A stretch of 64,000 bases of DNA from contig NZ_QMEK01000005.1 in NCBI RefSeq assembly GCF_003390845.1, positions 124,001-188,000 on the forward strand, in the 5' to 3' direction. The stretch's first letter is position 1. Each line of letters begins with the position of its first letter. Below the pieces are notes generated by a model that was not told where the DNA came from, did no database searches, and was given only the letters and a program-made list of their open reading frames with translations. Origin of the DNA: Tropicimonas sp. IMCC34043 (GTDB lineage: Bacteria > Pseudomonadota > Alphaproteobacteria > Rhodobacterales > Rhodobacteraceae). Positions 1 through 64,000 of the stretch are shown piece after piece. The translations under genes were made by a program, and so were the position numbers.

Positions 1-437
1 ATTTCAGGTTCCCTTGAGCGGGTCTGCAATGGCCCGATCCGACCTTGCGCAACTTTTGGACGGCACGCCAACGAAAGCTCGCAGGGCTTGGGCACAGCCG
101 GTCAAACAGCCCTGTTTCCGTGATGTTTTTGGCGCAAAAGGGCCGCAAATCCACGATGGAACCTGTGATCCAATTGCTCCAATGGGATCGGCGCTCCACA
201 ATTGTTGCGCAGCAGCAGGACGCTCACCGAGACGACGCCTTTGGCGCAGATTTTGCCCGAAGGCTCGCCGACGGTCTGGACACCGGCTGCTTTTCGAACG
301 GCTGAGACGCATCCCCAAGGCGATGCCGGAGGGTTGGCAGGGACAAAGTCGGCAACAGAGCCGACTGGAAGCGACCTTCGGGTCCAAGGATAACGGCCTG
401 GTGACACGATCACCGAGCAAGACGCGGAGACCTGCGG
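1..437. other. Gene-free leader region
   Basis: No reading frame here has a recognisable protein family, and the frames that are open in both directions look like GC-rich noise. The stretch may carry the promoter of the DUF3302-hlyD-nodT set, but I could not pick a convincing -35/-10 pair. A decayed gene or element end is possible; I did not recognise one. Confidence 0.4.
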
Positions 438-872
438 GTGTTGAAACGGATCGAGACGGCTTGGACGAGTTTTCAGGCCTGGCCCCATTTCTGGGACGCC
501 ATCACCTTCGCCTGTCTGATGCTCAGCGTGCTCGGCGTTCTGTCCTTTATTGTCTGGCTGCTCGGATTGCCGGGCCGGATCGCCATTTCCCGCAAACATC
601 CGGATGCCGAGGCGGTCTATGCGATGGGATGGGTCGGGTTCCTCGCCGTCGTGCCGTGGATCCAGGCGCTGATCTGGGCCTTCAAGCCGACCGACAAGAT
701 CGACATCCGCTATTTCCCCGAACAGGAACGGATTGCCGAACGCGAGGCGCTCGAACGCCTCACCTCCTATGCCTATGGCCGAAAGGCGGCTGCGAGGGCC
801 CGGGAAGCAACAGCAGACGACACCGGCACGGCGGACAAACCCGCGCCGGACAACGGCCAGCGGGAGGGCTGA
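438..872 (+). CDS. DUF3302 inner-membrane protein (YiaW-like)
   Basis: This 144-residue protein has two hydrophobic segments (about residues 20-43 and 60-83) followed by a charged cytoplasmic-looking tail rich in Ala, Arg, Glu and Asp. Its segment FKPTDKIDIRYFPEQ and its position directly before an HlyD-type gene match the E. coli yiaW/yiaV arrangement, where YiaW is the DUF3302 protein. The start chosen is GTG at 438, with GGAGA at 425-429; a TTG follows immediately. The gene ends 4 bases before the hlyD start, whose ribosome site lies inside this gene, so the two are probably translated together. The biochemical role of DUF3302 proteins is unknown. A helper or anchor for the export adaptor next door is inference. 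Confidence 0.75.
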   Translation: MLKRIETAWTSFQAWPHFWDAITFACLMLSVLGVLSFIVWLLGLPGRIAISRKHPDAEAVYAMGWVGFLAVVPWIQALIWAFKPTDKIDIRYFPEQERIAEREALERLTSYAYGRKAAARAREATADDTGTADKPAPDNGQREG

Positions 873-876
873 TCGC

Positions 877-2025
877 GTGCTTGCAGTCGTCGCCATTACC
901 GTCCTCTATCTGTTTTTCATCTGGATCATCTTCATCAAGCTGAAGTGGCTGCGCCTGACCCCGGTCTGGGGTGTCGTTTCTGCCTTCTTCCTGCTTCACC
1001 TGCTGTTCGTGCCCCTGATCGGGATGCGTTTTGTCGCGCCGTTTTCGGCCGACGTGCGGCTGGTTCGCCAAACGATCCAGATCACGCCACGCCTGCCCGA
1101 GCCGACCATCGTGGAACAGGTGCTGGTCACCGAGGGACAGCACGTGAACAAGGGCGATCCGTTGTTCCTGCTCGACAGCCGGGTGTACCAATATCAGGTC
1201 GACGAGGCGACGGCAGCGCTGGAAGGGGCAAAGCAGAACGTCGTCGTGCTTCAGGAAGACATCAACGTTGCGCAAGAGACGGTGGCGCGCAGCGAGGCCG
1301 AACTGAAATACAAGCAATCCCAGGCAAAGCGCTATACGGATCTGGCCGCACAACGTGCCGCCCCCGAGGCCGAGGCGCAGCGCTGGCAGACCGATGTTGC
1401 CACAGCCGAGGCCCAGGTGGCCGAGTCCGAAGCCCAGTTGAAGCGCGCCGAGGCGGTCTATGCCTCGCAGATCGACGGGGTCAACACCGGCGTTCTGGCC
1501 GCCGAAGCCCAGCTGAGGCAGGCGCAGTTCTATCTTGACCAGACCACGATCCGGGCCCCCGACGACGGCATGATCGTCAACCTTCAGGTGCAGCCCGGCA
1601 TGGTCGCCGGCATCATCCGGGCTGGCGCCATCGCCTCGTTCATCGCCGACCGCGACCCCTATCTGCTGGCCATGTACCGGCAGGAGAACATCAAGTTCAT
1701 GAAGCCGGGACAGGACGCGCTCGTCTCGCTCAACCTTCGCCCCGGCGACACCTTCAAGGCAAAGGTCAAGGACATCTGGTGGGCGAGCGGCCGCGGCCAG
1801 ATGCTGCCGTCCGGCCGGTTGCCCTCGTTTGTCGACCTGCCGACCTATCCCGAAGGGCGGCTTGCTGTGCAGATCGTTCTGGAGGATCCGCCCGACGACC
1901 TTCCAATCGGGGCCGAAGGCGCGGCACTGGTGCTGACGGACGAGTCGAGCCCGTTCACCTGGATCGGACAGATCGTGATGCGCACCCACACCTGGGGTCG
2001 CTGGGTCTATCCGATGCCGTTCTAG
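877..2025 (+). CDS. HlyD-family membrane fusion protein (YiaV-like)
   Basis: The product (about 382 residues from GTG 877) is a periplasmic adaptor. It has two N-terminal membrane segments (about 2-22 and 28-50), a first lipoyl half around VLVTEGQHVNKGDPLFLLD, an Ala/Glu-rich coiled coil, and the second lipoyl half at TTIRAPDDGMIVNLQV. Two membrane helices rather than one fits the YiaV type. The GTG is preferred over upstream starts because GGGAGGG lies just before it and because upstream starts would overlap the DUF3302 gene deeply. A NodT-type outer membrane gene follows 67 bp later, so two parts of a tripartite exporter are present, but no RND, MFS or ABC pump gene is adjacent. The substrate is unknown. 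Confidence 0.85.
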   Translation: MLAVVAITVLYLFFIWIIFIKLKWLRLTPVWGVVSAFFLLHLLFVPLIGMRFVAPFSADVRLVRQTIQITPRLPEPTIVEQVLVTEGQHVNKGDPLFLLDSRVYQYQVDEATAALEGAKQNVVVLQEDINVAQETVARSEAELKYKQSQAKRYTDLAAQRAAPEAEAQRWQTDVATAEAQVAESEAQLKRAEAVYASQIDGVNTGVLAAEAQLRQAQFYLDQTTIRAPDDGMIVNLQVQPGMVAGIIRAGAIASFIADRDPYLLAMYRQENIKFMKPGQDALVSLNLRPGDTFKAKVKDIWWASGRGQMLPSGRLPSFVDLPTYPEGRLAVQIVLEDPPDDLPIGAEGAALVLTDESSPFTWIGQIVMRTHTWGRWVYPMPF

Positions 2026-2092
2026 GGAATGTGGTGGCGGGGACCCCCGCATTGACCGGGCGACAGGAACTAGGAAAGACGCGAGGCACAGC

Positions 2093-3535
2093 ATGACCGG
2101 ATCGCAAAGGACAAACGGAAGGGCCCATCCTTTCGGACCGCGCGCCCTGCCCCGGCGACGCTGGCTTGCAGGCGCTGCGATGGCACTGGCGCTTGGCGCC
2201 TGCGATCTCGCCCCGCCGCCGGAGACCTCGGATGTGCTGGACAAGGCCCTGCCCGCGACGACGAAGATCCCGGCCGCATGGTCGACCGAGGGGGCGGCCA
2301 CGTCGGCCGTCGGCGACCATTGGGTCGCCAGCTTCCGCGATCCCGCGATGTCGTCGCTGGTGAACGAGGCGATTGCGAACAACCGCGACCTTCAGGCCGC
2401 CGCCGCGCGGGTCGAGGCGGCGCTGCAGGCAGCCCGGATCGCCGGCGCGCCGCTGATGCCATGGGTCGGCGCCGAGGCCGGGGCGAAAGACGGTCGCAAC
2501 ATCGAACGCGAGTCGTCGCACAAGCACCGCGGCGGCGCCGTCGCGGTGTCATGGGAGCTCGATTTCTGGGGCAGGCTGCGGTCTGGTCAGGCCGCGGCCG
2601 TCGCCGGGGCCTCGGCTGTGGCCAACGACGCCCTCTATGCCCGCCAATCCATCGCGGCAACGGTAGCGCGATCCTGGATCGGCTATATCGAGATTGCCCA
2701 GCTTGTCGCGGCGACGCGACAGATCGTGGGCCAGTACACACAGCTGGTCGCTCTCGCCAAGGATCGGGAACAGGCCGGGGTGGTGTCGGACTTCGACGTT
2801 GTGCAGGCAGAGGGGCGGCTGAACGCGTCGAAGGCCGCGCTTGTCGAGCTTCAATCGAGTGCCAACGAGGCGGCGGCCGCTCTCGAGGTGCTGCTGGGGC
2901 GCTATCCCTCGCTCAGCCTCAAGCCCGCGTCGTCGTTCCCGCGCATGCCGGGCGCGCTGTCGGCCGGGCTTCCGCTGTCGTTGCTCGACCGGCGGCCCGA
3001 CGTGGTTGCCTCCCGCGATCAGGTGATTGCCGCCTTCTACAATGTCGAGACGGCAAAGCTCGCCCGCCTGCCCGGCATTTCGCTCTCCGCCGCTGGCGGC
3101 AAGCTGTTCATTCCCGACCTGCCGCTGCTCGGGACGGGGAACCCGAAGTTCCTGCAGGTCGGCGTCAGCTTGTTGCAACCGATCTTCGAAGGCGGCGCGC
3201 TGCAGGCCGAGGTGGTGCGAATGACCAGCACCCAGGCTGCGGCGACGGCAGAATATGGCCAGACCGTGCTTGGGGCCTACAGCGAGGTCGAGTCGCGTCT
3301 TGCCAACGAACGGCTGCTGCGGCAGGCGCTTGCCAACTGGCAGGCGGCCTATGCCAATGCAAAAGAGGCCGCAGGGCTGGGGCTCGACAACTACACGGCC
3401 GGAACGATCGACATGGTCGGGCTGCTCAATCTGTACGAGTTCGAGATCGGCCGCCAGATCGACGTCATCCAAAGCCAGTCCGCCCTGCTCAGCAACCGCG
3501 TCTCGCTCTATCTCGCACTTGGCGAAAACTACTGA
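2093..3535 (+). CDS. NodT-family outer membrane efflux lipoprotein
   Basis: This 480-residue protein has an Arg-rich N-terminus and a lipoprotein signal ending in ALALGAC (acylated Cys at residue 37). Two repeats typical of TolC/OprM-like outer membrane factors follow, with the usual segments SWELDFWGRLRSGQ and LLDRRPDVVASRDQVI. Proteins of this family form the trimeric outer membrane duct of tripartite exporters. It is the third gene of the set and would dock on the HlyD protein encoded just upstream. A 12-bp GC-rich hairpin follows the stop codon. Confidence 0.9.
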   Translation: MTGSQRTNGRAHPFGPRALPRRRWLAGAAMALALGACDLAPPPETSDVLDKALPATTKIPAAWSTEGAATSAVGDHWVASFRDPAMSSLVNEAIANNRDLQAAAARVEAALQAARIAGAPLMPWVGAEAGAKDGRNIERESSHKHRGGAVAVSWELDFWGRLRSGQAAAVAGASAVANDALYARQSIAATVARSWIGYIEIAQLVAATRQIVGQYTQLVALAKDREQAGVVSDFDVVQAEGRLNASKAALVELQSSANEAAAALEVLLGRYPSLSLKPASSFPRMPGALSAGLPLSLLDRRPDVVASRDQVIAAFYNVETAKLARLPGISLSAAGGKLFIPDLPLLGTGNPKFLQVGVSLLQPIFEGGALQAEVVRMTSTQAAATAEYGQTVLGAYSEVESRLANERLLRQALANWQAAYANAKEAAGLGLDNYTAGTIDMVGLLNLYEFEIGRQIDVIQSQSALLSNRVSLYLALGENY

Positions 3536-3544
3536 GCTTCGGGC

Positions 3545-3579
3545 GCCCGCAAGCCGTCTCAGGGCGGCGGCTTGCGGGC
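3545..3579. terminator. Hairpin between nodT and phaC
   Basis: Perfect 12-bp arms GCCCGCAAGCCG (3545-3556) and CGGCTTGCGGGC (3568-3579) enclose an 11-base loop. It lies 9 bases after the nodT stop and could serve both converging genes. There is no T-run, so factor-independent termination is uncertain. Confidence 0.55.
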
Positions 3580-3673
3580 GGGCGCGGCGATCACGATGCC
3601 CGTCCGCGACGCGACCCGCACGGCGGCTTCCCACGTCAACGGCAGGTCCGCTGTAGCCGCCGCCTCCTCCGGG

Positions 3674-5425
3674 TCACTTGATCCTGACATAGCTTCCCGG
3701 CGCATCCTCGATCGGGGTCAGCGCGCCATCGCCGGGACGGCGGGCAGGAACCTGCTCCTCGTCGTCGTGAAGATCCATCCAGCGTGACCATTCCGGCCAC
3801 CACGATCCCGGCTGGAACGTCGCACCGTCCAGCCACTCGCCGGCATCTGCGGGATAGTCGTCGCGCAGCCAGAAGCCGTATTTCTGCCGCTCGCCCGGTG
3901 GGTTGATGACGCCTGCAATGTGGCCCGAGGCGCCGAGGACGAACTTGACCTCGCCGCCGAGCAGCCGGGTTGTGGGATAGATCGACGTCCAGGGCGCGAT
4001 GTGATCCTCCTTCGTGGCCAGCACGAAGAAGGGCACGTCGATCTTCGAGATGTCGATGGGCGTGCCGTCGAGCGACAGGTGCCCCGGTCTGCGCAGGCCG
4101 TTCTCGATATAGATCTTCTCAAGGTACCAAAGCAGCATCGCTGCCGGCAGCCGGGTGCTGTCGGCGTTCCAGAACAGCAGATCGAAGGCCGGCGGCTTGC
4201 GCCCCATCAGGTAGTTCATCACATGGAACGACCACACCAGATCGTTCTCGCGGATCATCGAGAACATGTCCTGAAGGTGATGGTTTTCCAGATAGCCCTT
4301 GTCCTTCATGTGCTCGCGCAGCACCATCAGGCGGTCGCGGTCGATGAAGACGCCAATCTCGCCGACATCCGAGAAATCGACCATGGTGGCGAGCGTGGTC
4401 GCGGTTGCAATCCGCCGGTCGCCGCGGGCGGCCAGCAAGGCCAGCGTGGCGGTCACCAGAATGCCGCCAATGCAGAAGCCGAGGATGTCGAACCGTTCCT
4501 CCCCGGTGGCCTGCTCCATCGCCTCGAGCGCGGCCAGAGGCCCCAGCTTCATGTAATCCTCGAAGCTCAGCGCGGCATGTTCCTTGGTCGGATTGACCCA
4601 GGAGATCAGGAAGACGCTGTGGCCGCGATCCAGCATGAAGCGGACGAGGCTGTTGTCCGGCCGCAGGTCGAAGATGTAGTATTTGTTGATCCAGGGCGGC
4701 ACGAACAGAAGCGGACGCTTCTTTTGCGTCGCGGTCCGCGGGTCGTACTGGATCAGCTGCATCAGCTTGTTCTGATAGATGACCTTGCCCGGCGTGGTGG
4801 CAAGATCGCGGCCGACCTCGAAGGCGGTCGGATCGTTGGTGTTGATGTCGAGCCGGCCATCGCCGCGCTCGAGATCCTCGACCAGATTGCGGAACCCTTC
4901 CAGAAGGCTCTCGCCGTCGGTTTCGAGGAACCGTTCCCGCGCCGCAGGGTTCAGCATCAGGAAGTTGCTCGGCGCAATCGCGCTCAGGAACTGCCGGGTA
5001 TAGAACTTGACCCGCAGGCTCTCCTTCGATCCCTTGGGCAGTTGCGCAAGGAAGTTCTCGGTCGCATTCTCAAGCGCGAGGTGCGCGTCCCGCATCCCTC
5101 GCGCATAGGGGTCTTCGTTCCAGCGCTTGTCGCGAAAGCGCTTGTCCTTGGTCGCCGGGCTTTCATCCAGCCATGCCTTCTGCCAGGCGCCGGCCCAGTC
5201 GAGCCACAGCCGCTGCATGTATTCCATGCTCTTTGCAGGATCGCCTATGAACCGCGGCAGCGCCTTCAGATAGGCGTCGAGGACGGATTTGACATCGACC
5301 ACCGAGAATTCATCGCCCGTCGCCTTGGCCATGGCCTGTTCCTGGCTGCGTCGCGCGACCTCTTGCGTTCGCGCGACGAGTTCGATCCATGCCGCTGACT
5401 GCGCGCCAAGTTTTTCCGTATCCAT
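3674..5425 (-). CDS. phaC: Class I poly(3-hydroxyalkanoate) synthase
   Basis: PhaC polymerises (R)-3-hydroxyacyl-CoA into polyhydroxyalkanoate at the surface of cytoplasmic granules. The 583-residue length is normal for class I. The lipase-like box GFCIGG (316-321) supplies the nucleophile Cys318, and the partners of the triad are visible as Asp474 in TKEDHIAPW and His502 in ASGHIAGV. The N-terminal PhaC domain precedes an alpha/beta hydrolase fold. The ATG at 5425 has GGGAGGAG just upstream. The gene stands alone: no phaA, phaB, phasin, phaR or depolymerase gene is next to it, so precursors and granule proteins must be encoded elsewhere. Confidence 0.95.
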   Translation of the reverse strand: MDTEKLGAQSAAWIELVARTQEVARRSQEQAMAKATGDEFSVVDVKSVLDAYLKALPRFIGDPAKSMEYMQRLWLDWAGAWQKAWLDESPATKDKRFRDKRWNEDPYARGMRDAHLALENATENFLAQLPKGSKESLRVKFYTRQFLSAIAPSNFLMLNPAARERFLETDGESLLEGFRNLVEDLERGDGRLDINTNDPTAFEVGRDLATTPGKVIYQNKLMQLIQYDPRTATQKKRPLLFVPPWINKYYIFDLRPDNSLVRFMLDRGHSVFLISWVNPTKEHAALSFEDYMKLGPLAALEAMEQATGEERFDILGFCIGGILVTATLALLAARGDRRIATATTLATMVDFSDVGEIGVFIDRDRLMVLREHMKDKGYLENHHLQDMFSMIRENDLVWSFHVMNYLMGRKPPAFDLLFWNADSTRLPAAMLLWYLEKIYIENGLRRPGHLSLDGTPIDISKIDVPFFVLATKEDHIAPWTSIYPTTRLLGGEVKFVLGASGHIAGVINPPGERQKYGFWLRDDYPADAGEWLDGATFQPGSWWPEWSRWMDLHDDEEQVPARRPGDGALTPIEDAPGSYVRIK

Positions 5426-6232
5426 GTGTCGCTCCTCCCGTTCCCCAAGTGGCGGTCAGGCCGGTGTGTCCCACCCCTGCGCACGAAGTTGCCGTGACCG
5501 CCGTCGCCCCGTCTGCACAGAACCTTCCAGAACCTGACGGCCGCTGGCAAGCGTGGACGCAACGAACCGGGCATGATGTCACTGGCAGCCGAAACGGCGA
5601 CGACAGCTTCGGACCGAGGATGTGCCCCGCGCTGGGTCATCGGCGCCGGTGAGATCGCCACTGGATCTTGCCGATTTCATCAACGCTCTTGCCCCCTGCC
5701 CTGCAGGCGCGACCGCCTCATCACCCGGACGTCTCATGATCGCGGCTTTCGCCGGTCAGCCCTCGGTCTGGAGCGAAACGGCATGTGCATGTGCGTTCCG
5801 GGCGAGCCCCGGAATCACGGCAATTGGGAGTCTCGGATGCCGGGTCGGCAAACCTGCGCGAGCGGCCAGTGACCACGAAGAAACAGACGGCTGAGCCGGT
5901 GAATACATATCCGGGATCAATTCTACACGGCGGTTCTGCGTTCAGAACAGCCCGCTAACCGCCGCAGAAGCCAGCCCTCAGTTACGTCCGATAATTTTAG
6001 CAGATACCTACTTCCGTTGGTTGTTACCTGCCCCGGCCGAAGCGTCGTGTCATTCCACTTCTTTCGCCACGCTTCCCCTCCTACCCCATAATCGGGCTGC
6101 GCGCCAGACATTCGAGGCCGGTCATGGCGTCGACGATGCCGCGCGCGGGGCGCGGCACTGGTCGGAAGGCGGTTCAGGACGCCACAAATGCTGCACTGCA
6201 GCATCGATTGTCCCGAACCGCCGGTTGCGCAA
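5426..6232. other. Long gene-free interval between phaC and parB
   Basis: About 800 bases with no frame I can assign to a family. The part from about 5900 to 6090 is visibly less GC-rich than its surroundings. A 15-bp inverted repeat, TGCTGCA-C-TGCAGCA, lies at 6189-6203 close to the centromere-like palindrome at 6233. The phaC promoter must lie near the left end. The right end may belong to the replication and partition region. Confidence 0.4.
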
Positions 6233-6260
6233 AGGTCCGTTCCCCGCGGGGAACGGACCT
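6233..6260. repeat. 28-bp perfect palindrome containing a parS-like core
   Basis: The core GTTCCCCGCGGGGAAC (6239-6254) is flanked by further perfectly paired bases, giving symmetry over the full 28 bp. It fits the published RepABC centromere pattern GTTNNCNGCNGNNAAC. It overlaps the last bases of parB. On the minus strand it is followed by TTTGCGC, so it might also act as a weak terminator for parAB. Confidence 0.75.
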
Positions 6261-7365
6261 ATTCACCCAACTCGTCCAGAAACGCCGCCAGCGCCTCTTC
6301 CAGCCGGCGGCGGTCCTTGGCCGAAAAGTCCGTATCGAGATGCACCTCAAGCCGGCCTTTCGAGGCAACGCAGCGTGCCGGCCCGCAGGCCCGATCCAGC
6401 CGAAAGGTCGTGCGCGCGGGCCTTTCGACCGCGCCGCCCCTTGGACGTGGCGCACCCTGCCCCGGATCCGCCGGCCGCGTGTCGAGATCGGCCATGGCGC
6501 GCAGAACCGCCAGCTCTGCCTCTGCCGACCGGTCCGCGCCCAGGTCGGCCAGTGCCGCCCCTATCTGCACTTCGATCCCCGGCACCTCCTCCAGCCGTTT
6601 GCGCAGTGCCAGACCCAACGCCCGCGGGATCCGCTCGGGGTATTCAACCGATGCCCCCAGCCGCTCGACCAGCACAAGAAACCCGCGGATATAGCTGCGC
6701 TTCTGCTTGTTCGCGGAGCGATAGAGCGTCAGCACGGCAGCCTCTGCATCGTTCTCTGGCGTTGCCGGATCGTGCGCATAGTCCGACGCGAGCCGCGCCA
6801 TTTCCCAGAACGAAATATCCTGCCGCACCAGGTTCTCGTCCACCATCCGCCGGTACAGCTCGGGCAGGTCGTCGCCGAGCGGCCGCACCACGGCCGGAAT
6901 CTTTCCCCAGCGTTCCGCGTCCCCCGTCTCTTCCAGCAGTGCACGGAAGGCCGACAGCCGCCGCAGACCCTGGACCAGTTCATAGGACGCCTCGCCAACC
7001 TGCTCGACCTGGATCGGGTTCGACAACCCGACCTCGGCAATCGACAGCTTCAGATCCTCGAGATCGAGGGTTCCCCGCGGGGAACGGTCGCGCGCGAGCT
7101 TTTGTGTCGCGATTGCCTCGAGCGGCACCAGATCGGTGATCAGCCCGGCCCGCTTCAGCCGCACATGTTCGTGCGCCAGCCGGTCGTTCTCGGCCCGGAT
7201 CGCGGCCTCCTGCCCGGCACGGTCCCGCACGGCGTCTGCCGTTTCGCGCACCGCGGCCGCCATCGGCCCGCGACGCCGCGCATCGGCTTCGGCCGTCTCT
7301 GCGGCTGCAGGAACCTCCTCGGCCTCGGGAAGGTCGATGTCAAATACCCGCCGGCGCCTGCTCAT
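6259..7365 (-). CDS. ParB/RepB-type partition protein
   Basis: This 368-residue protein would bind the centromere palindromes and activate ParA during segregation of the replicon. A basic and charged N-terminus leads to a ParB N-domain (about 75-200) with the segments LKLSIAEVGLSNPIQV, VQGLRRLSAFRAL and ENLVRQDISFWEMAR. A helix-turn-helix and helical region follows, and the C-terminal part probably dimerises. The ATG overlaps the parA stop by 4 bases (ATGA), so parA-parB is one translationally coupled operon read on the minus strand. A parS-like palindrome sits inside the gene at 7070-7085 and encodes SPRG. The stop codon overlaps another palindrome. Confidence 0.9.
   Translation of the reverse strand: MSRRRRVFDIDLPEAEEVPAAAETAEADARRRGPMAAAVRETADAVRDRAGQEAAIRAENDRLAHEHVRLKRAGLITDLVPLEAIATQKLARDRSPRGTLDLEDLKLSIAEVGLSNPIQVEQVGEASYELVQGLRRLSAFRALLEETGDAERWGKIPAVVRPLGDDLPELYRRMVDENLVRQDISFWEMARLASDYAHDPATPENDAEAAVLTLYRSANKQKRSYIRGFLVLVERLGASVEYPERIPRALGLALRKRLEEVPGIEVQIGAALADLGADRSAEAELAVLRAMADLDTRPADPGQGAPRPRGGAVERPARTTFRLDRACGPARCVASKGRLEVHLDTDFSAKDRRRLEEALAAFLDELGE
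7070..7085. repeat. parS-like palindrome inside parB
   Basis: Perfect GTTCCCCGCGGGGAAC. In the parB frame it is read as C-GT/TCC/CCG/CGG/GGA/AC, giving R-S-P-R-G-T, a different codon phase from the copies in parA and rep. Confidence 0.8.
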
Positions 7366-8654
7366 GCCTCATCCTCCAGCTTGTCCCAGGCGACCAGAAC
7401 CGCCTGCTTGAATTCGTCGTATCCGCGATCGAATGTGGCGCGCGCGCGCCGCCAGGTCTCGCGTGTCATTTCCCTATAGTCGATCTCATAGACCGAACTC
7501 AGGAACCGCCCCGATTGTTCGACCGCCCGGGTCAGCTCGATCGGATGTTCAGCCACCCGGTCGCCGAACACCTTGCGGAACGCCTCCAGCATCGCGCGGT
7601 GCAGATCGTTGCCGGGTTCGAACCGCGTCAGCAGGAAGCGCACGTCGCAGAACGTCTTGGGCAGGTGCAGGTTCCCCGCGGGGAACGCGGAAAGGTCTTC
7701 CAGTGCCTCCGACAACTGACCGAGGAAACTGGTCGTCGAATCGTATTCCCAATAGCCGGGCCCGGACGGAATGTAGAGCATGTCGGCAGCGAAGACCGCA
7801 TTCATCGACTGATAGCCAATCGCCGGCGGACAATCGAAGATGATCAAGTCATAGGCATCGGGAGCCAAGGCATCGAGCCAACGCGACACCGCGGCGAAGA
7901 ACGACCAGTCCGGATTGAGGTGCCGGTATTGGGCCGAGGCGAATTCGACGAAGGCCGCGTTGGCACAGGACGGGACGATGTCGATTGTCGACCACGCCGT
8001 GGTCTTGATGAAATCGGGTACCCGAAGGTCGCCGAGTCCCATGTCGCGGATCGAGGACGGCAATTTCCGTTGGGGCAGGGCGGCGCCGCTCTCGGCGCCC
8101 CGTGACACCGAATTCATCCGGTCGGTCTCGCGGATCAGGTCGCGCGCCATGATGCCCCAGACGGTATAGTCCTCGGCCACATCGGTCAGGCCCATCGAAT
8201 GCGACAGCGTTGCCTGCGGATCGAAGTCGACCAGCAACACGCGATAGCCATCGAGCGCCGCGGCATGGGCAAAGTGCAACGCCACGGTCGACTTGCCCGC
8301 GCCGCCCTTGAAGTTCGCCACAGCCGCCCGGAACGCCCGCTTGCCCTTGGGCCGCGGCGGCATCAGCGAGCGGCGGTTGATCTTCATCCGGCGCCGAAGT
8401 TCGTTGATCTCGTCGAGCGAGAACCAGCGTTGCCGCCCATCCTCCTCGACCTCGCCCGAGGGCAGCGAGGGGTCGGCCGCCAGCCGACCCCGGAAGGTCG
8501 ACTGATTGACACGGAAGATCAGTTCCGAAACCTCCCAGCTGGAAAACCGGCGCAGCGTCTTTACCAGCTCGGGTGAAAAGGTCTGCTTGCGGATCCAGCC
8601 CTGCATCTTGAGTGACTGGGCTTGCCAGTTGGCAAGGTCGGAATGGGTATACAT
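7362..8654 (-). CDS. ParA/RepA-type partition ATPase
   Basis: This is a Walker-type ATPase that moves the replicon by patterned binding to nucleoid DNA. It has an N-terminal DNA-binding region (about 1-110, with a helix-turn-helix-like part at VNQSTFRGR) before the ATPase fold. The deviant Walker A KGGAGKST, switch segment DFDPQATLS and Walker B DLIIFDCPP are all present, as in RepA/ParA type Ia proteins. I chose ATG 8654 (430 residues). The candidate promoter at 8708-8736 would leave almost no leader for the alternative ATG at 8693 and would exclude a TTG at 8741. The gene contains a parS-like palindrome at 7671-7686 (read as FPAGN) and overlaps parB by 4 bases. Confidence 0.92.
   Translation of the reverse strand: MYTHSDLANWQAQSLKMQGWIRKQTFSPELVKTLRRFSSWEVSELIFRVNQSTFRGRLAADPSLPSGEVEEDGRQRWFSLDEINELRRRMKINRRSLMPPRPKGKRAFRAAVANFKGGAGKSTVALHFAHAAALDGYRVLLVDFDPQATLSHSMGLTDVAEDYTVWGIMARDLIRETDRMNSVSRGAESGAALPQRKLPSSIRDMGLGDLRVPDFIKTTAWSTIDIVPSCANAAFVEFASAQYRHLNPDWSFFAAVSRWLDALAPDAYDLIIFDCPPAIGYQSMNAVFAADMLYIPSGPGYWEYDSTTSFLGQLSEALEDLSAFPAGNLHLPKTFCDVRFLLTRFEPGNDLHRAMLEAFRKVFGDRVAEHPIELTRAVEQSGRFLSSVYEIDYREMTRETWRRARATFDRGYDEFKQAVLVAWDKLEDEA
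7671..7686. repeat. parS-like palindrome inside parA
   Basis: Perfect GTTCCCCGCGGGGAAC, read in the parA frame as xxG/TTC/CCC/GCG/GGG/AAC, giving F-P-A-G-N. Confidence 0.8.
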
Positions 8655-8704
8655 CGGGGTAGGGCCTGCTCTCTGTGTGAATTGGACGCTCATTCTGATT
8701 GATC

Positions 8705-8736
8705 GCCAAAATACGTCGATTTTGACGATTTGGCAA
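8705..8736 (-). promoter_or_regulatory. Candidate parA promoter with overlapping inverted repeat
   Basis: On the minus strand TTGCCA (plus coordinates 8731-8736) and TATTTT (8708-8713) are 17 bases apart. The same DNA holds an imperfect inverted repeat with arms GCCAAAATACGTC (8705-8717) and GACGATTTGGC (8724-8734). A repressor bound there would block the promoter; autorepression by ParA or ParAB is the usual arrangement and is inferred here. Confidence 0.5.
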
Positions 8737-8766
8737 AACAATATAGAGTACGGGGAGAGATGGGCC

Positions 8767-8782
8767 GTTCCCCGCGGGGAAC
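8767..8782. repeat. parS-like palindrome in the origin region
   Basis: Perfect GTTCCCCGCGGGGAAC in non-coding DNA upstream of the parA promoter. It is the copy least constrained by coding sequence. Confidence 0.8.
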
Positions 8783-8872
8783 CCTTTGCAATCCGGGCAG
8801 AAATCGCCCCAAAGCGATTCGCGCCAGCCGCCTTTGGTCATCGATCCGGCCTATGGGTGGCCACCGAACTTG

Positions 8873-8951
8873 GGGGGACATGATATGGCCCCAACGCAGA
8901 TTTAGGGGGACATTTCCCCACCAATAGGGGGACAGCCCATATGTCCCCCTA
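8873..8951. repeat. GGGGGACA iteron-like array
   Basis: GGGGGACAT occurs at 8873-8881 and 8905-8913, GGGGGACAG at 8927-8935, and the inverted copy ATGTCCCCC at 8941-8949. The last two form an inverted repeat with arms TAGGGGGACA and TGTCCCCCTA (8925-8951). Such spaced repeats upstream of an initiator gene are typical binding sites for the initiator (iterons) or for its autoregulation. Which of the two applies here is inference. Confidence 0.55.
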
Positions 8952-9025
8952 TACCATAGAAACCGATCTTTTAGCTCCTTTTGAGGCCCAAAACGCCCCT
9001 GAGCCCCGGCTTTGGACGTAAAGCC

Positions 9026-9054
9026 TTGACAGAATCGGATAATCCAACGCTAAT
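9026..9054 (+). promoter_or_regulatory. Candidate rep promoter
   Basis: A consensus -35 TTGACA (9026-9031) is followed after 17 bases by GCTAAT (9049-9054). This predicts a leader of roughly 110 bases before rep, room for copy-number control. Confidence 0.45.
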
Positions 9055-9168
9055 TCCGACCAGACACGGAAAAGCACCGACTTCAGCCCTTCGAGGCCCC
9101 GAAACACACAGCGGTCCCGTGTCCGAGGCAGTCCCGCCACGACCGGCGGCAACACGAGGATCGGGCAG

Positions 9169-9873
9169 ATGACTTCCGTCATGCCGGGCAGGGCCGTCGG
9201 GCGCAACGCCGGAGCGGTGAAATACGATGTTCTGACGGCGCTTGGTGCCTTCGCTCTGACTCAGGACCGGGCGTTGCAGATCCTTGTCCTGCGGTTGATC
9301 CTGTTGATCACGGCACGCTACAACTGGCAGCGCGCCGAGTTCTGTGTCGGCCGCCCGGAAATGGCGCGGCTCTGGGGCATCGACGTTCGACAGGTCAAGC
9401 GCATCGTCGCACGCCTTCTGTCGCTCGGCTGGATCGAGGTCCGGCGTGCCGGGGCTCGCGGCCGGATCACCACCTACACGGTGCGTTTCGACACGATCCT
9501 TTCGGTCAGCGAGATTGCCTGGGACAACGTCGGCGCGGATTTCGTCGCCCGGATGCGCGAGGCGACGGGCCGCAGCGCTGCACCCGAGCAGGGCTCGGTC
9601 GTTCCCTTTCCGACCCGGCCGCGCGATACGATTGTCGAGGACGGCCCATGGGGGCAGGTACGGGCGCGGATCGCCGCCGCCGACCCCGCGCTTTATGCAG
9701 CCTGGATCGCGCCATTGGTCCCCGCGGGGAACGACGACGCAACCCTGCTGTTGAGGGCGCCCAGCCGGTTTCACGCAAGCTACGTTGCGACCCACCACGC
9801 GGCGCGGTTGCTGGCCGAATTGCGGCTGATCGGGGCAGGGCAGGGGGGGCTAAGGATCCTGCCGCCTGGCTGA
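9169..9873 (+). CDS. DnaA-like plasmid replication initiator
   Basis: This 234-residue protein has an N-terminal winged-helix-like part (about 45-110, with VGRPEMARLWGIDVRQVKRIV and LGWIEVRRAG) and a C-terminal segment (about 160-230, WGQVRARIAAADPALYAAWI ... LLLRAPSRFHASYV) resembling the N-terminal domain of chromosomal DnaA. This is the make-up of the DnaA-like replicases known from Rhodobacterales plasmids. It has no AAA+ ATPase, so it should recruit the helicase rather than melt DNA as DnaA does. The gene diverges from parAB across the origin-like region. A one-mismatch parS-like palindrome lies in the coding sequence at 9717-9732 (VPAGN), and a half-site follows the stop codon. Confidence 0.85.
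   Translation: MTSVMPGRAVGRNAGAVKYDVLTALGAFALTQDRALQILVLRLILLITARYNWQRAEFCVGRPEMARLWGIDVRQVKRIVARLLSLGWIEVRRAGARGRITTYTVRFDTILSVSEIAWDNVGADFVARMREATGRSAAPEQGSVVPFPTRPRDTIVEDGPWGQVRARIAAADPALYAAWIAPLVPAGNDDATLLLRAPSRFHASYVATHHAARLLAELRLIGAGQGGLRILPPG
9717..9732. repeat. parS-like palindrome inside rep (one mismatch)
   Basis: GGTCCCCGCGGGGAAC differs from the other copies only at its second base. It is read as V-P-A-G-N in the same codon phase as the parA copy. Confidence 0.7.
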
Positions 9874-9877
9874 TCGG

Positions 9878-9886
9878 GTTCCCCGC
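9878..9886. repeat. parS-like half-site after rep
   Basis: GTTCCCCGC matches the left half of the palindrome; the right half is absent. It lies 5 bases beyond the rep stop codon and marks the right edge of the palindrome cluster. Confidence 0.4.
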
Positions 9887-10154
9887 CTCAGCGATACAAA
9901 GTTGCGAATTCCTGCATATGAGAGCGTTTGCATATCGTGCACTGAGCCGCCTGAGAGCGGGTGGGCGAAAGGGCCGGACAGGGTGACGCTGGGCTGGCCT
10001 TTTGCTTGTTTCGCGGTGCCTCAGACCCTAAACACTGTCCAGATTGCGAAGTGGCATACGGTTCAGACGGGCAGGGGCCCGAAACCGAGTCGCCAGTTGA
10101 CGCGCGCGGCTGGCCCTGAGGCCGGCGGAAACGATAACGAGGGGAGCCAGGGAC

Positions 10155-12350
<2,196 letters not shown>

Positions 12351-12374
12351 GGCGTCGGGCGGAACCAGACGAAT

Positions 12375-12410
12375 GGGCGCGCGGGAGACCGCGCGCCCGT
12401 TTCGCATTTT
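12375..12410 (+). terminator. Rho-independent-like terminator after icd
   Basis: Perfect 10-bp stem GGGCGCGCGG / CCGCGCGCCC with a GAGA loop (12375-12398), followed by GTTTCGCATTTT. It lies 24 bases past the icd stop. Confidence 0.75.
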
Positions 12411-12592
12411 GGCGGTGAAGGGACCCCATGCGCGGATGCGCTGCCTGTGCATCAAACCTGCATGCATGTTAGGCTTGCTGCAACGGATCGGCGGTTTGAC
12501 GACCCTGCGCCCGGCCACCCCCTTGCATCGGCCGCCGGGGTATTGGACTACCAGCGCAACCACAAGCGACACCACAGGGATAAGGGCACCAC

Positions 12593-13609
12593 ATGAAGAC
12601 CGCGTTTCAGATCTGCGCACTCGGCCTCGCCATCAGCGCCAACGCAGCCGGCGCCGAAACGCTCACCATCTCGTGGTGGGGCTATAACGGCGAAAAGCTG
12701 AATGCCAACATCATCGAACCGTTCAAGGCACAATGCGGTTGCGACGTGGTGTTCGAAACCGGCAACAACGCCGACCGTCTGGGCAAGCTGCAGGCCCGCG
12801 GCGGCAAAGGCGTCGACGTGATCTATCTGACCGACAGCTATTCCCAGATCGGGATCGAAGCCGGGATCTTCCAGAAGATCGACCGCGAACGCCTGCCGAA
12901 CCTCAAGAACGTCTATGCCATGGCGCGCGACCCCCAGGGCGGCTATGGCCCGGCCTATACCATCGGCCGCGTCGGTATCGTTTTTGACGCCGCCAAGGTT
13001 ACCCCGGTTACCTCGTGGAACGAGCTCTGGCGCGACGACCTGAAGGGCACGATCACGCTGCCCGGCATCACCACGACCGCGGGTCCGATGGTCGTGATCC
13101 AGGCCGGCAAGCACGCCGGCGTCGATCCCTTCACCCAGCCCGATCCGACCTTCGCCGCCATCGAGGCGCTGAAGCCCAACACCGTGAAGAACTACAACAC
13201 CGGCTCCGAGATGGTGAACCTGATCTCGACCGGCGAGGCCACCGTTGCCGTGGCGCAGGACTTCACCATGGCCTCGCTCCAGGCGGCGGTTCCGACCATG
13301 ACCTGGGCGACGCTGGAGGATGGCGACATTGCCACGCTCAACACCGTCAATATCCCGAAGGGGGCCGAGAACCCGGACCTCGCCTATGCCTTCATCGACT
13401 TCATCCTGTCCCTGCCTGTCCAGCAGGTGAACGCCGAACAGGGCGTCGATGCGCCGGTGAACATGGGTGTGGACCTGACCCCGGAACAGGCCTCGATCTG
13501 GACCTACGGCTCCGAGGCGATCGAAAAGCTGAACCGCATGAACTATGCCCAGATGAACGCCGCCAAGGCCGACTGGATCGACCGCTGGAACGAGATTTTC
13601 GGCATGTGA
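12593..13609 (+). CDS. Polyamine-type ABC transporter substrate-binding protein
   Basis: This 338-residue periplasmic binding protein (PotD/extracellular solute-binding family 1 type) has a signal peptide with likely cleavage after ANAAGA (residue 21). The mature protein starts ETLTISWWGYNGEKL, a typical beginning for the spermidine/putrescine group. AGGGATAAGG precedes the ATG. It is the first gene of an operon with two permeases, an ATPase and three hydrolases. The ligand cannot be read from sequence; the downstream nucleoside hydrolase and deaminase-like enzyme leave nucleoside-like or amine-containing compounds open besides polyamines. Confidence 0.88.
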   Translation: MKTAFQICALGLAISANAAGAETLTISWWGYNGEKLNANIIEPFKAQCGCDVVFETGNNADRLGKLQARGGKGVDVIYLTDSYSQIGIEAGIFQKIDRERLPNLKNVYAMARDPQGGYGPAYTIGRVGIVFDAAKVTPVTSWNELWRDDLKGTITLPGITTTAGPMVVIQAGKHAGVDPFTQPDPTFAAIEALKPNTVKNYNTGSEMVNLISTGEATVAVAQDFTMASLQAAVPTMTWATLEDGDIATLNTVNIPKGAENPDLAYAFIDFILSLPVQQVNAEQGVDAPVNMGVDLTPEQASIWTYGSEAIEKLNRMNYAQMNAAKADWIDRWNEIFGM

Positions 13610-13617
13610 TCCTTCCT

Positions 13618-13643
13618 GCGTGCCGGGTCGACCCCCGGCACGC
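13618..13643 (+). terminator. Intercistronic hairpin after the binding-protein gene
   Basis: Arms GCGTGCCGGG (13618-13627) and CCCGGCACGC (13634-13643) pair perfectly around a 6-base loop. There is no T-run. Position between the binding protein and the first permease suggests partial termination or mRNA protection that raises binding-protein levels relative to the membrane parts. Confidence 0.6.
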
Positions 13644-13664
13644 GTCCTTACCCGAGAACGCCTC

Positions 13665-14492
13665 ATGTCCTCCCGATTGCGTGCCTGGCTGCTTGCCACC
13701 CCGGCCACCCTGCTGGTTCTGGTCTTTCTGGTCCTGCCGGTGCTGGCGACACTTGCCACGACGTTCGGCGATCCCAAGGGGCCGTTTGCGCCCTATGCCG
13801 CCTTCTTCACCTCGAAGTTCCGCATGGCGGTGCTGTGGCGCACGATGGAGGTCGCGGTGACAACGACGCTGATCTCGCTCGTCGTGGGCTTTGCCACCGC
13901 CTGGGTGGTGGCGCGCGCGCCGCGGCGGATCAAGAGCATCATGATCATTGCCGCGGTCTTCCCGCTGCTCACCGGGGTCGTGGTGCGGTCCTTTGCCTGG
14001 CTGGTGATCCTTGGCAAGAACGGCATCCTGAACGACGCCCTGCTCAGGATCGGCGCGATATCCGAGCCGCTGTCGATGCTCTACACCCAAGGCGCCGTGG
14101 TCGTCGCCATGGTCTATCTCTTCGTGCCGCTGATGGTCCTGACGCTGGTCGGTGTGCTTGAAGCCATCCCGCAGGACCTGACCGAGGCCGCGGCCTCGCT
14201 TGGCGCCACGCCTTCGGCGACGTTCCGGCAGGTGATCCTGCCGATGGCGGTGCCGGGGCTGATCGTCGGGGCGGTGCTGGTCTTTACCGGATCCTTCACC
14301 TCCTACGCCACACCGCAGCTTCTGGGCGGCGAGCGCCAGATGATGATGGGCACGTTCCTTTATCAGCGCGCCATGGTGATGTTCGACTGGGTCGGCGCCT
14401 CGACGATTGCGGCGGTGATGGTGGTGGTGACGCTCGCCACGGTTCTGGCGATGTCGCACCTTGCGCGACGCCTGAACCCGGTGGCGGGATAG
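13665..14492 (+). CDS. ABC transporter permease (PotB-like)
   Basis: This inner-membrane permease of about 275 residues has six predicted segments. The family coupling loop facing the ATPase is visible as EAAASLGATPSATFRQVILP. The ATG at 13665 (MSSRLRAWLL) is preferred over an upstream in-frame start at 13620, which would lie within the hairpin and lacks a ribosome site. It forms the translocation channel together with the next gene. Confidence 0.9.
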   Translation: MSSRLRAWLLATPATLLVLVFLVLPVLATLATTFGDPKGPFAPYAAFFTSKFRMAVLWRTMEVAVTTTLISLVVGFATAWVVARAPRRIKSIMIIAAVFPLLTGVVVRSFAWLVILGKNGILNDALLRIGAISEPLSMLYTQGAVVVAMVYLFVPLMVLTLVGVLEAIPQDLTEAAASLGATPSATFRQVILPMAVPGLIVGAVLVFTGSFTSYATPQLLGGERQMMMGTFLYQRAMVMFDWVGASTIAAVMVVVTLATVLAMSHLARRLNPVAG

Positions 14493-14500
14493 GGGGGCCG

Positions 14501-15289
14501 ATGCGACCGCGCACCCATCCCCTGCTGCTGGCCTTCGCGGGCCTTGTGTTCGTTTTTCTGCTGGGGCCGCTCGTCATCATCCTTGGCGCGGCTCTGTCCG
14601 ACACGAGCTTTCTGACATTCCCGCCGCGCGGGCTGACGCTGCACTGGTTTGCCAACGTCTTTCAGGTCGAGGCCTTCAAGCGGACGATGCTCACCTCGTT
14701 CCTGCTGGCCATCGGTGGCACTGCGCTGTCGATGACCATCGGGATCCCTGCGGCCTATGCGCTGGCGCGCTATCGCATCGTGCTGCCGCGGGCGCTTGCC
14801 AACCTGTTCGTGCTGCCGATCCTGATCCCCGAGATCGTCATGGGCTTTTCGCTGATGAAGTCGCTTGCGATCGGCTGGGGCATGCCGATTGTCGCCTCGC
14901 TTCTGATCGGCCATGCGCTGCTGGTGCTGCCCTATTGCGTCCGGGTCGTCGGCGCCTCGCTCAACGCCTTCGACTTCTCGATCGAGGAGGCGGCGGTGTC
15001 GCTTGGCTGCCCGCGCTGGCGCGCCTTCTTCATCGTGGTTCTGCCCAATGTGAAACCGGGCATCATCGCGGGCTTCATCCTGGCCTTCATCACCTCGCTC
15101 AATGACGTATCGGTGTCGATCTTCCTGACCGGCCCCGGCGTCTCCACCCTGCCGATCCAGCTTCTGGCGCATATGGAGCAGTTCTTCGACCCGACCATCG
15201 CCTCGGTTTCGGTCCTGCTCATGTTCGTCACCGTGGCCGTCATGGCCGTGGTCGAACGCACCCTCGGCCTAACGTTCCTGACCAAATGA
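14501..15289 (+). CDS. ABC transporter permease (PotC-like)
   Basis: Second permease of the importer, 262 residues, with the coupling segment EEAAVSLGCPRWRAFFIVVLP. It begins 8 bases after the first permease and overlaps the ATPase gene by 4 bases (ATGA), so translation is coupled. Confidence 0.92.
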   Translation: MRPRTHPLLLAFAGLVFVFLLGPLVIILGAALSDTSFLTFPPRGLTLHWFANVFQVEAFKRTMLTSFLLAIGGTALSMTIGIPAAYALARYRIVLPRALANLFVLPILIPEIVMGFSLMKSLAIGWGMPIVASLLIGHALLVLPYCVRVVGASLNAFDFSIEEAAVSLGCPRWRAFFIVVLPNVKPGIIAGFILAFITSLNDVSVSIFLTGPGVSTLPIQLLAHMEQFFDPTIASVSVLLMFVTVAVMAVVERTLGLTFLTK

Positions 15290-16353
15290 CCGTCTCGCTC
15301 ACCATCGACAATGTCACCGCAGATTATGGCACCACGCGCGTGCTGGAGGATCTGTCGCTTCACGTGGCCGAGGGCGAGCTGGTCTCGCTGCTCGGCGCCT
15401 CGGGCTGCGGCAAGACCACGACGCTGCGCCTCGTCGCGGGGTTCCTGCAGCCGGTGGCGGGCAGTATCCGGCTCGGGGATCGCGACCTGACGCGGCTGCC
15501 GCCACATGCCCGCAACATCGGTCTGGTGTTCCAGACCTATGCGCTGTTTCCGCATCTGACGGTCCGCGCCAATGTCGAGTTTGGCCTGAAGCAGCGCGGG
15601 GTAGGGGGCAGCGACCGACGCAGGCGGGCCGCCGACATGATCGACCGGGTCGGGCTTCAGGGCCTTGCCGACCGTTATCCCGCCAACCTGTCGGGTGGCC
15701 AGCGCCAGCGCGTGGCCCTGGCCCGGGCGCTGGTGATCGATCCGCCGCTTCTGATGTTCGACGAGCCGTTGTCGAACCTCGACGCCCGTCTCAGGGTCGA
15801 CATGCGGGTCGAGATCCGGCGCCTGCAGCAGGCGAACGGCACGACCGCGCTCTACGTGACCCACGATCAGGAGGAGGCGTTCTCGATCTCCGACCGGGTC
15901 GCGATCATGAATGCCGGCCGCATCATGCAGCTTGACCGCCCCGAGGTGCTTTATTCTTGCCCCGCCAACGCCTTCGTCGCCGATTTTGTCGGCTTCGAGA
16001 ACATGATCCCGATGCGGGCGGTTCTCGAATCGGGCGATGCGGTGCGTGCCCGGATGGCGGACGGCACAATGCTGATGCTGCCCAAGGATCGCTTCACGGT
16101 GCCCGCCCAGGACTTTCTTCTCGCCGCCCGCCCCGAGGGGCTCGAGGTCGCCCTCGAGGAACGCCCCGATGGCATTCCGGCGCGTCTTGGCCTGCGCACC
16201 TATCTCGGTCGCGGCTATCAGTACCAGTGTTCGACCCCGGCCGGAGAGATCACCGCCCATGGTCCCCTGACCCAGCCTTATGAGCCCGGCATGACCGCCC
16301 ATCTGGTGCCGCGCCCCGAACAATGCTGCCTTCTGCCTGCGGAACCCGCGTGA
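15286..16353 (+). CDS. ABC transporter ATPase (PotA-like)
   Basis: Cytoplasmic ATPase of 355 residues. It has Walker A GASGCGKTT (about 39-47), signature LSGGQRQR, Walker B LLMFDEPLSNLD, switch VTHDQEEA, and a C-terminal TOBE-like domain from about residue 275. The arrangement is that of spermidine/putrescine importers. The stop codon overlaps the start of the next gene (GTGA), tying the transporter to the hydrolases. Confidence 0.94.
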   Translation: MTVSLTIDNVTADYGTTRVLEDLSLHVAEGELVSLLGASGCGKTTTLRLVAGFLQPVAGSIRLGDRDLTRLPPHARNIGLVFQTYALFPHLTVRANVEFGLKQRGVGGSDRRRRAADMIDRVGLQGLADRYPANLSGGQRQRVALARALVIDPPLLMFDEPLSNLDARLRVDMRVEIRRLQQANGTTALYVTHDQEEAFSISDRVAIMNAGRIMQLDRPEVLYSCPANAFVADFVGFENMIPMRAVLESGDAVRARMADGTMLMLPKDRFTVPAQDFLLAARPEGLEVALEERPDGIPARLGLRTYLGRGYQYQCSTPAGEITAHGPLTQPYEPGMTAHLVPRPEQCCLLPAEPA

Positions 16354-17684
16354 GCCTGATCCTCGCCAATGCCCGGATCCTGCCAATGGACCCGGCGATG
16401 ACCGAGATCGAGCGCGGCTGGATCGCGCTCGACGGCGACCGGATCGCAGCGCTCGGCACAGGCAACCCGCCTGCAGGTAAGGCCCTCGACATGGCGGGCG
16501 ATCTGCTGATGCCCGGCATGGTCAACCCCCATTGCCACATGCCGATGACGCTGTTTCGCGGGCTGGCCGAGGATGTCGACGACCGGTTGTTTCGCTATAT
16601 CCTGCCGCTCGAACGCGCGCTGGTGACGGCCGAGGTGGTGGAGATCGGCGCCCGCCTTGCGGCGCTCGAGATGATCCGTGGCGGGGTCACCACCGTCGCC
16701 GACATGTATTATTTCGAGGATCGGATCGGCGCCGTTCTGGACGCCTCGGGGCTGCGCGGCGTGGTGGGCCAGACGCTGGCCGATTTCGCCGCCCCCGACC
16801 ACGGCAGCATGGACGAGGGGTTTGCACGGCTCGATGCCCTTGCAGATCTCTACCGTGACCATCCCCGCATCACCGCCTCGGCCGCCCCGCACGCGCCCTA
16901 TTCGACTGGCCTTGCCGTGATGGAGCGCGTCGCCCATTGGTCCGCCGCGCATCCGGGCCTGCCGGTCCAGATGCATCTGGCGGAAACGAGGGCCGAACTG
17001 GACTGGGCCGAAAAGACCCACGGCGTGACCACGGTCGAGGTGACCGACCGTGCGGGCCTGCTGACCCCGACGCTGGTCGCCGCCCATGTCATGTACCCGA
17101 CCGAGGCCGACATGGACCTGATTGCGGCGCGCGGGGCCCATGTTGCCCACAATGCGCGGTCGAACGGCAAGGCGGGGCGTGGCATCGCGCCGGTGACCGC
17201 GCTGCGCGCCCGTGGCGTCAAGGTCGGGCTGGCGACTGACGGGGCCATGTCCGGCAACACGCTCGACCTGTTTTCCCAGATGGCGCCCGCCGCGATGTTC
17301 CAGAAGATCGCCGGCGGCTCGCGCAGGCCGCTGCCCTGCGCCGAGGTGCTGCGCATGGCGACGATCGAGGCCGCGGCAACCTTGGGGATGGCGGATCGTA
17401 CCGGCTCGCTCGAACCCGGCAAGCAGGCCGACCTGATCCGGATCTCGCTGTCCGATCCGCGGCTGCACCCGATCTATGACCTATCGTCCACGCTGGTCTT
17501 CGCGGCACTTCCGTGCGACGTGCGGGCGACGATGGTGGCCGGGCGCTGGCTGATGCGCGACCGGATGGTCGAGACGCTCGAGCCCGAGAAGGTGCTGGCC
17601 GACGCGCTGCAGGTGGCGCGACGGTTCCGGGCCAAGATCGAAGAAATAGACAAACAGGCAGACCGGGGGCAAACCGATGGCTGA
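16350..17684 (+). CDS. Amidohydrolase-superfamily deaminase (SAH/MTA deaminase-like)
   Basis: This metal-dependent hydrolase of about 444 residues belongs to the TrzN/AtzB/SAH deaminase branch. Metal and catalytic residues visible are His61 and His63 in NPHCHMPM, then ASAAPHAPYS, QMHLAETRAE and the Asp of LATDGAMSGN. GTG 16350 (VSLILANARI) is chosen because it overlaps the ATPase stop as GTGA; the upstream in-frame ATG 16323 would add 9 non-conserved residues. Family members remove amino or halide groups from aromatic heterocycles such as adenine nucleosides, guanine or pyrimidines. With a nucleoside hydrolase three genes on, a modified nucleoside or purine-like substrate is a reasonable inference. 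Confidence 0.85.
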   Translation: MSLILANARILPMDPAMTEIERGWIALDGDRIAALGTGNPPAGKALDMAGDLLMPGMVNPHCHMPMTLFRGLAEDVDDRLFRYILPLERALVTAEVVEIGARLAALEMIRGGVTTVADMYYFEDRIGAVLDASGLRGVVGQTLADFAAPDHGSMDEGFARLDALADLYRDHPRITASAAPHAPYSTGLAVMERVAHWSAAHPGLPVQMHLAETRAELDWAEKTHGVTTVEVTDRAGLLTPTLVAAHVMYPTEADMDLIAARGAHVAHNARSNGKAGRGIAPVTALRARGVKVGLATDGAMSGNTLDLFSQMAPAAMFQKIAGGSRRPLPCAEVLRMATIEAAATLGMADRTGSLEPGKQADLIRISLSDPRLHPIYDLSSTLVFAALPCDVRATMVAGRWLMRDRMVETLEPEKVLADALQVARRFRAKIEEIDKQADRGQTDG

Positions 17685-19056
17685 CACACTCACTCATATC
17701 GACGCGACGTTGCACGAGCGGCTCGACCGGCTGCTCGATTTCGTCCGCATCCCCTCGGTTTCGACCGACCCGGACCATGCGGGTGACGTCGCCCGCGCCG
17801 CCGACTGGCTTGCCGCCACGCTGCGGGACATGGGCGCCGATGCCTCGGTCCGCCCGACCGCGGGTCACTCGATGGTGGTCGGTCACCTGCCGGGGCCCGA
17901 GGGCGCGCCGCATGTGCTGTTCTATGGCCACTACGACGTCCAGCCGCCCGATCCGTTGGAGTTGTGGGATACCGCGCCGTTCGAACCGGTGCTGCGCCCT
18001 GCGCCTGACGGCGACACCCATATCGTCGGCCGCGGCGCCTCGGACGACAAGGGCGCGCTGATGACCTTTGTCGAGGCCTGCCGGGCGATCCTGGAAACCC
18101 GGGGCGAGCTGCCGGTCCGTGTGAGCTTCCTGTTCGAGGGCGAAGAGGAAAGCGGCTCGCGTTCGCTGCCGGGTTTCCTGGCCGGGGCCGCGGACGAACT
18201 GGCCTGCGATGTGGTGCTGGTCTGCGACAGCGACATGTGGGACCGCGAGACCCCGGCGATCACCACCATGCTGCGCGGGCTGGTGGGGCAGGAGCTGACG
18301 ATCCGTGCGGGCGACCGCGATCTGCACTCGGGCATTTTCGGCAATGCCGCGGCAAATGCCCTGACCGTGATGGCCGAGGTGCTGGCCTCGCTCCGCAGCC
18401 CCGATGGCGGGGTGGCGATCGCGGGCTTCTATGACGCCGTTGCGCCACTGCCCGAGCGGACCCGCGCCGCCTGGGAGGCGCTGCCCTTCGACGCCGAGGG
18501 GTTTCTTGGCGATGTCGGCCTGTCGGTTCCTGCGGGCGAGGCGGACCAGCCGGTGCTGCATCAGGTCTGGGCCCGCCCGTCGTGCGAGATCCACGGGATA
18601 TGGGGCGGGTACATGGCGCCCGGCTTCAAGACCGTGATCCCCTGCGAGGCCCACGCCAAGCTGTCGTTCCGGCTGGTCGCCGATCAGGACCCGCAGGCGA
18701 TCCGCGACGCCTTCCAGGCCCATGTCCGGGCGCGCCTGCCGGCCGATTGCACGGTCGAATTTGCCGATCACGGTCTGGCGCCGGCCTGGGCGATGGATCC
18801 GGGCTCGGCCTTCCTCGATGCGGCGCTGGCGGCCTTGGCCGAGGAATGGGGCAAGTCTGCGACCTGCGGCACCGGCGGTTCGATCCCCATCGTCGGCGCG
18901 CTGCAGGCGACGCTCGGCGTCGATGCGCTGCTGGTGGGCTTTGCCCGGTTCGACAACCGCATCCACAGCCCGAACGAGAAATACGACCTGTCGAGCTTTC
19001 ACAAGGGCATGAAAAGCTGGGTGCGGATCCTCGACGGGCTGGCCGGATGCGCGTGA
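17677..19056 (+). CDS. M20-family metallodipeptidase
   Basis: This 459-residue zinc hydrolase belongs to the ArgE/DapE/carboxypeptidase G2 family. Metal-site segments are FYGHYDVQPPDP, GRGASDDKGAL and FEGEEESGS, followed by a dimerisation lid and a C-terminal region with GTGGSIPIVGAL. The ATG overlaps the deaminase gene by 8 bases. Members cleave dipeptides or N-acyl amino acids, so the imported compound may contain an amide-linked amino acid that is released here. Confidence 0.9.
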   Translation: MADTLTHIDATLHERLDRLLDFVRIPSVSTDPDHAGDVARAADWLAATLRDMGADASVRPTAGHSMVVGHLPGPEGAPHVLFYGHYDVQPPDPLELWDTAPFEPVLRPAPDGDTHIVGRGASDDKGALMTFVEACRAILETRGELPVRVSFLFEGEEESGSRSLPGFLAGAADELACDVVLVCDSDMWDRETPAITTMLRGLVGQELTIRAGDRDLHSGIFGNAAANALTVMAEVLASLRSPDGGVAIAGFYDAVAPLPERTRAAWEALPFDAEGFLGDVGLSVPAGEADQPVLHQVWARPSCEIHGIWGGYMAPGFKTVIPCEAHAKLSFRLVADQDPQAIRDAFQAHVRARLPADCTVEFADHGLAPAWAMDPGSAFLDAALAALAEEWGKSATCGTGGSIPIVGALQATLGVDALLVGFARFDNRIHSPNEKYDLSSFHKGMKSWVRILDGLAGCA

Positions 19057-19928
19057 TCATCGACACCGATCCGGGCATCGACGACGCCATCGCGATCCTC
19101 TATGCGCTGCGCAACCCGTGCATCGAGGTGCTGGCGCTGACCACGGTTGCGGGCAACATCGGGCTGTCGGTGACGACGCGGAACGCCCTGCGCATCTCGG
19201 CGCTCGCCGAGGTGCCGGTCCCGGTTCATCCGGGCGCCGCGGCACCGCTCGGGCGGCCGGCGCGGCCCGAGACCGCGATCCACGGCGCCGACGGTCTGGG
19301 CGGTGTCGCCTTCCCCGAACCCGAGGTGCCGCCCTCGACCGAGGGTGCCGTGGCGGCGATGGCGCGCTGGCTTCGGTCCGAGCCCGCGGGCAGCATCGAC
19401 CTGTTCTGCCTTGGCCCGATGACCAATCTTGCCCTGCTGCTGTCCGAGGCGCCCGACGCCGCGGCGCGGATCGGACGGGTGATTGCCATGGGGGGCGCGG
19501 CGGACGCGCCGGGGAACATGGGGCCGCGGGCCGAGTTCAATCTCGCCCACGACCCCGAGGCCGCGGCACGGGTGCTGGGCGCCGGGTTGGACCTGACGCT
19601 GATCCCGCTCGATGCAACGCGGCAACTGCGGGCCGATGCCGTCTATCTGGCAGCGTTGCGTGGCACGGCACGCGAGCCTGCGGTGGCTTCGGCCGCGCTG
19701 ATCGAGGCCTATTTCGCATCGACGACTGGCGCCGAAAGCCGGCCGCTGCACGATCCTTGCGTGCCGTTGCTTGCTTGTCACGAGGATCTGTTTGTCTTCG
19801 ACCGGCGGGCGTTGCAGGTCGATCTCGCCACCGGCGCCCTCGAACCCGGCGGGGCCACACTTCGCCTTGCCATGGGCCTTCAGGCCGAGCCCCTGCGTGC
19901 AGCACTTCTGGCGGGGCTGGCGGGCTAG
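19047..19928 (+). CDS. Inosine-uridine-type nucleoside hydrolase
   Basis: It hydrolyses the N-glycosidic bond of nucleosides to base and ribose. The calcium-binding signature DTDPGIDDA is at residues 6-14, LTTVAGNIG follows at about 33, and the later Asp lies in PLHDPCVPL. ATG 19047 gives 293 residues, close to the family norm, and overlaps the dipeptidase gene by 10 bases. As last gene of the operon it suggests that the imported molecule, or a product of the other hydrolases, is a nucleoside or related N-glycoside. Confidence 0.92.
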   Translation: MRVIIDTDPGIDDAIAILYALRNPCIEVLALTTVAGNIGLSVTTRNALRISALAEVPVPVHPGAAAPLGRPARPETAIHGADGLGGVAFPEPEVPPSTEGAVAAMARWLRSEPAGSIDLFCLGPMTNLALLLSEAPDAAARIGRVIAMGGAADAPGNMGPRAEFNLAHDPEAAARVLGAGLDLTLIPLDATRQLRADAVYLAALRGTAREPAVASAALIEAYFASTTGAESRPLHDPCVPLLACHEDLFVFDRRALQVDLATGALEPGGATLRLAMGLQAEPLRAALLAGLAG

Positions 19929-19965
19929 GGCACCGGCCAGCGCGCGGGCCCGCCGGTGACGGAAT

Positions 19966-20015
19966 AGGTATTTGAGCCAAGAAGAAGCCGCGACTTCTTC
20001 TTGGTAAAAATACCT
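19966..20015. terminator. Bidirectional terminator
   Basis: CCAAGAAGAAG (19977-19987) pairs with CTTCTTCTTGG (19994-20004) around CCGCGA. Outer AGGTATTT (19966-19973) pairs with AAATACCT (20008-20015). A/T-rich flanks on both sides suit termination in both directions, between the converging nucleoside hydrolase and M20 genes. This element type is common in Rhodobacteraceae genomes. Confidence 0.85.
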
Positions 20016-20043
20016 AAGTCCGGCGCGGGCAACCCGTCCGACG

Positions 20044-21228
20044 TCAGGGGGCAGGGGCGGTCCCCAGCTCCAGCGCGACCAGTGTGCACCAGAAGGCGAC
20101 GCCGTGGGGAATGCAGGCGTCGTTGAAATCATACCCCGTGCCGTGGTGCTGCCCGTTCGCGCGTGCCGGACCCATCCCGAGCCAGACATAGGCACCGGGA
20201 ACGCGTGTCCCGAATTCGGCAAAGTCGTCGCCGGCGGTCGATGGCGGGAAGGACGTGCGCAGCCCGTCCGCGCCAAGCGCCTGTCGCGCTGCGTCCTGGG
20301 CAATGCGTGTTGGCCCTGGGGCGTTCACCACGGGCGGTATGCCGCGCGCGAAGGCATAGTCCGCCTCGATTCCGAAACCCGACGCGACCCCGCGGGCGTG
20401 GCGGCCGATCGCGACCTCGATCTGGTCGCGCACATCGGCTGCATAGGCCCGCGCCGTTCCGCCGATCCGAACCTCGGACGGGATCACGTTCAGCGCCTCG
20501 AAATCACCCGCCGACAGCGCGCAGGCCGATACGACGGCGGGCTGCAGGGGATCGACCTCGCGCGCCACGACCGTATGGATCTGGGTCAGGAAAACTCCGG
20601 CTGCGGTCACCGCGTCGCGGCCCTGATGCGGCTTGGCACCGTGGCTTCCGACCCCCCGGAACGTCACCCGCCATCGATCGGAACTGGCCAGTTGCGCCCC
20701 CTCGACCGCGGCGATCACCCCCAGCTCGAGCCCCGGCATGTTGTGCAGCCCATAGGCGGCATCGACCGGGAAGCGGTCGAAGAACCCGTCCGCGACCATC
20801 GCCTTGCCGCCGCCGCGCCCCTCTTCGGCGGGCTGGAAGACAAAATGCACGGTGCCGGAGAAGTCGCGGCCCGCCAGCGCCTCGGCTGCGCCAAGCAGGA
20901 TCGCCGTATGGCCGTCGTGGCCGCAGGCATGCATCCGCCCCGGCGCGCGCGAGGCATGAGGTAGGCCCGTCGCCTCGGTCATTGCAAGGGCATCCATGTC
21001 GGCGCGCAGCAGGATCGCGCGGTTGCCGGTTCCCTTTCGCAGGGTGCCGACGACGCCGGTGCCGCCGATCCCTCGCGTCACCTCGATCCCGGCCGCCTCC
21101 AGCCTGTCCGCGACGATCTGTGCCGTGCGGTGTTCCTCGAAGCCGAGTTCCGGGTGGGCGTGCAGATCGCGGCGCAGCGCGATCAGATCGTCCAGCGTTT
21201 CGGGGTCCATCGCAAAGTCAGATGCCAT
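20044..21228 (-). CDS. M20-family amidohydrolase (HipO/AbgB-like)
   Basis: This 394-residue enzyme of the N-acyl-amino-acid amidohydrolase/hippurate hydrolase group shows the characteristic HACGHDGHTA and the segments ELGFEEHRTA and PAEEGRGGGKAM, which contribute metal ligands. It probably releases an amino acid from an N-acyl or aminobenzoyl conjugate. It converges on the catabolic operon across a shared terminator and is transcribed separately. A functional link is possible but not shown. Confidence 0.9.
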   Translation of the reverse strand: MASDFAMDPETLDDLIALRRDLHAHPELGFEEHRTAQIVADRLEAAGIEVTRGIGGTGVVGTLRKGTGNRAILLRADMDALAMTEATGLPHASRAPGRMHACGHDGHTAILLGAAEALAGRDFSGTVHFVFQPAEEGRGGGKAMVADGFFDRFPVDAAYGLHNMPGLELGVIAAVEGAQLASSDRWRVTFRGVGSHGAKPHQGRDAVTAAGVFLTQIHTVVAREVDPLQPAVVSACALSAGDFEALNVIPSEVRIGGTARAYAADVRDQIEVAIGRHARGVASGFGIEADYAFARGIPPVVNAPGPTRIAQDAARQALGADGLRTSFPPSTAGDDFAEFGTRVPGAYVWLGMGPARANGQHHGTGYDFNDACIPHGVAFWCTLVALELGTAPAP

Positions 21229-21327
21229 CGTTTCTTGTCCCTTCGTGGTCCCGCAAGGCCGGGGTTGAGGCTAGGTGGTCTGTGTTCCGCTGCAGGGAGC
21301 GACCGGACGACAACGGACGACGTTCGG

Positions 21328-22884
21328 TCAGTGCACCGGCGCCGCCGCAGCGCCGTGCCTGGGCTTTTTCAATATCAGCACAAAGGGCAGCATCGCAAAG
21401 GCGGCAAAGCCCGACAGCCGGAACGCATCCTGAAAGGCCAGCATCGAGGCCTGGGCCAGCACGGTCTTCGCGACATAGGCCGCCGCCAGCGGGGTATTGG
21501 CCTCGAGCCCCAGCGGCGCGAGCCAGTCGGTCAGAGTCTGGTCATAGGGCGTGATGCCCGACATCAGTGTGGCATAGTGAAACCCGGTGCGCTGGCTGAC
21601 CTGCCAGCCGATGATCGCGATCCCGACCGAAGACCCGATCGAGCGGGTCACGCCATAGATCCCCGAGGCTTCGTCCTGCTTTTCCCGGCTGATGTTCTGG
21701 AAGGCGAGTGTCGACATCGGCACGAAGAACAGGCCCATCCCGAGGCCCGAGATCACGCCCGGCCAGGACAGATCCCAGAACCCGGCGTCGAGGTTCAGTC
21801 TGGCCAGCAGCGAGTTGCCGAGGCCGGTCAGGATCAGCCCCAGAAACACCAGCGCCCTTGGGTCGACCTTGCGCATCAGTACCGCGCCCGTCACCACCAT
21901 CGAGACACCGGCCGCGGCACCGCGCGGCATGAACAGATAGCCTGCGTCGAGCACGGGATAGTCGAGCAGACCCTGCACGAACAACGGCAGGATCGCGATG
22001 GCACCGAACATCGACACGCTGAAGCCCATGATCGCGATATTGGCCGCGGCAAAGCTGCGATCGCGCAGGATGGCAAAGTCGATGATGTTGTGCTTCTCGC
22101 CCAGGCCCCGGATCACGAAGCCGGCGCCCACGATCAGCGCCAGCAGGGCGGTCACCTGGATCAGGTGCGAGGTGAACCACTCGCGGCTCTCGCCCAGATC
22201 GAGCGTGATCTGAAGCGCCCCGATTGCCGTCACCATCAACCCGAGCCCGATCCAGTCGACCCGGACGGAGCGGATCTCCTCACGTTTCAGCTCGCCCGAC
22301 ATCAGCGCCAGTGCGATCACGGCGACCGGCAGGTTGACGTAGAACACCGCGCGCCACGAGAAATGCTCGGTCAGAAGTGCGCCGATGGTGGGGCCGAGCA
22401 CCGGCGCCACCACGACGCCCAGCCCGAACAGCGCCATCGCCTGGCCGCGTTTGTCGCGCGCGAAGGAATCGAACAGGATCGATTGCGACAGCGGGATCAG
22501 GAAGGCGCCAAAAAACCCCTGGCCGAGCCGGCAGGCGACCATTGCCTCGATGCTCTGTGTCAGGCCGCCGAGCATCGAGAAGATGGCAAAACCGATGATC
22601 GCAGTGGTGATCAGCCGCCGCCGCCCGAACCGGCGCGACAAGAGCCCGGTCAGCGGCATCACCGCAACCGAGGCGACGATATAGCTGGTGAGGATCCAGA
22701 CCGTCTGGTCGCTGGTGATGCCAAAGGCCGCCTTCATGTGCGGCAGCGCGACGTTGACGATGGTGCTGTCGAGAACTTCGAGCACCGCCGTCAGAACCAC
22801 GGCCAGCACCACCGTCCAGCGCACCTGCGGAACGGCGGGGTCCGCGGCCGGAACGTCAGGCGGTGCCAGCTCGGCCAGGCTCAT
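21328..22884 (-). CDS. DHA2-family multidrug exporter (EmrB-like)
   Basis: Major-facilitator drug/H+ antiporter of 518 residues with a predicted 14 membrane segments. The motif A region LSRRFGRRRL, the start VLDSTIVNVALPHM and GPTIGALLTEHFSWR are typical of the EmrB/QacA group. Its ATG overlaps the stop of the HlyD gene upstream by 4 bases, so pump and adaptor are made together. No outer membrane factor is in this operon; the NodT protein at 2093 or a chromosomal TolC could serve. Confidence 0.92.
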   Translation of the reverse strand: MSLAELAPPDVPAADPAVPQVRWTVVLAVVLTAVLEVLDSTIVNVALPHMKAAFGITSDQTVWILTSYIVASVAVMPLTGLLSRRFGRRRLITTAIIGFAIFSMLGGLTQSIEAMVACRLGQGFFGAFLIPLSQSILFDSFARDKRGQAMALFGLGVVVAPVLGPTIGALLTEHFSWRAVFYVNLPVAVIALALMSGELKREEIRSVRVDWIGLGLMVTAIGALQITLDLGESREWFTSHLIQVTALLALIVGAGFVIRGLGEKHNIIDFAILRDRSFAAANIAIMGFSVSMFGAIAILPLFVQGLLDYPVLDAGYLFMPRGAAAGVSMVVTGAVLMRKVDPRALVFLGLILTGLGNSLLARLNLDAGFWDLSWPGVISGLGMGLFFVPMSTLAFQNISREKQDEASGIYGVTRSIGSSVGIAIIGWQVSQRTGFHYATLMSGITPYDQTLTDWLAPLGLEANTPLAAAYVAKTVLAQASMLAFQDAFRLSGFAAFAMLPFVLILKKPRHGAAAAPVH

Positions 22885-23888
22885 TTCGTCGATCCGTCGA
22901 GACCTGTCGTATCCACGGTTGCGGTGACGCTGGCCCCGACGCGCAGTCGCTGCGCCGGATCGCTCGGTGGCTCGGTGACGGTGATCCGCACCGGGAAGCG
23001 CTGAGTGACCTTGACCCAGTTCCCGGTCGCGTTCTGCGCCGGCAGCAGGGCGAAGACTGCCCCCGATCCCGCCCCGATGCTGTCGACGGTGCCGGAAAGC
23101 TCAAGCCCCGGATACATGTCGATGGCGAGTCGCGCCGGCTGGCCGGGCCTGATGCGCGGCAGGTCGGTCTCGCGGAAATTGGCGTCGACCCACCAGGTGC
23201 CGTCCTCGACCAGGGCAAACAGGGATTGACCGGGTTCGACGATATCGCCGGGGCGGAGGCTGAGATTGGCAATCCAGCCCGTCGAGGGCGCGGTGATGGT
23301 GGTATGCGACAGCGCAAGCCGGGCCTGATCCAGCGTCGCCTGGGCCGCGCGGACCTCGGAGTTGCCCTCGCCAACGGCGCCGAGCTGTTTGCGGGCGGCC
23401 GAAAGGTCGGCGGCCGCCTGATCGCGGCGTGCCGCATTGGCGTCGCGGGTCGCGGTGGCGGCATCGAGCGCGGCCTTCGAGGTATCGCCCCGCTTGAACA
23501 GCGATGCGATCCGTTCGCGCGAGGCGTCCGAGTCGACGACAGCCGCCTCGGCCGCGGCGAGCGCCGCTTTTGCGGCGCTGACATTGGCCACGGCGGCGTC
23601 GGCGGTCTGCAACGCGCTGTCAAGCTGGGCCTTCGCTTCGTCGACCGCGGCCTGCAGCCGGCGATCGTCGAGCACGACCAGAACGTCGCCTGCCGCGACA
23701 TGGGCATTCTCGACCACGTTCACCTTGATCACCTCGCCCTCGACCTGGGGCGAGATCGTCAGGACATGGGTGCCGACATAGGCGTCGTCGGTCGAGGGAT
23801 GGATCCGCTTGAGCTCCCAGTACCAGGCCAGCCCGCCCGCCGCGGCCGCAAGGCATACCACCAATAGGATCGTCTTCAGGATTTTCAC
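22881..23888 (-). CDS. HlyD-family adaptor (EmrA-like)
   Basis: This 335-residue adaptor has one N-terminal membrane anchor (about 5-25), a lipoyl domain split by a long Ala-rich coiled coil (about 75-190), and the second lipoyl half at ITAPSTGWIANLSLRPGD. The segment HPSTDDAYVGTHVLTISPQV is characteristic of EmrA partners of EmrB pumps. It is first gene of a two-gene operon with the exporter. Confidence 0.92.
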   Translation of the reverse strand: MKILKTILLVVCLAAAAGGLAWYWELKRIHPSTDDAYVGTHVLTISPQVEGEVIKVNVVENAHVAAGDVLVVLDDRRLQAAVDEAKAQLDSALQTADAAVANVSAAKAALAAAEAAVVDSDASRERIASLFKRGDTSKAALDAATATRDANAARRDQAAADLSAARKQLGAVGEGNSEVRAAQATLDQARLALSHTTITAPSTGWIANLSLRPGDIVEPGQSLFALVEDGTWWVDANFRETDLPRIRPGQPARLAIDMYPGLELSGTVDSIGAGSGAVFALLPAQNATGNWVKVTQRFPVRITVTEPPSDPAQRLRVGASVTATVDTTGLDGSTK

Positions 23889-24082
23889 ACAAGGCTCCGG
23901 CGAAACAGCACCGGTCAGTGGGGCCGGCGGGGCTGGGCGAGAACCAATTCATCGCCACAGGAAAATATCGCTCCGGATTAATGCCCTTCCCGCGGCAACG
24001 GCAAGTCCGACGCACGGAAAAGTGCCCGCTGCATGGCGGATTTGCACCCCGTTCAGGGGCGCAATCCCGAATTTCCGTTGCG

Positions 24083-24628
24083 TCAGAGCCGCGAGAGAAC
24101 GCTCGACGGACGCGATTTGGCAAGGGCCGCGGTAACAAGACCGGCCAGAACCGCCTTGGCGATGTCGCCCGGTATGAAGGCCGTGACCAGAAGCGCCGAT
24201 TGCGGGATCGTCTTGCCAAGGATGACCGCCATGCCGACGGCCCCGAAGGCGTAAAGCACCACGACCCCGCCGATGATCGAGGCTACGCCGGCGACCAGGG
24301 CCAGCGGTGCGCTGCGCCAACGCTCGACAATCAGGCCGGTGACAAAGGCCGCGACCGGCCAGCCGACAAGGAAGCCAACGGTTGGCCCGGCAAAGACGCC
24401 AAGTCCGCCGCGCCCGCCCGCCAGCAGAGGCAGTCCGAGTGCGACCAGCGCCAGAAGCAACAGCACGGCCAGCGCCCCGCGCCGCGCACCAAGGACCGTG
24501 CCACACAGCATGATGCCGAGGGTTTGGGCCGTGATCGGCACGCCGAAGCCGAGTGTCAGCTTCGGGACCAGCCCGAGCGCCGCGACCAGCGCGGCAAACA
24601 GGGCGATGAGGGCGATATTGCGTTCCAT
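24083..24628 (-). CDS. bioY: Biotin transporter S-component
   Basis: BioY is the membrane protein that binds biotin for the ECF importer. The 181 residues have about six hydrophobic segments and the family features ITAQTLGIMLCGTVLG, GPTVGFLVGWPVAA and FIPGDIAKAVLAG. It follows bioN by 27 bases, completing bioMNY in the order M, N, Y on the minus strand. I found no recognisable riboswitch or BioR palindrome nearby. Confidence 0.95.
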   Translation of the reverse strand: MERNIALIALFAALVAALGLVPKLTLGFGVPITAQTLGIMLCGTVLGARRGALAVLLLLALVALGLPLLAGGRGGLGVFAGPTVGFLVGWPVAAFVTGLIVERWRSAPLALVAGVASIIGGVVVLYAFGAVGMAVILGKTIPQSALLVTAFIPGDIAKAVLAGLVTAALAKSRPSSVLSRL

Positions 24629-24655
24629 GAGCGTTCCTTGATGTGTCCCGAGACG

Positions 24656-25255
24656 TTATTCCAACCCGCCGCGCGCCCGCAGCGCCTCGGCGACGTGTTC
24701 GGCATCGTCGATGGCAAGGGCTGCCATCGGCATCACGATCTGCCACCCCGGCCGGCGCGGCGAGCGGGCGCGCCAGGACTGGGTCAGCAGCGCACCCTTG
24801 CGGGCAATCGACGGCGTGAACCGGATCACCAGCGCAATGGCAAGCTCAAGCGCCCGGGTCGACAGCCCGAGCCGCCGCAGCGGGGTCAGCAGGAAGGAGA
24901 CCACGTCGATCATGTCGCCAAGCCGCGTGGTCATCGTCACGAAGTTTGCCAGTGCCACCGCCGCCAGCAGCCTGAGCGCGATCGCCATGCCTGCCTCGAT
25001 CTGCCCGGTCACGCCATGCCAGACCGCGATCAGCACCAGAAAGGTCCAGAGAATGCGCAGATTGCGGAACCCCTCGGCCAGAAACACCCGCCCGCCGGTC
25101 AGAAACAATCCCGCCACCGCCGCGACCGCCAGCGCCAGAACCGCCGGGCTTTCGATTGCGAACAGGCAGACGGTGGCGAGCGACAGCGCGGCAAGCTTCA
25201 GCCAGGCCGGCAGCCGGTGCGCCCAGATCTCAACCGGAGAGGTCAGAGAGATCAT
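24656..25255 (-). CDS. bioN: Biotin ECF transporter T-component
   Basis: BioN couples ATPase to BioY. The 199-residue membrane protein carries EcfT coupling features SWRARSPRRP and, at the C-terminus, EALRARGG. Its start overlaps the bioM end by 26 bases, a deep overlap that fits coupled synthesis. Confidence 0.92.
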   Translation of the reverse strand: MISLTSPVEIWAHRLPAWLKLAALSLATVCLFAIESPAVLALAVAAVAGLFLTGGRVFLAEGFRNLRILWTFLVLIAVWHGVTGQIEAGMAIALRLLAAVALANFVTMTTRLGDMIDVVSFLLTPLRRLGLSTRALELAIALVIRFTPSIARKGALLTQSWRARSPRRPGWQIVMPMAALAIDDAEHVAEALRARGGLE

Positions 25256-26021
25256 CTTCTTCCCCCCAAAGCCGCATCTGCCGTTCGAACCGTGTCAGCA
25301 CCGGGCCAGCCGCCCCGTCCTCGCGCACCCGCCCCGCCTCCAGCCAGATCACCCGGTCGAAATCGCGCAAGGCGGCCGGATCGTGCGAGATCAGGACGAT
25401 GCTCGCCTCGACCCCGTCGAGATAGCGCATCAGTTGCATGCGTGTCGGGATGTCGAGGCCGGAAAACGGCTCGTCAAGGATGATCAGCGCCGGTTCCATC
25501 GCCAGCACGGCCATCAGGCACAGCAGCTGCTTCTGCCCCTGGGACAGCGAATGCACCGGGGCCTTGGCCCAGTGCGCCTTGTCAAAACGTTCCAGCATGG
25601 CGTGGCTGCGGGCAGCGGCCTCGGCCTTCGGCAGTCCCATCTGGGTCAGGCCAAAGCCGATTTCCTCCTCGACAATCGGGAAGATGATCTGGTGATCGGG
25701 GTTCTGGAACAGGATGCCGACCTTGCGCAGCGCGGCCTTGCGGTCCTTTGCCATGTCCACGCCCGAGATCTCGGCCGTGCCCTCGGTCGGTGCGACAAGC
25801 CCCGCCAGCAGCCGCGCCAGCGTTGTCTTGCCCGAACCGTTGCGGCCGACGATGCCGATGCGACGCTCGTCGGCGCGAAGGTCGATGCCGCTCAGCACCT
25901 CGTGCTGGCCAAGGCGCAGCGTAACGCCGGCAAGCTTCAGCACCGGCGAAGGCGCGGCGCTGCTGCGCGCGTTCGGGTCGCTGGCCGCGGCTTTTGGGGG
26001 CAATGGCGACTGCATGGTCAT
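25230..26021 (-). CDS. bioM: Biotin ECF transporter ATPase
   Basis: ATPase of the biotin importer, about 263 residues. It has Walker A GRNGSGKTTL, a Q-loop near ILFQNPDHQI (typical for ECF ATPases), signature LSQGQKQL (LSQGQ in place of LSGGQ), and Walker B IILDEPFSGLD. I chose ATG 26021 (MTMQSPL); a longer frame runs to 26243 but would run through the non-coding gap towards ubiX, and the added sequence looks non-coding. ATG 26015 is a possible alternative. Confidence 0.92.
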   Translation of the reverse strand: MTMQSPLPPKAAASDPNARSSAAPSPVLKLAGVTLRLGQHEVLSGIDLRADERRIGIVGRNGSGKTTLARLLAGLVAPTEGTAEISGVDMAKDRKAALRKVGILFQNPDHQIIFPIVEEEIGFGLTQMGLPKAEAAARSHAMLERFDKAHWAKAPVHSLSQGQKQLLCLMAVLAMEPALIILDEPFSGLDIPTRMQLMRYLDGVEASIVLISHDPAALRDFDRVIWLEAGRVREDGAAGPVLTRFERQMRLWGEEDDLSDLSG

Positions 26022-26232
26022 GGGCGCTACTTCTGCAACGTGGCCCGGCGGATTGGCAATGCGACCGACGTTCCCCTGTCGGTCGTATGACTGGCGCCGG
26101 AAATTTGGCCCGGGACGGGCAGGCGTGACAGAAGTCCGCATACCCGATCTTTCCGTCAGGACCAAGCCGGGGAATACAGATGCCAAACCGCCGGTAGCGC
26201 CGGATCCCGCCTGCTGGCGGGGGACTGTGGGT

Positions 26233-26802
26233 TCAGGGGGCAAGCCCCGGCCAGCGCGCGATTGCGGTTTCTATCCCGAACAGGTCGAGCGCCCGCCCGA
26301 CCGAGTGACTGACCAGATCGTCGATGGAGGTCGGGTTGTTATAGAAGGCCGGCATCGGGGGCGCGATGATCGCCCCCATTTCGGCGGCCGCGGTCATGGT
26401 GCGCAGGTGCCCGACATGCAGCGGGCTTTCGCGGACCATCAGGACCAGACGCCGGGATTCCTTCAACGTGACATCGGCGGCGCGGGTCAAGAGGGTCGAG
26501 GTCATGCCATGGGTGATTTCCGACAACGTGCGGATCGAGCACGGGACGACGATCATGCCGCGAGTCCGGAACGAGCCGCAGGCAATCGTCGCGCCGACAT
26601 TGCCGATCGGGTGCAGCACGTCGCAGCGCGGTTCCAGATCGCGCAGGCCGTACCCGCATTCCGTCCGAAGCGTCAGTTCGCCCGCCCGGCTGACGACCAG
26701 ATGGGTCTCGACCCCGGCACGGCGCAGCATCTCAAGGCAGCGCAATCCATAGATCGCCCCCGAGGCGCCAGAGATGCCGACGATGATCCTGTTTCCGTTC
26801 AT
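26233..26802 (-). CDS. UbiX-like flavin prenyltransferase
   Basis: UbiX-type enzymes attach a prenyl group to FMN, making the cofactor of UbiD decarboxylases. The 189 residues from ATG 26802 are the usual length. Visible segments are the start GISGASGAIYG (phosphate/flavin loop), VVPCSIRTLSEI, the Arg/Glu-rich LKESRRLVLMVRESPLH, and PPMPAFYNNP. No ubiD gene is adjacent in the window. Either ubiquinone synthesis or a UbiD decarboxylase elsewhere is the likely client. Confidence 0.92.
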   Translation of the reverse strand: MNGNRIIVGISGASGAIYGLRCLEMLRRAGVETHLVVSRAGELTLRTECGYGLRDLEPRCDVLHPIGNVGATIACGSFRTRGMIVVPCSIRTLSEITHGMTSTLLTRAADVTLKESRRLVLMVRESPLHVGHLRTMTAAAEMGAIIAPPMPAFYNNPTSIDDLVSHSVGRALDLFGIETAIARWPGLAP

Positions 26803-27307
26803 GTCCCGGCCCCTCGGTCTGATCCAGCGGTTGAGGCAAAGGTAGATCACAGGCGAGCGCGCCGCGGAACGTAAAAGCCCCGGCCGGCCGATTTGCGGGG
26901 TTCTCGGGGGCCCGGGCGATTGAGCGGATCGCGAGCGGCTTGCTTGTCGGTTCAGCAGGAAAAGAATGCACAGGGAGGGCGGTTTCCGGGACGGGACTCT
27001 GCGTTGGAGCAGTGGGGTTTTGGCATTTAGACCGCCAATTCGGGCGGTCAATGAGTGGGCAAGGCACGGGGTAGCGCCCCATGGCGAAGCCCGAGATCCG
27101 CAGCCGGGAGACACTCAAACATTTGAAATGACGTACCCTTCAGGCCGGCACTTCAATGCACCTGACACCCCCGCATGGTCCTCGGACGGGGGGCGATTGA
27201 CCCGCAGAGATCCATTCGCGCGACCCGGTCCCGGCTGCCGAAACGCCGGCGCCAGATCGAGAAGAAGACTTCTGTGTGGCGCAAGCGCATGGCGTCTCGC
27301 GGTTGGG
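26803..27307. other. Gene-free interval before the sugar ABC operon end
   Basis: About 500 bases without an assignable gene. An inverted repeat GACCGCC-AATTCG-GGCGGTC lies at 27030-27049. The stretch around 27000-27130 looks like it could be a decayed element end, but I could not identify one. The ubiX promoter should lie in the left part. Confidence 0.35.
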
Positions 27308-28354
27308 TCAGGACTCCACAATCCGGTCGAGCTGGGCAAAGAACAACCCGGCAATCAGGATGAAGCCGCCAAGGATCGCGGTTTGCCACGAACTGGGGAT
27401 GCCGACGAGGATCAGCACGCTGCTGACCAGCGTGATCAGAATGACACCGAGCATGGTGCCAAGCACGGTGCCCGAGCCGCCGGTGATCCGCGCGCCGCCG
27501 AGGACGACGGCCGCGATCACGGCCAGCTCCGTTCCCGCCAGATCGAAGGGGTTCGCCAGCCGGTTGGCAGTAACGTGCAGCACCCCCGCCAGCCCCGCCA
27601 GCAGACCCGCATAGGCGAAGACGAAGACCCGCACCCGCTCAACCCGATAGCCGAGCCGGGCGGCCACATCCGGCTTGCCGCCGACGGCATAGATGGCGCG
27701 CCCAATCAGCGTGCGGTTCAGCATCCACCAGGTGACCAGCGCCGCTGCAACCAGCACAAGGAAATAGGCCGGAAGCTCGACCGCAAGGCCCTGATCCGAG
27801 ATGACCTTGACCAGCGTCAGCCGCCCGAATGCATCCATCGAGGCCGGGATATTCATGAACAGCGCGGTGCCGATGAAGGTCAGCAGGAAGCCGCGGAAGG
27901 CATATTGCGTGCCGATCGTCACGATCAGCGCCGGCGCCCGCAGCACATTGACGAGCAGCCCGTTGACCGAGCCGAGCAGCGCGCCCGCAACGGCGGCGAT
28001 GACAAGGATCGGCGCCATGCCAAGCCAGGGCGCGGCGTTCACGACAAACAGCGTCAGCGTGTACATCACGAAAGCCGCGATGGCGGTGAACGACACGTCC
28101 AGCCCGCCCGAGGCCAGCACGACCAGCACCCCGAGCGCGAACAAGCCGCGCACGACCGAGGCGCGCAGGATGTCGAACAGATTGGCAAGCTGCCAGAAAT
28201 CCGGGTTGATGGTGCCGATCACGACACAGGTCAGCACGATAAGCGCGAAGGGGAAGATGGCCGGGTGCCGTGCCGACCAGACCCAGAGGTTGCGCAGGCC
28301 GCCGCGCGGGGCGACGGCGTCCGAGGGCGGGTTCTGTACCGACGTCATGGTCAT
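27308..28354 (-). CDS. Ribose-type sugar ABC transporter permease (second)
   Basis: RbsC/BPD-2-family inner-membrane permease of 348 residues with about 8-10 hydrophobic segments and family signatures such as ASGGLDVSFTAIAAF and AVVLGGARITGGSGT. It overlaps the ATPase gene by 4 bases and is last in the four-gene operon. It pairs with the permease at 31092 to form a heterodimeric channel. Confidence 0.92.
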   Translation of the reverse strand: MTMTSVQNPPSDAVAPRGGLRNLWVWSARHPAIFPFALIVLTCVVIGTINPDFWQLANLFDILRASVVRGLFALGVLVVLASGGLDVSFTAIAAFVMYTLTLFVVNAAPWLGMAPILVIAAVAGALLGSVNGLLVNVLRAPALIVTIGTQYAFRGFLLTFIGTALFMNIPASMDAFGRLTLVKVISDQGLAVELPAYFLVLVAAALVTWWMLNRTLIGRAIYAVGGKPDVAARLGYRVERVRVFVFAYAGLLAGLAGVLHVTANRLANPFDLAGTELAVIAAVVLGGARITGGSGTVLGTMLGVILITLVSSVLILVGIPSSWQTAILGGFILIAGLFFAQLDRIVES

Positions 28355-29937
28355 CCTTCAGAGTCCGTTTGGGTCGCGGTGGTGCCATCGTCGATGCCAT
28401 GGCCGGCCATCGCTGTGTAAAGCGTGTCTTCGGTAAGCCCTTCGGCGTCAAAGATCCGGTGAATCCGGCCATCGCGCAACACCGCGATCCGGTCGCAGTT
28501 CTGCAAAAGTTCGGGCAGGTCGTCCGAAACGATCAGAACCCCCATGCCGGCGTCGGCCTGGGCCTGGATGATGCGGAAGATCGTGTCCTTCGATCCGACG
28601 TCGACGCCCACGGTCGGGCCGTGCAGGACCAGCAGCTTCGGTTCGGTGGCAAGCCAGCGGCCGATCAGCACCCGTTGCTGGTTGCCGCCCGACAGCGATT
28701 GCACCGGCGCATCGACGTCCGGGGCGACGATGTGCAGATCCTCCAGCGTCGTCTGGGCGGCCTTGCGGGCAAGGTTGTGGTTGATCAGCCCGAGCCGCGA
28801 GCGCAGCCGGTCGAGGATCGCCATGGTGATGTTTTCCGAGATCGGCTTTTCCAGGAACAGCCCCTCGGTCAGCCGGTCTTCCGGCACATAGGCGATGCCG
28901 GCCGCAATGGCGGCGAAGGGTGCCGAAAGGTCCAGCGCGCGACCCTCGAGCGTGACGCTGCCGCGGTCGGCGGGCGCCAGCCCTGCAAGGGTCAGCGCCA
29001 ATTCGTTGCGCCCAGAATCGGCAAGGCCCGTGATCCCGAGAATCTCGCCCTTGCCGACGCTCAGATCGACGCCGTCATAGGCGCCGCTCCGGCCAAGGCC
29101 CTTCGCCTCCAGCAGCGGCGCGGGCGATGTCATCGGCACGGTGCGATAACGGCCCTGCTTCAGCTCGCGACCGGTCATCCAGAAGCCGATCTCGGCGTTG
29201 CTGGCGTTGGTGACATCGCATTCCTGCACCAGTTCGCCGTCGCGCATCACAAGCCCGGTGCCGCCGATCTCGCGGGCCTCGTCAAGCTTGTGGGTGACAA
29301 ACAGAACTGCCGCGCCCTGAGTCTGCAACCGGCGGACCACGGCGATCAGGTTGGCGACCTCGCGTTTGGTCAGCGAGGTCGTGGGTTCGTCCATGATGAC
29401 AAGCCCCGCCTCGCTTGCCACCGCACGGGCAATGGCGACAAGCTGGCGGATCGCAATCGGCAAGGTCTCGACCTGCCGGTTCAGAAACGCACGGTCGGTC
29501 GGCAGGCCCACGACTTCGAGCGCGCGCTTCGCGGTTTCGGCGACCCGGCTCAGATCGAGCCGGCGGAACAGCCGCCCGTTGCCCTCGACCAGTTGTTCGG
29601 ACAGCCCGACGTTTTCGGCCACCGACAGGTTCGGCAACAATGACAGGTCCTGATAAACGGTCTCGATCCCGGCATCGAGCGCGGCAATCGGGTCGAGCCC
29701 GGTCCGGTCGCGGCCGTTGATCAGCAACTGCCCCGAGGACTCTGGCTGCGCGCCCGAGATGATCTTGATCAGGGTCGATTTCCCGCAGCCGTTTTCACCC
29801 AGAAGGTGATAGAACTTGGCGCGTTCGATCCGCAGGCTGACGCCCTTGAGCGCGTGCACCCCGCCAAAGTGTTTGTGCAGATCGCGCGTCTCGAGGAAGG
29901 GTCCCTCGGCCGGGATCGTCTGTTGGGTGTCAAGCAT
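28351..29937 (-). CDS. Ribose-type sugar ABC transporter ATPase (two domains)
   Basis: RbsA-like protein of 528 residues with two nucleotide-binding domains in tandem. Domain 1 has Walker A GENGCGKST and Walker B GLVIMDEPTTSLT. Domain 2 has a degenerate Walker A (GLADSGRNE), a good signature SLSGGNQQR, and an altered Walker B, LLVLHGPTVGVDVG, where the usual Asp-Glu pair is His-Gly. Domain 2 would thus bind but hardly hydrolyse ATP. The start ATG 29937 has GGGAGACC upstream; a longer frame to 30036 would enter the binding-protein gene. It powers the importer with permeases at 27308 and 31092. Confidence 0.92.
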   Translation of the reverse strand: MLDTQQTIPAEGPFLETRDLHKHFGGVHALKGVSLRIERAKFYHLLGENGCGKSTLIKIISGAQPESSGQLLINGRDRTGLDPIAALDAGIETVYQDLSLLPNLSVAENVGLSEQLVEGNGRLFRRLDLSRVAETAKRALEVVGLPTDRAFLNRQVETLPIAIRQLVAIARAVASEAGLVIMDEPTTSLTKREVANLIAVVRRLQTQGAAVLFVTHKLDEAREIGGTGLVMRDGELVQECDVTNASNAEIGFWMTGRELKQGRYRTVPMTSPAPLLEAKGLGRSGAYDGVDLSVGKGEILGITGLADSGRNELALTLAGLAPADRGSVTLEGRALDLSAPFAAIAAGIAYVPEDRLTEGLFLEKPISENITMAILDRLRSRLGLINHNLARKAAQTTLEDLHIVAPDVDAPVQSLSGGNQQRVLIGRWLATEPKLLVLHGPTVGVDVGSKDTIFRIIQAQADAGMGVLIVSDDLPELLQNCDRIAVLRDGRIHRIFDAEGLTEDTLYTAMAGHGIDDGTTATQTDSEG

Positions 29938-30004
29938 GGCGAGGTCTCCCGCAGAATGTCGGTTGGGAGCGGGCAGGGGTGGGTGCCCGCTCCCTCCATG
30001 CGTC

Positions 30005-31006
30005 CTAGAACGGATACTCGTTCCAGTTCGACGCATTCACGTCGACCCAGGCCTGACCGCGCACGATCTTGCCTTCTCCGGGTCCGTCGGTGACGACCAC
30101 GTTTTCATATCCGGGGACACCCAGATCCATGCCGGTCTCGATCGGCTCGCCGTTCATCACCTTGTTTGCAAGGACGTTCATGACAAAGCCCGCGTCCTTC
30201 GGATCCCAGAACGAGATGCCGTCGACCGCGCCGCTTTCGAGATAGGCCGAGGTGTCGCGCGGCAGGCCAAGCCCATAGACGCAGGTCTTGTCCTCGAGCC
30301 CCGCTTCCTCGACCGCGCGGCCGATGCCGATCACGTCGATCGCCGAGCCGCCCTGGAAGCCGCGGATATCGGGGTGCGAGCGCAGGATCTCCTTGGCGGT
30401 TTCATAGGCGCGGTTGGCGTCGTTGAAGCTTTCGTTCTTGGGCGACACCAGTTCCATGTTCGGGAACTGTTCCATATAGGCCGCGCCGCCGTCCGCCCAT
30501 TGCACGTGGGTCAGGCTGCCGAGCGATCCGACGAACGAGGTCCACTTGCCGCTTTGGCCCATGCAATCCGCGATCTGGGCGGCAAAGTGGGCGCCGAATT
30601 CCGCGTTGTCGAAGGCTTCCATGTCAAGTTGGGTGTTCTGCAGGCTGTCGGCCTCGTGGGTGACGACGGTGATGCCGCGCCCCATCGCCCGGCGCAGCAC
30701 GCCTTCCAGCGTCGAGGGGTCCATGGGCACGATGGCCAGCGCATCGACGCCCTGCGCAATCAGGTCCTGCACGATGGCGGCCTGCTGGGCGGCGTCGGCG
30801 CGTGCGGGGCCGACCTGACGGGTCGATACGCCATCGGTCTGCTCGCCGAAGGCCTTCACGCCCTCGTCCATTCGGGTGAACCAGTTCTCGCCGGTCACTT
30901 TCACCACGGTGACGATTTCCTTGTCCTCGGCCATGGCCGGGCATGCGCCCACGAACGCGACGCTCGCGGCCAGCGCGCCAAGAAGTGTCATGCGTTGTTT
31001 CATCAT
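30005..31006 (-). CDS. Sugar ABC transporter substrate-binding protein
   Basis: Periplasmic type-I binding protein of about 333 residues (ribose/autoinducer-2 class). The signal peptide ends near ACPAMA (residue 26). Visible class features are TRMDEGVKAFGEQ, IVQDLIAQGVDALAIVPMD and a hinge region near GISFWDPKDAG. The start MMKQRM is preceded by GGAGGAGA. The ligand is unknown. The divergent dihydroxyacetone-kinase genes suggest a polyol, tetrose or branched sugar feeding a ketose intermediate. Confidence 0.92.
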   Translation of the reverse strand: MMKQRMTLLGALAASVAFVGACPAMAEDKEIVTVVKVTGENWFTRMDEGVKAFGEQTDGVSTRQVGPARADAAQQAAIVQDLIAQGVDALAIVPMDPSTLEGVLRRAMGRGITVVTHEADSLQNTQLDMEAFDNAEFGAHFAAQIADCMGQSGKWTSFVGSLGSLTHVQWADGGAAYMEQFPNMELVSPKNESFNDANRAYETAKEILRSHPDIRGFQGGSAIDVIGIGRAVEEAGLEDKTCVYGLGLPRDTSAYLESGAVDGISFWDPKDAGFVMNVLANKVMNGEPIETGMDLGVPGYENVVVTDGPGEGKIVRGQAWVDVNASNWNEYPF

Positions 31007-31091
31007 AGTGCGGTCTCCTCCGGAATTACTTGCTGCCCCGTAGCGTTCGACCCGGTACCGTGCGTCGGGGCGCACACGCGGGAATGGATGT

Positions 31092-32102
31092 CTAGCTGCG
31101 GGCGCGGTCGGTCCTGCGCAGCACGGGCGGCAGATAGGTGCCCCAGTGCACGCGGGCGTTGGCCAGGAACAGCAACAGCAGCAGCCCCCAGGCACAGTCG
31201 CGAAAGAAGTTCGAGATCTGCATGAAGTTGAACAGGCTCGACAGGATCTGCAGCGCCGTTGCCGACAGCACCACACAGATCACCCGGCCATAGCCGCCCT
31301 CGGGGCGCACGCCTGCCATCACCGTGATCAGGATCGCAACGAGGACATAGGAACTGCCATAGTCCCACTTCACGCTCGATGTGCGGGCGGCGATGATGAT
31401 CCCCGCGACCGAGGCCAGCAGGCTTGCCAGCAGATAGGTGCGGAACAGGATCGATTTCACCCGGATGCCGGCAAAACGCGCGGCGGTCGGGTTCGAGCCC
31501 ATCAGGAACAGGTGGATCCCGAAGCGCGTGAACTTCAGCAGCGCGGCAAGCGCCAGCGCGATCAGGATGAACAGCGCGAAGGTGCGCGGGACACCCCAGA
31601 TCGGCATGTTGCCGAAATCGTCGATCAACGGCACATAGCCAAGCTGCTGCGCCGATCCGCCGGTCAGACCGACCGCAACGCCGGTGAACAGCAGCTGCGT
31701 GCCAAGTGTCGCGATGATCGGCGTCATCCCGGCATAGCCGATCAGCGCCCCGTTCAGCGCCCCGCCAAGCATGCCGACACTCAGCGCAATGGCCGAGAAT
31801 GTCAGGAAATACCCCAGCGGGGCCGCATCGGGGGATACCAGCGACGGGGCCAGCAGGATGGCCGCGACGCCCGACAGGTTCGCCAGCGCGATCCCCGACA
31901 GGTCGATGCCGCCGTTGCCCGAGATCATCGCCAGCATCACGCCGAATGCGAGTAGGCCAAGTTCCGGCACCTGCGTGCCCATGGATTGAAAGTTATAGAG
32001 CGCCATGAAGCGATCACCCACCAGGATCATCGCGGCAATCACGACAAGAGCATTGATTCCAATAAGAAATACAAGCTGTCCGTCGGTTTTCCCCGAACGC
32101 AT
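31092..32102 (-). CDS. Ribose-type sugar ABC transporter permease (first)
   Basis: RbsC-like permease of 336 residues, first gene of the importer operon. Family segments include MISGNGGIDLSG, GMTPIIATLGT, GSNPTAARFAGI and MAGVRPEGGYG. The ATG is preceded by AGGGGAGGATCGAC. The promoter region is shared with the divergent dhaK gene. Confidence 0.93.
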   Translation of the reverse strand: MRSGKTDGQLVFLIGINALVVIAAMILVGDRFMALYNFQSMGTQVPELGLLAFGVMLAMISGNGGIDLSGIALANLSGVAAILLAPSLVSPDAAPLGYFLTFSAIALSVGMLGGALNGALIGYAGMTPIIATLGTQLLFTGVAVGLTGGSAQQLGYVPLIDDFGNMPIWGVPRTFALFILIALALAALLKFTRFGIHLFLMGSNPTAARFAGIRVKSILFRTYLLASLLASVAGIIIAARTSSVKWDYGSSYVLVAILITVMAGVRPEGGYGRVICVVLSATALQILSSLFNFMQISNFFRDCAWGLLLLLFLANARVHWGTYLPPVLRRTDRARS

Positions 32103-32328
32103 GTCGATCCTCCCCTAGCGCAGCAGCGGGTGCCGCGCAGCCCTGTTGTTCATTCCACGGGCACAACAAACAGACCAAGCAAACATTTGTCAATCACCAA
32201 CATCGTTTTGTAAAGATAGTCGCGCGATTTTGGTTGACAGGCCCGGGCATTCTCCGAAATGAACGGGGCGAGCGACCGGTTTGGCGCAAAGTTTGACGCC
32301 GAACCCGATGAAAGCCGGGAGGATCCAG
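32103..32328. promoter_or_regulatory. Divergent control region, sugar importer / DhaK operon
   Basis: A 226-bp region between oppositely oriented operons. It contains an A+T-richer tract (about 32155-32215) with repeated ACAAAC/AACAT-like words, and a TTGACA at 32232-32237 pointing toward dhaK (no strong -10; GAAATG/CGAAAT near 32253-32260). It is the natural target of the SorC-DhaK regulator encoded downstream. Confidence 0.45.
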
Positions 32329-33339
32329 ATGCAGAGATTGTTCAACAACCCTGACGACATCGTCGACGAGACCGTCGCAGGTTTCGTGCGGGCGCACCGC
32401 GATCTTGTTCGCCTGTCGGATGCCAATCCGCGGGTGGTGCTGTCGCATGCGTGCGGCACCGGGGACCGCGTGGGCATCGTCACCGGCGGCGGGTCGGGCC
32501 ACGAGCCGGCCTTTGTCGGCTATGTCGGCGAAACCCTTGTCGATGCGGTCGCCGTGGGCGAGCTGTTCTCCTCGCCGACGGCCAAGGCGTTTCTCGAGGC
32601 CATTCGCGCCGCCGACACCGGCAAGGGGGTTGCGGTCCTTTACGGCAATTATGCCGGGGACAACATGAACGTGAAGATGGCGTCGCGCATGGCCGCCAAG
32701 GAGGGGATCGAGGTCAGGACCGTCGTTGCCAACGACGATGTCTGCTCGGCGCCGATGGCGGACCGCGGCCGCCGCCGCGGCGTCGCCGGCGAGATCCTGA
32801 TGTGGAAGGTCGGTGCCGCCAAGGCCGCAACCGGCGCCGCGCTGGACGAGGTGCAGGCGACCGCGCAGCGGGCAATCGATGCGACGCGCTCGGTCGGGAT
32901 CGGCCTTGCGCCCTGCACCTTGCCCGCCAACGCCAAGCCGAATTTCGAGATCGCGCCCGGCACGATGGAAATCGGCATCGGCCACCATGGCGAACCGGGC
33001 ACCGCCGTGACCGACCTCAAGCCCGCCAACGATGTCGCCGACGAGATGCTGAAGATCATCCTCGACGATCACGATCTTGCGTCGGGCGACGAGGCCTGCG
33101 TGTTGCTGTCGGGCCTTGGCGCCACGCCGATCTGCGAGCTCTACGTGCTGTACGACCGGATCGAACGCGAACTTGGCGAGCGTGGCATCGGCGTTCACCG
33201 CGCCTTTGTCGGCAATTACTTCACCTCGCTCGAAATGATGGGGGCGACCCTGACCGTGATGAAGCTCGACGACGAATTGAAAGAACTGATCGACATGCCG
33301 GCGGCGTCTTCGGGCCTGACCGTGCGTAGCGCCGGGTAA
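32329..33339 (+). CDS. dhaK: Dihydroxyacetone kinase, DhaK subunit
   Basis: DhaK binds a short ketose covalently through a histidine, for phosphorylation via DhaL. The 336 residues from ATG 32329 (GGGAGG just upstream) include the substrate-site loop GGGSGHEP (53-60) and the hemiaminal-forming His220 in IGIGHHGEP. It is followed 15 bases later by dhaL. No phosphotransfer DhaM gene lies in the locus, so a DhaL bound to ATP is more likely than a PEP-driven system. Family members also act on erythrulose and other four- or five-carbon ketoses, so the true substrate is open. Confidence 0.93.
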   Translation: MQRLFNNPDDIVDETVAGFVRAHRDLVRLSDANPRVVLSHACGTGDRVGIVTGGGSGHEPAFVGYVGETLVDAVAVGELFSSPTAKAFLEAIRAADTGKGVAVLYGNYAGDNMNVKMASRMAAKEGIEVRTVVANDDVCSAPMADRGRRRGVAGEILMWKVGAAKAATGAALDEVQATAQRAIDATRSVGIGLAPCTLPANAKPNFEIAPGTMEIGIGHHGEPGTAVTDLKPANDVADEMLKIILDDHDLASGDEACVLLSGLGATPICELYVLYDRIERELGERGIGVHRAFVGNYFTSLEMMGATLTVMKLDDELKELIDMPAASSGLTVRSAG

Positions 33340-33354
33340 AGGGGACAATAGACG

Positions 33355-33987
33355 ATGACGAGTTTTCCCAACACGGGGTCCGGCGCCATGGTGCGCAAGG
33401 TGGCGCAGATCGTGGTCGAGAACCGCGGCTACCTGTCCGAGATCGACGGCAAGATCGGCGATGGCGATCACGGCAACAACATGGCCAAGGGCTTTGGCCG
33501 CGCCGCCGAGCGGATTGCCGATGACGATACGCTCGACGCGTCCTTCGCCATTCTGGCCGACGTGCTGATGGGCGAGATCGGCGGCTCCATGGGGCCGCTT
33601 TACGGCATGTTCTTCTCGGACATGGGCGATGTCGTAGCGGGCAAGGACCGGATCGACGCCCTGACCTTCGCCGCCATGCTCGACGCCGGCTGCGAGGGCG
33701 TCATGGCGATCGGCTCGGCAAAGGCGGGCGACAAGTGTCTGCTCGATGCGCTGGTCCCCGCGGTCGCAGCCGCCAAGGCGAATGCATCCCTTGGCTTTCC
33801 CGCCGTGCTCGATGCGGTGCGCAAGGCCGCCGCAGAAGGGCGCGATGCAACCAAAGACATGGTGGCAAAGATCGGTCGCGCCAGCCGTCTGGGCGAGCGG
33901 TCCCGCGGCGTTCTCGATGCCGGGGCGACCTCGTGCTGTCTGATCCTGACCGCGCTTGCCGACGGGATCGAGCCGCGGCTCGGCTGA
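33355..33987 (+). CDS. dhaL: Dihydroxyacetone kinase, DhaL subunit (first copy)
   Basis: Nucleotide-binding subunit of 210 residues. The Mg-binding motif KIGDGDHGNNMAKG near residue 40 and the segments GGSMGPLYG and RASRLGERSRGVLDAGA mark the all-helical DhaL fold. It partners the DhaK encoded just upstream. Confidence 0.93.
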   Translation: MTSFPNTGSGAMVRKVAQIVVENRGYLSEIDGKIGDGDHGNNMAKGFGRAAERIADDDTLDASFAILADVLMGEIGGSMGPLYGMFFSDMGDVVAGKDRIDALTFAAMLDAGCEGVMAIGSAKAGDKCLLDALVPAVAAAKANASLGFPAVLDAVRKAAAEGRDATKDMVAKIGRASRLGERSRGVLDAGATSCCLILTALADGIEPRLG

Positions 33988-34059
33988 CAGGGGGTCACGT
34001 TGCATCGGGCTTCGGTTATGGTCAATGTGCGGCTGGAACCGGAGGCGGAGAGGCGTACC

Positions 34060-34689
34060 ATGACAACGGCAGTCACGCTCGACTACATCCTGCTCGGGCG
34101 CTTTCTGGCGACAGCGGCCGAGCGGCTTGAGGAAATGCGCGCGGAGCTGTCGGCGCTCGACGGCGAAGTGGGCGATGGCGACCATGGTGCCTCGATGGCC
34201 GACGGGTTTCGCGCCGCCAGCCTCGGGTTTGCAAAGGCCGGCGGCGAGGATGTTCCCGCCGCGCTGCGCGCCGCTGGCGAGAGCTTTCTGCAATCGGTCG
34301 GTGCCACGGTGGGCCCGCTTTATGCCACGGCCTTTGTCGAGGCGGCAAAACGGGTCGAGGACGGGCGCATCGGGCTGGCCGATCTGCTCTCGGCCTTCAA
34401 CGACGGCATTGTCCGCCGCGGCAACGCAGCGCCCGGCGACTGCACGATGATCGACGTCTGGGACCCGGCTGCGCGCGCGGCGCGTGATGCGGGTGCCGGA
34501 TCGATCGGTGCGGCTCTTGACGCCGGTCGGGCAGGGCTCGAGGCGACACGGACCATGATTGCCTCGCGCGGCCGGGCGGCGCGGCTTGGCAGCCGGACAC
34601 TTGGGCAACTCGACCCCGGCGCAAGTTCTGCGGTCGTCATCCTGTCGGCCCTGGCCGAGGTGCTGGGCGAGCCCGAGGCGCGCGGATGA
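34060..34689 (+). CDS. Dihydroxyacetone kinase, DhaL-like subunit (second copy)
   Basis: A second DhaL-type protein, 209 residues from ATG 34060 (GGAGGCGGAG upstream). It retains GEVGDGDHGASMADG, SVGATVGPLYAT and RAARLGSRTLGQLDPGA. It is clearly diverged from the first copy. Its stop overlaps the SorC-DhaK gene by 4 bases (ATGA), so it is probably the kinase partner of that fused DhaK domain. Confidence 0.9.
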   Translation: MTTAVTLDYILLGRFLATAAERLEEMRAELSALDGEVGDGDHGASMADGFRAASLGFAKAGGEDVPAALRAAGESFLQSVGATVGPLYATAFVEAAKRVEDGRIGLADLLSAFNDGIVRRGNAAPGDCTMIDVWDPAARAARDAGAGSIGAALDAGRAGLEATRTMIASRGRAARLGSRTLGQLDPGASSAVVILSALAEVLGEPEARG

Positions 34690-36791
34690 CCGACGCCAGA
34701 CCGAAACGCGCCCGCGTGGCCAAGGACGGGACCGCCGCCGAGGACGGACGTGCGCCGCTGCGTTTCGGGGATGACCCGCTTCTGTGGGCCGCGTGGCTCT
34801 ATTACGAAGAGGGTTTGACCCAAAGCGAGATTGCCGCCGCAATGGGGATCTCGCGGCCCACCGTCGTTGCCTATCTGTCCGAGGCGCGCGACTGCGGCAT
34901 CGTCAATATCTCGATTGCAGGCGACCGGCTGCGCGCGCTGTCGTTGGCGCGGCAGGTCGCCGAACACTTCGGGTTGCGGGATTGCCTTGTCATTCCCTCG
35001 GACGGCGGGCCGCGGTCGCTGATCGAACGGCTGGGCGATGCCGGCGCAAAGGCGCTGAGCTGGCACCTGAGATCCGGCGATTCGGTCGGCATCGGCTGGG
35101 GGCGCACGACCCTGGCGGTTGCCGTTGCCGTGCCCGACCTCGGGCTAAAGGATCTGCGCGTGGTGCAGGCGACAGGCGGCACGACAGCCGCCATTCCCTA
35201 TACCCCCGAGGCCTGTGCGACACGTCTGTCCGAGGCGTTGTCGGCGCGGATGATCCCGATGTCGGCGCCCGCAATCGTGTCGTCTGGCGAGATGCGCGAC
35301 CTCTTGCTGCAAGAGCCGGTGCTGCAGGAGCAGATGAGCGAACTTGATCGCATCGACACGATCGTCTTTGGCGTCTCGTCGCTGCGGCCCAATTCCACCA
35401 TCCACACCAGCGGCTTCTTCGCCAAGGCGCTCGACCAGCGCGACCATTACCGCGACGCGGTGGGATCGCTTGCCGGGCGGTTTATCGACGTGACCGGCAA
35501 GCCGGTGATCGGCTCGCTGGAAAACCGCACCATCGGTATCGAGCTTGCCAGGCTGAAGACGGTGCGCACGCGGATCGGCGTGTCGGGCGGGTTCGACAAG
35601 GTACCCGCGATCCTGGCCGCGCTGCGCGGCGGCTATATCAATGTGCTGGTGACAGACGCCGCCACGGCCGAGGGCATCCTGCGCGCGGATGGCGTCGAAG
35701 TGCGGCGGCAGAGCCTGACGCGGCGCCCGCCAAGCCAGCCCGACCGCGGCAAGGTCGCTGCGGCACCGGGCGAGGTGCCGCAGCCCGATGTCAAGAAACT
35801 GCTGAACGACCCGCGGGATGCGGTGAACGAGTCGCTCGAAGGCGCGCTCCTGGCGTTCCCCGACCACATTCGTACCATCGACGGATCGGTCCGGGCGATC
35901 TGCCGAAGCCGTCCCGCGGCGCCCGGCAAGGTCGGGCTGGTAATCGGTGGCGGCGCCGGGCACGAGCCGTTGTTTCTGGGGTATGTGGGCGAAGGGCTTG
36001 CCGACGCGGTGGCGGTCGGCAACGTGTTCTCGGCCCCGCCGCCCGACCGGATCGTGCGCTGCACGCGTCAGGTATCGACGGGTGCGGGCGTTCTGCATGT
36101 CTTTGGCAACTACACCGGCGATCTGATGAACTTCGAAATGGCAGCCGAGATGGCCGCGGCCGAAGGCATCGATGTGCGCGCGGTGGTGACGACCGACGAT
36201 GTGGCCTCGTCCCCCGCCAGCGACCGGGCGGCGCGGCGCGGCACCGCCGGCAACATATTCGTCTTCAAGATCGCAGGGGCGGCCTGCGAGATGATGCTGT
36301 CGCTTGATGAATGCGAACGCATCGCGCGCAAGGCCAATGCCTGTACCTATACCATGGGCGTGGGGCTTGCGCCCTGTTCGCTGCCCGAAACCCGGCGGCC
36401 GAGCTTTCGGCTGGGGCCGGACGAGATCGAGATCGGGATCGGCATCCATGGCGAGCCGGGGGTCGTGCGCTCGGTCGCGATGTCCGCAGACGACGTGGCC
36501 GACCGCATCATGGACGCGCTGATCGAGGATGCGGGGCTCGACCCGGGGGCCAGGGTCGGGATCCTGATCAACTCGCTTGGCGCGACCCCCATGATGGAGC
36601 TCGGCATTCTCAACCGCCGGATCCGGCAGCGTCTTGAGGCGCGCGACATTACCACGGTGAGAAGCTGGATGGGCCACTATTGCACCTCTCTCGACATGAC
36701 AGGTGCATCGATCTCGCTGGTGGTGCTGGATGAGGAACTCGAGACGCTGCTGCTGCGGCCCTGCGACGGGTTCGGTTTCCGGCAGGGCTGA
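34686..36791 (+). CDS. SorC-family regulator fused to a DhaK domain
   Basis: A single 701-residue protein. Residues 30-80 form a SorC-type helix-turn-helix (GLTQSEIAAAMGISRPTV at 43-60). Residues 85-345 form the SorC effector domain, with GIGWGRTTLAVA, ATGGTTAAIPYTPEA and VLVTDAATAEGIL. Residues 367-700 are a complete DhaK domain with GGGAGHEP (421-428) and the substrate-binding His588 in IGIGIHGEP. The covalent-binding residue is kept, so the DhaK part may be a working kinase subunit, a ketose sensor, or both. It would control the divergent importer and its own operon. The stop is followed 60 bases later by the converging monooxygenase gene. Confidence 0.93.
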   Translation: MTDARPKRARVAKDGTAAEDGRAPLRFGDDPLLWAAWLYYEEGLTQSEIAAAMGISRPTVVAYLSEARDCGIVNISIAGDRLRALSLARQVAEHFGLRDCLVIPSDGGPRSLIERLGDAGAKALSWHLRSGDSVGIGWGRTTLAVAVAVPDLGLKDLRVVQATGGTTAAIPYTPEACATRLSEALSARMIPMSAPAIVSSGEMRDLLLQEPVLQEQMSELDRIDTIVFGVSSLRPNSTIHTSGFFAKALDQRDHYRDAVGSLAGRFIDVTGKPVIGSLENRTIGIELARLKTVRTRIGVSGGFDKVPAILAALRGGYINVLVTDAATAEGILRADGVEVRRQSLTRRPPSQPDRGKVAAAPGEVPQPDVKKLLNDPRDAVNESLEGALLAFPDHIRTIDGSVRAICRSRPAAPGKVGLVIGGGAGHEPLFLGYVGEGLADAVAVGNVFSAPPPDRIVRCTRQVSTGAGVLHVFGNYTGDLMNFEMAAEMAAAEGIDVRAVVTTDDVASSPASDRAARRGTAGNIFVFKIAGAACEMMLSLDECERIARKANACTYTMGVGLAPCSLPETRRPSFRLGPDEIEIGIGIHGEPGVVRSVAMSADDVADRIMDALIEDAGLDPGARVGILINSLGATPMMELGILNRRIRQRLEARDITTVRSWMGHYCTSLDMTGASISLVVLDEELETLLLRPCDGFGFRQG

Positions 36792-36851
36792 GGCGAAGCG
36801 CCCGGGTGGCCGCGCCCCGGATAAAGGCGCGACCGGTCCGGCATCGGTCCG

Positions 36852-38654
36852 TCAGCTCTTGTGGTGGCTTTCCTGCAGACCGTAAACCGGGGTCGGAAGG
36901 CCTTCGGCCCGGGCCTTCAGTTGCAGCGCCAGATAGCGCGAGTAGTGGCGCGACTGGTGCAGGTTGCCGCCGTGGAACCACAGCGCCTCCTGCTGGGTCG
37001 GCTTCCACATGTTGCGCTGCTCGCCCTCCCAGGGACCCGGATCCTTGGCGGTGTCGGACCCGAGGCCCCAGCACTTGCCGACCTTGTCCGCAACCTCCTG
37101 GCTGATCAGGTCCGCCGCCCAGCCGTTCATCGAGCCATAGCCCGTGGCATAGACCACCAGATCGGCGGGCAGTTCGGTGCCGTCGCTCAGCACCACCGAA
37201 TGCTCGGTCAGGTGATCGACGCCCGCGCCGGACTTCAGCTTGATCTTGCCGTCGATGACAAGCTGGCAGGCGCCCACGTCGATGTAATAGCCCGAGCCGC
37301 GGCGCAGGTATTTCATGAACAATCCCGACTCGTCGTCGCCGAAGTCGAGCATGAACCCGGCCTTTTCGAGCGCGGCATAGAAGTCGGCATCGCGCTTCTT
37401 GATCTCGTCATATTGCGGCACGTGGAAGTCGGCCATGATCTTGTAGGGGATCGAGGCGAAGATCATGTCGGCCTTGTCGGTGGAAATGCCGTTGGCGACC
37501 GCCTGTTCCGAATAGAGCCCGCCAAGGCAGACCTCCATCAGGCTGTCCGACTTGACGATATGGGTCGAGGACCGCTGCACCATCGTCACGTCGGCGCCGT
37601 TTTCCCAAAGCGCGGCACAGATGTCGTGGGCCGAGTTGTTCGAGCCGATCACCACCACCTTCTTGCCCTTGTAGGCGTCGGGGCCGGGATGCTGGCTCGA
37701 ATGCTGCTGTTCGCCCTTGAACACCGACTGACCGGGGAAGCTCGGGATGCTGGGCTTGCCCGACATGCCGGTCGCGAGAACCAGCTGTTTCGGACGCAGC
37801 GTGACCTCCTTGCCATCGCGTTCGACCACCACGGTCCATTCGCCCTTGGCCTCGTCATAGCTTGCCGATTTCGCGAGGGTCGAGGACCAGTACGTCAGCT
37901 CCATCACCTTCGTGTACATCTCCAGCCAGTCGCCGACCTTGTCCTTGGGCGTGAACACCGGCCAGGTGTCGGGGAAGGGGATATAGGGCAGGTGGTCGTA
38001 CCAGACCGGATCGTGCAGGCAGAGCGACTTGTAGCGGCTGCGCCACTGGTCGCCGGGGCGGGCATGCTTGTCGATGATGATGGTCGAGACGCCAAGCTGC
38101 CGCAGCCGGGCGCCGAGCGCGATGCCGCCCTGGCCGCCGCCGACGATCAGCACATAGGGCTGGTCCTCATAGCCGAGCCTGCGCGCCTCGTCCTCGCGTT
38201 TTTCCTTCCAGCTCTTGCGGGTCGGGTCCGATCCGTGTTCGGCGCCCATCGGCCGGCGGAACCTGCGCGGCTCTTCATGGCCTTTCAACTCGTGCAGCGT
38301 GGTCAGCAGGGTCCAGATCTTTCCCTCCTTCATCCGGACATAGCCGACACCGCGGCCGTGTTCGGTCTCAAGGGTCAGCCAGCCTTCGGTCACGCCACCG
38401 GCCGAGGTCACCACCTCGCTCGGATCGAGCGTCAGGCTTTCTGGCCTGATCCGGGCCAGCTGGGAGGCTGCCATGTCACGGATCTCGCCCTTGCCCTCGC
38501 AGGTCTTGAGATTCCAGGTAAAGGCCGCGAGGTCGCGCCAGAAGCCGGTTTCCAGAAACAGGTCCGCGACGGCATCGGGATCCTGCGCCACCAGGGCGCG
38601 TTCCAGATCCGCAACCAGCGGTTCGAGGTCGCTTTGCGGGCTATTGTCGAGCAT
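36852..38654 (-). CDS. Flavin monooxygenase with N-terminal NTF2-like part
   Basis: FAD/NAD(P)H-dependent oxidoreductase of 600 residues. Residues 1-130 resemble a SnoaL/NTF2-like domain (EPLVADLERALVAQDPDAVADLF ending near WTLLTTLHELKGHE). The FAD motif is GGGQGG (172-177), the FMO/BVMO-type fingerprint is around FKGEQQHSSQHPG (312 onward), and the NADPH motif is GSNNSA (337-342). ATG 38654 has AGGAGGC upstream; a longer frame to 38990 would run over the dehydrogenase gene. It lies 14 bases after the alcohol dehydrogenase gene, so the two form an operon. A secondary alcohol to ketone to ester or hydroxylated product route is plausible inference. Confidence 0.88.
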   Translation of the reverse strand: MLDNSPQSDLEPLVADLERALVAQDPDAVADLFLETGFWRDLAAFTWNLKTCEGKGEIRDMAASQLARIRPESLTLDPSEVVTSAGGVTEGWLTLETEHGRGVGYVRMKEGKIWTLLTTLHELKGHEEPRRFRRPMGAEHGSDPTRKSWKEKREDEARRLGYEDQPYVLIVGGGQGGIALGARLRQLGVSTIIIDKHARPGDQWRSRYKSLCLHDPVWYDHLPYIPFPDTWPVFTPKDKVGDWLEMYTKVMELTYWSSTLAKSASYDEAKGEWTVVVERDGKEVTLRPKQLVLATGMSGKPSIPSFPGQSVFKGEQQHSSQHPGPDAYKGKKVVVIGSNNSAHDICAALWENGADVTMVQRSSTHIVKSDSLMEVCLGGLYSEQAVANGISTDKADMIFASIPYKIMADFHVPQYDEIKKRDADFYAALEKAGFMLDFGDDESGLFMKYLRRGSGYYIDVGACQLVIDGKIKLKSGAGVDHLTEHSVVLSDGTELPADLVVYATGYGSMNGWAADLISQEVADKVGKCWGLGSDTAKDPGPWEGEQRNMWKPTQQEALWFHGGNLHQSRHYSRYLALQLKARAEGLPTPVYGLQESHHKS

Positions 38655-38668
38655 GTGTCTGCCTCCTC

Positions 38669-39739
38669 TCAGGTCAGGTCGATCAGGATTTTCAGGTGGG
38701 TGCCGGCGGGGTCGAGCAGGACGTCGAAGCCTTCGGCCACGGCGTCCTTCAGCCGGATCTTCTTGGTGACCACCTTGCTGGCGGGGATCGCACCCGAGGC
38801 GATCAGGTCGATCACCCGCGGCCAGAGGTGGGTCGGATAGGCCCAGGAGCCGCGGATATCGACGTCCTTGAAGGTGACGTCGAACCAGTTCAGCCCGCTC
38901 AGGCCGGGATGCAGGCCGACCTGTACGATCACGCCCTGCTTGCGCACGGCATCGAGACAGGATTGCAGCGCCTTCTCGTTGCCGACGCATTCCAGCGTCA
39001 CATCGCAGCCTGCGTTGCCTTCGGTCGCTTCGCGGATGCGCGCGCCGATGTCGTCGCGGGTCGGGTTGAGCGTGACGACGCCCGGCAGGATTTTTTGCGC
39101 CAGCGCCAGCCTTGTGTCGTTCAGGTCCGACACGAACAGCCTTGTCGCGCCAAAGGCCTTCGCGGTCAGCAAGGTCAGCATTCCGATCGGCCCTGCGCCG
39201 GCCACCAGCACCGAACTGCCGGCTGCGACCCCGCCACGGTCGCAGGCATAGACCGCGACCGCCGTCGGTTCGACCAGCGCGGCCTCCTCGTCGCTCATCG
39301 CATCGGGGATCCTGACCACATTGTAGTCGTTCAGAAGGGCCGCCTCGGCCATGCCGCCCGACAGCCAGCTGAGCCCCGCAAGCGCCAGATCGGGGCTGAG
39401 GTGGAACAGCCCGCGGTCGGCGAAATAATCGCCCTTGCGTGGCATGATCAGCGGCTGGACCGAGACCCGGTCGCCCGGGGCGACATGGGTCACGCCCGCG
39501 CCCACCGCCTGAACCACACCGCCGAATTCATGGCCCAGAACCTGCGGCCCGGCCGCGCCGGTGAAGGGGTGCGGCTCGACCGGAATGAAGATCGGGCCAT
39601 AGGCATATTCGTGCAGATCGGTGCCGCAGATCCCGACGAAGGTGTTGCGAATCGCCACCTGCCCCGGGCCCGGCACGGGCACCGCGTAGACATCCTCGAT
39701 CCTCAGATCCTTCGCCGCGTGAAACCGCAAGGCTTTCAT
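38669..39739 (-). CDS. Zinc-dependent alcohol dehydrogenase (2,3-butanediol dehydrogenase-like)
   Basis: Medium-chain dehydrogenase of 356 residues. It has the catalytic zinc site GICGTDLHEY, GHEFGGVV and the later VEPTAVAVY, a cofactor loop AGAGPIGML, and resembles butanediol/sorbitol-type enzymes. The usual four-Cys structural-zinc loop (three CxxC-spaced Cys) is not evident; the region reads PRKGDYFADRGLFH. ATG 39739 is preceded by GGAGGAAATC. It is first gene of an operon with the flavin monooxygenase and diverges from an AcoR-like regulator, a common setting for acetoin/diol or ketone catabolism. Confidence 0.9.
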   Translation of the reverse strand: MKALRFHAAKDLRIEDVYAVPVPGPGQVAIRNTFVGICGTDLHEYAYGPIFIPVEPHPFTGAAGPQVLGHEFGGVVQAVGAGVTHVAPGDRVSVQPLIMPRKGDYFADRGLFHLSPDLALAGLSWLSGGMAEAALLNDYNVVRIPDAMSDEEAALVEPTAVAVYACDRGGVAAGSSVLVAGAGPIGMLTLLTAKAFGATRLFVSDLNDTRLALAQKILPGVVTLNPTRDDIGARIREATEGNAGCDVTLECVGNEKALQSCLDAVRKQGVIVQVGLHPGLSGLNWFDVTFKDVDIRGSWAYPTHLWPRVIDLIASGAIPASKVVTKKIRLKDAVAEGFDVLLDPAGTHLKILIDLT

Positions 39740-39842
39740 GATTTCCTCCATTCCCCTAGTGGCCAGAACCTCGCGTCCTGTGGGGCGGGGCCAAAGGCAA
39801 ATTCGCGAGGTCCGCGATTTCAATGACTTGGCGGGGCCTGGG

Positions 39843-39914
39843 TGTTGCACCTGTTGCGTCGACTGTCGCACCGGCTGTTGCGGGCGGGGCGCCCGCTCTG
39901 CGACCAAAGTCGCA
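39843..39914. promoter_or_regulatory. TGTYGCR repeats and inverted repeat between bdh-like and acoR-like genes
   Basis: TGTTGCA (39843-39849), TGTTGCG (39852-39858), TGTCGCA (39864-39870) and TGTTGCG (39876-39882) are direct repeats spaced 9, 12 and 12 bases. They are followed by a perfect inverted repeat TGCGAC-CAAA-GTCGCA (39899-39914). They sit in the shared regulatory region and are candidate binding sites for the AcoR-like protein. Confidence 0.55.
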
Positions 39915-40006
39915 GACTGCAAGGATTGGGAGGTTTGGCCGACTTGGTGCTAGAATCGGGCCAGCGCCGGAAACACGCCAAGAACAGCCGGTGCAGGGAG
40001 GACACC

Positions 40007-41863
40007 ATGACCAGCCATCTTGCCCATGTGCGCGAGATCGAGGCCGTCTGCGACGGACGCAACCTGCGCCGCGATCCCGTGGTCGTCGAAAGCTGGCAAC
40101 GCTGCGTCGCCCGCCATCGGCTCGATCCGGCCAAACAGGGCGAGGCCTATATCGTCCCCGAGACCCGCCTGCGCGAGCATCGCCAGCAATCCGAGGACCT
40201 GATCCGCATCGCGCGCTCGGGCATCGAACGGCTTTATGCACTGCTCGCGGGGCAGAACTATGTGCTGCTGCTGGCGGATCATCATGGGGTGACGGTCGAA
40301 TATCTGGGGGACGAGCTGCAAAAGGCCGAACTGCGTCAAAGCGGCCTCTATCTGGGCTCGGAATGGTCCGAGGCGCGGGCGGGGACCTGTGCGCTTGGCG
40401 CCTGCATTGAATCGGGCGAGGCGCTGGTGATCCATCAGGACGATCATTTCGACGCCGCCCATACCGGGTTGTCCTGCACCGCCGCGCCGATCCGCGACAG
40501 CCGGGGGCGGCTGCGGGCGGTGCTCGATGTGTCGCTTCTGACCTCGCCAAAGCCCAAGACCAGCCAGCATCTGGCACTGAACCTCGTGCGGTCGGCGGCG
40601 CGCCGGATCGAGCTGGCCAATCTCATGGCGCAATCGCGCAACGACTGGGTGCTGCGGCTGGCCTCGTCGCCCGAGTTCCTCGATGTCGATCCCGAGGCGG
40701 CGCTGGCCTTCGATGCGGCGGGGCGGATCACCGGGCTGACCGATGCGGCGGCGCGTATCCTGTGCGCGGCCGACGGTCTGGCCGCCGGGCAGGCCGAGGC
40801 GCTGATCGACCGGCCGGTGACGGATTTCTTCGAACTTGCGCTTGGTGATCTCGATCAGTTGACCCGCGCCCGGCCACCGCAGGACCGGCTGATCCGTGCC
40901 CGCGACGGCCAGGCGATGTTCGCCCACGCGATAGAGCCTCAGCCGCAGCGCCCGGCCCGTTCCTTGCGCAGCACCGGCATGCCGACCCCGCTTGGCCGGC
41001 TTGCCGGGCACGATCCGGTCATGTCCGACCTGCTGGAGCGTGCGGCGCGGCTGGCGCCTTCTGGCTGCCCGATCCTTCTGGCGGGCGAGACCGGCACCGG
41101 GAAGGAAACGCTGGCGCGGGCGATCCACGAGGTCAGCGGCCGCCGAGGGCGGCTGGTGATCCTCGACTGCGCCGATCTTCCCGACGAGCGGATCGAGGAA
41201 ACCCTGTTCGGCCGTGTCGGTCGGACAGGGCGCAGCACCGGGATGCTGGCGGCGGCCGACGGCGGCACCTTGCTGCTGGACGAGGTGGCGGAACTGCCGC
41301 TGCGCGTGCAGTCGCGGCTGCTGCGGTTGCTGGCCGAGGGCAGCTTCGTGCCACTTGGCGGGGCCGTGCCCGTGGTGATCGACATCCGGGTCATCGCAAC
41401 GACCCAGCATGCGCTGTCCGAACGGGTCGCCGCGGGGGCGTTCCGCAAGGATCTGTTCTATCGGCTCGGGGCCGCTGTGCTGAGCTTGCCGGCGCTGCGG
41501 GAGCGTCGCGACCTTGGCTGGCTGCTGCAACAGATCCTCGCGCGCCATCCCGGCGCCGAGGTGACCGACGAGGCGCGGCAACTGCTCTGTGCCCACGACT
41601 GGCCGGGAAATATCCGCGAGCTTGGACACGTTCTGGCCGCCGCCGCGGCCCTTGCCGGGAACCGGCCGATAGCGCCACGTCACCTGCCGGGGAATCTCGA
41701 CGGCCAGGCACGGCTCCTCGGGGCGGTTGACACCCCGACCGTGGCGCAACCGATCGAGGCGGTGCTGGCGGCCTGCAACGGCAATGTCTCGGCTGCGGCG
41801 CGGGCGCTTGGCGTCAACCGCTCGACAATCTATCGCCGGATGCGGCCGCAACGCCCGGACTGA
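40007..41863 (+). CDS. AcoR-like regulator lacking the GAFTGA motif
   Basis: This 618-residue protein has an N-terminal GAF-type sensory part (about 60-200), a PAS-like middle, an AAA+ domain (about 325-545) and a Fis-type helix-turn-helix at the end (NVSAAARALGVNRSTIYRRM). Walker A GETGTGKET and Walker B GGTLLLDEV are intact. Between LFG and DGGTLLLDE, where sigma-54 activators carry GAFTGA, the sequence is RVGRTGRSTGMLAAA. Without that loop it should not remodel sigma-54 polymerase, so it may work with another sigma factor or as a repressor. AGGGAGGAC precedes ATG 40007. It diverges from the dehydrogenase-monooxygenase operon. Confidence 0.88.
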   Translation: MTSHLAHVREIEAVCDGRNLRRDPVVVESWQRCVARHRLDPAKQGEAYIVPETRLREHRQQSEDLIRIARSGIERLYALLAGQNYVLLLADHHGVTVEYLGDELQKAELRQSGLYLGSEWSEARAGTCALGACIESGEALVIHQDDHFDAAHTGLSCTAAPIRDSRGRLRAVLDVSLLTSPKPKTSQHLALNLVRSAARRIELANLMAQSRNDWVLRLASSPEFLDVDPEAALAFDAAGRITGLTDAAARILCAADGLAAGQAEALIDRPVTDFFELALGDLDQLTRARPPQDRLIRARDGQAMFAHAIEPQPQRPARSLRSTGMPTPLGRLAGHDPVMSDLLERAARLAPSGCPILLAGETGTGKETLARAIHEVSGRRGRLVILDCADLPDERIEETLFGRVGRTGRSTGMLAAADGGTLLLDEVAELPLRVQSRLLRLLAEGSFVPLGGAVPVVIDIRVIATTQHALSERVAAGAFRKDLFYRLGAAVLSLPALRERRDLGWLLQQILARHPGAEVTDEARQLLCAHDWPGNIRELGHVLAAAAALAGNRPIAPRHLPGNLDGQARLLGAVDTPTVAQPIEAVLAACNGNVSAAARALGVNRSTIYRRMRPQRPD

Positions 41864-42027
41864 GGCGGGCAGCGACCGGGCGGACGCGACGCCGGAGGCA
41901 CGCGGCCTGAACGCCCTTTGTGGCGCCAAGCACGCAATTGGCCATGGACATGTGTCGGGGTTTCGGCTAGGGGGTCGGATCCCTGCGCCCGCCTGCTGCC
42001 GCGCCGACCCGATGGACACCCCTTCTA

Positions 42028-44346
42028 ATGATCACGACCCTTTCCGATGCCCTCGCCGAGCGCGGGTTCGACACCCTGACCGACGTTCAGACGGCCGTCA
42101 CCGCGCCAGAACTGGCAGACGCCGACCTTCTGGTCTCGGCCCAGACCGGATCGGGCAAGACGGTGGGCTTCGGCCTTGCCATCGCGCAGACGCTTCTCGG
42201 CGAGGCCGAGCGGTTCGGCCCGCCTGCCGCGCCGCTGGCGCTGATCGTGGCGCCGACCCGCGAACTTGCACAACAGGTCCAGCGCGAGATCGCCTGGCTC
42301 TATGGCAAGGCCGGGGCGCGCGTCGTCTCGTGCATCGGCGGGATGGATGCCCGCGACGAACGCCGGGCGCTGGAGCGTGGTGCCCACATCGTCGTCGGCA
42401 CCCCGGGCCGGCTGCGTGACCACATCACGCGGGGCGCGCTCGATCTGGCTGACATCCGCGCCGTGGTGCTGGACGAGGCCGACGAGATGCTGGACCTCGG
42501 CTTCCGCGAGGATCTGGAATTCATGCTGGCCGAGGCGCCCGAGGGGCGTCGCACGCTGCTGTTCTCGGCCACGGTTCCGGCAGCAATCGCCGCCCTTGCC
42601 AAGACCTATCAGCGCAATGCGGTGCGGGTAACGACGCTGACCGGCGTCGCCCAGCATGCCGACATCGCCTATCAGGTGGTGCAGGTCGCGCCGGCCGATG
42701 CCGAACATGCCATCATCAACCTGCTTCGCTATCACGATGCCCCTGCGGCGCTTGTGTTTGCCAATACGCGGGCGGCGGTCAGCCGGCTGACCGCGCGGTT
42801 CGCCAACCGCGGGCTGTCGGTCGTCAGCCTGTCGGGCGAGCTCAGTCAGGAAGAACGCAGCCACGCCCTGCAGGCGCTGCGCGACGGTCGGGCGCGGGTC
42901 TGCGTCGCGACCGATGTCGCCGCCCGCGGCATCGACCTGCCGAACCTCGAACTAGTGATCCACGCCGACCTGCCGACGAATACCGAGGGTCTGTTGCACC
43001 GCTCGGGCCGTACCGGGCGGGCCGGGCGCAAGGGGATCTCGGCCCTGATCGTGCCGGACAAGATCACCAACAAGGCGTCGCGGCTGCTGAAATGGGCCAA
43101 GATCGAGGCCGAATGGATCTCCGCCCCCAGTGCCGAGGAAATCCTTGCGCGCGACGAGGAACGCCTGCTGGCCGATCCCGCCTGGGAAATGGAGCTGACC
43201 GGCAGCGAGGCGGGTTTCGCTGCGACGCTGATGGCGCGCTACACGCCCGAACAGATTGCGGCGGCCTGCCTCAGGCTGCATCGCGCCCACCTCTCCGCCC
43301 CCGAAGAGCTGAATACCCGCGAGGCCCGCGCCCCGCGCGAGGAACGTGCGGCCTTCGGGCCCTCGGCCTGGGTTGCGCTGTCGGTCGGACGCGACAAGGG
43401 GGCCGAGGCGCGCTGGCTGTTGCCGCTGCTGTGCCGCACCGCGAACCTCGAGAAGGCGCAGATCGGCAAGATCCGGGTTCTGGACGATGAAACCTATGTC
43501 GAGATCACCGAGGCATCGTTGCCGGGCGTGATCGAGACTGTGGGCGACGGCGGCGTGCTCGAGGAAGATGTCCATCTTCGCGTGACCAGCGCCGATGCGC
43601 TGCCTGACGCGGTGCTGCAGTCGCGTCCCGAGCGGCCGCAGTCGCGCGGACCCCGCCCCGAGCGGCCGGCGCGCACGCCGCGCCACGACACTGCGGCACC
43701 GGATGCGCCACGGGCGGAACGGCCGGCTTCGAGCGATGCTCCGCGCCCCGAGCGTCCCGCGCCGCGCGCTCCCCGGCCGGAACGGCCGTATGACAAGGGT
43801 CCACGGCCCGAGCGGTCGGCTGACAAGGGTCCGCGAACCGAGCGGCCCTATGACAAGGCTTCGCGGCCCGAACGCTCCTTTGATAAAGGCCCGCGAACCG
43901 AGCGGCCGTACGACAAGGGTCCGCGGTCCGACCGGCCCTATGACAAAGGCCCGCGCCCCGAACGGCCCGCCAGCAAGGGTCCGCGACCGGAGTTCAAGCG
44001 CCCGGCCCGCAGCGAGGCCGCGGGTCACGAGGGGCCAAGGTCGTCCGCCACGGGCGCCGAAGGCCGGCCCGACAAGCCGACCCGCAAACCCTTCAAGACG
44101 CAGGGGAGCGATGCGCCCCGCAAGCCATTTGGCAAGCCGCGCCGGGACGATGGGGACGACCGGACGGCCAAGCCACGCGCCCACGGCTTCGCCAAGCCGG
44201 CGAAGCCCGGCAAGAGCCACCCGTTTGCAGCCGACACCTCGAAGCGGCTGGCAGCCCCGGACAGCAAGAAGGGCCCCGGCAAGGCCAAGCCCAGATCGAA
44301 GCCGAACCGCACCGGCGGCGACGCGCCGCCCCGCCGCAAGGTCTGA
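42028..44346 (+). CDS. DEAD-box RNA helicase with C-terminal repeat tail
   Basis: ATP-dependent RNA helicase of 772 residues. Core motifs are AQTGSGKT (motif I), PTRELA, TPGR, DEAD, SAT and HRSGRTGRAGR (motif VI). After the core a DbpA-type RNA-binding domain (about 450-525, WVALSVGRDKGAEARWLLPLL ... KIRVLDDETYVEI) suggests binding of structured RNA, as in ribosome assembly or cold adaptation. The last 240 residues are disordered, basic and repetitive, with seven decapeptide units (G-P-R-P-E-R-P-Y-D-K) followed by Lys/Pro/Arg-rich sequence. A tail of this kind often increases RNA affinity or drives condensation; that is family-level inference. Confidence 0.93.
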   Translation: MITTLSDALAERGFDTLTDVQTAVTAPELADADLLVSAQTGSGKTVGFGLAIAQTLLGEAERFGPPAAPLALIVAPTRELAQQVQREIAWLYGKAGARVVSCIGGMDARDERRALERGAHIVVGTPGRLRDHITRGALDLADIRAVVLDEADEMLDLGFREDLEFMLAEAPEGRRTLLFSATVPAAIAALAKTYQRNAVRVTTLTGVAQHADIAYQVVQVAPADAEHAIINLLRYHDAPAALVFANTRAAVSRLTARFANRGLSVVSLSGELSQEERSHALQALRDGRARVCVATDVAARGIDLPNLELVIHADLPTNTEGLLHRSGRTGRAGRKGISALIVPDKITNKASRLLKWAKIEAEWISAPSAEEILARDEERLLADPAWEMELTGSEAGFAATLMARYTPEQIAAACLRLHRAHLSAPEELNTREARAPREERAAFGPSAWVALSVGRDKGAEARWLLPLLCRTANLEKAQIGKIRVLDDETYVEITEASLPGVIETVGDGGVLEEDVHLRVTSADALPDAVLQSRPERPQSRGPRPERPARTPRHDTAAPDAPRAERPASSDAPRPERPAPRAPRPERPYDKGPRPERSADKGPRTERPYDKASRPERSFDKGPRTERPYDKGPRSDRPYDKGPRPERPASKGPRPEFKRPARSEAAGHEGPRSSATGAEGRPDKPTRKPFKTQGSDAPRKPFGKPRRDDGDDRTAKPRAHGFAKPAKPGKSHPFAADTSKRLAAPDSKKGPGKAKPRSKPNRTGGDAPPRRKV
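43768..43977 (+). repeat. Seven 30-bp tandem repeats in the helicase gene
   Basis: In-frame units encode APRPERPYDK, GPRPERSADK, GPRTERPYDK, ASRPERSFDK, GPRTERPYDK, GPRSDRPYDK and GPRPERPASK. Looser related units lie on both sides. Copy number is likely to vary between strains by slippage or recombination. Confidence 0.85.
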
Positions 44347-44378
44347 CCGGTCGGGCCGGACGCACTTGAAAATTCCTG

Positions 44379-44411
44379 CGTCACGTGTCACATATATCGC
44401 GACACGTGACG
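44379..44411. promoter_or_regulatory. Operator of the Xre-RES toxin-antitoxin operon
   Basis: Perfect 11-bp arms CGTCACGTGTC (44379-44389) and GACACGTGACG (44401-44411) flank an 11-bp A+T-richer spacer. The site ends 15 bases before the antitoxin start and probably overlaps the promoter. Arm centres are 22 bp apart, two helical turns, suiting two dimers on one face. Confidence 0.7.
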
Positions 44412-44426
44412 GAAGGAATGGGTGCG

Positions 44427-44897
44427 ATGGACGGAACGGCTCAGGTTGAAAGCGATGTGTCCCGTGCATACGATCTGCTCGGGGGGGAACAGACGATCCG
44501 GCCTCCGATCCGGAATGCGCTCGATGCCCATGATCTTCTGGTAAAGGGCCTGCCCTCGGCGTCTCTGCTGCATCTTGTGAACGCGGTCGCTTTCCTCGAA
44601 CGGGACGATGCGCTGATGAAAGCCATCGGCATCAGCGTCAGGACCTTGCAGCGACGCAAGACCGACAAGAAGGCGACGCTTCTGACCGGCGAGCAAAGCA
44701 ACCGGACCTGGCGGTTTGCCGAGATCCTTGGCCACGCAATCGAGGTCATGGGATCGAAGGCCGAGGCCGAGGCCTGGATGAACCGTCCGGCGATCGGGCT
44801 GGAAAACCGCAAGCCTGTGGATTTGCTGGCAACCTCTGCAGGGGCCGAGGCGGTCGACGAATATCTGACGCGGATCGAATACGGGGTCTATGCGTGA
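44427..44897 (+). CDS. Xre/MbcA/ParS-type antitoxin
   Basis: Antitoxin of a Xre-RES pair, about 156 residues. The helix-turn-helix region includes LMKAIGISVRTLQRRK, and the C-terminal DUF2384-type toxin-binding domain includes GSKAEAEAWMNRPAIGLENRKPVDLL. ATG 44427 is chosen because GGAAGGA lies at good distance; ATG 44418 and GTG 44385 lie in or against the operator. The stop overlaps the toxin GTG start (GTGA), giving coupled synthesis with antitoxin first. It should repress its own promoter through the palindrome at 44379-44411. Confidence 0.9.
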   Translation: MDGTAQVESDVSRAYDLLGGEQTIRPPIRNALDAHDLLVKGLPSASLLHLVNAVAFLERDDALMKAIGISVRTLQRRKTDKKATLLTGEQSNRTWRFAEILGHAIEVMGSKAEAEAWMNRPAIGLENRKPVDLLATSAGAEAVDEYLTRIEYGVYA

Positions 44898-45394
44898 CCC
44901 CACTGCCGCCGCCGCTCGGCTCTGGCGAGGTTCGCTTCTGGCGCATCGACCAGGAACGGCATTACAAGACCTGGGCGACGGGCGAGGGGGCTTTCCGGGT
45001 CGGTGGGCGTTGGAACTCCCGGGGCGTTCGTGCCGTCTATGCCAGCCTCGATCCGGCGACGGCCTGCCTTGAGGTCGCGGTCCACAAAGGGTTTCAGGTT
45101 CTCGACACGGCGCCGCATTACCTGACCTCGGCGCGTATCCTCGACCCGTCGCAGATCCATGTCGTCCGTCCGGATGACGTTCCGAACCCGAACTGGCTGT
45201 CGCCGGCAACGCCGGGCAAGAACCAGCAGGAGCACGGAAACGGGCTTTTGCAGAGGCATCTCTTTGTCCTGATCCCGTCCGCGGTGTCCCGGCACAGCTG
45301 GAACCTGATCTTCGATGCGGATCGGGTCGCGGGCCGCTACGATGACGTGACGCAAGAGCGGTTTGCGCTCGATCCGCGTCTCCAGGCGTCTTGA
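44894..45394 (+). CDS. RES-domain toxin (NAD+-degrading)
   Basis: RES-domain toxins of known examples deplete cellular NAD+ by phosphorolysis or hydrolysis. The 166-residue protein shows the family's key residues: Arg in VRFWRI and GRWNSRG, Glu in ACLEVAVH, and the Ser in LIPSAVSRHSWNL. The conserved AVYASLDPATA lies between. GTG 44894 overlaps the antitoxin stop. A role in stabilising the replicon, or in phage defence, is inferred from its presence on an extrachromosomal element. Confidence 0.9.
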   Translation: MTPLPPPLGSGEVRFWRIDQERHYKTWATGEGAFRVGGRWNSRGVRAVYASLDPATACLEVAVHKGFQVLDTAPHYLTSARILDPSQIHVVRPDDVPNPNWLSPATPGKNQQEHGNGLLQRHLFVLIPSAVSRHSWNLIFDADRVAGRYDDVTQERFALDPRLQAS

Positions 45395-45556
45395 CCGGCC
45401 CCCCCTCAAGATCCCTCGGTCTGATGGAGAGTCTGCTCAGTCCTGACATGCGGCCCCGGCCGATCCGTCGCGGAAGCGGCCTTCGAAGGCACCAAGCCCT
45501 GCGACGTGCTACATCGGGCCAAAGCCCGGGCCGGAGCGGTCCGGCCGGCGTCGATC

Positions 45557-45957
45557 ATGATGCGCCACAGCGCCTCCTGGCGCGTGGACAAGTCGAACGA
45601 CGTGCATGACCTCATCCTCTGTATCACCGGAAGCGCCGCCTGCGAAATCGACGGGCACGCCATGCTTGTCCCTGCGAAAAGCCGGTTCCGCGGGCGGCGG
45701 ATCTCGGATCAGCAATACACCGGCATCGCGCAGCATTTTACGCTGGGCCGGTTCGGGAATGTCGACCTGATCTCGCCGAAGGATCTGCGCCCGGCCGTCC
45801 GGGTGGCGTATTCTCGAACCGCTCGTCCGGCACTGTCGCGATACCGCGCCCGCCCGTTCCTGGCCTTTCGACGGGTCCTCGCGCATGTTCACTTCGCTGG
45901 AAAACTTCGCTGAAGAGCCGTCAGCAGGTCATCGTTGCGTTCAGGACCCGGAGCTTG
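45557..45957 (+). pseudogene. Frameshifted remnant of an AraC-type regulator (cupin part)
   Basis: From 45557 the frame reads ASWRVDKSNDVHDLILCITGS, then GIAQHFTLGRFGNVDLIS, the pattern of the N-terminal ligand-binding part of AraC regulators. At about 45808 the family pattern moves to another frame, where RILEPLVRHCRDTAP continues it while the original frame turns to Arg/Ala-rich noise. No helix-turn-helix domain follows before fbp. The gene is therefore both frameshifted and truncated. The exact right end of the remnant is uncertain. Confidence 0.6.
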
Positions 45958-46064
45958 CCCGTGACCGCTTGATTCAGGGTGGCCGTCGATTCGTCCTCTC
46001 GTCAGCCGGGGTCCGGAACTGGTAGCATTGGTCAGGCCGCGCAAACCCAAGGAACAGGAAGCCC

Positions 46065-47102
46065 ATGCCACACGACCGTCCCACATTGCGACAATTCCTT
46101 CTGAAGGACTACCGGACCCATGGAACCGAAAAGGATCTGGTGTTCCTGCTGGAAGACATCGCGACGGCCTGCCGTGTCATCGCGAGCCGGATCAGGAACG
46201 GGTCCTTTGCCGGGGATCTCGGCAGTGCCGGCTCCACCAACATCCAGGGCGAGACGCAGAAACAGCTCGATGTGATCGCCAACGACGAATTCGAGGGCCA
46301 CTGCCGCAATTGCAGCCGGGTGGCGGCCCTGGTGTCCGAAGAGGTGGAGGACGTCATCTGGCTCAAGGCGACGCCGGCCGTCGGGGATTATATCGTGTAT
46401 TTCGATCCGCTTGACGGGTCCTCGAACCTCGATGTGAACCTGTCGGTGGGGTCGATCTTTTCGATCGTTCAGCTGACCGAGGCGATCGACGCATCGGACG
46501 ACCGCACGGTGCTGCGGCGTGGAACCGAACAGATCTGCGCGGGCTATGCCGTCTATGGCCCGGCGATGTCCTTTGTCATCACCACAGGGGCGGGCGTGCA
46601 TGGTTTCACCAACCATCTCGGGTCGGGCGAGTTCCGGCTTGTGTCGCGCGACATGACGATCCCGGAAGAGACCGACGAATTCGCGATCAATGCCTCCCGC
46701 CACTCCAGCTGGAACCAGCCGATCCGCCGGTATTTCGACGAATGCGTTGCCGGAAAGGATGGACCGCGGGGCAAGACGTTCAACATGCGTTGGACCGCGT
46801 CCATGGTGCTCGACATCCACCGAATTCTTACCCGCGGCGGCGTCTTCCTTTATCCCGACGACAGCGCCAACCGGGCGCAGGGCGGCAAGCTGCGCCTGCT
46901 CTACGAGGCGAACCCGATGGCGATGCTCATCGAGCAGGCCGGCGGACGCGCCACGACCGGCCGGGACCGCATTCTCGACGTCCAGCCAACCTCGAGCCAT
47001 CAGAGAGTGCCGGTCATTTTCGGATCGAAGGCCGAAGTCGAGCGGATCGAAGGGTACTTTGAGGAAAGCCCGGTGTCCGTGGGGGCGCAGGACCCGGTGT
47101 AG
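46065..47102 (+). CDS. fbp: Class I fructose-1,6-bisphosphatase
   Basis: It removes the 1-phosphate of fructose 1,6-bisphosphate in gluconeogenesis and, in CO2-fixing relatives, the Calvin cycle. The 345 residues carry the metal-site signature YFDPLDGSSNLDVN and GSIFSIV, the upstream acidic VSEEVEDVIWL, and the substrate-binding region near KLRLLYEANPMAMLIEQAGG. No cbb genes flank it, so gluconeogenesis is the simpler role. AGGAAG precedes the ATG. Confidence 0.96.
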   Translation: MPHDRPTLRQFLLKDYRTHGTEKDLVFLLEDIATACRVIASRIRNGSFAGDLGSAGSTNIQGETQKQLDVIANDEFEGHCRNCSRVAALVSEEVEDVIWLKATPAVGDYIVYFDPLDGSSNLDVNLSVGSIFSIVQLTEAIDASDDRTVLRRGTEQICAGYAVYGPAMSFVITTGAGVHGFTNHLGSGEFRLVSRDMTIPEETDEFAINASRHSSWNQPIRRYFDECVAGKDGPRGKTFNMRWTASMVLDIHRILTRGGVFLYPDDSANRAQGGKLRLLYEANPMAMLIEQAGGRATTGRDRILDVQPTSSHQRVPVIFGSKAEVERIEGYFEESPVSVGAQDPV

Positions 47103-47367
47103 GCCCCACTCTGCGAGGTCGGGTGGCCACCTGTTTCATGCCCTGTCGCATGTATCTGGCAGGGCGAGTGCCCGGAGGGGTCTTTTCGCATCCTATCAGA
47201 GGGCTGTGTGCCCTGTGCCTTTCGGATCGAAGCGCTGCACTGCGCCAGTTTGCGCGACCGGGCGGGAAGGTATGCGGTCTGGCGGGATCTCGCAGGCCTG
47301 CGGGCGGACCGGCCGGTTGACGTGAGGGCGGCGTCGCGTGGTGTCATCCCAGCACCGAGCGAAAGGA

Positions 47368-48588
47368 TCAGTCCGCCCGGGTGAGCCGCAGGATCTCGGA
47401 CGGATCCGAGCGGTTCTCGGTGAGCGCATAGACGGCACCATCGGGGCCGACTTTCACGTCGCGAACCCGCGCTCCGATTGGAACGCGGTCCTCAAAGGCG
47501 ACCCGATCGTCCTCCAGATGGACCACAACGACATCCCGGGTGACAAGCCCGCCGATCAGGAATGCGCCTTCCCATTCCGGAAACTCGGTGCCGTCGTAGA
47601 ACGCCATTCCCGAGGGGCCGATCACCGGATCCCAGTAGTAGACCGGTTGTTCGGTCGCCTCGGTCGCGGTGAGGCCTGCGCCGATCGGCGCTCCACTATA
47701 GTCGATGCCATAGGTCACCTCCGGCCAGCCATAGTTCCGGCCCGCTTCCGGGCGGTTCAGCTCATCGCCGCCACGGGGGCCATGTTCGACCGTCCAGAGC
47801 CTGCCCTCGCTATCGAGCGCCGCAGATTGCAGATTGCGGTGTCCAAGGCTCCAGATCTCGGGCAGGGCGCCTTCCTCAGCCACAAAGGGGTTGTCGGGCC
47901 AGGCAGTGCCCGAGCGGTCGATGCGGAAGATCTTGCCAAGACCGCTGGACAACTCCTGAGCCTGTCCGCGGACGGTGGCGTCCGAGCGTTCGCCGACCGT
48001 GACGAACAGCTCTCCCTCGGGACCGAACACAAGGCGCGAGCCGAAATGCGCCCGCCCGGCAAAGGTCGGGGTCTGGCGAAAGATGACGGACAGATCCTCG
48101 AGCTTGCCACCACCGGCGGTATCCAGCACCAGCCGGGCCGAGGCGACAGAAGTGCCGTTGCCGCCATCGCGAGGCTCGGAAAAGGAAAAGAAGATCCGGC
48201 CGGTTTCGGCAAAATCCGGCGCCAGCGCGACATCGAGCAACCCGCCCTGACCCGCGGCATCGACATCGGGCAGGCCCGACAGTTCGGGGCCAATGCTGCC
48301 GTCCATGGATATAACGTGCATTGCGCCGGCCTTGGCCGTCACCAGCATGCGCCCGTCGGGCAGGAACTCGAGCGCCCAGAGACGCGGCAGGCCCGTCACG
48401 ATGACCTCGGATGCAACTGTCGGCGAGGTTTCCGGTCGCGGTGCCCGCGTCTGGTCCGGGAACTGCGGCTGCTGATCGGGCGCATTCGCGGGGCCCGTCT
48501 CGACCGGGGCATTTTGTGCATTCGCGGGCAAACCAAAAGCCACCGCAGCGAGCATGGCGCCTGCGGTGAAGAGAACGCTGGAATTCAT
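47368..48588 (-). CDS. PQQ-type soluble sugar dehydrogenase
   Basis: Periplasmic six-bladed propeller enzyme of 406 residues, related to E. coli YliI and soluble glucose dehydrogenases. A signal peptide ends near LPANAQ (residue 25). Family segments are GLLDVALAPDF, GRAHFGSRLVF (with the catalytic-type His), WSLGHRNLQ and DPVIGPSGMAFY. AGGAGGATCGAG precedes ATG 48588. It lies 131 bases after the cytochrome b gene on the same strand and could pass electrons into that cytochrome chain. PQQ synthesis genes are not in the window. Confidence 0.88.
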   Translation of the reverse strand: MNSSVLFTAGAMLAAVAFGLPANAQNAPVETGPANAPDQQPQFPDQTRAPRPETSPTVASEVIVTGLPRLWALEFLPDGRMLVTAKAGAMHVISMDGSIGPELSGLPDVDAAGQGGLLDVALAPDFAETGRIFFSFSEPRDGGNGTSVASARLVLDTAGGGKLEDLSVIFRQTPTFAGRAHFGSRLVFGPEGELFVTVGERSDATVRGQAQELSSGLGKIFRIDRSGTAWPDNPFVAEEGALPEIWSLGHRNLQSAALDSEGRLWTVEHGPRGGDELNRPEAGRNYGWPEVTYGIDYSGAPIGAGLTATEATEQPVYYWDPVIGPSGMAFYDGTEFPEWEGAFLIGGLVTRDVVVVHLEDDRVAFEDRVPIGARVRDVKVGPDGAVYALTENRSDPSEILRLTRAD

Positions 48589-48719
48589 CTCGATCCTCCT
48601 TCTGTTTCCTGACCCTGCAGCGGTCATGCGCCCCGCTGCCCCAATTTCCGCCATTGGCCGCATGGCGCCAATTCGGAGCTTCGGACGGATCAACGCCGGC
48701 CGGGGAGTGCGGGCAAGGG

Positions 48720-49352
48720 TCAGTCCTCGTCCGCCTCGCCATGCGCGTCCCAGCCCGTGATCATCGCCTTGATCTGTGAGCTCACCGTCTCGCCCGTCGT
48801 GATCAGATACAAGTGAGAGATCAGGAAGGCGGCAATCAGGTAGGCAGCGGCGAGATGGACGGCATTGACCCACAGAACGGGCAGATCGCCCGGGAACAGG
48901 TCCGGGAACTTGCTGTAACCCCACAAGATCAGGCCGGAAATCCAGATAGCCGGTGCCATGATCACCTGGAAGGCCAGATAGACGATGGCCTGCAGCGGGT
49001 TGTACTTGCGCTTGGCGCTCGACCGAAACGGGTGCGGCGCACCGATGAAGATGCCGAAGGCATAGAACGAGACGGTCGCCCACAACCGGTCCGAGGTCGG
49101 CAGGTATTGCCGCCACTCCCCGGTCACGACATGCCAGAAGATCGCAAACGCCAGCAGAACGACGAGGGCGAAGGCGGCAAGGATGTGGAGGTTCAGCGCT
49201 CGCTCGAAGCCGAACAGGTGCCAGAACCCGTGGATCTCGAAGCCGGTCAGCAGCAGGAAGATGACGAGCGCCGCCTGCGACCAGTGCCAGACCCGCTCGA
49301 ACAGCGTGAAGATATAGACCCGTCCGGCTTTCGGTAGATCAATGTCAGTCAT
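48720..49352 (-). CDS. Cytochrome b (b561-like) membrane subunit
   Basis: This 210-residue protein with four predicted membrane helices has histidines suited to bind two hemes, in ERVWHWSQ, NLHILAAF, AVHLAAAY and FLISHLYL. The start ATG 49352 overlaps the end of the nine-heme cytochrome gene by 8 bases. As in related operons, it should anchor the periplasmic cytochromes and exchange electrons with quinol. Confidence 0.88.
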   Translation of the reverse strand: MTDIDLPKAGRVYIFTLFERVWHWSQAALVIFLLLTGFEIHGFWHLFGFERALNLHILAAFALVVLLAFAIFWHVVTGEWRQYLPTSDRLWATVSFYAFGIFIGAPHPFRSSAKRKYNPLQAIVYLAFQVIMAPAIWISGLILWGYSKFPDLFPGDLPVLWVNAVHLAAAYLIAAFLISHLYLITTGETVSSQIKAMITGWDAHGEADED

Positions 49353-51111
49353 GGCGGCGCCTCCGGTAGAACAGTCCAAATCCGACCCGGAGCATCGCAT
49401 GGATCAGCGAGGCGGCAAGCGTGGCAGCAAGGATCGTCAGCCCGGCCCAGTCGAGCATGGAAAATCCGTCGCGCCGGGGGACAAAGCCGCCGGGCAGGTC
49501 GGCCAGCAAACCGTCTGATGCGTGGCAGGCCTCGCAGGCGAGGGCCTGCTCGGCGGGCGCAACCATGTGATTGACCGGTATCATCTGCCGAACCTGGGCG
49601 AAGGCGACGTCGCCGCTGAACGGGAGGTCGGCGGCCTCCATTCCGGCCCCGACCGCCTTCTCCCAGTCGAAGCGGTTCCACAGCGCATCGCCACTGCGGC
49701 CGGAAAATTTCACCGACGCGATGTGCCGGTTCTCGGCATCGACGGGAATGACCGAGTGCATCACCTTGACGGGCGCGATCCGGGACTGGGCGTCCGACGC
49801 ATCGCCCGCGTAGGAGGCGATCCAGGGCGCGTTGGCGAAAGCGCGTTCGATGGCGTCGAGATCCATGCCGCCGTCGCCCGCGTCGGCCTCAGCCTCTGTT
49901 GCTGCCGGCTCTGGCAAGGCATCGCCCGGGCGGTGCGGGTCGAGCTGGCCGTTCGACCAGATCAGGGTCGGCCGGATGTCGTTGGCCGCCGCCAGATTGC
50001 CCTTTTCGGTCGAATAGGTGATCTGCCCGGTCTTGTCCTTGTCGACCATCGGCTTGCGGTCGCGTCCCAGTTTGCCGATGCTCGACCAGTCCCACAGGAT
50101 CCGCGTCGATGTCTCGCCGCGTGCAAGCGCCGGGATGTGGCAGGTCTCGCAGGCGACCCGGTCAATGTGCCGGTCAAGCCGCGCGCCGCTTGCGACTGCC
50201 TTGTGCGGCGTGGCGCTGTGGCAGCCCTGACAGGACGCCGCCGCCCCGGCCAGCGCCGGGCGGTCGGGGGCCGCACTGGGCGCGCCCTCGTAGCGGCTTC
50301 CCGCAATGGCGTGGTCGCGGGTGGTGTGGCAGGTGCTGCAGGTAAATCCGGCGCCGTCGGGCGCGGCTGCCATGTGCACGTCGAGCGTCGCGGCGGGATC
50401 TATCAGGTCGGCATTCAGATCGCCGTGTTTGACCCCGCCACCGCCGTCGGCATTGAAATGGCACGAACCGCAGCTTGCCCGCGTCGACGGGCCGACCGAC
50501 CGGGCCGCGATGGCCAGATCCTTGACCTCGGGTGTGTCGCCACGAGGCCGCTCGTCATGGCACATGGAACAGGCGGCACCGCCTTCGTGGAAATTGGCGA
50601 TGGACCATTGTCCGGTCGGCTCATGGCAGCTGAGGCAATCGACCGGCGCCACCGGCTCGCTTGATGCGTCAAACATCGCCGGGTCGTCGAACCGCGTGCC
50701 CGAGATATGGCACGAGGTGCAGGCGTCGAGGTTGGACGGGGTGGACAGCAGGAACCCGTTGGCGAGATGGCGCATGCCAAGCAGCCCCGCGTCGCCTTCC
50801 GCCGGCGCTTCGGCGGATGCAGGCGGCCAGGTCCAGGTGAAATGGATTGTGCCGTGGAGCTGCTCGGGCCCGGTGTTGTGGCACGACAGGCAGGCCTGAT
50901 TGACCTCCTCGGCATTCTTGAATGGCCCGGCCAATGCCTCGAACCGGCTGTGATCGGCGGTGGAGGTCGGGAGGGAAACAGATGTCGCCGAGAGGGGTGG
51001 CGCGTCCGGCGGCCCCTCCGATGCGCTCGTTTGCGCCGCGGTCGGCGAGGCGGTCGCCCCCGCCAGGCCGATGATCAGCGTCAGGCAGCGGAGCCAGGGC
51101 CCTGCCATCAT
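49345..51111 (-). CDS. Nine-CXXCH cytochrome c, octaheme tetrathionate reductase-like
   Basis: Exported multiheme cytochrome of about 588 residues, with signal peptide ending near SPTAAQ and a C-terminal membrane helix (about 555-578, WAGLTILAATLAASLIHAML). CXXCH motifs in order are CLSCH, CTSCH, CLSCH, CSMCH, CGSCH, CSTCH, CQGCH, CETCH and CEACH, nine in all. The layout resembles the octaheme tetrathionate reductase family, whose members reduce tetrathionate, nitrite or hydroxylamine in vitro. Physiological substrate here is unknown. ATG 51111 is chosen (GGAAAGGGG upstream); ATG 51135 is an alternative. It overlaps the cytochrome b gene. Confidence 0.85.
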   Translation of the reverse strand: MMAGPWLRCLTLIIGLAGATASPTAAQTSASEGPPDAPPLSATSVSLPTSTADHSRFEALAGPFKNAEEVNQACLSCHNTGPEQLHGTIHFTWTWPPASAEAPAEGDAGLLGMRHLANGFLLSTPSNLDACTSCHISGTRFDDPAMFDASSEPVAPVDCLSCHEPTGQWSIANFHEGGAACSMCHDERPRGDTPEVKDLAIAARSVGPSTRASCGSCHFNADGGGGVKHGDLNADLIDPAATLDVHMAAAPDGAGFTCSTCHTTRDHAIAGSRYEGAPSAAPDRPALAGAAASCQGCHSATPHKAVASGARLDRHIDRVACETCHIPALARGETSTRILWDWSSIGKLGRDRKPMVDKDKTGQITYSTEKGNLAAANDIRPTLIWSNGQLDPHRPGDALPEPAATEAEADAGDGGMDLDAIERAFANAPWIASYAGDASDAQSRIAPVKVMHSVIPVDAENRHIASVKFSGRSGDALWNRFDWEKAVGAGMEAADLPFSGDVAFAQVRQMIPVNHMVAPAEQALACEACHASDGLLADLPGGFVPRRDGFSMLDWAGLTILAATLAASLIHAMLRVGFGLFYRRRRHD

Positions 51112-51202
51112 GTTCGCCCCTTTCCAATAGTGCATTCCGTCGACAGAAACGGCCGCCGGGGCGGCCGCTTCGGTTGGTTCAGGCCTCAGGTCGCCCAGCC
51201 CG

Positions 51203-52504
51203 TCATTTCGGTCGCGCGCCGGACATCTCGACGCCGCTGCCGGCTGTCGACAGATCGGCGATGCTGTCCTGCATCAGTTGAAGAACGTAATAGGCATTGT
51301 GCGTGTAGGCGCCCGGGTCCTTCGCAACCACTTGGTAGTTATAGGCGGCCTTCAGCATCCGGGGCGTAAAGCCCTGGTAGCGGTTGGGGAACTTGGCCTC
51401 GCCTTCCTCGATCGCGCCGCTGCCGTCGCTGTCCTGGAAGAAGTAGGGATAGGCATCCTTGTCATAGGCAACCGCGGTGCCGACGACGTCCTTGCCATAG
51501 CCCTGAATGGCCAGAAGAAGCTGGTCATGAACGGTCTGGATCTCGGCATAGATACCTTCGCTGGTGTCGCCGTTGCCGTCAAAGTCCGCCTTCGAGGTGC
51601 GGATAAGCTGAAGCGATTTCTTGTCGTCTCCCACGACCTCGTCGTGGCATTCCGCGCAGGTGTTGACCTTCACCTTGAGGGTATGGGGGCTGTGGCAATC
51701 GTTGCAGGTCTGCGAATCCCGGTCATGGAAGTAATAGCCGGCATACTCCTGTCCGTCGTATTCGAAGCCACCATGGACCTCGCCGCCGAACCGGGTGGCG
51801 GCCGCTGCACGATAGTGGATGTTGACGAACTCGATCTCTGCCGAGGCCGTATCGTCGTTTGCCACACCAGCCTTCTCGATTGCCTCGTTGACCTGAACGG
51901 TCGAGGCGCGGCCGCCGTGGCAGGTCATGCAGCGCACGTCGGGGGTGAAGACCTCCTGCTCGACGCCAGAGGGAAAGGTCACGGAGGTCATGTGTTGGGA
52001 CACTTCGTTGTGGCATGCCATGCAGGCGATCCCCGGTGCGACCGCCGGATCGGGCGAATGCTTCACATCAACGACGCCAGCCGCGCTGCCGTCCGCGCCG
52101 AGATAATCCATGAAGCCCGCCGTCGAGTGACATTTCGAGCAGGTCTCCGGGATCATCTTGTCGTCTTCGGTATCCCAGTGGCGGAATGCCTCGCGGGTAA
52201 TATTGGCGTGGGGCGACTGGCGCCACAGATCGAGGTTCGGGATCTCGGGCATCAGGGTCGCCGGCGCGGGGATCGCAGAAGCGGCGCTGTCCTGGGCCTC
52301 GGCCATCGAATGACGCGTCATCCCGCTCCAACCGGCGAGCCCCGCCGCGAGGATCATCACCAGGGCAGCCCGTGCCAGAAATCCGGCTGGCAGCCTTCGG
52401 CCTTGCGCGCCTTCTACGCGGTCTGTGACCGCCCGCGTGAGGCCCGTACAGGCCGAGATGGCAAAAGTGACACTACCGCTGGCTGCTTCTGGCGCGCGTT
52501 CCAT
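51203..52504 (-). CDS. Membrane-anchored pentaheme cytochrome c with EF-hand-like loops
   Basis: This 433-residue protein has an N-terminal anchor or signal (about 40-60) and five CXXCH motifs: CSKCH, CMACH, CMTCH, CNDCH and CAECH. After the heme part it contains two acidic loops, DFDGNGDTSEG and DSDGSGAIEEGE, which match the calcium-binding EF-hand loop pattern. AGGGAGGAC precedes ATG 52504. It is first gene of the cytochrome operon, downstream of an FNR-like box. It probably relays electrons between the cytochrome b/nine-heme complex and a periplasmic partner. Confidence 0.83.
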   Translation of the reverse strand: MERAPEAASGSVTFAISACTGLTRAVTDRVEGAQGRRLPAGFLARAALVMILAAGLAGWSGMTRHSMAEAQDSAASAIPAPATLMPEIPNLDLWRQSPHANITREAFRHWDTEDDKMIPETCSKCHSTAGFMDYLGADGSAAGVVDVKHSPDPAVAPGIACMACHNEVSQHMTSVTFPSGVEQEVFTPDVRCMTCHGGRASTVQVNEAIEKAGVANDDTASAEIEFVNIHYRAAAATRFGGEVHGGFEYDGQEYAGYYFHDRDSQTCNDCHSPHTLKVKVNTCAECHDEVVGDDKKSLQLIRTSKADFDGNGDTSEGIYAEIQTVHDQLLLAIQGYGKDVVGTAVAYDKDAYPYFFQDSDGSGAIEEGEAKFPNRYQGFTPRMLKAAYNYQVVAKDPGAYTHNAYYVLQLMQDSIADLSTAGSGVEMSGARPK

Positions 52505-52841
52505 GCAACTGTCCTCCCTGGGTTTATCGTCGACTGTCGCGGACCTTCCCGATTGAAACCTTGATCCAGATCATGAGCCGGGCATAAGTATCCGTCAAAC
52601 ATATTGTATTTATTGAATAGTTTTCTTTTCCTCGATGCGCGGCAAGGCGCGAGGCAAGAGACTCCGACCTTCCGGTCTTCCTTCTGTTGGCCGGATATTT
52701 CCCGCGCCATTGCCAGCCGCGACCAGAAATCTGTCTCGACGGGGCATCGGAAGACGGCCCGCAGGCCTTGCGCGGCGGTCTAACCTATCCAGCAGCTGCG
52801 GCGCCTTTGGTCGTGCTGTTCCGAGCGCAATCGCCAAATCC
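52505..52841. promoter_or_regulatory. Control region of the multiheme cytochrome operon with an FNR-like box
   Basis: This gene-free 337-bp interval separates the cytochrome operon from the DyP gene. TTGATCCAGATCAT (52561-52574) matches the FNR consensus TTGAT-N4-ATCAA except for the last base and lies 57 bases before the cytochrome start. On the minus strand TTGACG (plus 52593-52598) and CATGAT (plus 52570-52575), 17 bases apart, form a possible promoter that the box overlaps. An A+T-rich tract (52600-52632) lies upstream. FnrL-type oxygen control is inferred. Confidence 0.6.
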
Positions 52842-55757
52842 CTAGCCGCCGGAACCGCCGTCCGTCAATCCGGCGAGGAAGGCAACGGCGCTCCGGCTTG
52901 GCAGGAAGAAATAGGCACCGCCGCGAATGCGCACCACATCATTGAAGCCTTGCGCGAACATTGGACCGTAGGATGTTGGAATGGTTAGCTGCCCACCCTT
53001 TCCGCCGCGACCGACAATGGCATCGACCTCGTCGGTCAGCCCGTGAAACTGCCGCGACATCGCCCAGGTTTGCTGGACGAACTCGAACTGCCGTTCGAGA
53101 TCGCCATTGAGGCACAGAAACAGCAGCCCGCGCTTGCGCGAGGCGCCGCGGCCGCGCGCATAGGGTCGGCCGACGCGGAGGATCCGGTGGCGGTTCACGA
53201 TCGAAAGCTGTTCGTCGGAGCCCGGCTCGAAGCTCTCGCGCGGGTTGCTTCGGCGGATATGGGCGCTGTAGGGACAGCGCTTGCCGTCCGGGTCCTCCAG
53301 CCCGTGCAGGAAGTCATTGTCAGGCGCGATCGGCGTCTCGCCATCCCAGCCGCTCGCGGGCTCGAAGGGATGCCGTGTCAGAGAGCTTCCATCCGGCCAC
53401 CGGCCCACCGATTTCGCGGTGATCCAGGTCGCGAACTGCTCGCGGGACAGGCCGTGCGGCCGGGCCGGGTGATCGGCCAGTCGGTCGGCCAGATCCAGCG
53501 CCTGCTGGTGGAACCGGCCCACGTCCTGCTCCATCTCGCGGATCACGAGGTACGAGCCGTTCCGCCCGAGGTCGCGGTCGGCATTGGCGGTGCTGCGGCG
53601 GAAATCCGGCCAGGCGGCATCGGCAATGTCGGTATCCACGGCAGGCAGGCGGTTTGCCGGGTCCGCTGTCGCTGCGACCCTCGGCGAGGGCGGCAGGAAG
53701 CCGCGGTTGTCGGGATAACCGAGGATGAATTCGCCCGGTTCGACCACGTCGCGCGAATTCTGGTTCGTCGACCAGCGCGGGATCCCGCGCAGGATCGGCT
53801 GCGATATGCCGTCTACAAAGCCGAACGGCTCGCGCACCGGGCCGTCCTTTGGCAGGCGCTCGGTCTCGACCGTCGCAACCACCGTGCCGCCGGACTCCTT
53901 CAGCGCCTCGACGATCTCGCTGGCGTGGGTCTCGGCACTGTTCTTTTTCCTCTCGTCGGGAACCCGGGACAGCACATAGAGCGCCACATCGACGGGCTTT
54001 TCCGGCTGTCCCCAGTTCCAGGAGGCGGGTTTGTCGTCTCCGGTGTCCATCAGGACCGAGCGCGCGCGGCGCGGCTCTGCCATGCCCTGGCGGAACGCGG
54101 CGGGGAAGGTGGCAAGCTCTGCCTCGGTCAGCCCGAAGCGGCCGAGGCCGGTTGCGGTCAGCGCGAGGATGGTGGCCGTTTCGCCGGGCTTGTCGTCGCC
54201 ATAGGAGACCAGAGGCTCGACCTTGCGCAGCCAGTCGCGCGCCGCGTTGGGCTCCTCGGGCAACCGGATCAGGTGGCAGACACCATCGCGCAGCGACCCC
54301 ATACCACCGAACAGGATCTTCTGGATCTCGTCGGTCTGCAGCGATGCCGCCCGTCGCTGGCAGGACCCGAACAGGTCGAACCAGGCGGCCGCCTCGTCCT
54401 CGGTCGCCGCCGTCAGCAGCCCGTGGCGGATCGCGGCATTCAGCCGGACGGTATGTGCGGTCTTGTTCGGATAGGCGCGATACCAGAACCAGGAGGGCCG
54501 CTGCTGGCGCCGCGCCCACCGCTTGAACCGGTCGCCATCGGTCGCGCCGTCGAAAAACAGGTTCGAAGTGCGCGGAAAGCCCTCGGTATTGCTCCAGACC
54601 CCGGTCAGCCCGTTCGAGGCCTTGGTGATGAAATCCTCAAGGTAGCTCTCCCAACTGCCGCTGAAGTTTGAGAAAAACAGCAGCTTGTCGGTGCCCGGCA
54701 ACAGCACCCAGCGTGCAGAGTGGATCGTCCCAAGCTCGCCGAGAAAGCCCGGACGGAACCGTGTCGCGGCAAGCTCGCCGACGAACCAGAAGGCAAGGCG
54801 CAGCGTGAACTGGCGCAACCAGCCGGCCTTCATCACCGAGATTCCGGCGAGGTGGTTCACGTCGCCGTCGTTCTCGATGCCCATGACATCGCTCAGAACC
54901 TTGTAGTCGGGTGCGCTGTCGTCCGGCGCGACATTCGTCTCCTGACGGCGCAGCCCGGCATAGATGACGCCTGCCACCGCGATCAGGACGAGTGCCCAGA
55001 GCACGAGGACCAGCGCCGCCATGCCGATCCCCGCCCAGGGGCCCGAGGTTGCGCCGATCCAGACCCCCGCCAGAAGTGTCGTGAGCGCCGCGACGATCAG
55101 GCCCGGCCCGGCGAAGTTCACGATACCCCGCCCGACCAGCCCAAGGAGCGTGGCAGGCCCGAACGGGGTTTTCCTGACGGGATAGAGAAAGGCCACGTCG
55201 TCGGTCACCATCATGTCGGCATTGGCCTCGTCCTTCGCGACGGTCTCGCGGATTGCGCGCAGCCGCCGCAGTTGCGAGCCGCCGCTTCGATCCGCCACGA
55301 CGAGGTCGCGCAGCCTGTTGGCAAAATCCTCTTCGCGGAAGATGCGGTCCACCGTCATTCCCGGAATGCCACGGTGGTTCAGCCCCGGCACCGAGAACAG
55401 CCCGGTCCCGGTCTGGATGGAATGCGACCGGAGCAGCCCGGCGATATTGCCCGCCGAAACCCGGATGCCCGCCGCATCGAAGATCGCCATCAGGCTGTCC
55501 GACAGGTTGTCTGCCAGCGTCCGGATCGCTGTCCTCGCGTCGCCGTCATGGGAGGATTCGAGCACCAGGAATGCGCCCGAGCCGCCCCCCTCCGGCACCG
55601 TGGTGATGCTGAGGAAATGCACGCCCTTGCCGCGCAGGTTGTTGCGTACGCGGCCGCCGCGATAGGCTTCTCGTCCTTCGGTCGCGAGGGTTTCGTCAAC
55701 CGCGGCGATCCGGGTGCCGTCGAAGGGCAGGGCGACGGTCAGAAAGGTAAAGCTCAT
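52842..55757 (-). CDS. Large membrane-anchored DyP-type peroxidase
   Basis: Protein of 971 residues, about twice the usual DyP length. The C-terminal part (about 500-965) is a DyP-type heme peroxidase: distal GFVDG (646-650, Asp649), proximal His833 in YSAHIRRSNPR, and NRHRILRVGRPY after it. Two hydrophobic stretches (about 201-233 and 241-268) form a membrane hairpin. The regions 40-160 and 340-450 contain similar-looking strands and helices (VHFLSITTVPEGG; LLFFSNFSGSWESYLEDFI), probably ferredoxin-like folds. No signal peptide or Tat motif was seen. Its ATG overlaps the P450 stop by 4 bases, so both proteins are made together and very likely act on one substrate. Confidence 0.88.
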   Translation of the reverse strand: MSFTFLTVALPFDGTRIAAVDETLATEGREAYRGGRVRNNLRGKGVHFLSITTVPEGGGSGAFLVLESSHDGDARTAIRTLADNLSDSLMAIFDAAGIRVSAGNIAGLLRSHSIQTGTGLFSVPGLNHRGIPGMTVDRIFREEDFANRLRDLVVADRSGGSQLRRLRAIRETVAKDEANADMMVTDDVAFLYPVRKTPFGPATLLGLVGRGIVNFAGPGLIVAALTTLLAGVWIGATSGPWAGIGMAALVLVLWALVLIAVAGVIYAGLRRQETNVAPDDSAPDYKVLSDVMGIENDGDVNHLAGISVMKAGWLRQFTLRLAFWFVGELAATRFRPGFLGELGTIHSARWVLLPGTDKLLFFSNFSGSWESYLEDFITKASNGLTGVWSNTEGFPRTSNLFFDGATDGDRFKRWARRQQRPSWFWYRAYPNKTAHTVRLNAAIRHGLLTAATEDEAAAWFDLFGSCQRRAASLQTDEIQKILFGGMGSLRDGVCHLIRLPEEPNAARDWLRKVEPLVSYGDDKPGETATILALTATGLGRFGLTEAELATFPAAFRQGMAEPRRARSVLMDTGDDKPASWNWGQPEKPVDVALYVLSRVPDERKKNSAETHASEIVEALKESGGTVVATVETERLPKDGPVREPFGFVDGISQPILRGIPRWSTNQNSRDVVEPGEFILGYPDNRGFLPPSPRVAATADPANRLPAVDTDIADAAWPDFRRSTANADRDLGRNGSYLVIREMEQDVGRFHQQALDLADRLADHPARPHGLSREQFATWITAKSVGRWPDGSSLTRHPFEPASGWDGETPIAPDNDFLHGLEDPDGKRCPYSAHIRRSNPRESFEPGSDEQLSIVNRHRILRVGRPYARGRGASRKRGLLFLCLNGDLERQFEFVQQTWAMSRQFHGLTDEVDAIVGRGGKGGQLTIPTSYGPMFAQGFNDVVRIRGGAYFFLPSRSAVAFLAGLTDGGSGG

Positions 55758-57733
55758 TGGTCTGCTCCGAGCCGGACGATCATTTCATCGGGAAAGGGTC
55801 CGCGGGTGCGAAAGCGTTCGACCCCGCTCGCACCCGCCCGCAGCAGATGCGCCACCAGCGCCGGGATCTGCCAGTCGTTGACATCGCGGCCCGAGCAGCA
55901 ATGCAGCCCATAGCCGAAATGCAGGTAGCGGTTCCTCTCCCGCCCGGGCAGCAGCCGGCCCGGCCGCGGGAACTGGCGCGCGTCCTGCATGGCGGCAAGC
56001 GTCACCGGGATCACGCTGGTGCCGGGCGCGATCTGCATCTGGCCGAGAGAGGTTGCGTGCCGGGTCTTGCGCAGGACGATCGGGTTGTGGGGAAGCTGGC
56101 GCAGCGCCTCGTAGCACCAGCCGAGCATCCGGTCGGGATCGTCGAGATCGCGCCGCACCTCCTGAAGCCTTTGCCGCCGCGACAGCAGAACCTTCGCGGC
56201 TTTTGCGACCGAGGTCGCCGTCGTGTCGACGGCGCCGACGATCAACCCGGCCAGCATCCAGCGCACCGCCTCGGGATCGAGCGGCAGGTCCTTTTGCGCC
56301 CGGATCAGGCCGCCGAGAACGTCGTCCCCGGGCGTGTCGCCGCGCCGCGCGATTTCGGCGTCGATCCAGTCGCCCAGTTCGCGCCCCGCGGCGATCCCGG
56401 TGTCGCGCACGACGCGGTCGTTCTTGGGATTGAGGAAGGTCTCGTGGAACACCGCCCGCAGCACGCGGGTCATGTCGGCCTCGGTCGGGCCTGTGATGCC
56501 GAAGATCGCCGTTGCGGTTCGTGCGGCCACCAGTCGGGCATAGCCGTTGACCACGTCGATCCTGCCGTACCGCTCTGCCGCATCCGCAAGCAGGCGCTGC
56601 GCCTCGGTGTCGAGTATGGTGCGGGCCGGGCTGATCCGCGCCGCGCGCATCGCGGTATAGACCGCCTCGCGCTGCGCGAAGATGTCGGGCGCCGTACGAT
56701 CCATGCCGAGGATGAAGGGTCCGCTGACCGCCGTGATCTTTTCCTTGTTGACGGGTTCGATGGCGAAATCGCTGTCGCGCCGCAGCACCTCGGTGGCATT
56801 CTGCCACGAGAGCGCGAGGACGGCGCCGCGCAGGCGCAGGGTCGGGCGAAAGCGCACGAGGCTCCGCAGCGCCAGCGCGGGAAGCGTCGAACCGGTCAGC
56901 CATCCGGTCAGGGACCAATCGCGGCCGGGCCGTTTCATCGGCGGCTGCGGTTCGGGCCGCGCGAGCTCGTAGGTTTCCCCCGCGATCCTGCCAGCGGGAT
57001 GCGCACGATAACGCTCGACAATCTCGCGATAGGCCGCCGGCAATTCGTCGAGCGAGGGCAGGGGGGCCGCGAACCTCCCCGGCAGCAGCAGCGGCCCCGA
57101 GAGCGAGGCAAAGACGATATCCGCCGTCCCCGGCCGGTCACCGCCAAGGAAGCGCTGCCCTTCGCAGGCGGCACCGACCGCGTCGAAGGCCGCGTCGATA
57201 CTGGCAAGCGTCGCCTCCAGATCGAAATTCTCCAGCTTGATCCCGGCGACCATCGCCTTGTGCCAGAAGCGAAAGCCCTTCGAGACCAGGAATTTCTGCC
57301 AGTCCGGCGCGCGATCCAGGGCGTATTTCGTCACCGTCTCCCGGTTATCGAGCATGAAATGGTAATAGGTCTGAACCGCGGGCCAGAAGAGCTTGTCATA
57401 GAACAGATCGACCCATTCGAGGGTCTGCGCCCGCTCGGCCTCTGTTTCGCCAAGCAGCCGCTGCCCCGGCCGCGTCTTGGCGTCGAGCCCGAGAAGAAAC
57501 CCCTTCAGCCCGACCCATGGCCCATCCGGCGTCAGGACCAGCGGCAGCTCGATCCCGACCCGGTGGCGTCTTGACACAAAGGCATGAAAGATCGGCGCAT
57601 GGGCCTGTTCCTCGTAGGGAATGTGCCAGGTCTCGAAGAGCCAGCGCGCCATTTCGACCGGAGGGCCGAGCCGCGTCGATACCAGCACATGGCGCGGCAG
57701 CTCGGGCGTCGTTCCATTCGCAGGACTTTCCAT
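55754..57733 (-). CDS. GST-like domain fused to cytochrome P450
   Basis: Fusion of about 659 residues. Residues 13-258 are glutathione-S-transferase-like: a thioredoxin-type start VSTRLGPPVEMARWLFETW and a helical C-half with RPGTADIVFASL. Residues 275-655 form a P450: I-helix AGLIVGAVDTTATSV, ExxR in YEALRQLPHNP, and heme loop FGYGLHCCSGRD with Cys613 as axial ligand. The I-helix Asp-Thr-Thr fits a monooxygenase. No ferredoxin or reductase gene is adjacent, so electrons come from elsewhere or the enzyme uses a peroxide. ATG 57733 has GGGGGG-rich sequence upstream; a longer frame to 57850 is less likely. It is first gene of the pair with the DyP peroxidase. Confidence 0.88.
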   Translation of the reverse strand: MESPANGTTPELPRHVLVSTRLGPPVEMARWLFETWHIPYEEQAHAPIFHAFVSRRHRVGIELPLVLTPDGPWVGLKGFLLGLDAKTRPGQRLLGETEAERAQTLEWVDLFYDKLFWPAVQTYYHFMLDNRETVTKYALDRAPDWQKFLVSKGFRFWHKAMVAGIKLENFDLEATLASIDAAFDAVGAACEGQRFLGGDRPGTADIVFASLSGPLLLPGRFAAPLPSLDELPAAYREIVERYRAHPAGRIAGETYELARPEPQPPMKRPGRDWSLTGWLTGSTLPALALRSLVRFRPTLRLRGAVLALSWQNATEVLRRDSDFAIEPVNKEKITAVSGPFILGMDRTAPDIFAQREAVYTAMRAARISPARTILDTEAQRLLADAAERYGRIDVVNGYARLVAARTATAIFGITGPTEADMTRVLRAVFHETFLNPKNDRVVRDTGIAAGRELGDWIDAEIARRGDTPGDDVLGGLIRAQKDLPLDPEAVRWMLAGLIVGAVDTTATSVAKAAKVLLSRRQRLQEVRRDLDDPDRMLGWCYEALRQLPHNPIVLRKTRHATSLGQMQIAPGTSVIPVTLAAMQDARQFPRPGRLLPGRERNRYLHFGYGLHCCSGRDVNDWQIPALVAHLLRAGASGVERFRTRGPFPDEMIVRLGADQ

Positions 57734-58250
57734 GAACAGACCCCCCAGGAAATTATTCGTCGACGGACGTCGATAGCATCGCTTCAAAGACACCGACCGA
57801 CCCATCGACAATTGCCTTGCATTGGCCCTGCCGGAAGATTGGTCTGGCAACAGCGCCGCGGGAATTGACCTCCAAAACGAAGGCTCCGGGGCAGATACGC
57901 AAAAAGGCCTGAATTGTTACGCTATTAAATGACCGGTATTTTCACTCTGCCGCGTTTGATGTTTGTTTTCAAGCAAGGCTTCTTGCGCCGTCAGACCGTG
58001 AAAGCCCGCCGCCTCGGGGCTGTCCGCGAGGTTTCAGACCCTTGGTCGAGAGCTGACGAAGGCGTCGGGATGGGTGAGATCGAGCGCGACGAAGTCGAGG
58101 CCGCGCCCTCGGATGTCGGAAGGGCCCCGGGCAGGGGTCGGCCCGGAACGACGAAGCGCCGAGCGGAGCCGCCTGGCAGCCCCCGGGGTCGGATCCGCGT
58201 GATCCCTGACATTCCCGGACATGGTTTTCTGACCGTGCGAAGTGGCGGGA
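57734..58250. other. Gene-free interval upstream of the P450-DyP operon
   Basis: This stretch of about 500 bases must hold the P450-DyP promoter. A less GC-rich tract lies at about 57895-57990. No family-assignable reading frame was seen, and no clear operator was found. Confidence 0.4.
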
Positions 58251-58736
58251 TCAGGCGCGCGCGGTCGTGCTTTCCTCATAAAGCCAGACCATCCGATCCA
58301 GGAACCAGAGCTTGGCGCCCATTGCGAGGATCCATCCCGCGAGCAGCAGACCGGGCAACAGGGCCCAGAGAGCGACCGCAATCAGCAGGCATCCAGTCGC
58401 TGACGCCAGGGACAACAGGCTGGCGATGCGCCGGTGTTCCTCCCGGATCGGTTGGTCACGGTGCGCAAGCAGGATGCGCTCGCCCAGCACGCCCTTTGTC
58501 ATCCAGGCGGTCTTTGATGCCGGGGGTTTGAACAAACGTGGATTCAGCCAAGTCCAGATCAGCACCAGCGCGATTGCGGCCAGCGACCACCACTCAATCC
58601 AGACCCTGCTCCAGACGGCGGCGGAAAGCAGCGGCAGGATCGTGAGCCGCGACCAGCCGCTGAGCGGATTGGAATGGCGTTGCCATGTTGCATCGTCCAT
58701 CGCCATCAGGCGTTCGCTCAATCTCCAGCCGTTCAT
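58251..58736 (-). CDS. Small membrane protein, DUF6653-like
   Basis: This 161-residue protein has hydrophobic segments at about 50-66 and 108-140 and a conserved-looking middle (WTWLNPRLFKPP, MTKGVLGERILLAHR). The pattern resembles the DUF6653 family of bacterial membrane proteins; function is unknown. The ATG at 58736 has AGGAGATCG upstream. Confidence 0.65.
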   Translation of the reverse strand: MNGWRLSERLMAMDDATWQRHSNPLSGWSRLTILPLLSAAVWSRVWIEWWSLAAIALVLIWTWLNPRLFKPPASKTAWMTKGVLGERILLAHRDQPIREEHRRIASLLSLASATGCLLIAVALWALLPGLLLAGWILAMGAKLWFLDRMVWLYEESTTARA

Positions 58737-58966
58737 GTTTCGATCTCCTGCAAACTGTCAGGCGAATTGGGGGCAAAGCGGTTGGAAACCACCTTGGCCG
58801 CCGGGTTGTCCTATGCCAATGGCTTTGCCGGCAAGACCGCAGTGCCAATGGGGTATCGACGGCGTTTGTGTCGGACGCTGTGGTGGCAAGTAATTTTCGT
58901 CGCCGCGCATCCTGACACGTCTGCTCTCCCTGTCCCTCTTGCGCGCTTCCCGCTATATGCGCCTTT

Positions 58967-59308
58967 ATGACCGAGACCCTGCCTCCGTGCCCCGAATGTC
59001 ACTCTGCCTACACCTATCAGGCGGATACCCTGCTCAGCTGCCCCGAATGCGGGCACGAATGGTCGCCCGATGGCCCGCTTGAGGCCGGCGCCGAGGTGCG
59101 CGACAGCGTGGGCAATCCGCTCGCGGACGGTGACACCGTTACCGTGATCAAGGACCTGAAACTGAAGGGGTCGTCCAGCGTGATCAAGGTCGGCACCAAG
59201 GTGCGCGGTATCCGTCTGGTCGACGGCGATCACGATATCGACTGCAAGATCCCGGGGGTCGGGCAGATCGGCCTCAAGTCGCAATTCGTCAAGAAAGTCG
59301 TCGACTGA
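58967..59308 (+). CDS. PhnA/YjdM-family zinc-ribbon protein
   Basis: A 113-residue protein with an N-terminal zinc ribbon (CPECHSAY ... CPECGHEW) and the PhnA domain with VRDSVGNPLADGDTVTVIKDLKLKGSSSVIK-type sequence (family segment VIKDLKLKGSS). Despite the historical phn name these proteins are not required for phosphonate use, and their function is not settled. It stands alone on the plus strand. Confidence 0.93.
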   Translation: MTETLPPCPECHSAYTYQADTLLSCPECGHEWSPDGPLEAGAEVRDSVGNPLADGDTVTVIKDLKLKGSSSVIKVGTKVRGIRLVDGDHDIDCKIPGVGQIGLKSQFVKKVVD

Positions 59309-59400
59309 GCCGCAACCGGAACCGCCGAAACCTTGCCGATCCCGGCATGTGCCATGACGGTGATTGATTTGACAGGGACGGCGGCCGGTTCGGTCGCTGT

Positions 59401-59796
59401 CTAGTCCTCGGAGCGATCCGAGGTCTCACGGCCCCGCGCGTAGTGAGACTTGAGCGGAAAATCGGGCAACCAGGCTTCGCGACGGACGGTCCAGAGTTCG
59501 TAGGTCGGTATCAGCTGGTCTGGAGCATCAAGGGACCCAAGGTGCACCTCGATCTCGTCATCGCTCTGCGAAAAGACCGACGAGCCACAGATCGGACAGA
59601 AAAAACGCCCGGCGTAGTCGCGTGTTTCACCTTCTATTTCGACCGCATCCTGCGGGAACACTGCAGACGCATGAAAGAGCGCTCCGTGATGTTTGCGACA
59701 GTCCATGCAGTGGCAGATACCGACCCTGTATGGGGCGCCCGACGCCACAACCCTTACCTTGCCACACAGGCAGCCCCCGGCTACGCGGTTCATCAT
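59401..59796 (-). CDS. GFA/CENP-V-like zinc protein
   Basis: The 131-residue protein belongs to the glutathione-dependent formaldehyde-activating (GFA) family. Zinc ligands are visible in GGCLCGKVRV, CHCMDCRKHHG and FFCPICGSSVFS. ATG 59796 follows AGGAGGCAG. Members bind zinc through a distinctive fold; true formaldehyde activity has been shown for few. The exact role is unknown. Confidence 0.9.
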   Translation of the reverse strand: MMNRVAGGCLCGKVRVVASGAPYRVGICHCMDCRKHHGALFHASAVFPQDAVEIEGETRDYAGRFFCPICGSSVFSQSDDEIEVHLGSLDAPDQLIPTYELWTVRREAWLPDFPLKSHYARGRETSDRSED

Positions 59797-60054
59797 CTGC
59801 CTCCTGCATAGTCTGGCCGCCTTGGGGACTATGCCCACGCGCTATCGCGGCGGCAAGCGTGGTTGGCAGCCTTCGACAGGCGGCAGGTCCTGGGACAAAC
59901 GCGGCCTTGAGCCCGACCTCGCGGCACACATCACTCATGAAAGGGCGGGGCTGTCGCCCTCTATCGTTCGGTGCCGGGTTGTGATTGAGGCACCTTCAGC
60001 GCGGAAGCTGCGGCGTTGGCACGGAACGGCGCGCGGGCGTCCCTACTAACCGTC

Positions 60055-61092
60055 TCATACACCGCGTGACTGTGCGCGCAGGTCTGTCGGGGTCTTTCCG
60101 GTCCAGCCGCGGAAGGCCCGCCAGAACGCGGTGCCGTCGGCATAGCCAAGCGAGGCGGCGATTGCCTCGACGCTCAGATCGCTCGACGTGAGAAGCCAGG
60201 ATGCCCTGTCGCGCCGATAGGTGCGGATCAGATCGCTGAGCGACAGCCCCTCTTCCGCCAGCGCCCGCTGCAGGCTGCGCGGCGACATGTCGAGCAGGGC
60301 AGAGATGGTCTGCAAGGTGACGGGGCGGGCACCGAGGTAGAGGACAATCAGCGCCTTGACCTTGTCTGACAGCCTTGACGCATGATGGGTCTTGGCGATC
60401 AGGTCCGAGATGTGGCGTTCGATCAGGGCGATCAGATCGGGATCCTCGGTGCGGTGAACCCGGGTCGCATCGTCCATGGCGATCACGATCAGGTTCGATG
60501 CCTGATCGAAACGAAGCGGTGCGCCGAACACCTGTTCCAGTTGCCTTCTGCAACTCGGTTCGGCGTGACGGAAATGAACCTCCATCGGACGCCAGCGCGG
60601 ATCGAAACCAGCCCTGATCAGCGAGCAGATGCAGGACAGCGAGAACTCGGCATCCTGCCGCTTTGGCGCCTTGGCGATGTCGGTAATGAGATAGCGCAGC
60701 AGCAGGCAATCGCCGTCGGCCTCGATCACGGATTCCGTGCCGCTCTGCAAGGCGCTCGAGAACCGCGCCAGCGCCTCGAGACCGCTCTGCATCGTGCCGG
60801 CCTGGACGGCGCGCAGGCCGATCGGGCCAAGGTTTCCCGGCCGCATCTCGGCCCCCAGACGCGCGCCCAGCAACTCGTCGTCTGCCATCGCCGCGGCCTG
60901 TTCGAAAAAGTTCAGGTAAAGGTGCAGGGGAATCGGGGCATATGGGTCCTCGACGATGCCCGGCGACAGCCCGTTCTGGTGAAGCAAAGTCCTAACCTTG
61001 CCCGCATCTTTCGCAAACCGGTCCAAAATCGGCTTAAGAACTAATGCCCTTAAACACGGCATTTCGGGCAATGGAGCGCTGGTATTCGACAT
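60055..61092 (-). CDS. AraC-family transcriptional regulator
   Basis: Regulator of 345 residues from ATG 61092 (AAAGGCAAG upstream). Residues 15-200 form the arabinose-binding-like domain of the OruR/ArgR-type subgroup. The C-terminal 100 residues contain two helix-turn-helix motifs (LQTISALLDMSPRSLQRAL; SVEAIAASLGYADGTAFWRAF). It diverges from the permease gene at 61230 across about 137 bp, so control of permease and downstream enzyme is likely. Confidence 0.92.
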   Translation of the reverse strand: MSNTSAPLPEMPCLRALVLKPILDRFAKDAGKVRTLLHQNGLSPGIVEDPYAPIPLHLYLNFFEQAAAMADDELLGARLGAEMRPGNLGPIGLRAVQAGTMQSGLEALARFSSALQSGTESVIEADGDCLLLRYLITDIAKAPKRQDAEFSLSCICSLIRAGFDPRWRPMEVHFRHAEPSCRRQLEQVFGAPLRFDQASNLIVIAMDDATRVHRTEDPDLIALIERHISDLIAKTHHASRLSDKVKALIVLYLGARPVTLQTISALLDMSPRSLQRALAEEGLSLSDLIRTYRRDRASWLLTSSDLSVEAIAASLGYADGTAFWRAFRGWTGKTPTDLRAQSRGV

Positions 61093-61229
61093 TCTTGCCT
61101 TTAGCCCGGCCAAAGCCACCCATTGGCGCAAACTATCGGATTTTTGTCGCAAGCTGCAATAGGCAGGGTGCACTGCCGCTTCTTTAGCTCACTCCCCATA
61201 ACCGCACAACGAACACCGGGAACGTGGAA
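61093..61229. promoter_or_regulatory. Divergent control region, AraC regulator / permease
   Basis: The interval contains an inverted repeat GGCAGGGTGCACTGCC (61162-61177) and nearby TTGTCGCAAGCTGCAA (61144-61159), with partial symmetry. Either could be an AraC-family site. Promoter elements were not clear. Confidence 0.35.
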
Positions 61230-62657
61230 ATGGCACAAGACAGCGGCGGAAATCGCCTGCAAAAGAACTCAATCGGACTTGCCCACATCGTGTTTTTCGT
61301 GGTCGCTGCCGCGGCGCCGATGACCGCTGTCGTCGGGGCGACGCCGCCGGCATTCGCATTCGGAAACGGGGCCGGTGTTGCCGGGGCCTTCGTTCTGGCC
61401 GGCTTGCTCTATCTGGTGTTCTCGGCGGGCTTCACCGCGATGACGCCCTATGTCAGCGGCGCCGGCGGCTTCTACAGCTACATTTCGCGCGGGCTGGGCA
61501 GCGCGACCGGGGTCGGCGGGGCGCTGATGGCGCTTGTGGCCTATTTCGCCATCCAGATCGGGATCTATGCATTGTTCGCGGTCTTCGCCTCGGGCGTCGC
61601 CTCCGGGTTCGGGATCGACCTGCCCTGGTGGGTCTGGTCGCTTGCCGTGCTGGCCGTGGTCGTGTTTTTCGGGCGCCGCAACATCGCCATATCGGGCCGC
61701 ATCCTGGGCGCCTGCATGATCGCCGAATTGCTGATCCTGCTGGTGCTCGACATCGCCATCGTGATGTCGGGCGGGGCCGAGGGCCTGACCACCGCGGGCT
61801 TTCGTCCGAGCGACGTGTTCCAGCCCGGGCTTGGCGTGACCATGGTCTTCGTTCTGGGCGCCTATGTCGGGTTCGAGGCGACGGCGATCTTTGGCGAAGA
61901 GGCCCACACGCCCGAAAAGACGATCCCGCGGGCGACCTATGTGGCCGTCATCCTGATCACCGCCTTCTACGCATTCTCGACCTGGGCGATCACCCAGTAT
62001 TATGGCGGATCGCATGTCGCCGCCGCGGCCGGGGCCGATCTGGAAGGGCTGTATTTTGCCGCTTCGGCCGGTCTTCTGGGCGCGTGGTCGACCCATCTGA
62101 TGACGGCCCTGCTGCTGACCAGCCTGTTCGCCTGCCTGCTCTCCTTCCACAACACGCTGAACCGCTATTTCTACACTATGGGCTTCGAGGGCCTGCTCTG
62201 GAAAGCGCTCAGCAATGTCCACCATGTCCACGGCTCGCCCCACATTGCCGGTCTGTTTCAGGCCGTTCTGGTCGCCATCGTCATCGGTGCCTTCGCCATC
62301 AGCGGCGCCGATCCCTATCTGATCGTCTTCTCGTGGATGTCGACGCTGGCGGTGCTTGGCATCCTGTCGGTGCAGATCCTGGTCTCGGGCGCGGTGATCG
62401 TCTTCTTCCGCCGGATCGAACATGATCGACATCACCTCACCATCCTAGTCGCACCGTTGCTTGGCCTGGCCGGTCTGATGGCGGCCTTCGCGCTGGTTTC
62501 GTCCAACGTGTCGATGATGTCTGGCAGCGAAAACCCCATCGTGCTCAGCTTCCCGATCCTTGTCTGGCTGGTTGGCCTGATCGGCTATGGCCTCGCGCTC
62601 TGGATGAGAAGCAGCGATCCGGTGCGCTATGCCGGGCTTGGCCGCGCCTTCGACTGA
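61230..62657 (+). CDS. APC-superfamily amino acid/amine permease
   Basis: Inner-membrane permease of about 475 residues with about 12 predicted helices. Family features are SAGGFYSYISRGLG-like sequence (here GAGGFYSYISRGLG), GFEATAIFGEEAHTPEKTIPRA and SFHNTLNRYFYTMG. ATG 61230 is preferred over GTG 61224 on codon strength. The downstream cyclodeaminase-family gene and divergent AraC regulator suggest uptake of an amino acid or aromatic amine for catabolism. Confidence 0.9.
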   Translation: MAQDSGGNRLQKNSIGLAHIVFFVVAAAAPMTAVVGATPPAFAFGNGAGVAGAFVLAGLLYLVFSAGFTAMTPYVSGAGGFYSYISRGLGSATGVGGALMALVAYFAIQIGIYALFAVFASGVASGFGIDLPWWVWSLAVLAVVVFFGRRNIAISGRILGACMIAELLILLVLDIAIVMSGGAEGLTTAGFRPSDVFQPGLGVTMVFVLGAYVGFEATAIFGEEAHTPEKTIPRATYVAVILITAFYAFSTWAITQYYGGSHVAAAAGADLEGLYFAASAGLLGAWSTHLMTALLLTSLFACLLSFHNTLNRYFYTMGFEGLLWKALSNVHHVHGSPHIAGLFQAVLVAIVIGAFAISGADPYLIVFSWMSTLAVLGILSVQILVSGAVIVFFRRIEHDRHHLTILVAPLLGLAGLMAAFALVSSNVSMMSGSENPIVLSFPILVWLVGLIGYGLALWMRSSDPVRYAGLGRAFD

Positions 62658-62814
62658 CCCGATCCGGCTCGGCGCGCCTTTCCCGGGCGCACCGCCAGAC
62701 CCAACCCAAGTCTCAACCGACAGGCACCCTTGTCAGCTCGCGCCACTGCGGCCGAGCCGGGGCAATGCCCGTCCGACCTGAACCCCGACCGAAGAACAAG
62801 AAACGGAAACCGAC

Positions 62815-63954
62815 ATGAGCGCGCTCCCCAAGATCGACTTCATCTATCTCAACGAAACCGACATGATCCGGGCCGGTGTCACCGACATGGCCGCCTGCGT
62901 GGACACTATGGAAGACATGTTCGTGCTGCTGCACAAGGGCGACTACCGGATGGCCGGCGCCAACAACGATAGCCACGGCGCGATGGTCGTGTTCCCGGAG
63001 ACCTCGCCGCATCCGAACATGCCGAAACCGACCGCCGATCGCCGCTTCATGGCGATGCCGGCCTATCTCGGCGGCGATTATTGCACCGCAGGGGTCAAGT
63101 GGTACGGCTCCAACATCGCCAACCGCGACAAGGATCTGCCGCGCTCGATCCTGATGTTCACGCTCAGCGATGCCGATACCGCCGCGCCGCTGGCCTATAT
63201 GTCGGCCAACCTGCTTTCGGCCTATCGCACCGGTGCCGTGCCCGGCGTCGGCGCCCGGCATCTGGCCCGCAAGGACGCCAAGGTGATCGGCGTCTACGGG
63301 CCCGGCGTGATGGCCAGGACCTCGGTCGCGGCCTTCATGGCGACCTGCCCGATGATCGACACGATCAAGGTCCAGGGCCGCGGCAGGAAAAGCCTCGACA
63401 GCTTCATTGCCTGGGTGAAGGAGGCCTATCCGCAGGTGACGAGGATCGAGGTCGTGACCGAGATCGAACAGGTCGTGCGCGGCGCCGATATCGTCACCTA
63501 CTGCGCCTCTGGCGCGACCGGCGATGTCTCGACCTATCCGGTGGTAAAGCGTGAATGGCTGAAGCCCGGTGCGTTCCTGGCGATGCCCGCCTCCTGCGAG
63601 ATCGACGAAGGCATGGAACAGCCCGACGTGCGCAAGGTGATGGACAACATCGGACTTTATGAGGCGTGGTTCGACGAGCTGCCCAAGCCCGCCCATGCGC
63701 ATGTGCCACTGATCGGCGTGCGGTTCATGGACATGATCCACGACGGCAAGATGGCCCACGACGAGCTTGGCGATCTGGGCGCGATCTGCGCCGGGGCCGA
63801 GCCGGGACGGGCCAGCGACGACGAGATCATCGTGCTGTCGGTCGGCGGAATGCCGGTCGAGGACGTGGCCTGGGGCACGAAGGTGTACCGCAACGCCGTC
63901 GAAAAGGGGATCGGCACGAAGCTGAACCTCTGGGACGAGCCGGCGCTTCGCTGA
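62815..63954 (+). CDS. Ornithine cyclodeaminase-family protein (tyramine oxidase subunit B type)
   Basis: This 379-residue NAD(P)-dependent protein belongs to the ornithine cyclodeaminase/mu-crystallin family. The substrate-side segments KWYGSNIANRDKDLPRSI and SANLLSAYRTGA precede the Rossmann loop VYGPGVMART, and EIVTYCASG-like sequence (here DIVTYCASGATGD) follows. Family members of this length in Rhodobacterales and Rhizobiales are annotated as tyramine oxidase subunit B; I recall this rather than derive it, so the substrate is tentative. It lies 157 bases after the permease. Further pathway genes would lie beyond the window end. Confidence 0.82.
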   Translation: MSALPKIDFIYLNETDMIRAGVTDMAACVDTMEDMFVLLHKGDYRMAGANNDSHGAMVVFPETSPHPNMPKPTADRRFMAMPAYLGGDYCTAGVKWYGSNIANRDKDLPRSILMFTLSDADTAAPLAYMSANLLSAYRTGAVPGVGARHLARKDAKVIGVYGPGVMARTSVAAFMATCPMIDTIKVQGRGRKSLDSFIAWVKEAYPQVTRIEVVTEIEQVVRGADIVTYCASGATGDVSTYPVVKREWLKPGAFLAMPASCEIDEGMEQPDVRKVMDNIGLYEAWFDELPKPAHAHVPLIGVRFMDMIHDGKMAHDELGDLGAICAGAEPGRASDDEIIVLSVGGMPVEDVAWGTKVYRNAVEKGIGTKLNLWDEPALR

Positions 63955-64000
63955 GCCGTTGCATAGCCTTCCAAAGGCGTGCCGCGTTCCCTTTGGCGTG

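Follow-up and report, generated by a model that had tools for sequence, protein, structure and literature searches.

The window, by which we mean the whole stretch of 64,000 nucleotides that was analysed, carries on its reverse strand two open reading frames overlapping by four bases, as a first-pass annotation of the DNA had described, and the heme ligands of both encoded enzymes are intact (Table 1). The upstream gene, whose start codon is preceded by a G-rich stretch resembling a ribosome-binding site, encodes a glutathione transferase (GST)-like domain followed by a cytochrome P450, and the downstream gene encodes a DyP-type peroxidase behind a long N-terminal half. Multiheme cytochromes flank the pair on one side and DUF6653 and GFA genes on the other; no lipid gene was recognised among the genes next to the pair.

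Table 1. Features of the gene pair, in window coordinates. In alignment A5 the window is accompanied by 43 of the 49 loci remaining when at most two are kept for each genus label, and in A6 by 34 of 36.
Feature	Position	Strand	Basis or remark
GST-P450 gene, 659 aa	55754..57733	(-)	ATG at 57733
N-half and DyP gene, 971 aa	52842..55757	(-)	ATG start
Stop/start overlap of the P450 and DyP genes, 4 bp	55754..55757	(-)	
GST-like domain, residues ~16-258	56960..57688	(-)	GST_C_2 below cut-off; helix/strand order in model
Cytochrome P450 domain, residues ~275-659	55757..56911	(-)	Pfam p450; Foldseek
I-helix Asp503-Thr504, acid-alcohol pair	56222..56227	(-)	Alignment A6; most relatives Pro-Thr
ExxR motif, Glu542-Arg545	56099..56110	(-)	E and R in 91/92 rows, D and R in the remaining row
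Heme-Cys motif FGYGLHCCSG, Cys613	55889..55918	(-)	Invariant in A6
First ferredoxin-like unit, residues 1-140	55338..55757	(-)	Beta-alpha-beta-beta-alpha-beta order in model
Two-helix membrane hairpin, residues 201-275	54933..55157	(-)	Model and hydrophobic peaks
N-module (second ferredoxin-like unit), residues 289-465, invariant His346	54363..54893	(-)	Alignments A3, A5, A7
DyP peroxidase domain, residues 490-964	52866..54290	(-)	TIGR01413; PDB profile and fold matches
GFVDG motif, distal Asp649	53808..53822	(-)	Asp in 126/127 rows, 1 gap
Proximal heme ligand His833	53259..53261	(-)	His in 125/127 rows, 2 gaps
Arg858, Arg861 (one is the expected distal Arg)	53175..53186	(-)	124/127 (1 Gln, 2 gaps); 125/127 (2 gaps)

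Assignment of the upstream protein draws on motifs, profiles and structure. Firstly, the hallmarks of a cytochrome P450 are present, namely the heme cysteine within FxxGxxxCxG and an ExxR motif; the reading frame matches Pfam p450 above the curated cut-off (3.7e-7), and the top Foldseek match of this domain is a P450 (E 1.3e-15), with a fold closest to ordinary bacterial monooxygenases. Secondly, in the AlphaFold2 model of the protein (pLDDT 87.2) the order of elements in the N-terminal part fits the GST fold, and the GST_C_2 match in the window (1.3e-4, 22.4 bits) falls slightly under a cut-off of 24.9 that the separate-gene P450 homologues L117, L141 and L153 pass (L numbers denote loci), so that the joining of a GST-like domain to a P450 proposed by the first-pass annotation stands. 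A Pfam GST match is absent from the relatives L087 and L145, and of the 39 loci whose P450 gene is separate, 11 have GST-like sequence fused or close by. Glutathione transferases characteristically carry, at the glutathione site, a Glu/Gln-Ser motif following a cis-proline; this ES/QS site is absent here, the rows of A6, read by eye, showing LPLV...WVGLKG.

Within the downstream reading frame no Pfam family was found at 1e-3, and the match to TIGR01413 (8.1e-21, 74.7 bits) lies under the cut-off of 100.5, which the fusion protein of L060 exceeds. A 44-row profile nevertheless matches the Deinococcus radiodurans DyP structures (4.5e-74 and 1.6e-72), which Foldseek likewise ranks first and second (TM 0.84-0.85 by target length), and the DyP hallmarks are all present: the GxxDG aspartate, a proximal histidine (His833, the ligand expected for a DyP), a distal arginine and two ferredoxin-like domains. 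These matches and the conserved Asp, His and Arg bear out the earlier identification of a DyP peroxidase, as does the model that of a membrane hairpin, whose paired helices (residues 201-238 and 240-275) coincide with the hydrophobicity peaks. The charges around it (three positive and one negative on the N flank, none of either sign in the turn, two positive and three negative on the C flank) weakly favour a location of both ends in the cytosol. The N-terminal half, formerly called unassigned, is predicted to consist of two ferredoxin-like units around the hairpin, the first of which matches the N-module weakly by profile (E 8e-5, probability 61%). A family with a solved relative was considered for the N-module and rejected: because the top PDB sequence match is weak (E 0.008) and to an unrelated lyase, the module was left without a sequence assignment. 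It is encoded by a separate gene in L027, L028, L032, L035, L125, L126, L127 and L156.

The first-pass annotation had called for a genome survey and would have given up its reading had the pairing not been conserved in relatives. Among the 80 best of 352 relatives found, 42 encode P450, N-half and DyP in a single open reading frame, 22 have an adjacent P450 gene and 16 have none by HMM; a P450 is thus fused or adjoining in 64 of the 80, and 42 of these 64 are one protein. One locus scored as lacking a P450, L071, has a weak one (Pfam 4.4e-5) immediately upstream, and the protein alignments of the 80 loci exclude L044, L047 and L105, in which DyP is truncated or split, the first two lying on 3.4-kb contigs. 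Where the P450 gene is separate, an identical four-base overlap recurs, by gene starts from the analysis's own gene caller, in 8 of the 22 relatives (L043, L056, L066, L073, L087, L091, L107 and L115). Fusion has taken several forms: L032 has the reversed order, DyP then P450, L030 has DyP and P450 in one reading frame with no N-module before the contig ends, and L151 joins N-module, DyP, a divergent P450 and a GDSL hydrolase within 1599 residues. Natural fusions include the Chelativorans protein (L060) and SARO_RS19865 of Novosphingobium aromaticivorans. Across 36 loci, P450 and DyP distances correlate (r 0.67, with none of 2000 permutations as high), shared ancestry being left in this figure. 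In a 398-genome sample of the phylum the N-module occurs in 27 genomes, each time beside a DyP, and the partner is a P450 in 17 (16 by HMM and G514 by profile match, E 2e-10), a catalase-family protein in 7 and neither in 3.

Because of the fusions and the shared overlap we reject chance adjacency as a hardly credible explanation, against which recurrence across families and a genome with two P450 candidates also argue. What chance adjacency does have on its side is the window's own clade in a tree of these proteins, where 13 of 16 rows, including one from a 3.4-kb contig, have no nearby P450, so that the DyP half can occur by itself or with its partner encoded far away. This tree was built quickly, from no more than two rows for any label (Mesorhizobium being allowed three); several of its deep forks stay open, and four of its branches, those of L151, L148, L026 and L124, are long. 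L091 and L152, whose contigs duplicate those of L024 and L043 to judge by their equal lengths, are absent from the tree and still inside the counts of 127 and 90 used here. Since many other bacteria have P450 and DyP side by side or joined in one protein, the two enzymes very probably cooperate, and that they act together would seem close to certain.

The P450 can also be exchanged for another heme protein. A catalase-family partner is found in 13 of 127 loci (a count that skips L030, L033 and L034, and in which L151 is scored as having none despite its divergent P450), and in none of the 127 do a P450 and a catalase-type gene occur together within 5 kb. In L137 DyP and catalase share one reading frame, and in L156 the D. 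radiodurans DyP (DR_A0145, PDB 8re2/8re3) is flanked by an N-module gene on one side and a catalase-family gene on the other. Although this protein is the nearest solved structure to the window DyP, its locus differs in having no P450, a separate N-module gene, no fused hairpin and a catalase partner. Self-sufficient P450s and catalase-related proteins are both known partners of fatty-acid dioxygenases (PMC13049297), and the P450/catalase-family exchange mirrors this, which strengthens the likeness to fungal peroxidase-P450 fusions noted in the first-pass annotation. Taken together, intact heme ligands, conserved pairing, repeated fusion, a conserved N-half with membrane and ferredoxin-like parts and the catalase-family swap indicate that the pair is, to judge from comparative sequence data, very probably one functional unit.

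With regard to chemistry, all 90 DyP-linked P450s retain the heme cysteine, while the I-helix acid is kept in 19, lost in 70 (67 Pro, 2 Ala, 1 Gly) and opposite a gap in one, as against 28 kept and one lost among 29 control P450s (27 listed matches with the locus present, no DyP link and a reading frame obtained, plus L033 and L034), suggesting peroxide chemistry in the linked enzymes. The window P450 is one of the 19 and in its Asp503-Thr504 resembles canonical O2-activating monooxygenases. A CYP152-type peroxygenase was rejected: CYP152 enzymes have Arg-Pro at this I-helix position, unlike the linked P450s, which mostly carry Pro at the acid position and retain Thr. The earlier remark that no redox partner is nearby holds for ferredoxins; multiheme cytochromes do adjoin the pair. 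Specifically, the adjacent ferredoxin gene expected of a class I P450 was found neither by motif, in a scan of predicted genes no longer than 200 aa at the loci of the 80 best relatives, nor by Fer2 search of the window's contig, which holds none of the genome's seven matches; some true class I P450s likewise have no such neighbour. A conventional O2/NAD(P)H monooxygenase served by a ferredoxin encoded elsewhere, with DyP clearing stray H2O2, would suit the retained Asp-Thr, the Fer2 proteins of the genome and the monooxygenase-like fold. We regard it as rather unlikely, given that such a guard predicts a catalase-type protein accompanying the P450, a combination seen at none of the 127 loci, and that most linked P450s have lost the acid and have no ferredoxin beside them by motif.

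Neighbouring genes at other loci bear on the substrate. Oleate hydratase, 3-hydroxyacyl-CoA dehydrogenase and thioesterase genes accompany the system in L125 and L127, 3-hydroxyacyl-CoA dehydrogenase in L156 and L158, acyl-CoA dehydrogenase and MaoC in L123, patatin in L032 and an LCAT-like gene in L027; a clear fatty-acid gene is absent from 7 of 12 annotated plasmid loci (L124, L126, L157, L159, L197, L198 and L199). With the patatin, LCAT-like, oleate hydratase and 3-hydroxyacyl-CoA dehydrogenase genes and GDSL hydrolases at some loci, an acyl-lipid substrate is an even call. Of the earlier proposal that P450 and peroxidase act in sequence on a lipid, the coupling is thus upheld by the fused or adjacent genes of 64 in 80 relatives, and the lipid has gene context behind it at some loci only. 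Against the proposal stand the 13 of 16 rows of the window's clade that have no nearby P450 and the Asp-Thr pair that the window P450 shares with ordinary O2-using P450s.

Other neighbours point to signalling in the fused branch: a class III cyclase lies directly 5' of 46 of the 64 P450 loci, a Crp-family gene lies downstream on the opposite strand in 40 of the 42 fused loci, and the annotated record L197 has the same order. A module that destroys or senses H2O2 or organic peroxides and reports through cyclic-nucleotide signalling would accommodate these genes as well as the catalase-family partners and the D. radiodurans member. It is nonetheless improbable, since the window has no cyclase match and none of the 16 P450-less loci (two on 3.4-kb contigs) has a cyclase directly upstream, lipid genes are present at other loci, and at physiological pH the D. 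radiodurans enzyme shows no activity (PMC10820274). The two heme enzymes might instead tailor a membrane-borne intermediate on the way to a specialised metabolite (aromatic, terpenoid, carotenoid or hopanoid). Such a pathway could explain the sporadic N-module (7 of 60 relatives as well as 27 of the 398 phylum genomes) and the plasmid copies (31 records in one search, 35 in another); it appears quite improbable, as the window pair stands alone and the genes seen beside the system do not include a recurring biosynthetic set. A known anti-phage system was also rejected, with no PADLOC match among six proteins.

Our preferred reading, held tentatively and at somewhat less than an even chance, is that the two heme enzymes form a coupled (hydro)peroxide system, which may act on acyl lipids and would work in the manner of the fungal dioxygenase-P450s. 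The system would be held at the inner membrane, probably on its cytosolic face, through the hairpin of the DyP protein; the DyP half would produce or handle the (hydro)peroxide of some hydrophobic substrate, probably an acyl lipid, the second heme enzyme (P450 here, catalase-like elsewhere) would rearrange or use that peroxide with no electron-transfer partner, and the GST-like domain may deal with a reactive product. In fungi, plants, corals and Nostoc, P450s and catalase-related enzymes take over the product of a dioxygenase in this way. A second step fed by peroxide is an evenly balanced proposal, less sure for the Asp-Thr P450 of the window, and it is doubtful that DyP acts first; we know of no DyP that is a fatty-acid dioxygenase. 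Also against the main reading stand the retained Asp-Thr and monooxygenase-like fold of the window P450, the 13 of 16 clade rows without a P450, the missing lipid gene beside the pair, the plasmid loci with no clear fatty-acid gene and the signalling neighbours in the fused branch. A wider reading, possible but on balance unlikely, is a widespread, undescribed bacterial oxylipin-type machine in which a DyP-fold enzyme anchored in the membrane would independently have replaced the COX-like dioxygenase or lipoxygenase and would feed a lipid hydroperoxide to an exchangeable P450 or catalase-like partner. The GST-like domain or cyclase/Crp signalling would then have been added in some branches, and the N-half barrel, with its invariant histidine on the second strand, could hold a third heme.

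Fungal dioxygenase-P450 fusions (linoleate diol, allene oxide and epoxy alcohol synthases) also combine a peroxidase-like heme enzyme with a P450, as one protein or pair, with no reductase domain and with a heme motif near FGxGxHxCxG. The bacterial fusions differ in having the DyP ferredoxin-like barrel instead of a COX-type fold, a membrane hairpin and, in most cases, an N-terminal P450, and they are known from sequence alone; membership of the fungal DOX-CYP (Ppo) family was rejected, the COX-fold dioxygenase domain being absent and the partner a DyP. The 10S-dioxygenase of Nostoc has a separate catalase-related hydroperoxide lyase (PMC13049297). The present system is similar in that its genetic partner at the 13 loci is a heme protein of the catalase family, and differs in that the partner is DyP plus N-module, with no COX relative, and in that its catalase-family proteins are only putative lyases. 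The self-sufficient CYP102 and CYP116B are likewise P450s fused to a second enzyme; unlike them, the fusions here have no flavin or iron-sulfur reductase domain. In agreement with the first-pass annotation, which knew of no characterised bacterial example, no description of a P450-DyP pair or fusion was found in the available text of open-licence PMC literature, and other literature may have one.

If such a lipid-oxidising system is real, bacteria have arrived a second time at the enzymatic oxidation of lipids, starting from unrelated folds, and many root-nodule, soil and marine bacteria have fused the enzymes into one protein. It could account for the inactivity of the crystallised D. radiodurans DyP alone at neutral pH, would provide a concrete partner and substrate class for DyP enzymes, most of which have no known natural substrate, and would offer a reductase-free P450 for use in biocatalysis. 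In databases the fusions go under the names 'cytochrome P450', 'Dyp-type peroxidase domain-containing protein' and 'hypothetical protein'.

The GST-like/P450 gene and the DyP peroxidase gene, both on the minus strand (see the table of features), overlap by four bases, as the first-pass annotation had reported. The next likely minus-strand genes lie approximately 340 bases downstream (51203-52504) and 520 bases upstream (58251-58736), and because of these gaps the pair probably constitutes a two-gene operon. Within the 659-aa protein the GST-like domain precedes the P450, while the 971-aa protein consists of an N-terminal half of approximately 490 residues followed by the DyP domain. AlphaFold2 models of the two proteins (mean pLDDT 87 each), together with fold matches, place the P450 within the ordinary bacterial type, and profile and fold matches ally the DyP half with known DyPs, the best being the Deinococcus radiodurans enzyme.

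Features of the window in and around the P450-DyP gene pair
Feature	Position	Strand	Remarks
Cytochrome b561 type	48720-49400		Part of the multiheme cytochrome cluster beside the pair (48720-52504)
Octaheme tetrathionate-reductase family protein	49345-51135		Multiheme cluster; TIGR04315 above cut-off
Further multiheme protein	51203-52504		Multiheme cluster beside the pair
N-half + DyP gene, 971 aa	52842-55757	-	Open reading frame
GST-like + P450 gene, 659 aa	55754-57733	-	Open reading frame
DUF6653 gene	within 58251-61173		
GFA-family gene	59401-59838		
AraC-type regulator close to QhpR	60055-61173		232 bits vs cut-off of 250

The fold of the N-terminal half was assigned from the succession of strands and helices in the AlphaFold2 model, in which residues 1-130 form a ferredoxin-like unit, 201-275 a pair of long hydrophobic helices and 300-427 another ferredoxin-like unit, ahead of the DyP barrel; the helices agree with the membrane hairpin expected from the initial reading. 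The second unit, here termed the N-module, is encoded by a stand-alone gene at L027, L028, L032 and L035 and likewise at the plasmid loci L125-L127 and L156, and single open reading frames with two N-module matches are present in L026, L134, L135, L137, L144 and L155. Given these double frames and a weak match of the window-type first unit to the N-module profile (E 8e-5, probability 61%), the N-terminal half is probably a tandem duplication with the hairpin in between. Comparison of the N-module with PDB sequences yielded no convincing solved relative. All 22 rows of the N-module alignment share a histidine, placed by the model on the second strand, that resembles in position the heme-binding histidine on beta-2 of the siroheme decarboxylases, members of the same superfamily (PMC4835899), and it is thus possible that the N-module carries a further heme. 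At L031 (10713-13028), tandem frames with three N-module matches lie beside one DyP, with neither P450 nor catalase-type protein found.

The pairing of P450 and peroxidase is conserved in the genomes surveyed. Among 385 genomes of the class, at a threshold of 1e-20, 10 contained a DyP match and nine a P450 match, and the two lay side by side in five genomes other than that of the window (G264, G340, G148, G007, G304). Fetched loci added a P450 and DyP in G107, a fusion in G186 (L032) and a DyP-P450 frame in G091 (L030); those of G252 and G320 showed no P450. Five N-module rows, used as query against a collection of 84,980 genomes, returned 352 relatives, and HMM analysis of the best 80 identified P450, N-terminal half and DyP as a single frame in 42, a P450 gene of its own, immediately upstream and codirectional, in 22, and no P450 in 16. 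The single frames encode 1358-1441 aa in 41 of the 42, the remaining one being cut by a contig end; they span 11 genus labels, more than half being Mesorhizobium, such that locus counts overstate the number of independent cases. The N-module was found in 27 of 398 separately sampled genomes from the phylum, and reading of all 27 loci revealed an adjoining DyP in every one. A P450 is the further partner in 16 of these (six fused) and also in G514, whose 1599-aa frame comprises N-module, DyP, divergent P450 and GDSL hydrolase. Phylum labels of some metagenome bins are not to be trusted: G264 (L091), a bin with the title Candidatus Kuenenia, falls within the window's class and has 40 P450 matches, and the title is probably wrong. 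Occurrence in Deinococcus, Rhodococcus, Streptomyces and Acinetobacter is based on named plasmid records; Streptomyces plasmid locus L157 has N-module and DyP with no recognised partner. Products in plasmid records are labelled 'cytochrome P450', 'hypothetical protein' or 'Dyp-type peroxidase domain-containing protein'.

In seven of the 27 genomes the further partner is instead a catalase-family protein, once in one frame with the DyP (L137), and three (G252, G461, G753) have neither. Across 127 loci, pooled from several searches and thus not a random sample, P450 is fused in 51 and separate in 39, catalase is separate in 12 and fused in one, and 24 have neither; no locus has both a P450 and a catalase-type protein within 5 kb of the DyP. 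That a single position next to this DyP is taken by either of two unrelated heme enzymes is the strongest new fact. On a quick DyP tree of 96 rows, with deep forks partly open, at least four changes between P450 and catalase and at least three between fused and separate P450 are required, and partner swap and fusion therefore each seem to have occurred more than once. The DyP-catalase frame of L137 and a second, separate catalase-family gene of that locus together occupy 4182-5423 and 9655-12387. The catalase-family partners at L134 (5850-7391) and L135 (10833-12026) have Asn at the usual distal His position (AGNTK/GGNTK vs DAHAK), and are thus probably not catalases.

The D. radiodurans DyP, DR_A0145, of known crystal structure, has a gene flanked by those of an N-module and a catalase-family protein (locus L156), and a 3-hydroxyacyl-CoA dehydrogenase gene precedes the three. 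This DyP was reported by its authors to be inactive at physiological pH, and they speculate that other proteins, such as encapsulin, may govern it (PMC10820274). DR_A0146, taken from gene order to be the catalase gene of L156, is reported to scavenge H2O2 less efficiently than KatE1 (PMC7143949). The exchange of P450 for catalase-type protein is telling because both P450s and catalase-related proteins are known to process lipid hydroperoxides, with precedents in fungi, plants and Nostoc (PMC13049297) and, as lipoxygenase-hydroperoxide-enzyme fusions, in coral (PMC5617202). Nothing on a P450-DyP pair was found in PMC8312274 or PMC11719350, and searches of open-licence papers yielded no description of such a unit.

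Catalytic residues of the DyPs were counted across 127 rows: the Asp of GxxDG is present in 126, the proximal His in 125 and Arg861 in 125, all remaining rows being gaps, and Arg858 in 124, the others being one Gln and gaps. The heme Cys is retained in all 90 DyP-linked P450s. The I-helix acid is D/E in only 19 of the 90 vs 28 of 29 control P450s (27 from ten searched genomes, plus L033 and L034); the position is Pro in 67, with Thr usually retained, and among the 51 fused P450s it is Pro in 49, Gly in one (L032) and a gap in one, counts that derive from one MAFFT alignment of related sequences and are not independent events. The window P450 is among those with Asp. Where the acid is lost, the P450 may receive peroxide instead of activating O2. 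Under the mechanism we propose, both enzymes would probably lie at the membrane facing the cytosol, where a membrane-borne acyl substrate would enter, one heme would make or activate a peroxide and the other would convert it to product, with no reductase.

Among the best 80 of the 352 relatives, the gene immediately upstream encodes a class III cyclase with TPR/AAA parts in 39 of 42 fused, seven of 22 separate and none of 16 P450-less loci, and a Crp-family gene lies downstream on the opposite strand in 40 of 42 fused loci and none of the 38 others. This order recurs in one annotated record; the 64 kb of the window match neither profile. The cyclase accompanies the fused branch and those separate-P450 loci with I-helix GFxPT; examples that immediately precede the P450 and carry TPR or AAA (STAND-like) parts are L060 (4142-5728), L067 (2529-5738), L090 (2487-5897) and L118 (2793-5822). 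GST-like sequence was found in the 39 separate-P450 loci, fused to the P450 in at least six and separate nearby in at least five, and in none of the other 88 of the 127, counts that are lower bounds from an HMM built on one sequence and in which L043 and L152 represent a single contig. Twelve annotated plasmid loci (L123-L127, L156-L159, L197-L199) were read; five (L123, L125, L127, L156, L158; L125 and L127 being near copies) contain fatty-acid genes within the stretch concerned, and seven contain no clear one. Hydrolase neighbours include a patatin (L032) and an LCAT-like hydrolase (L027), and L151 has a fused GDSL hydrolase that scores 30.4 bits, below the Pfam cut-off of 32.9, although GDS, GGND and a His near the end can be made out by eye.

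The nearest relative is Tropicimonas sp. IMCC6043 (L043), and the N-module was found in one of eight congeners tested. Its pair and that of the window share 71% DNA identity over 4.9 kb, and the cytochrome region common to both loci, a partly shared multiheme cluster, differs in relative orientation; the pair has been kept together through a rearrangement. The L043 locus also encodes a trypsin/endonuclease-phosphatase protein (10313-13324), with which DyP neighbours in P450-less Rhizobium loci (L048, 4773-6740; L199, 3666-5636) cluster; one neighbour in L199 is annotated as a DNA/RNA non-specific endonuclease.
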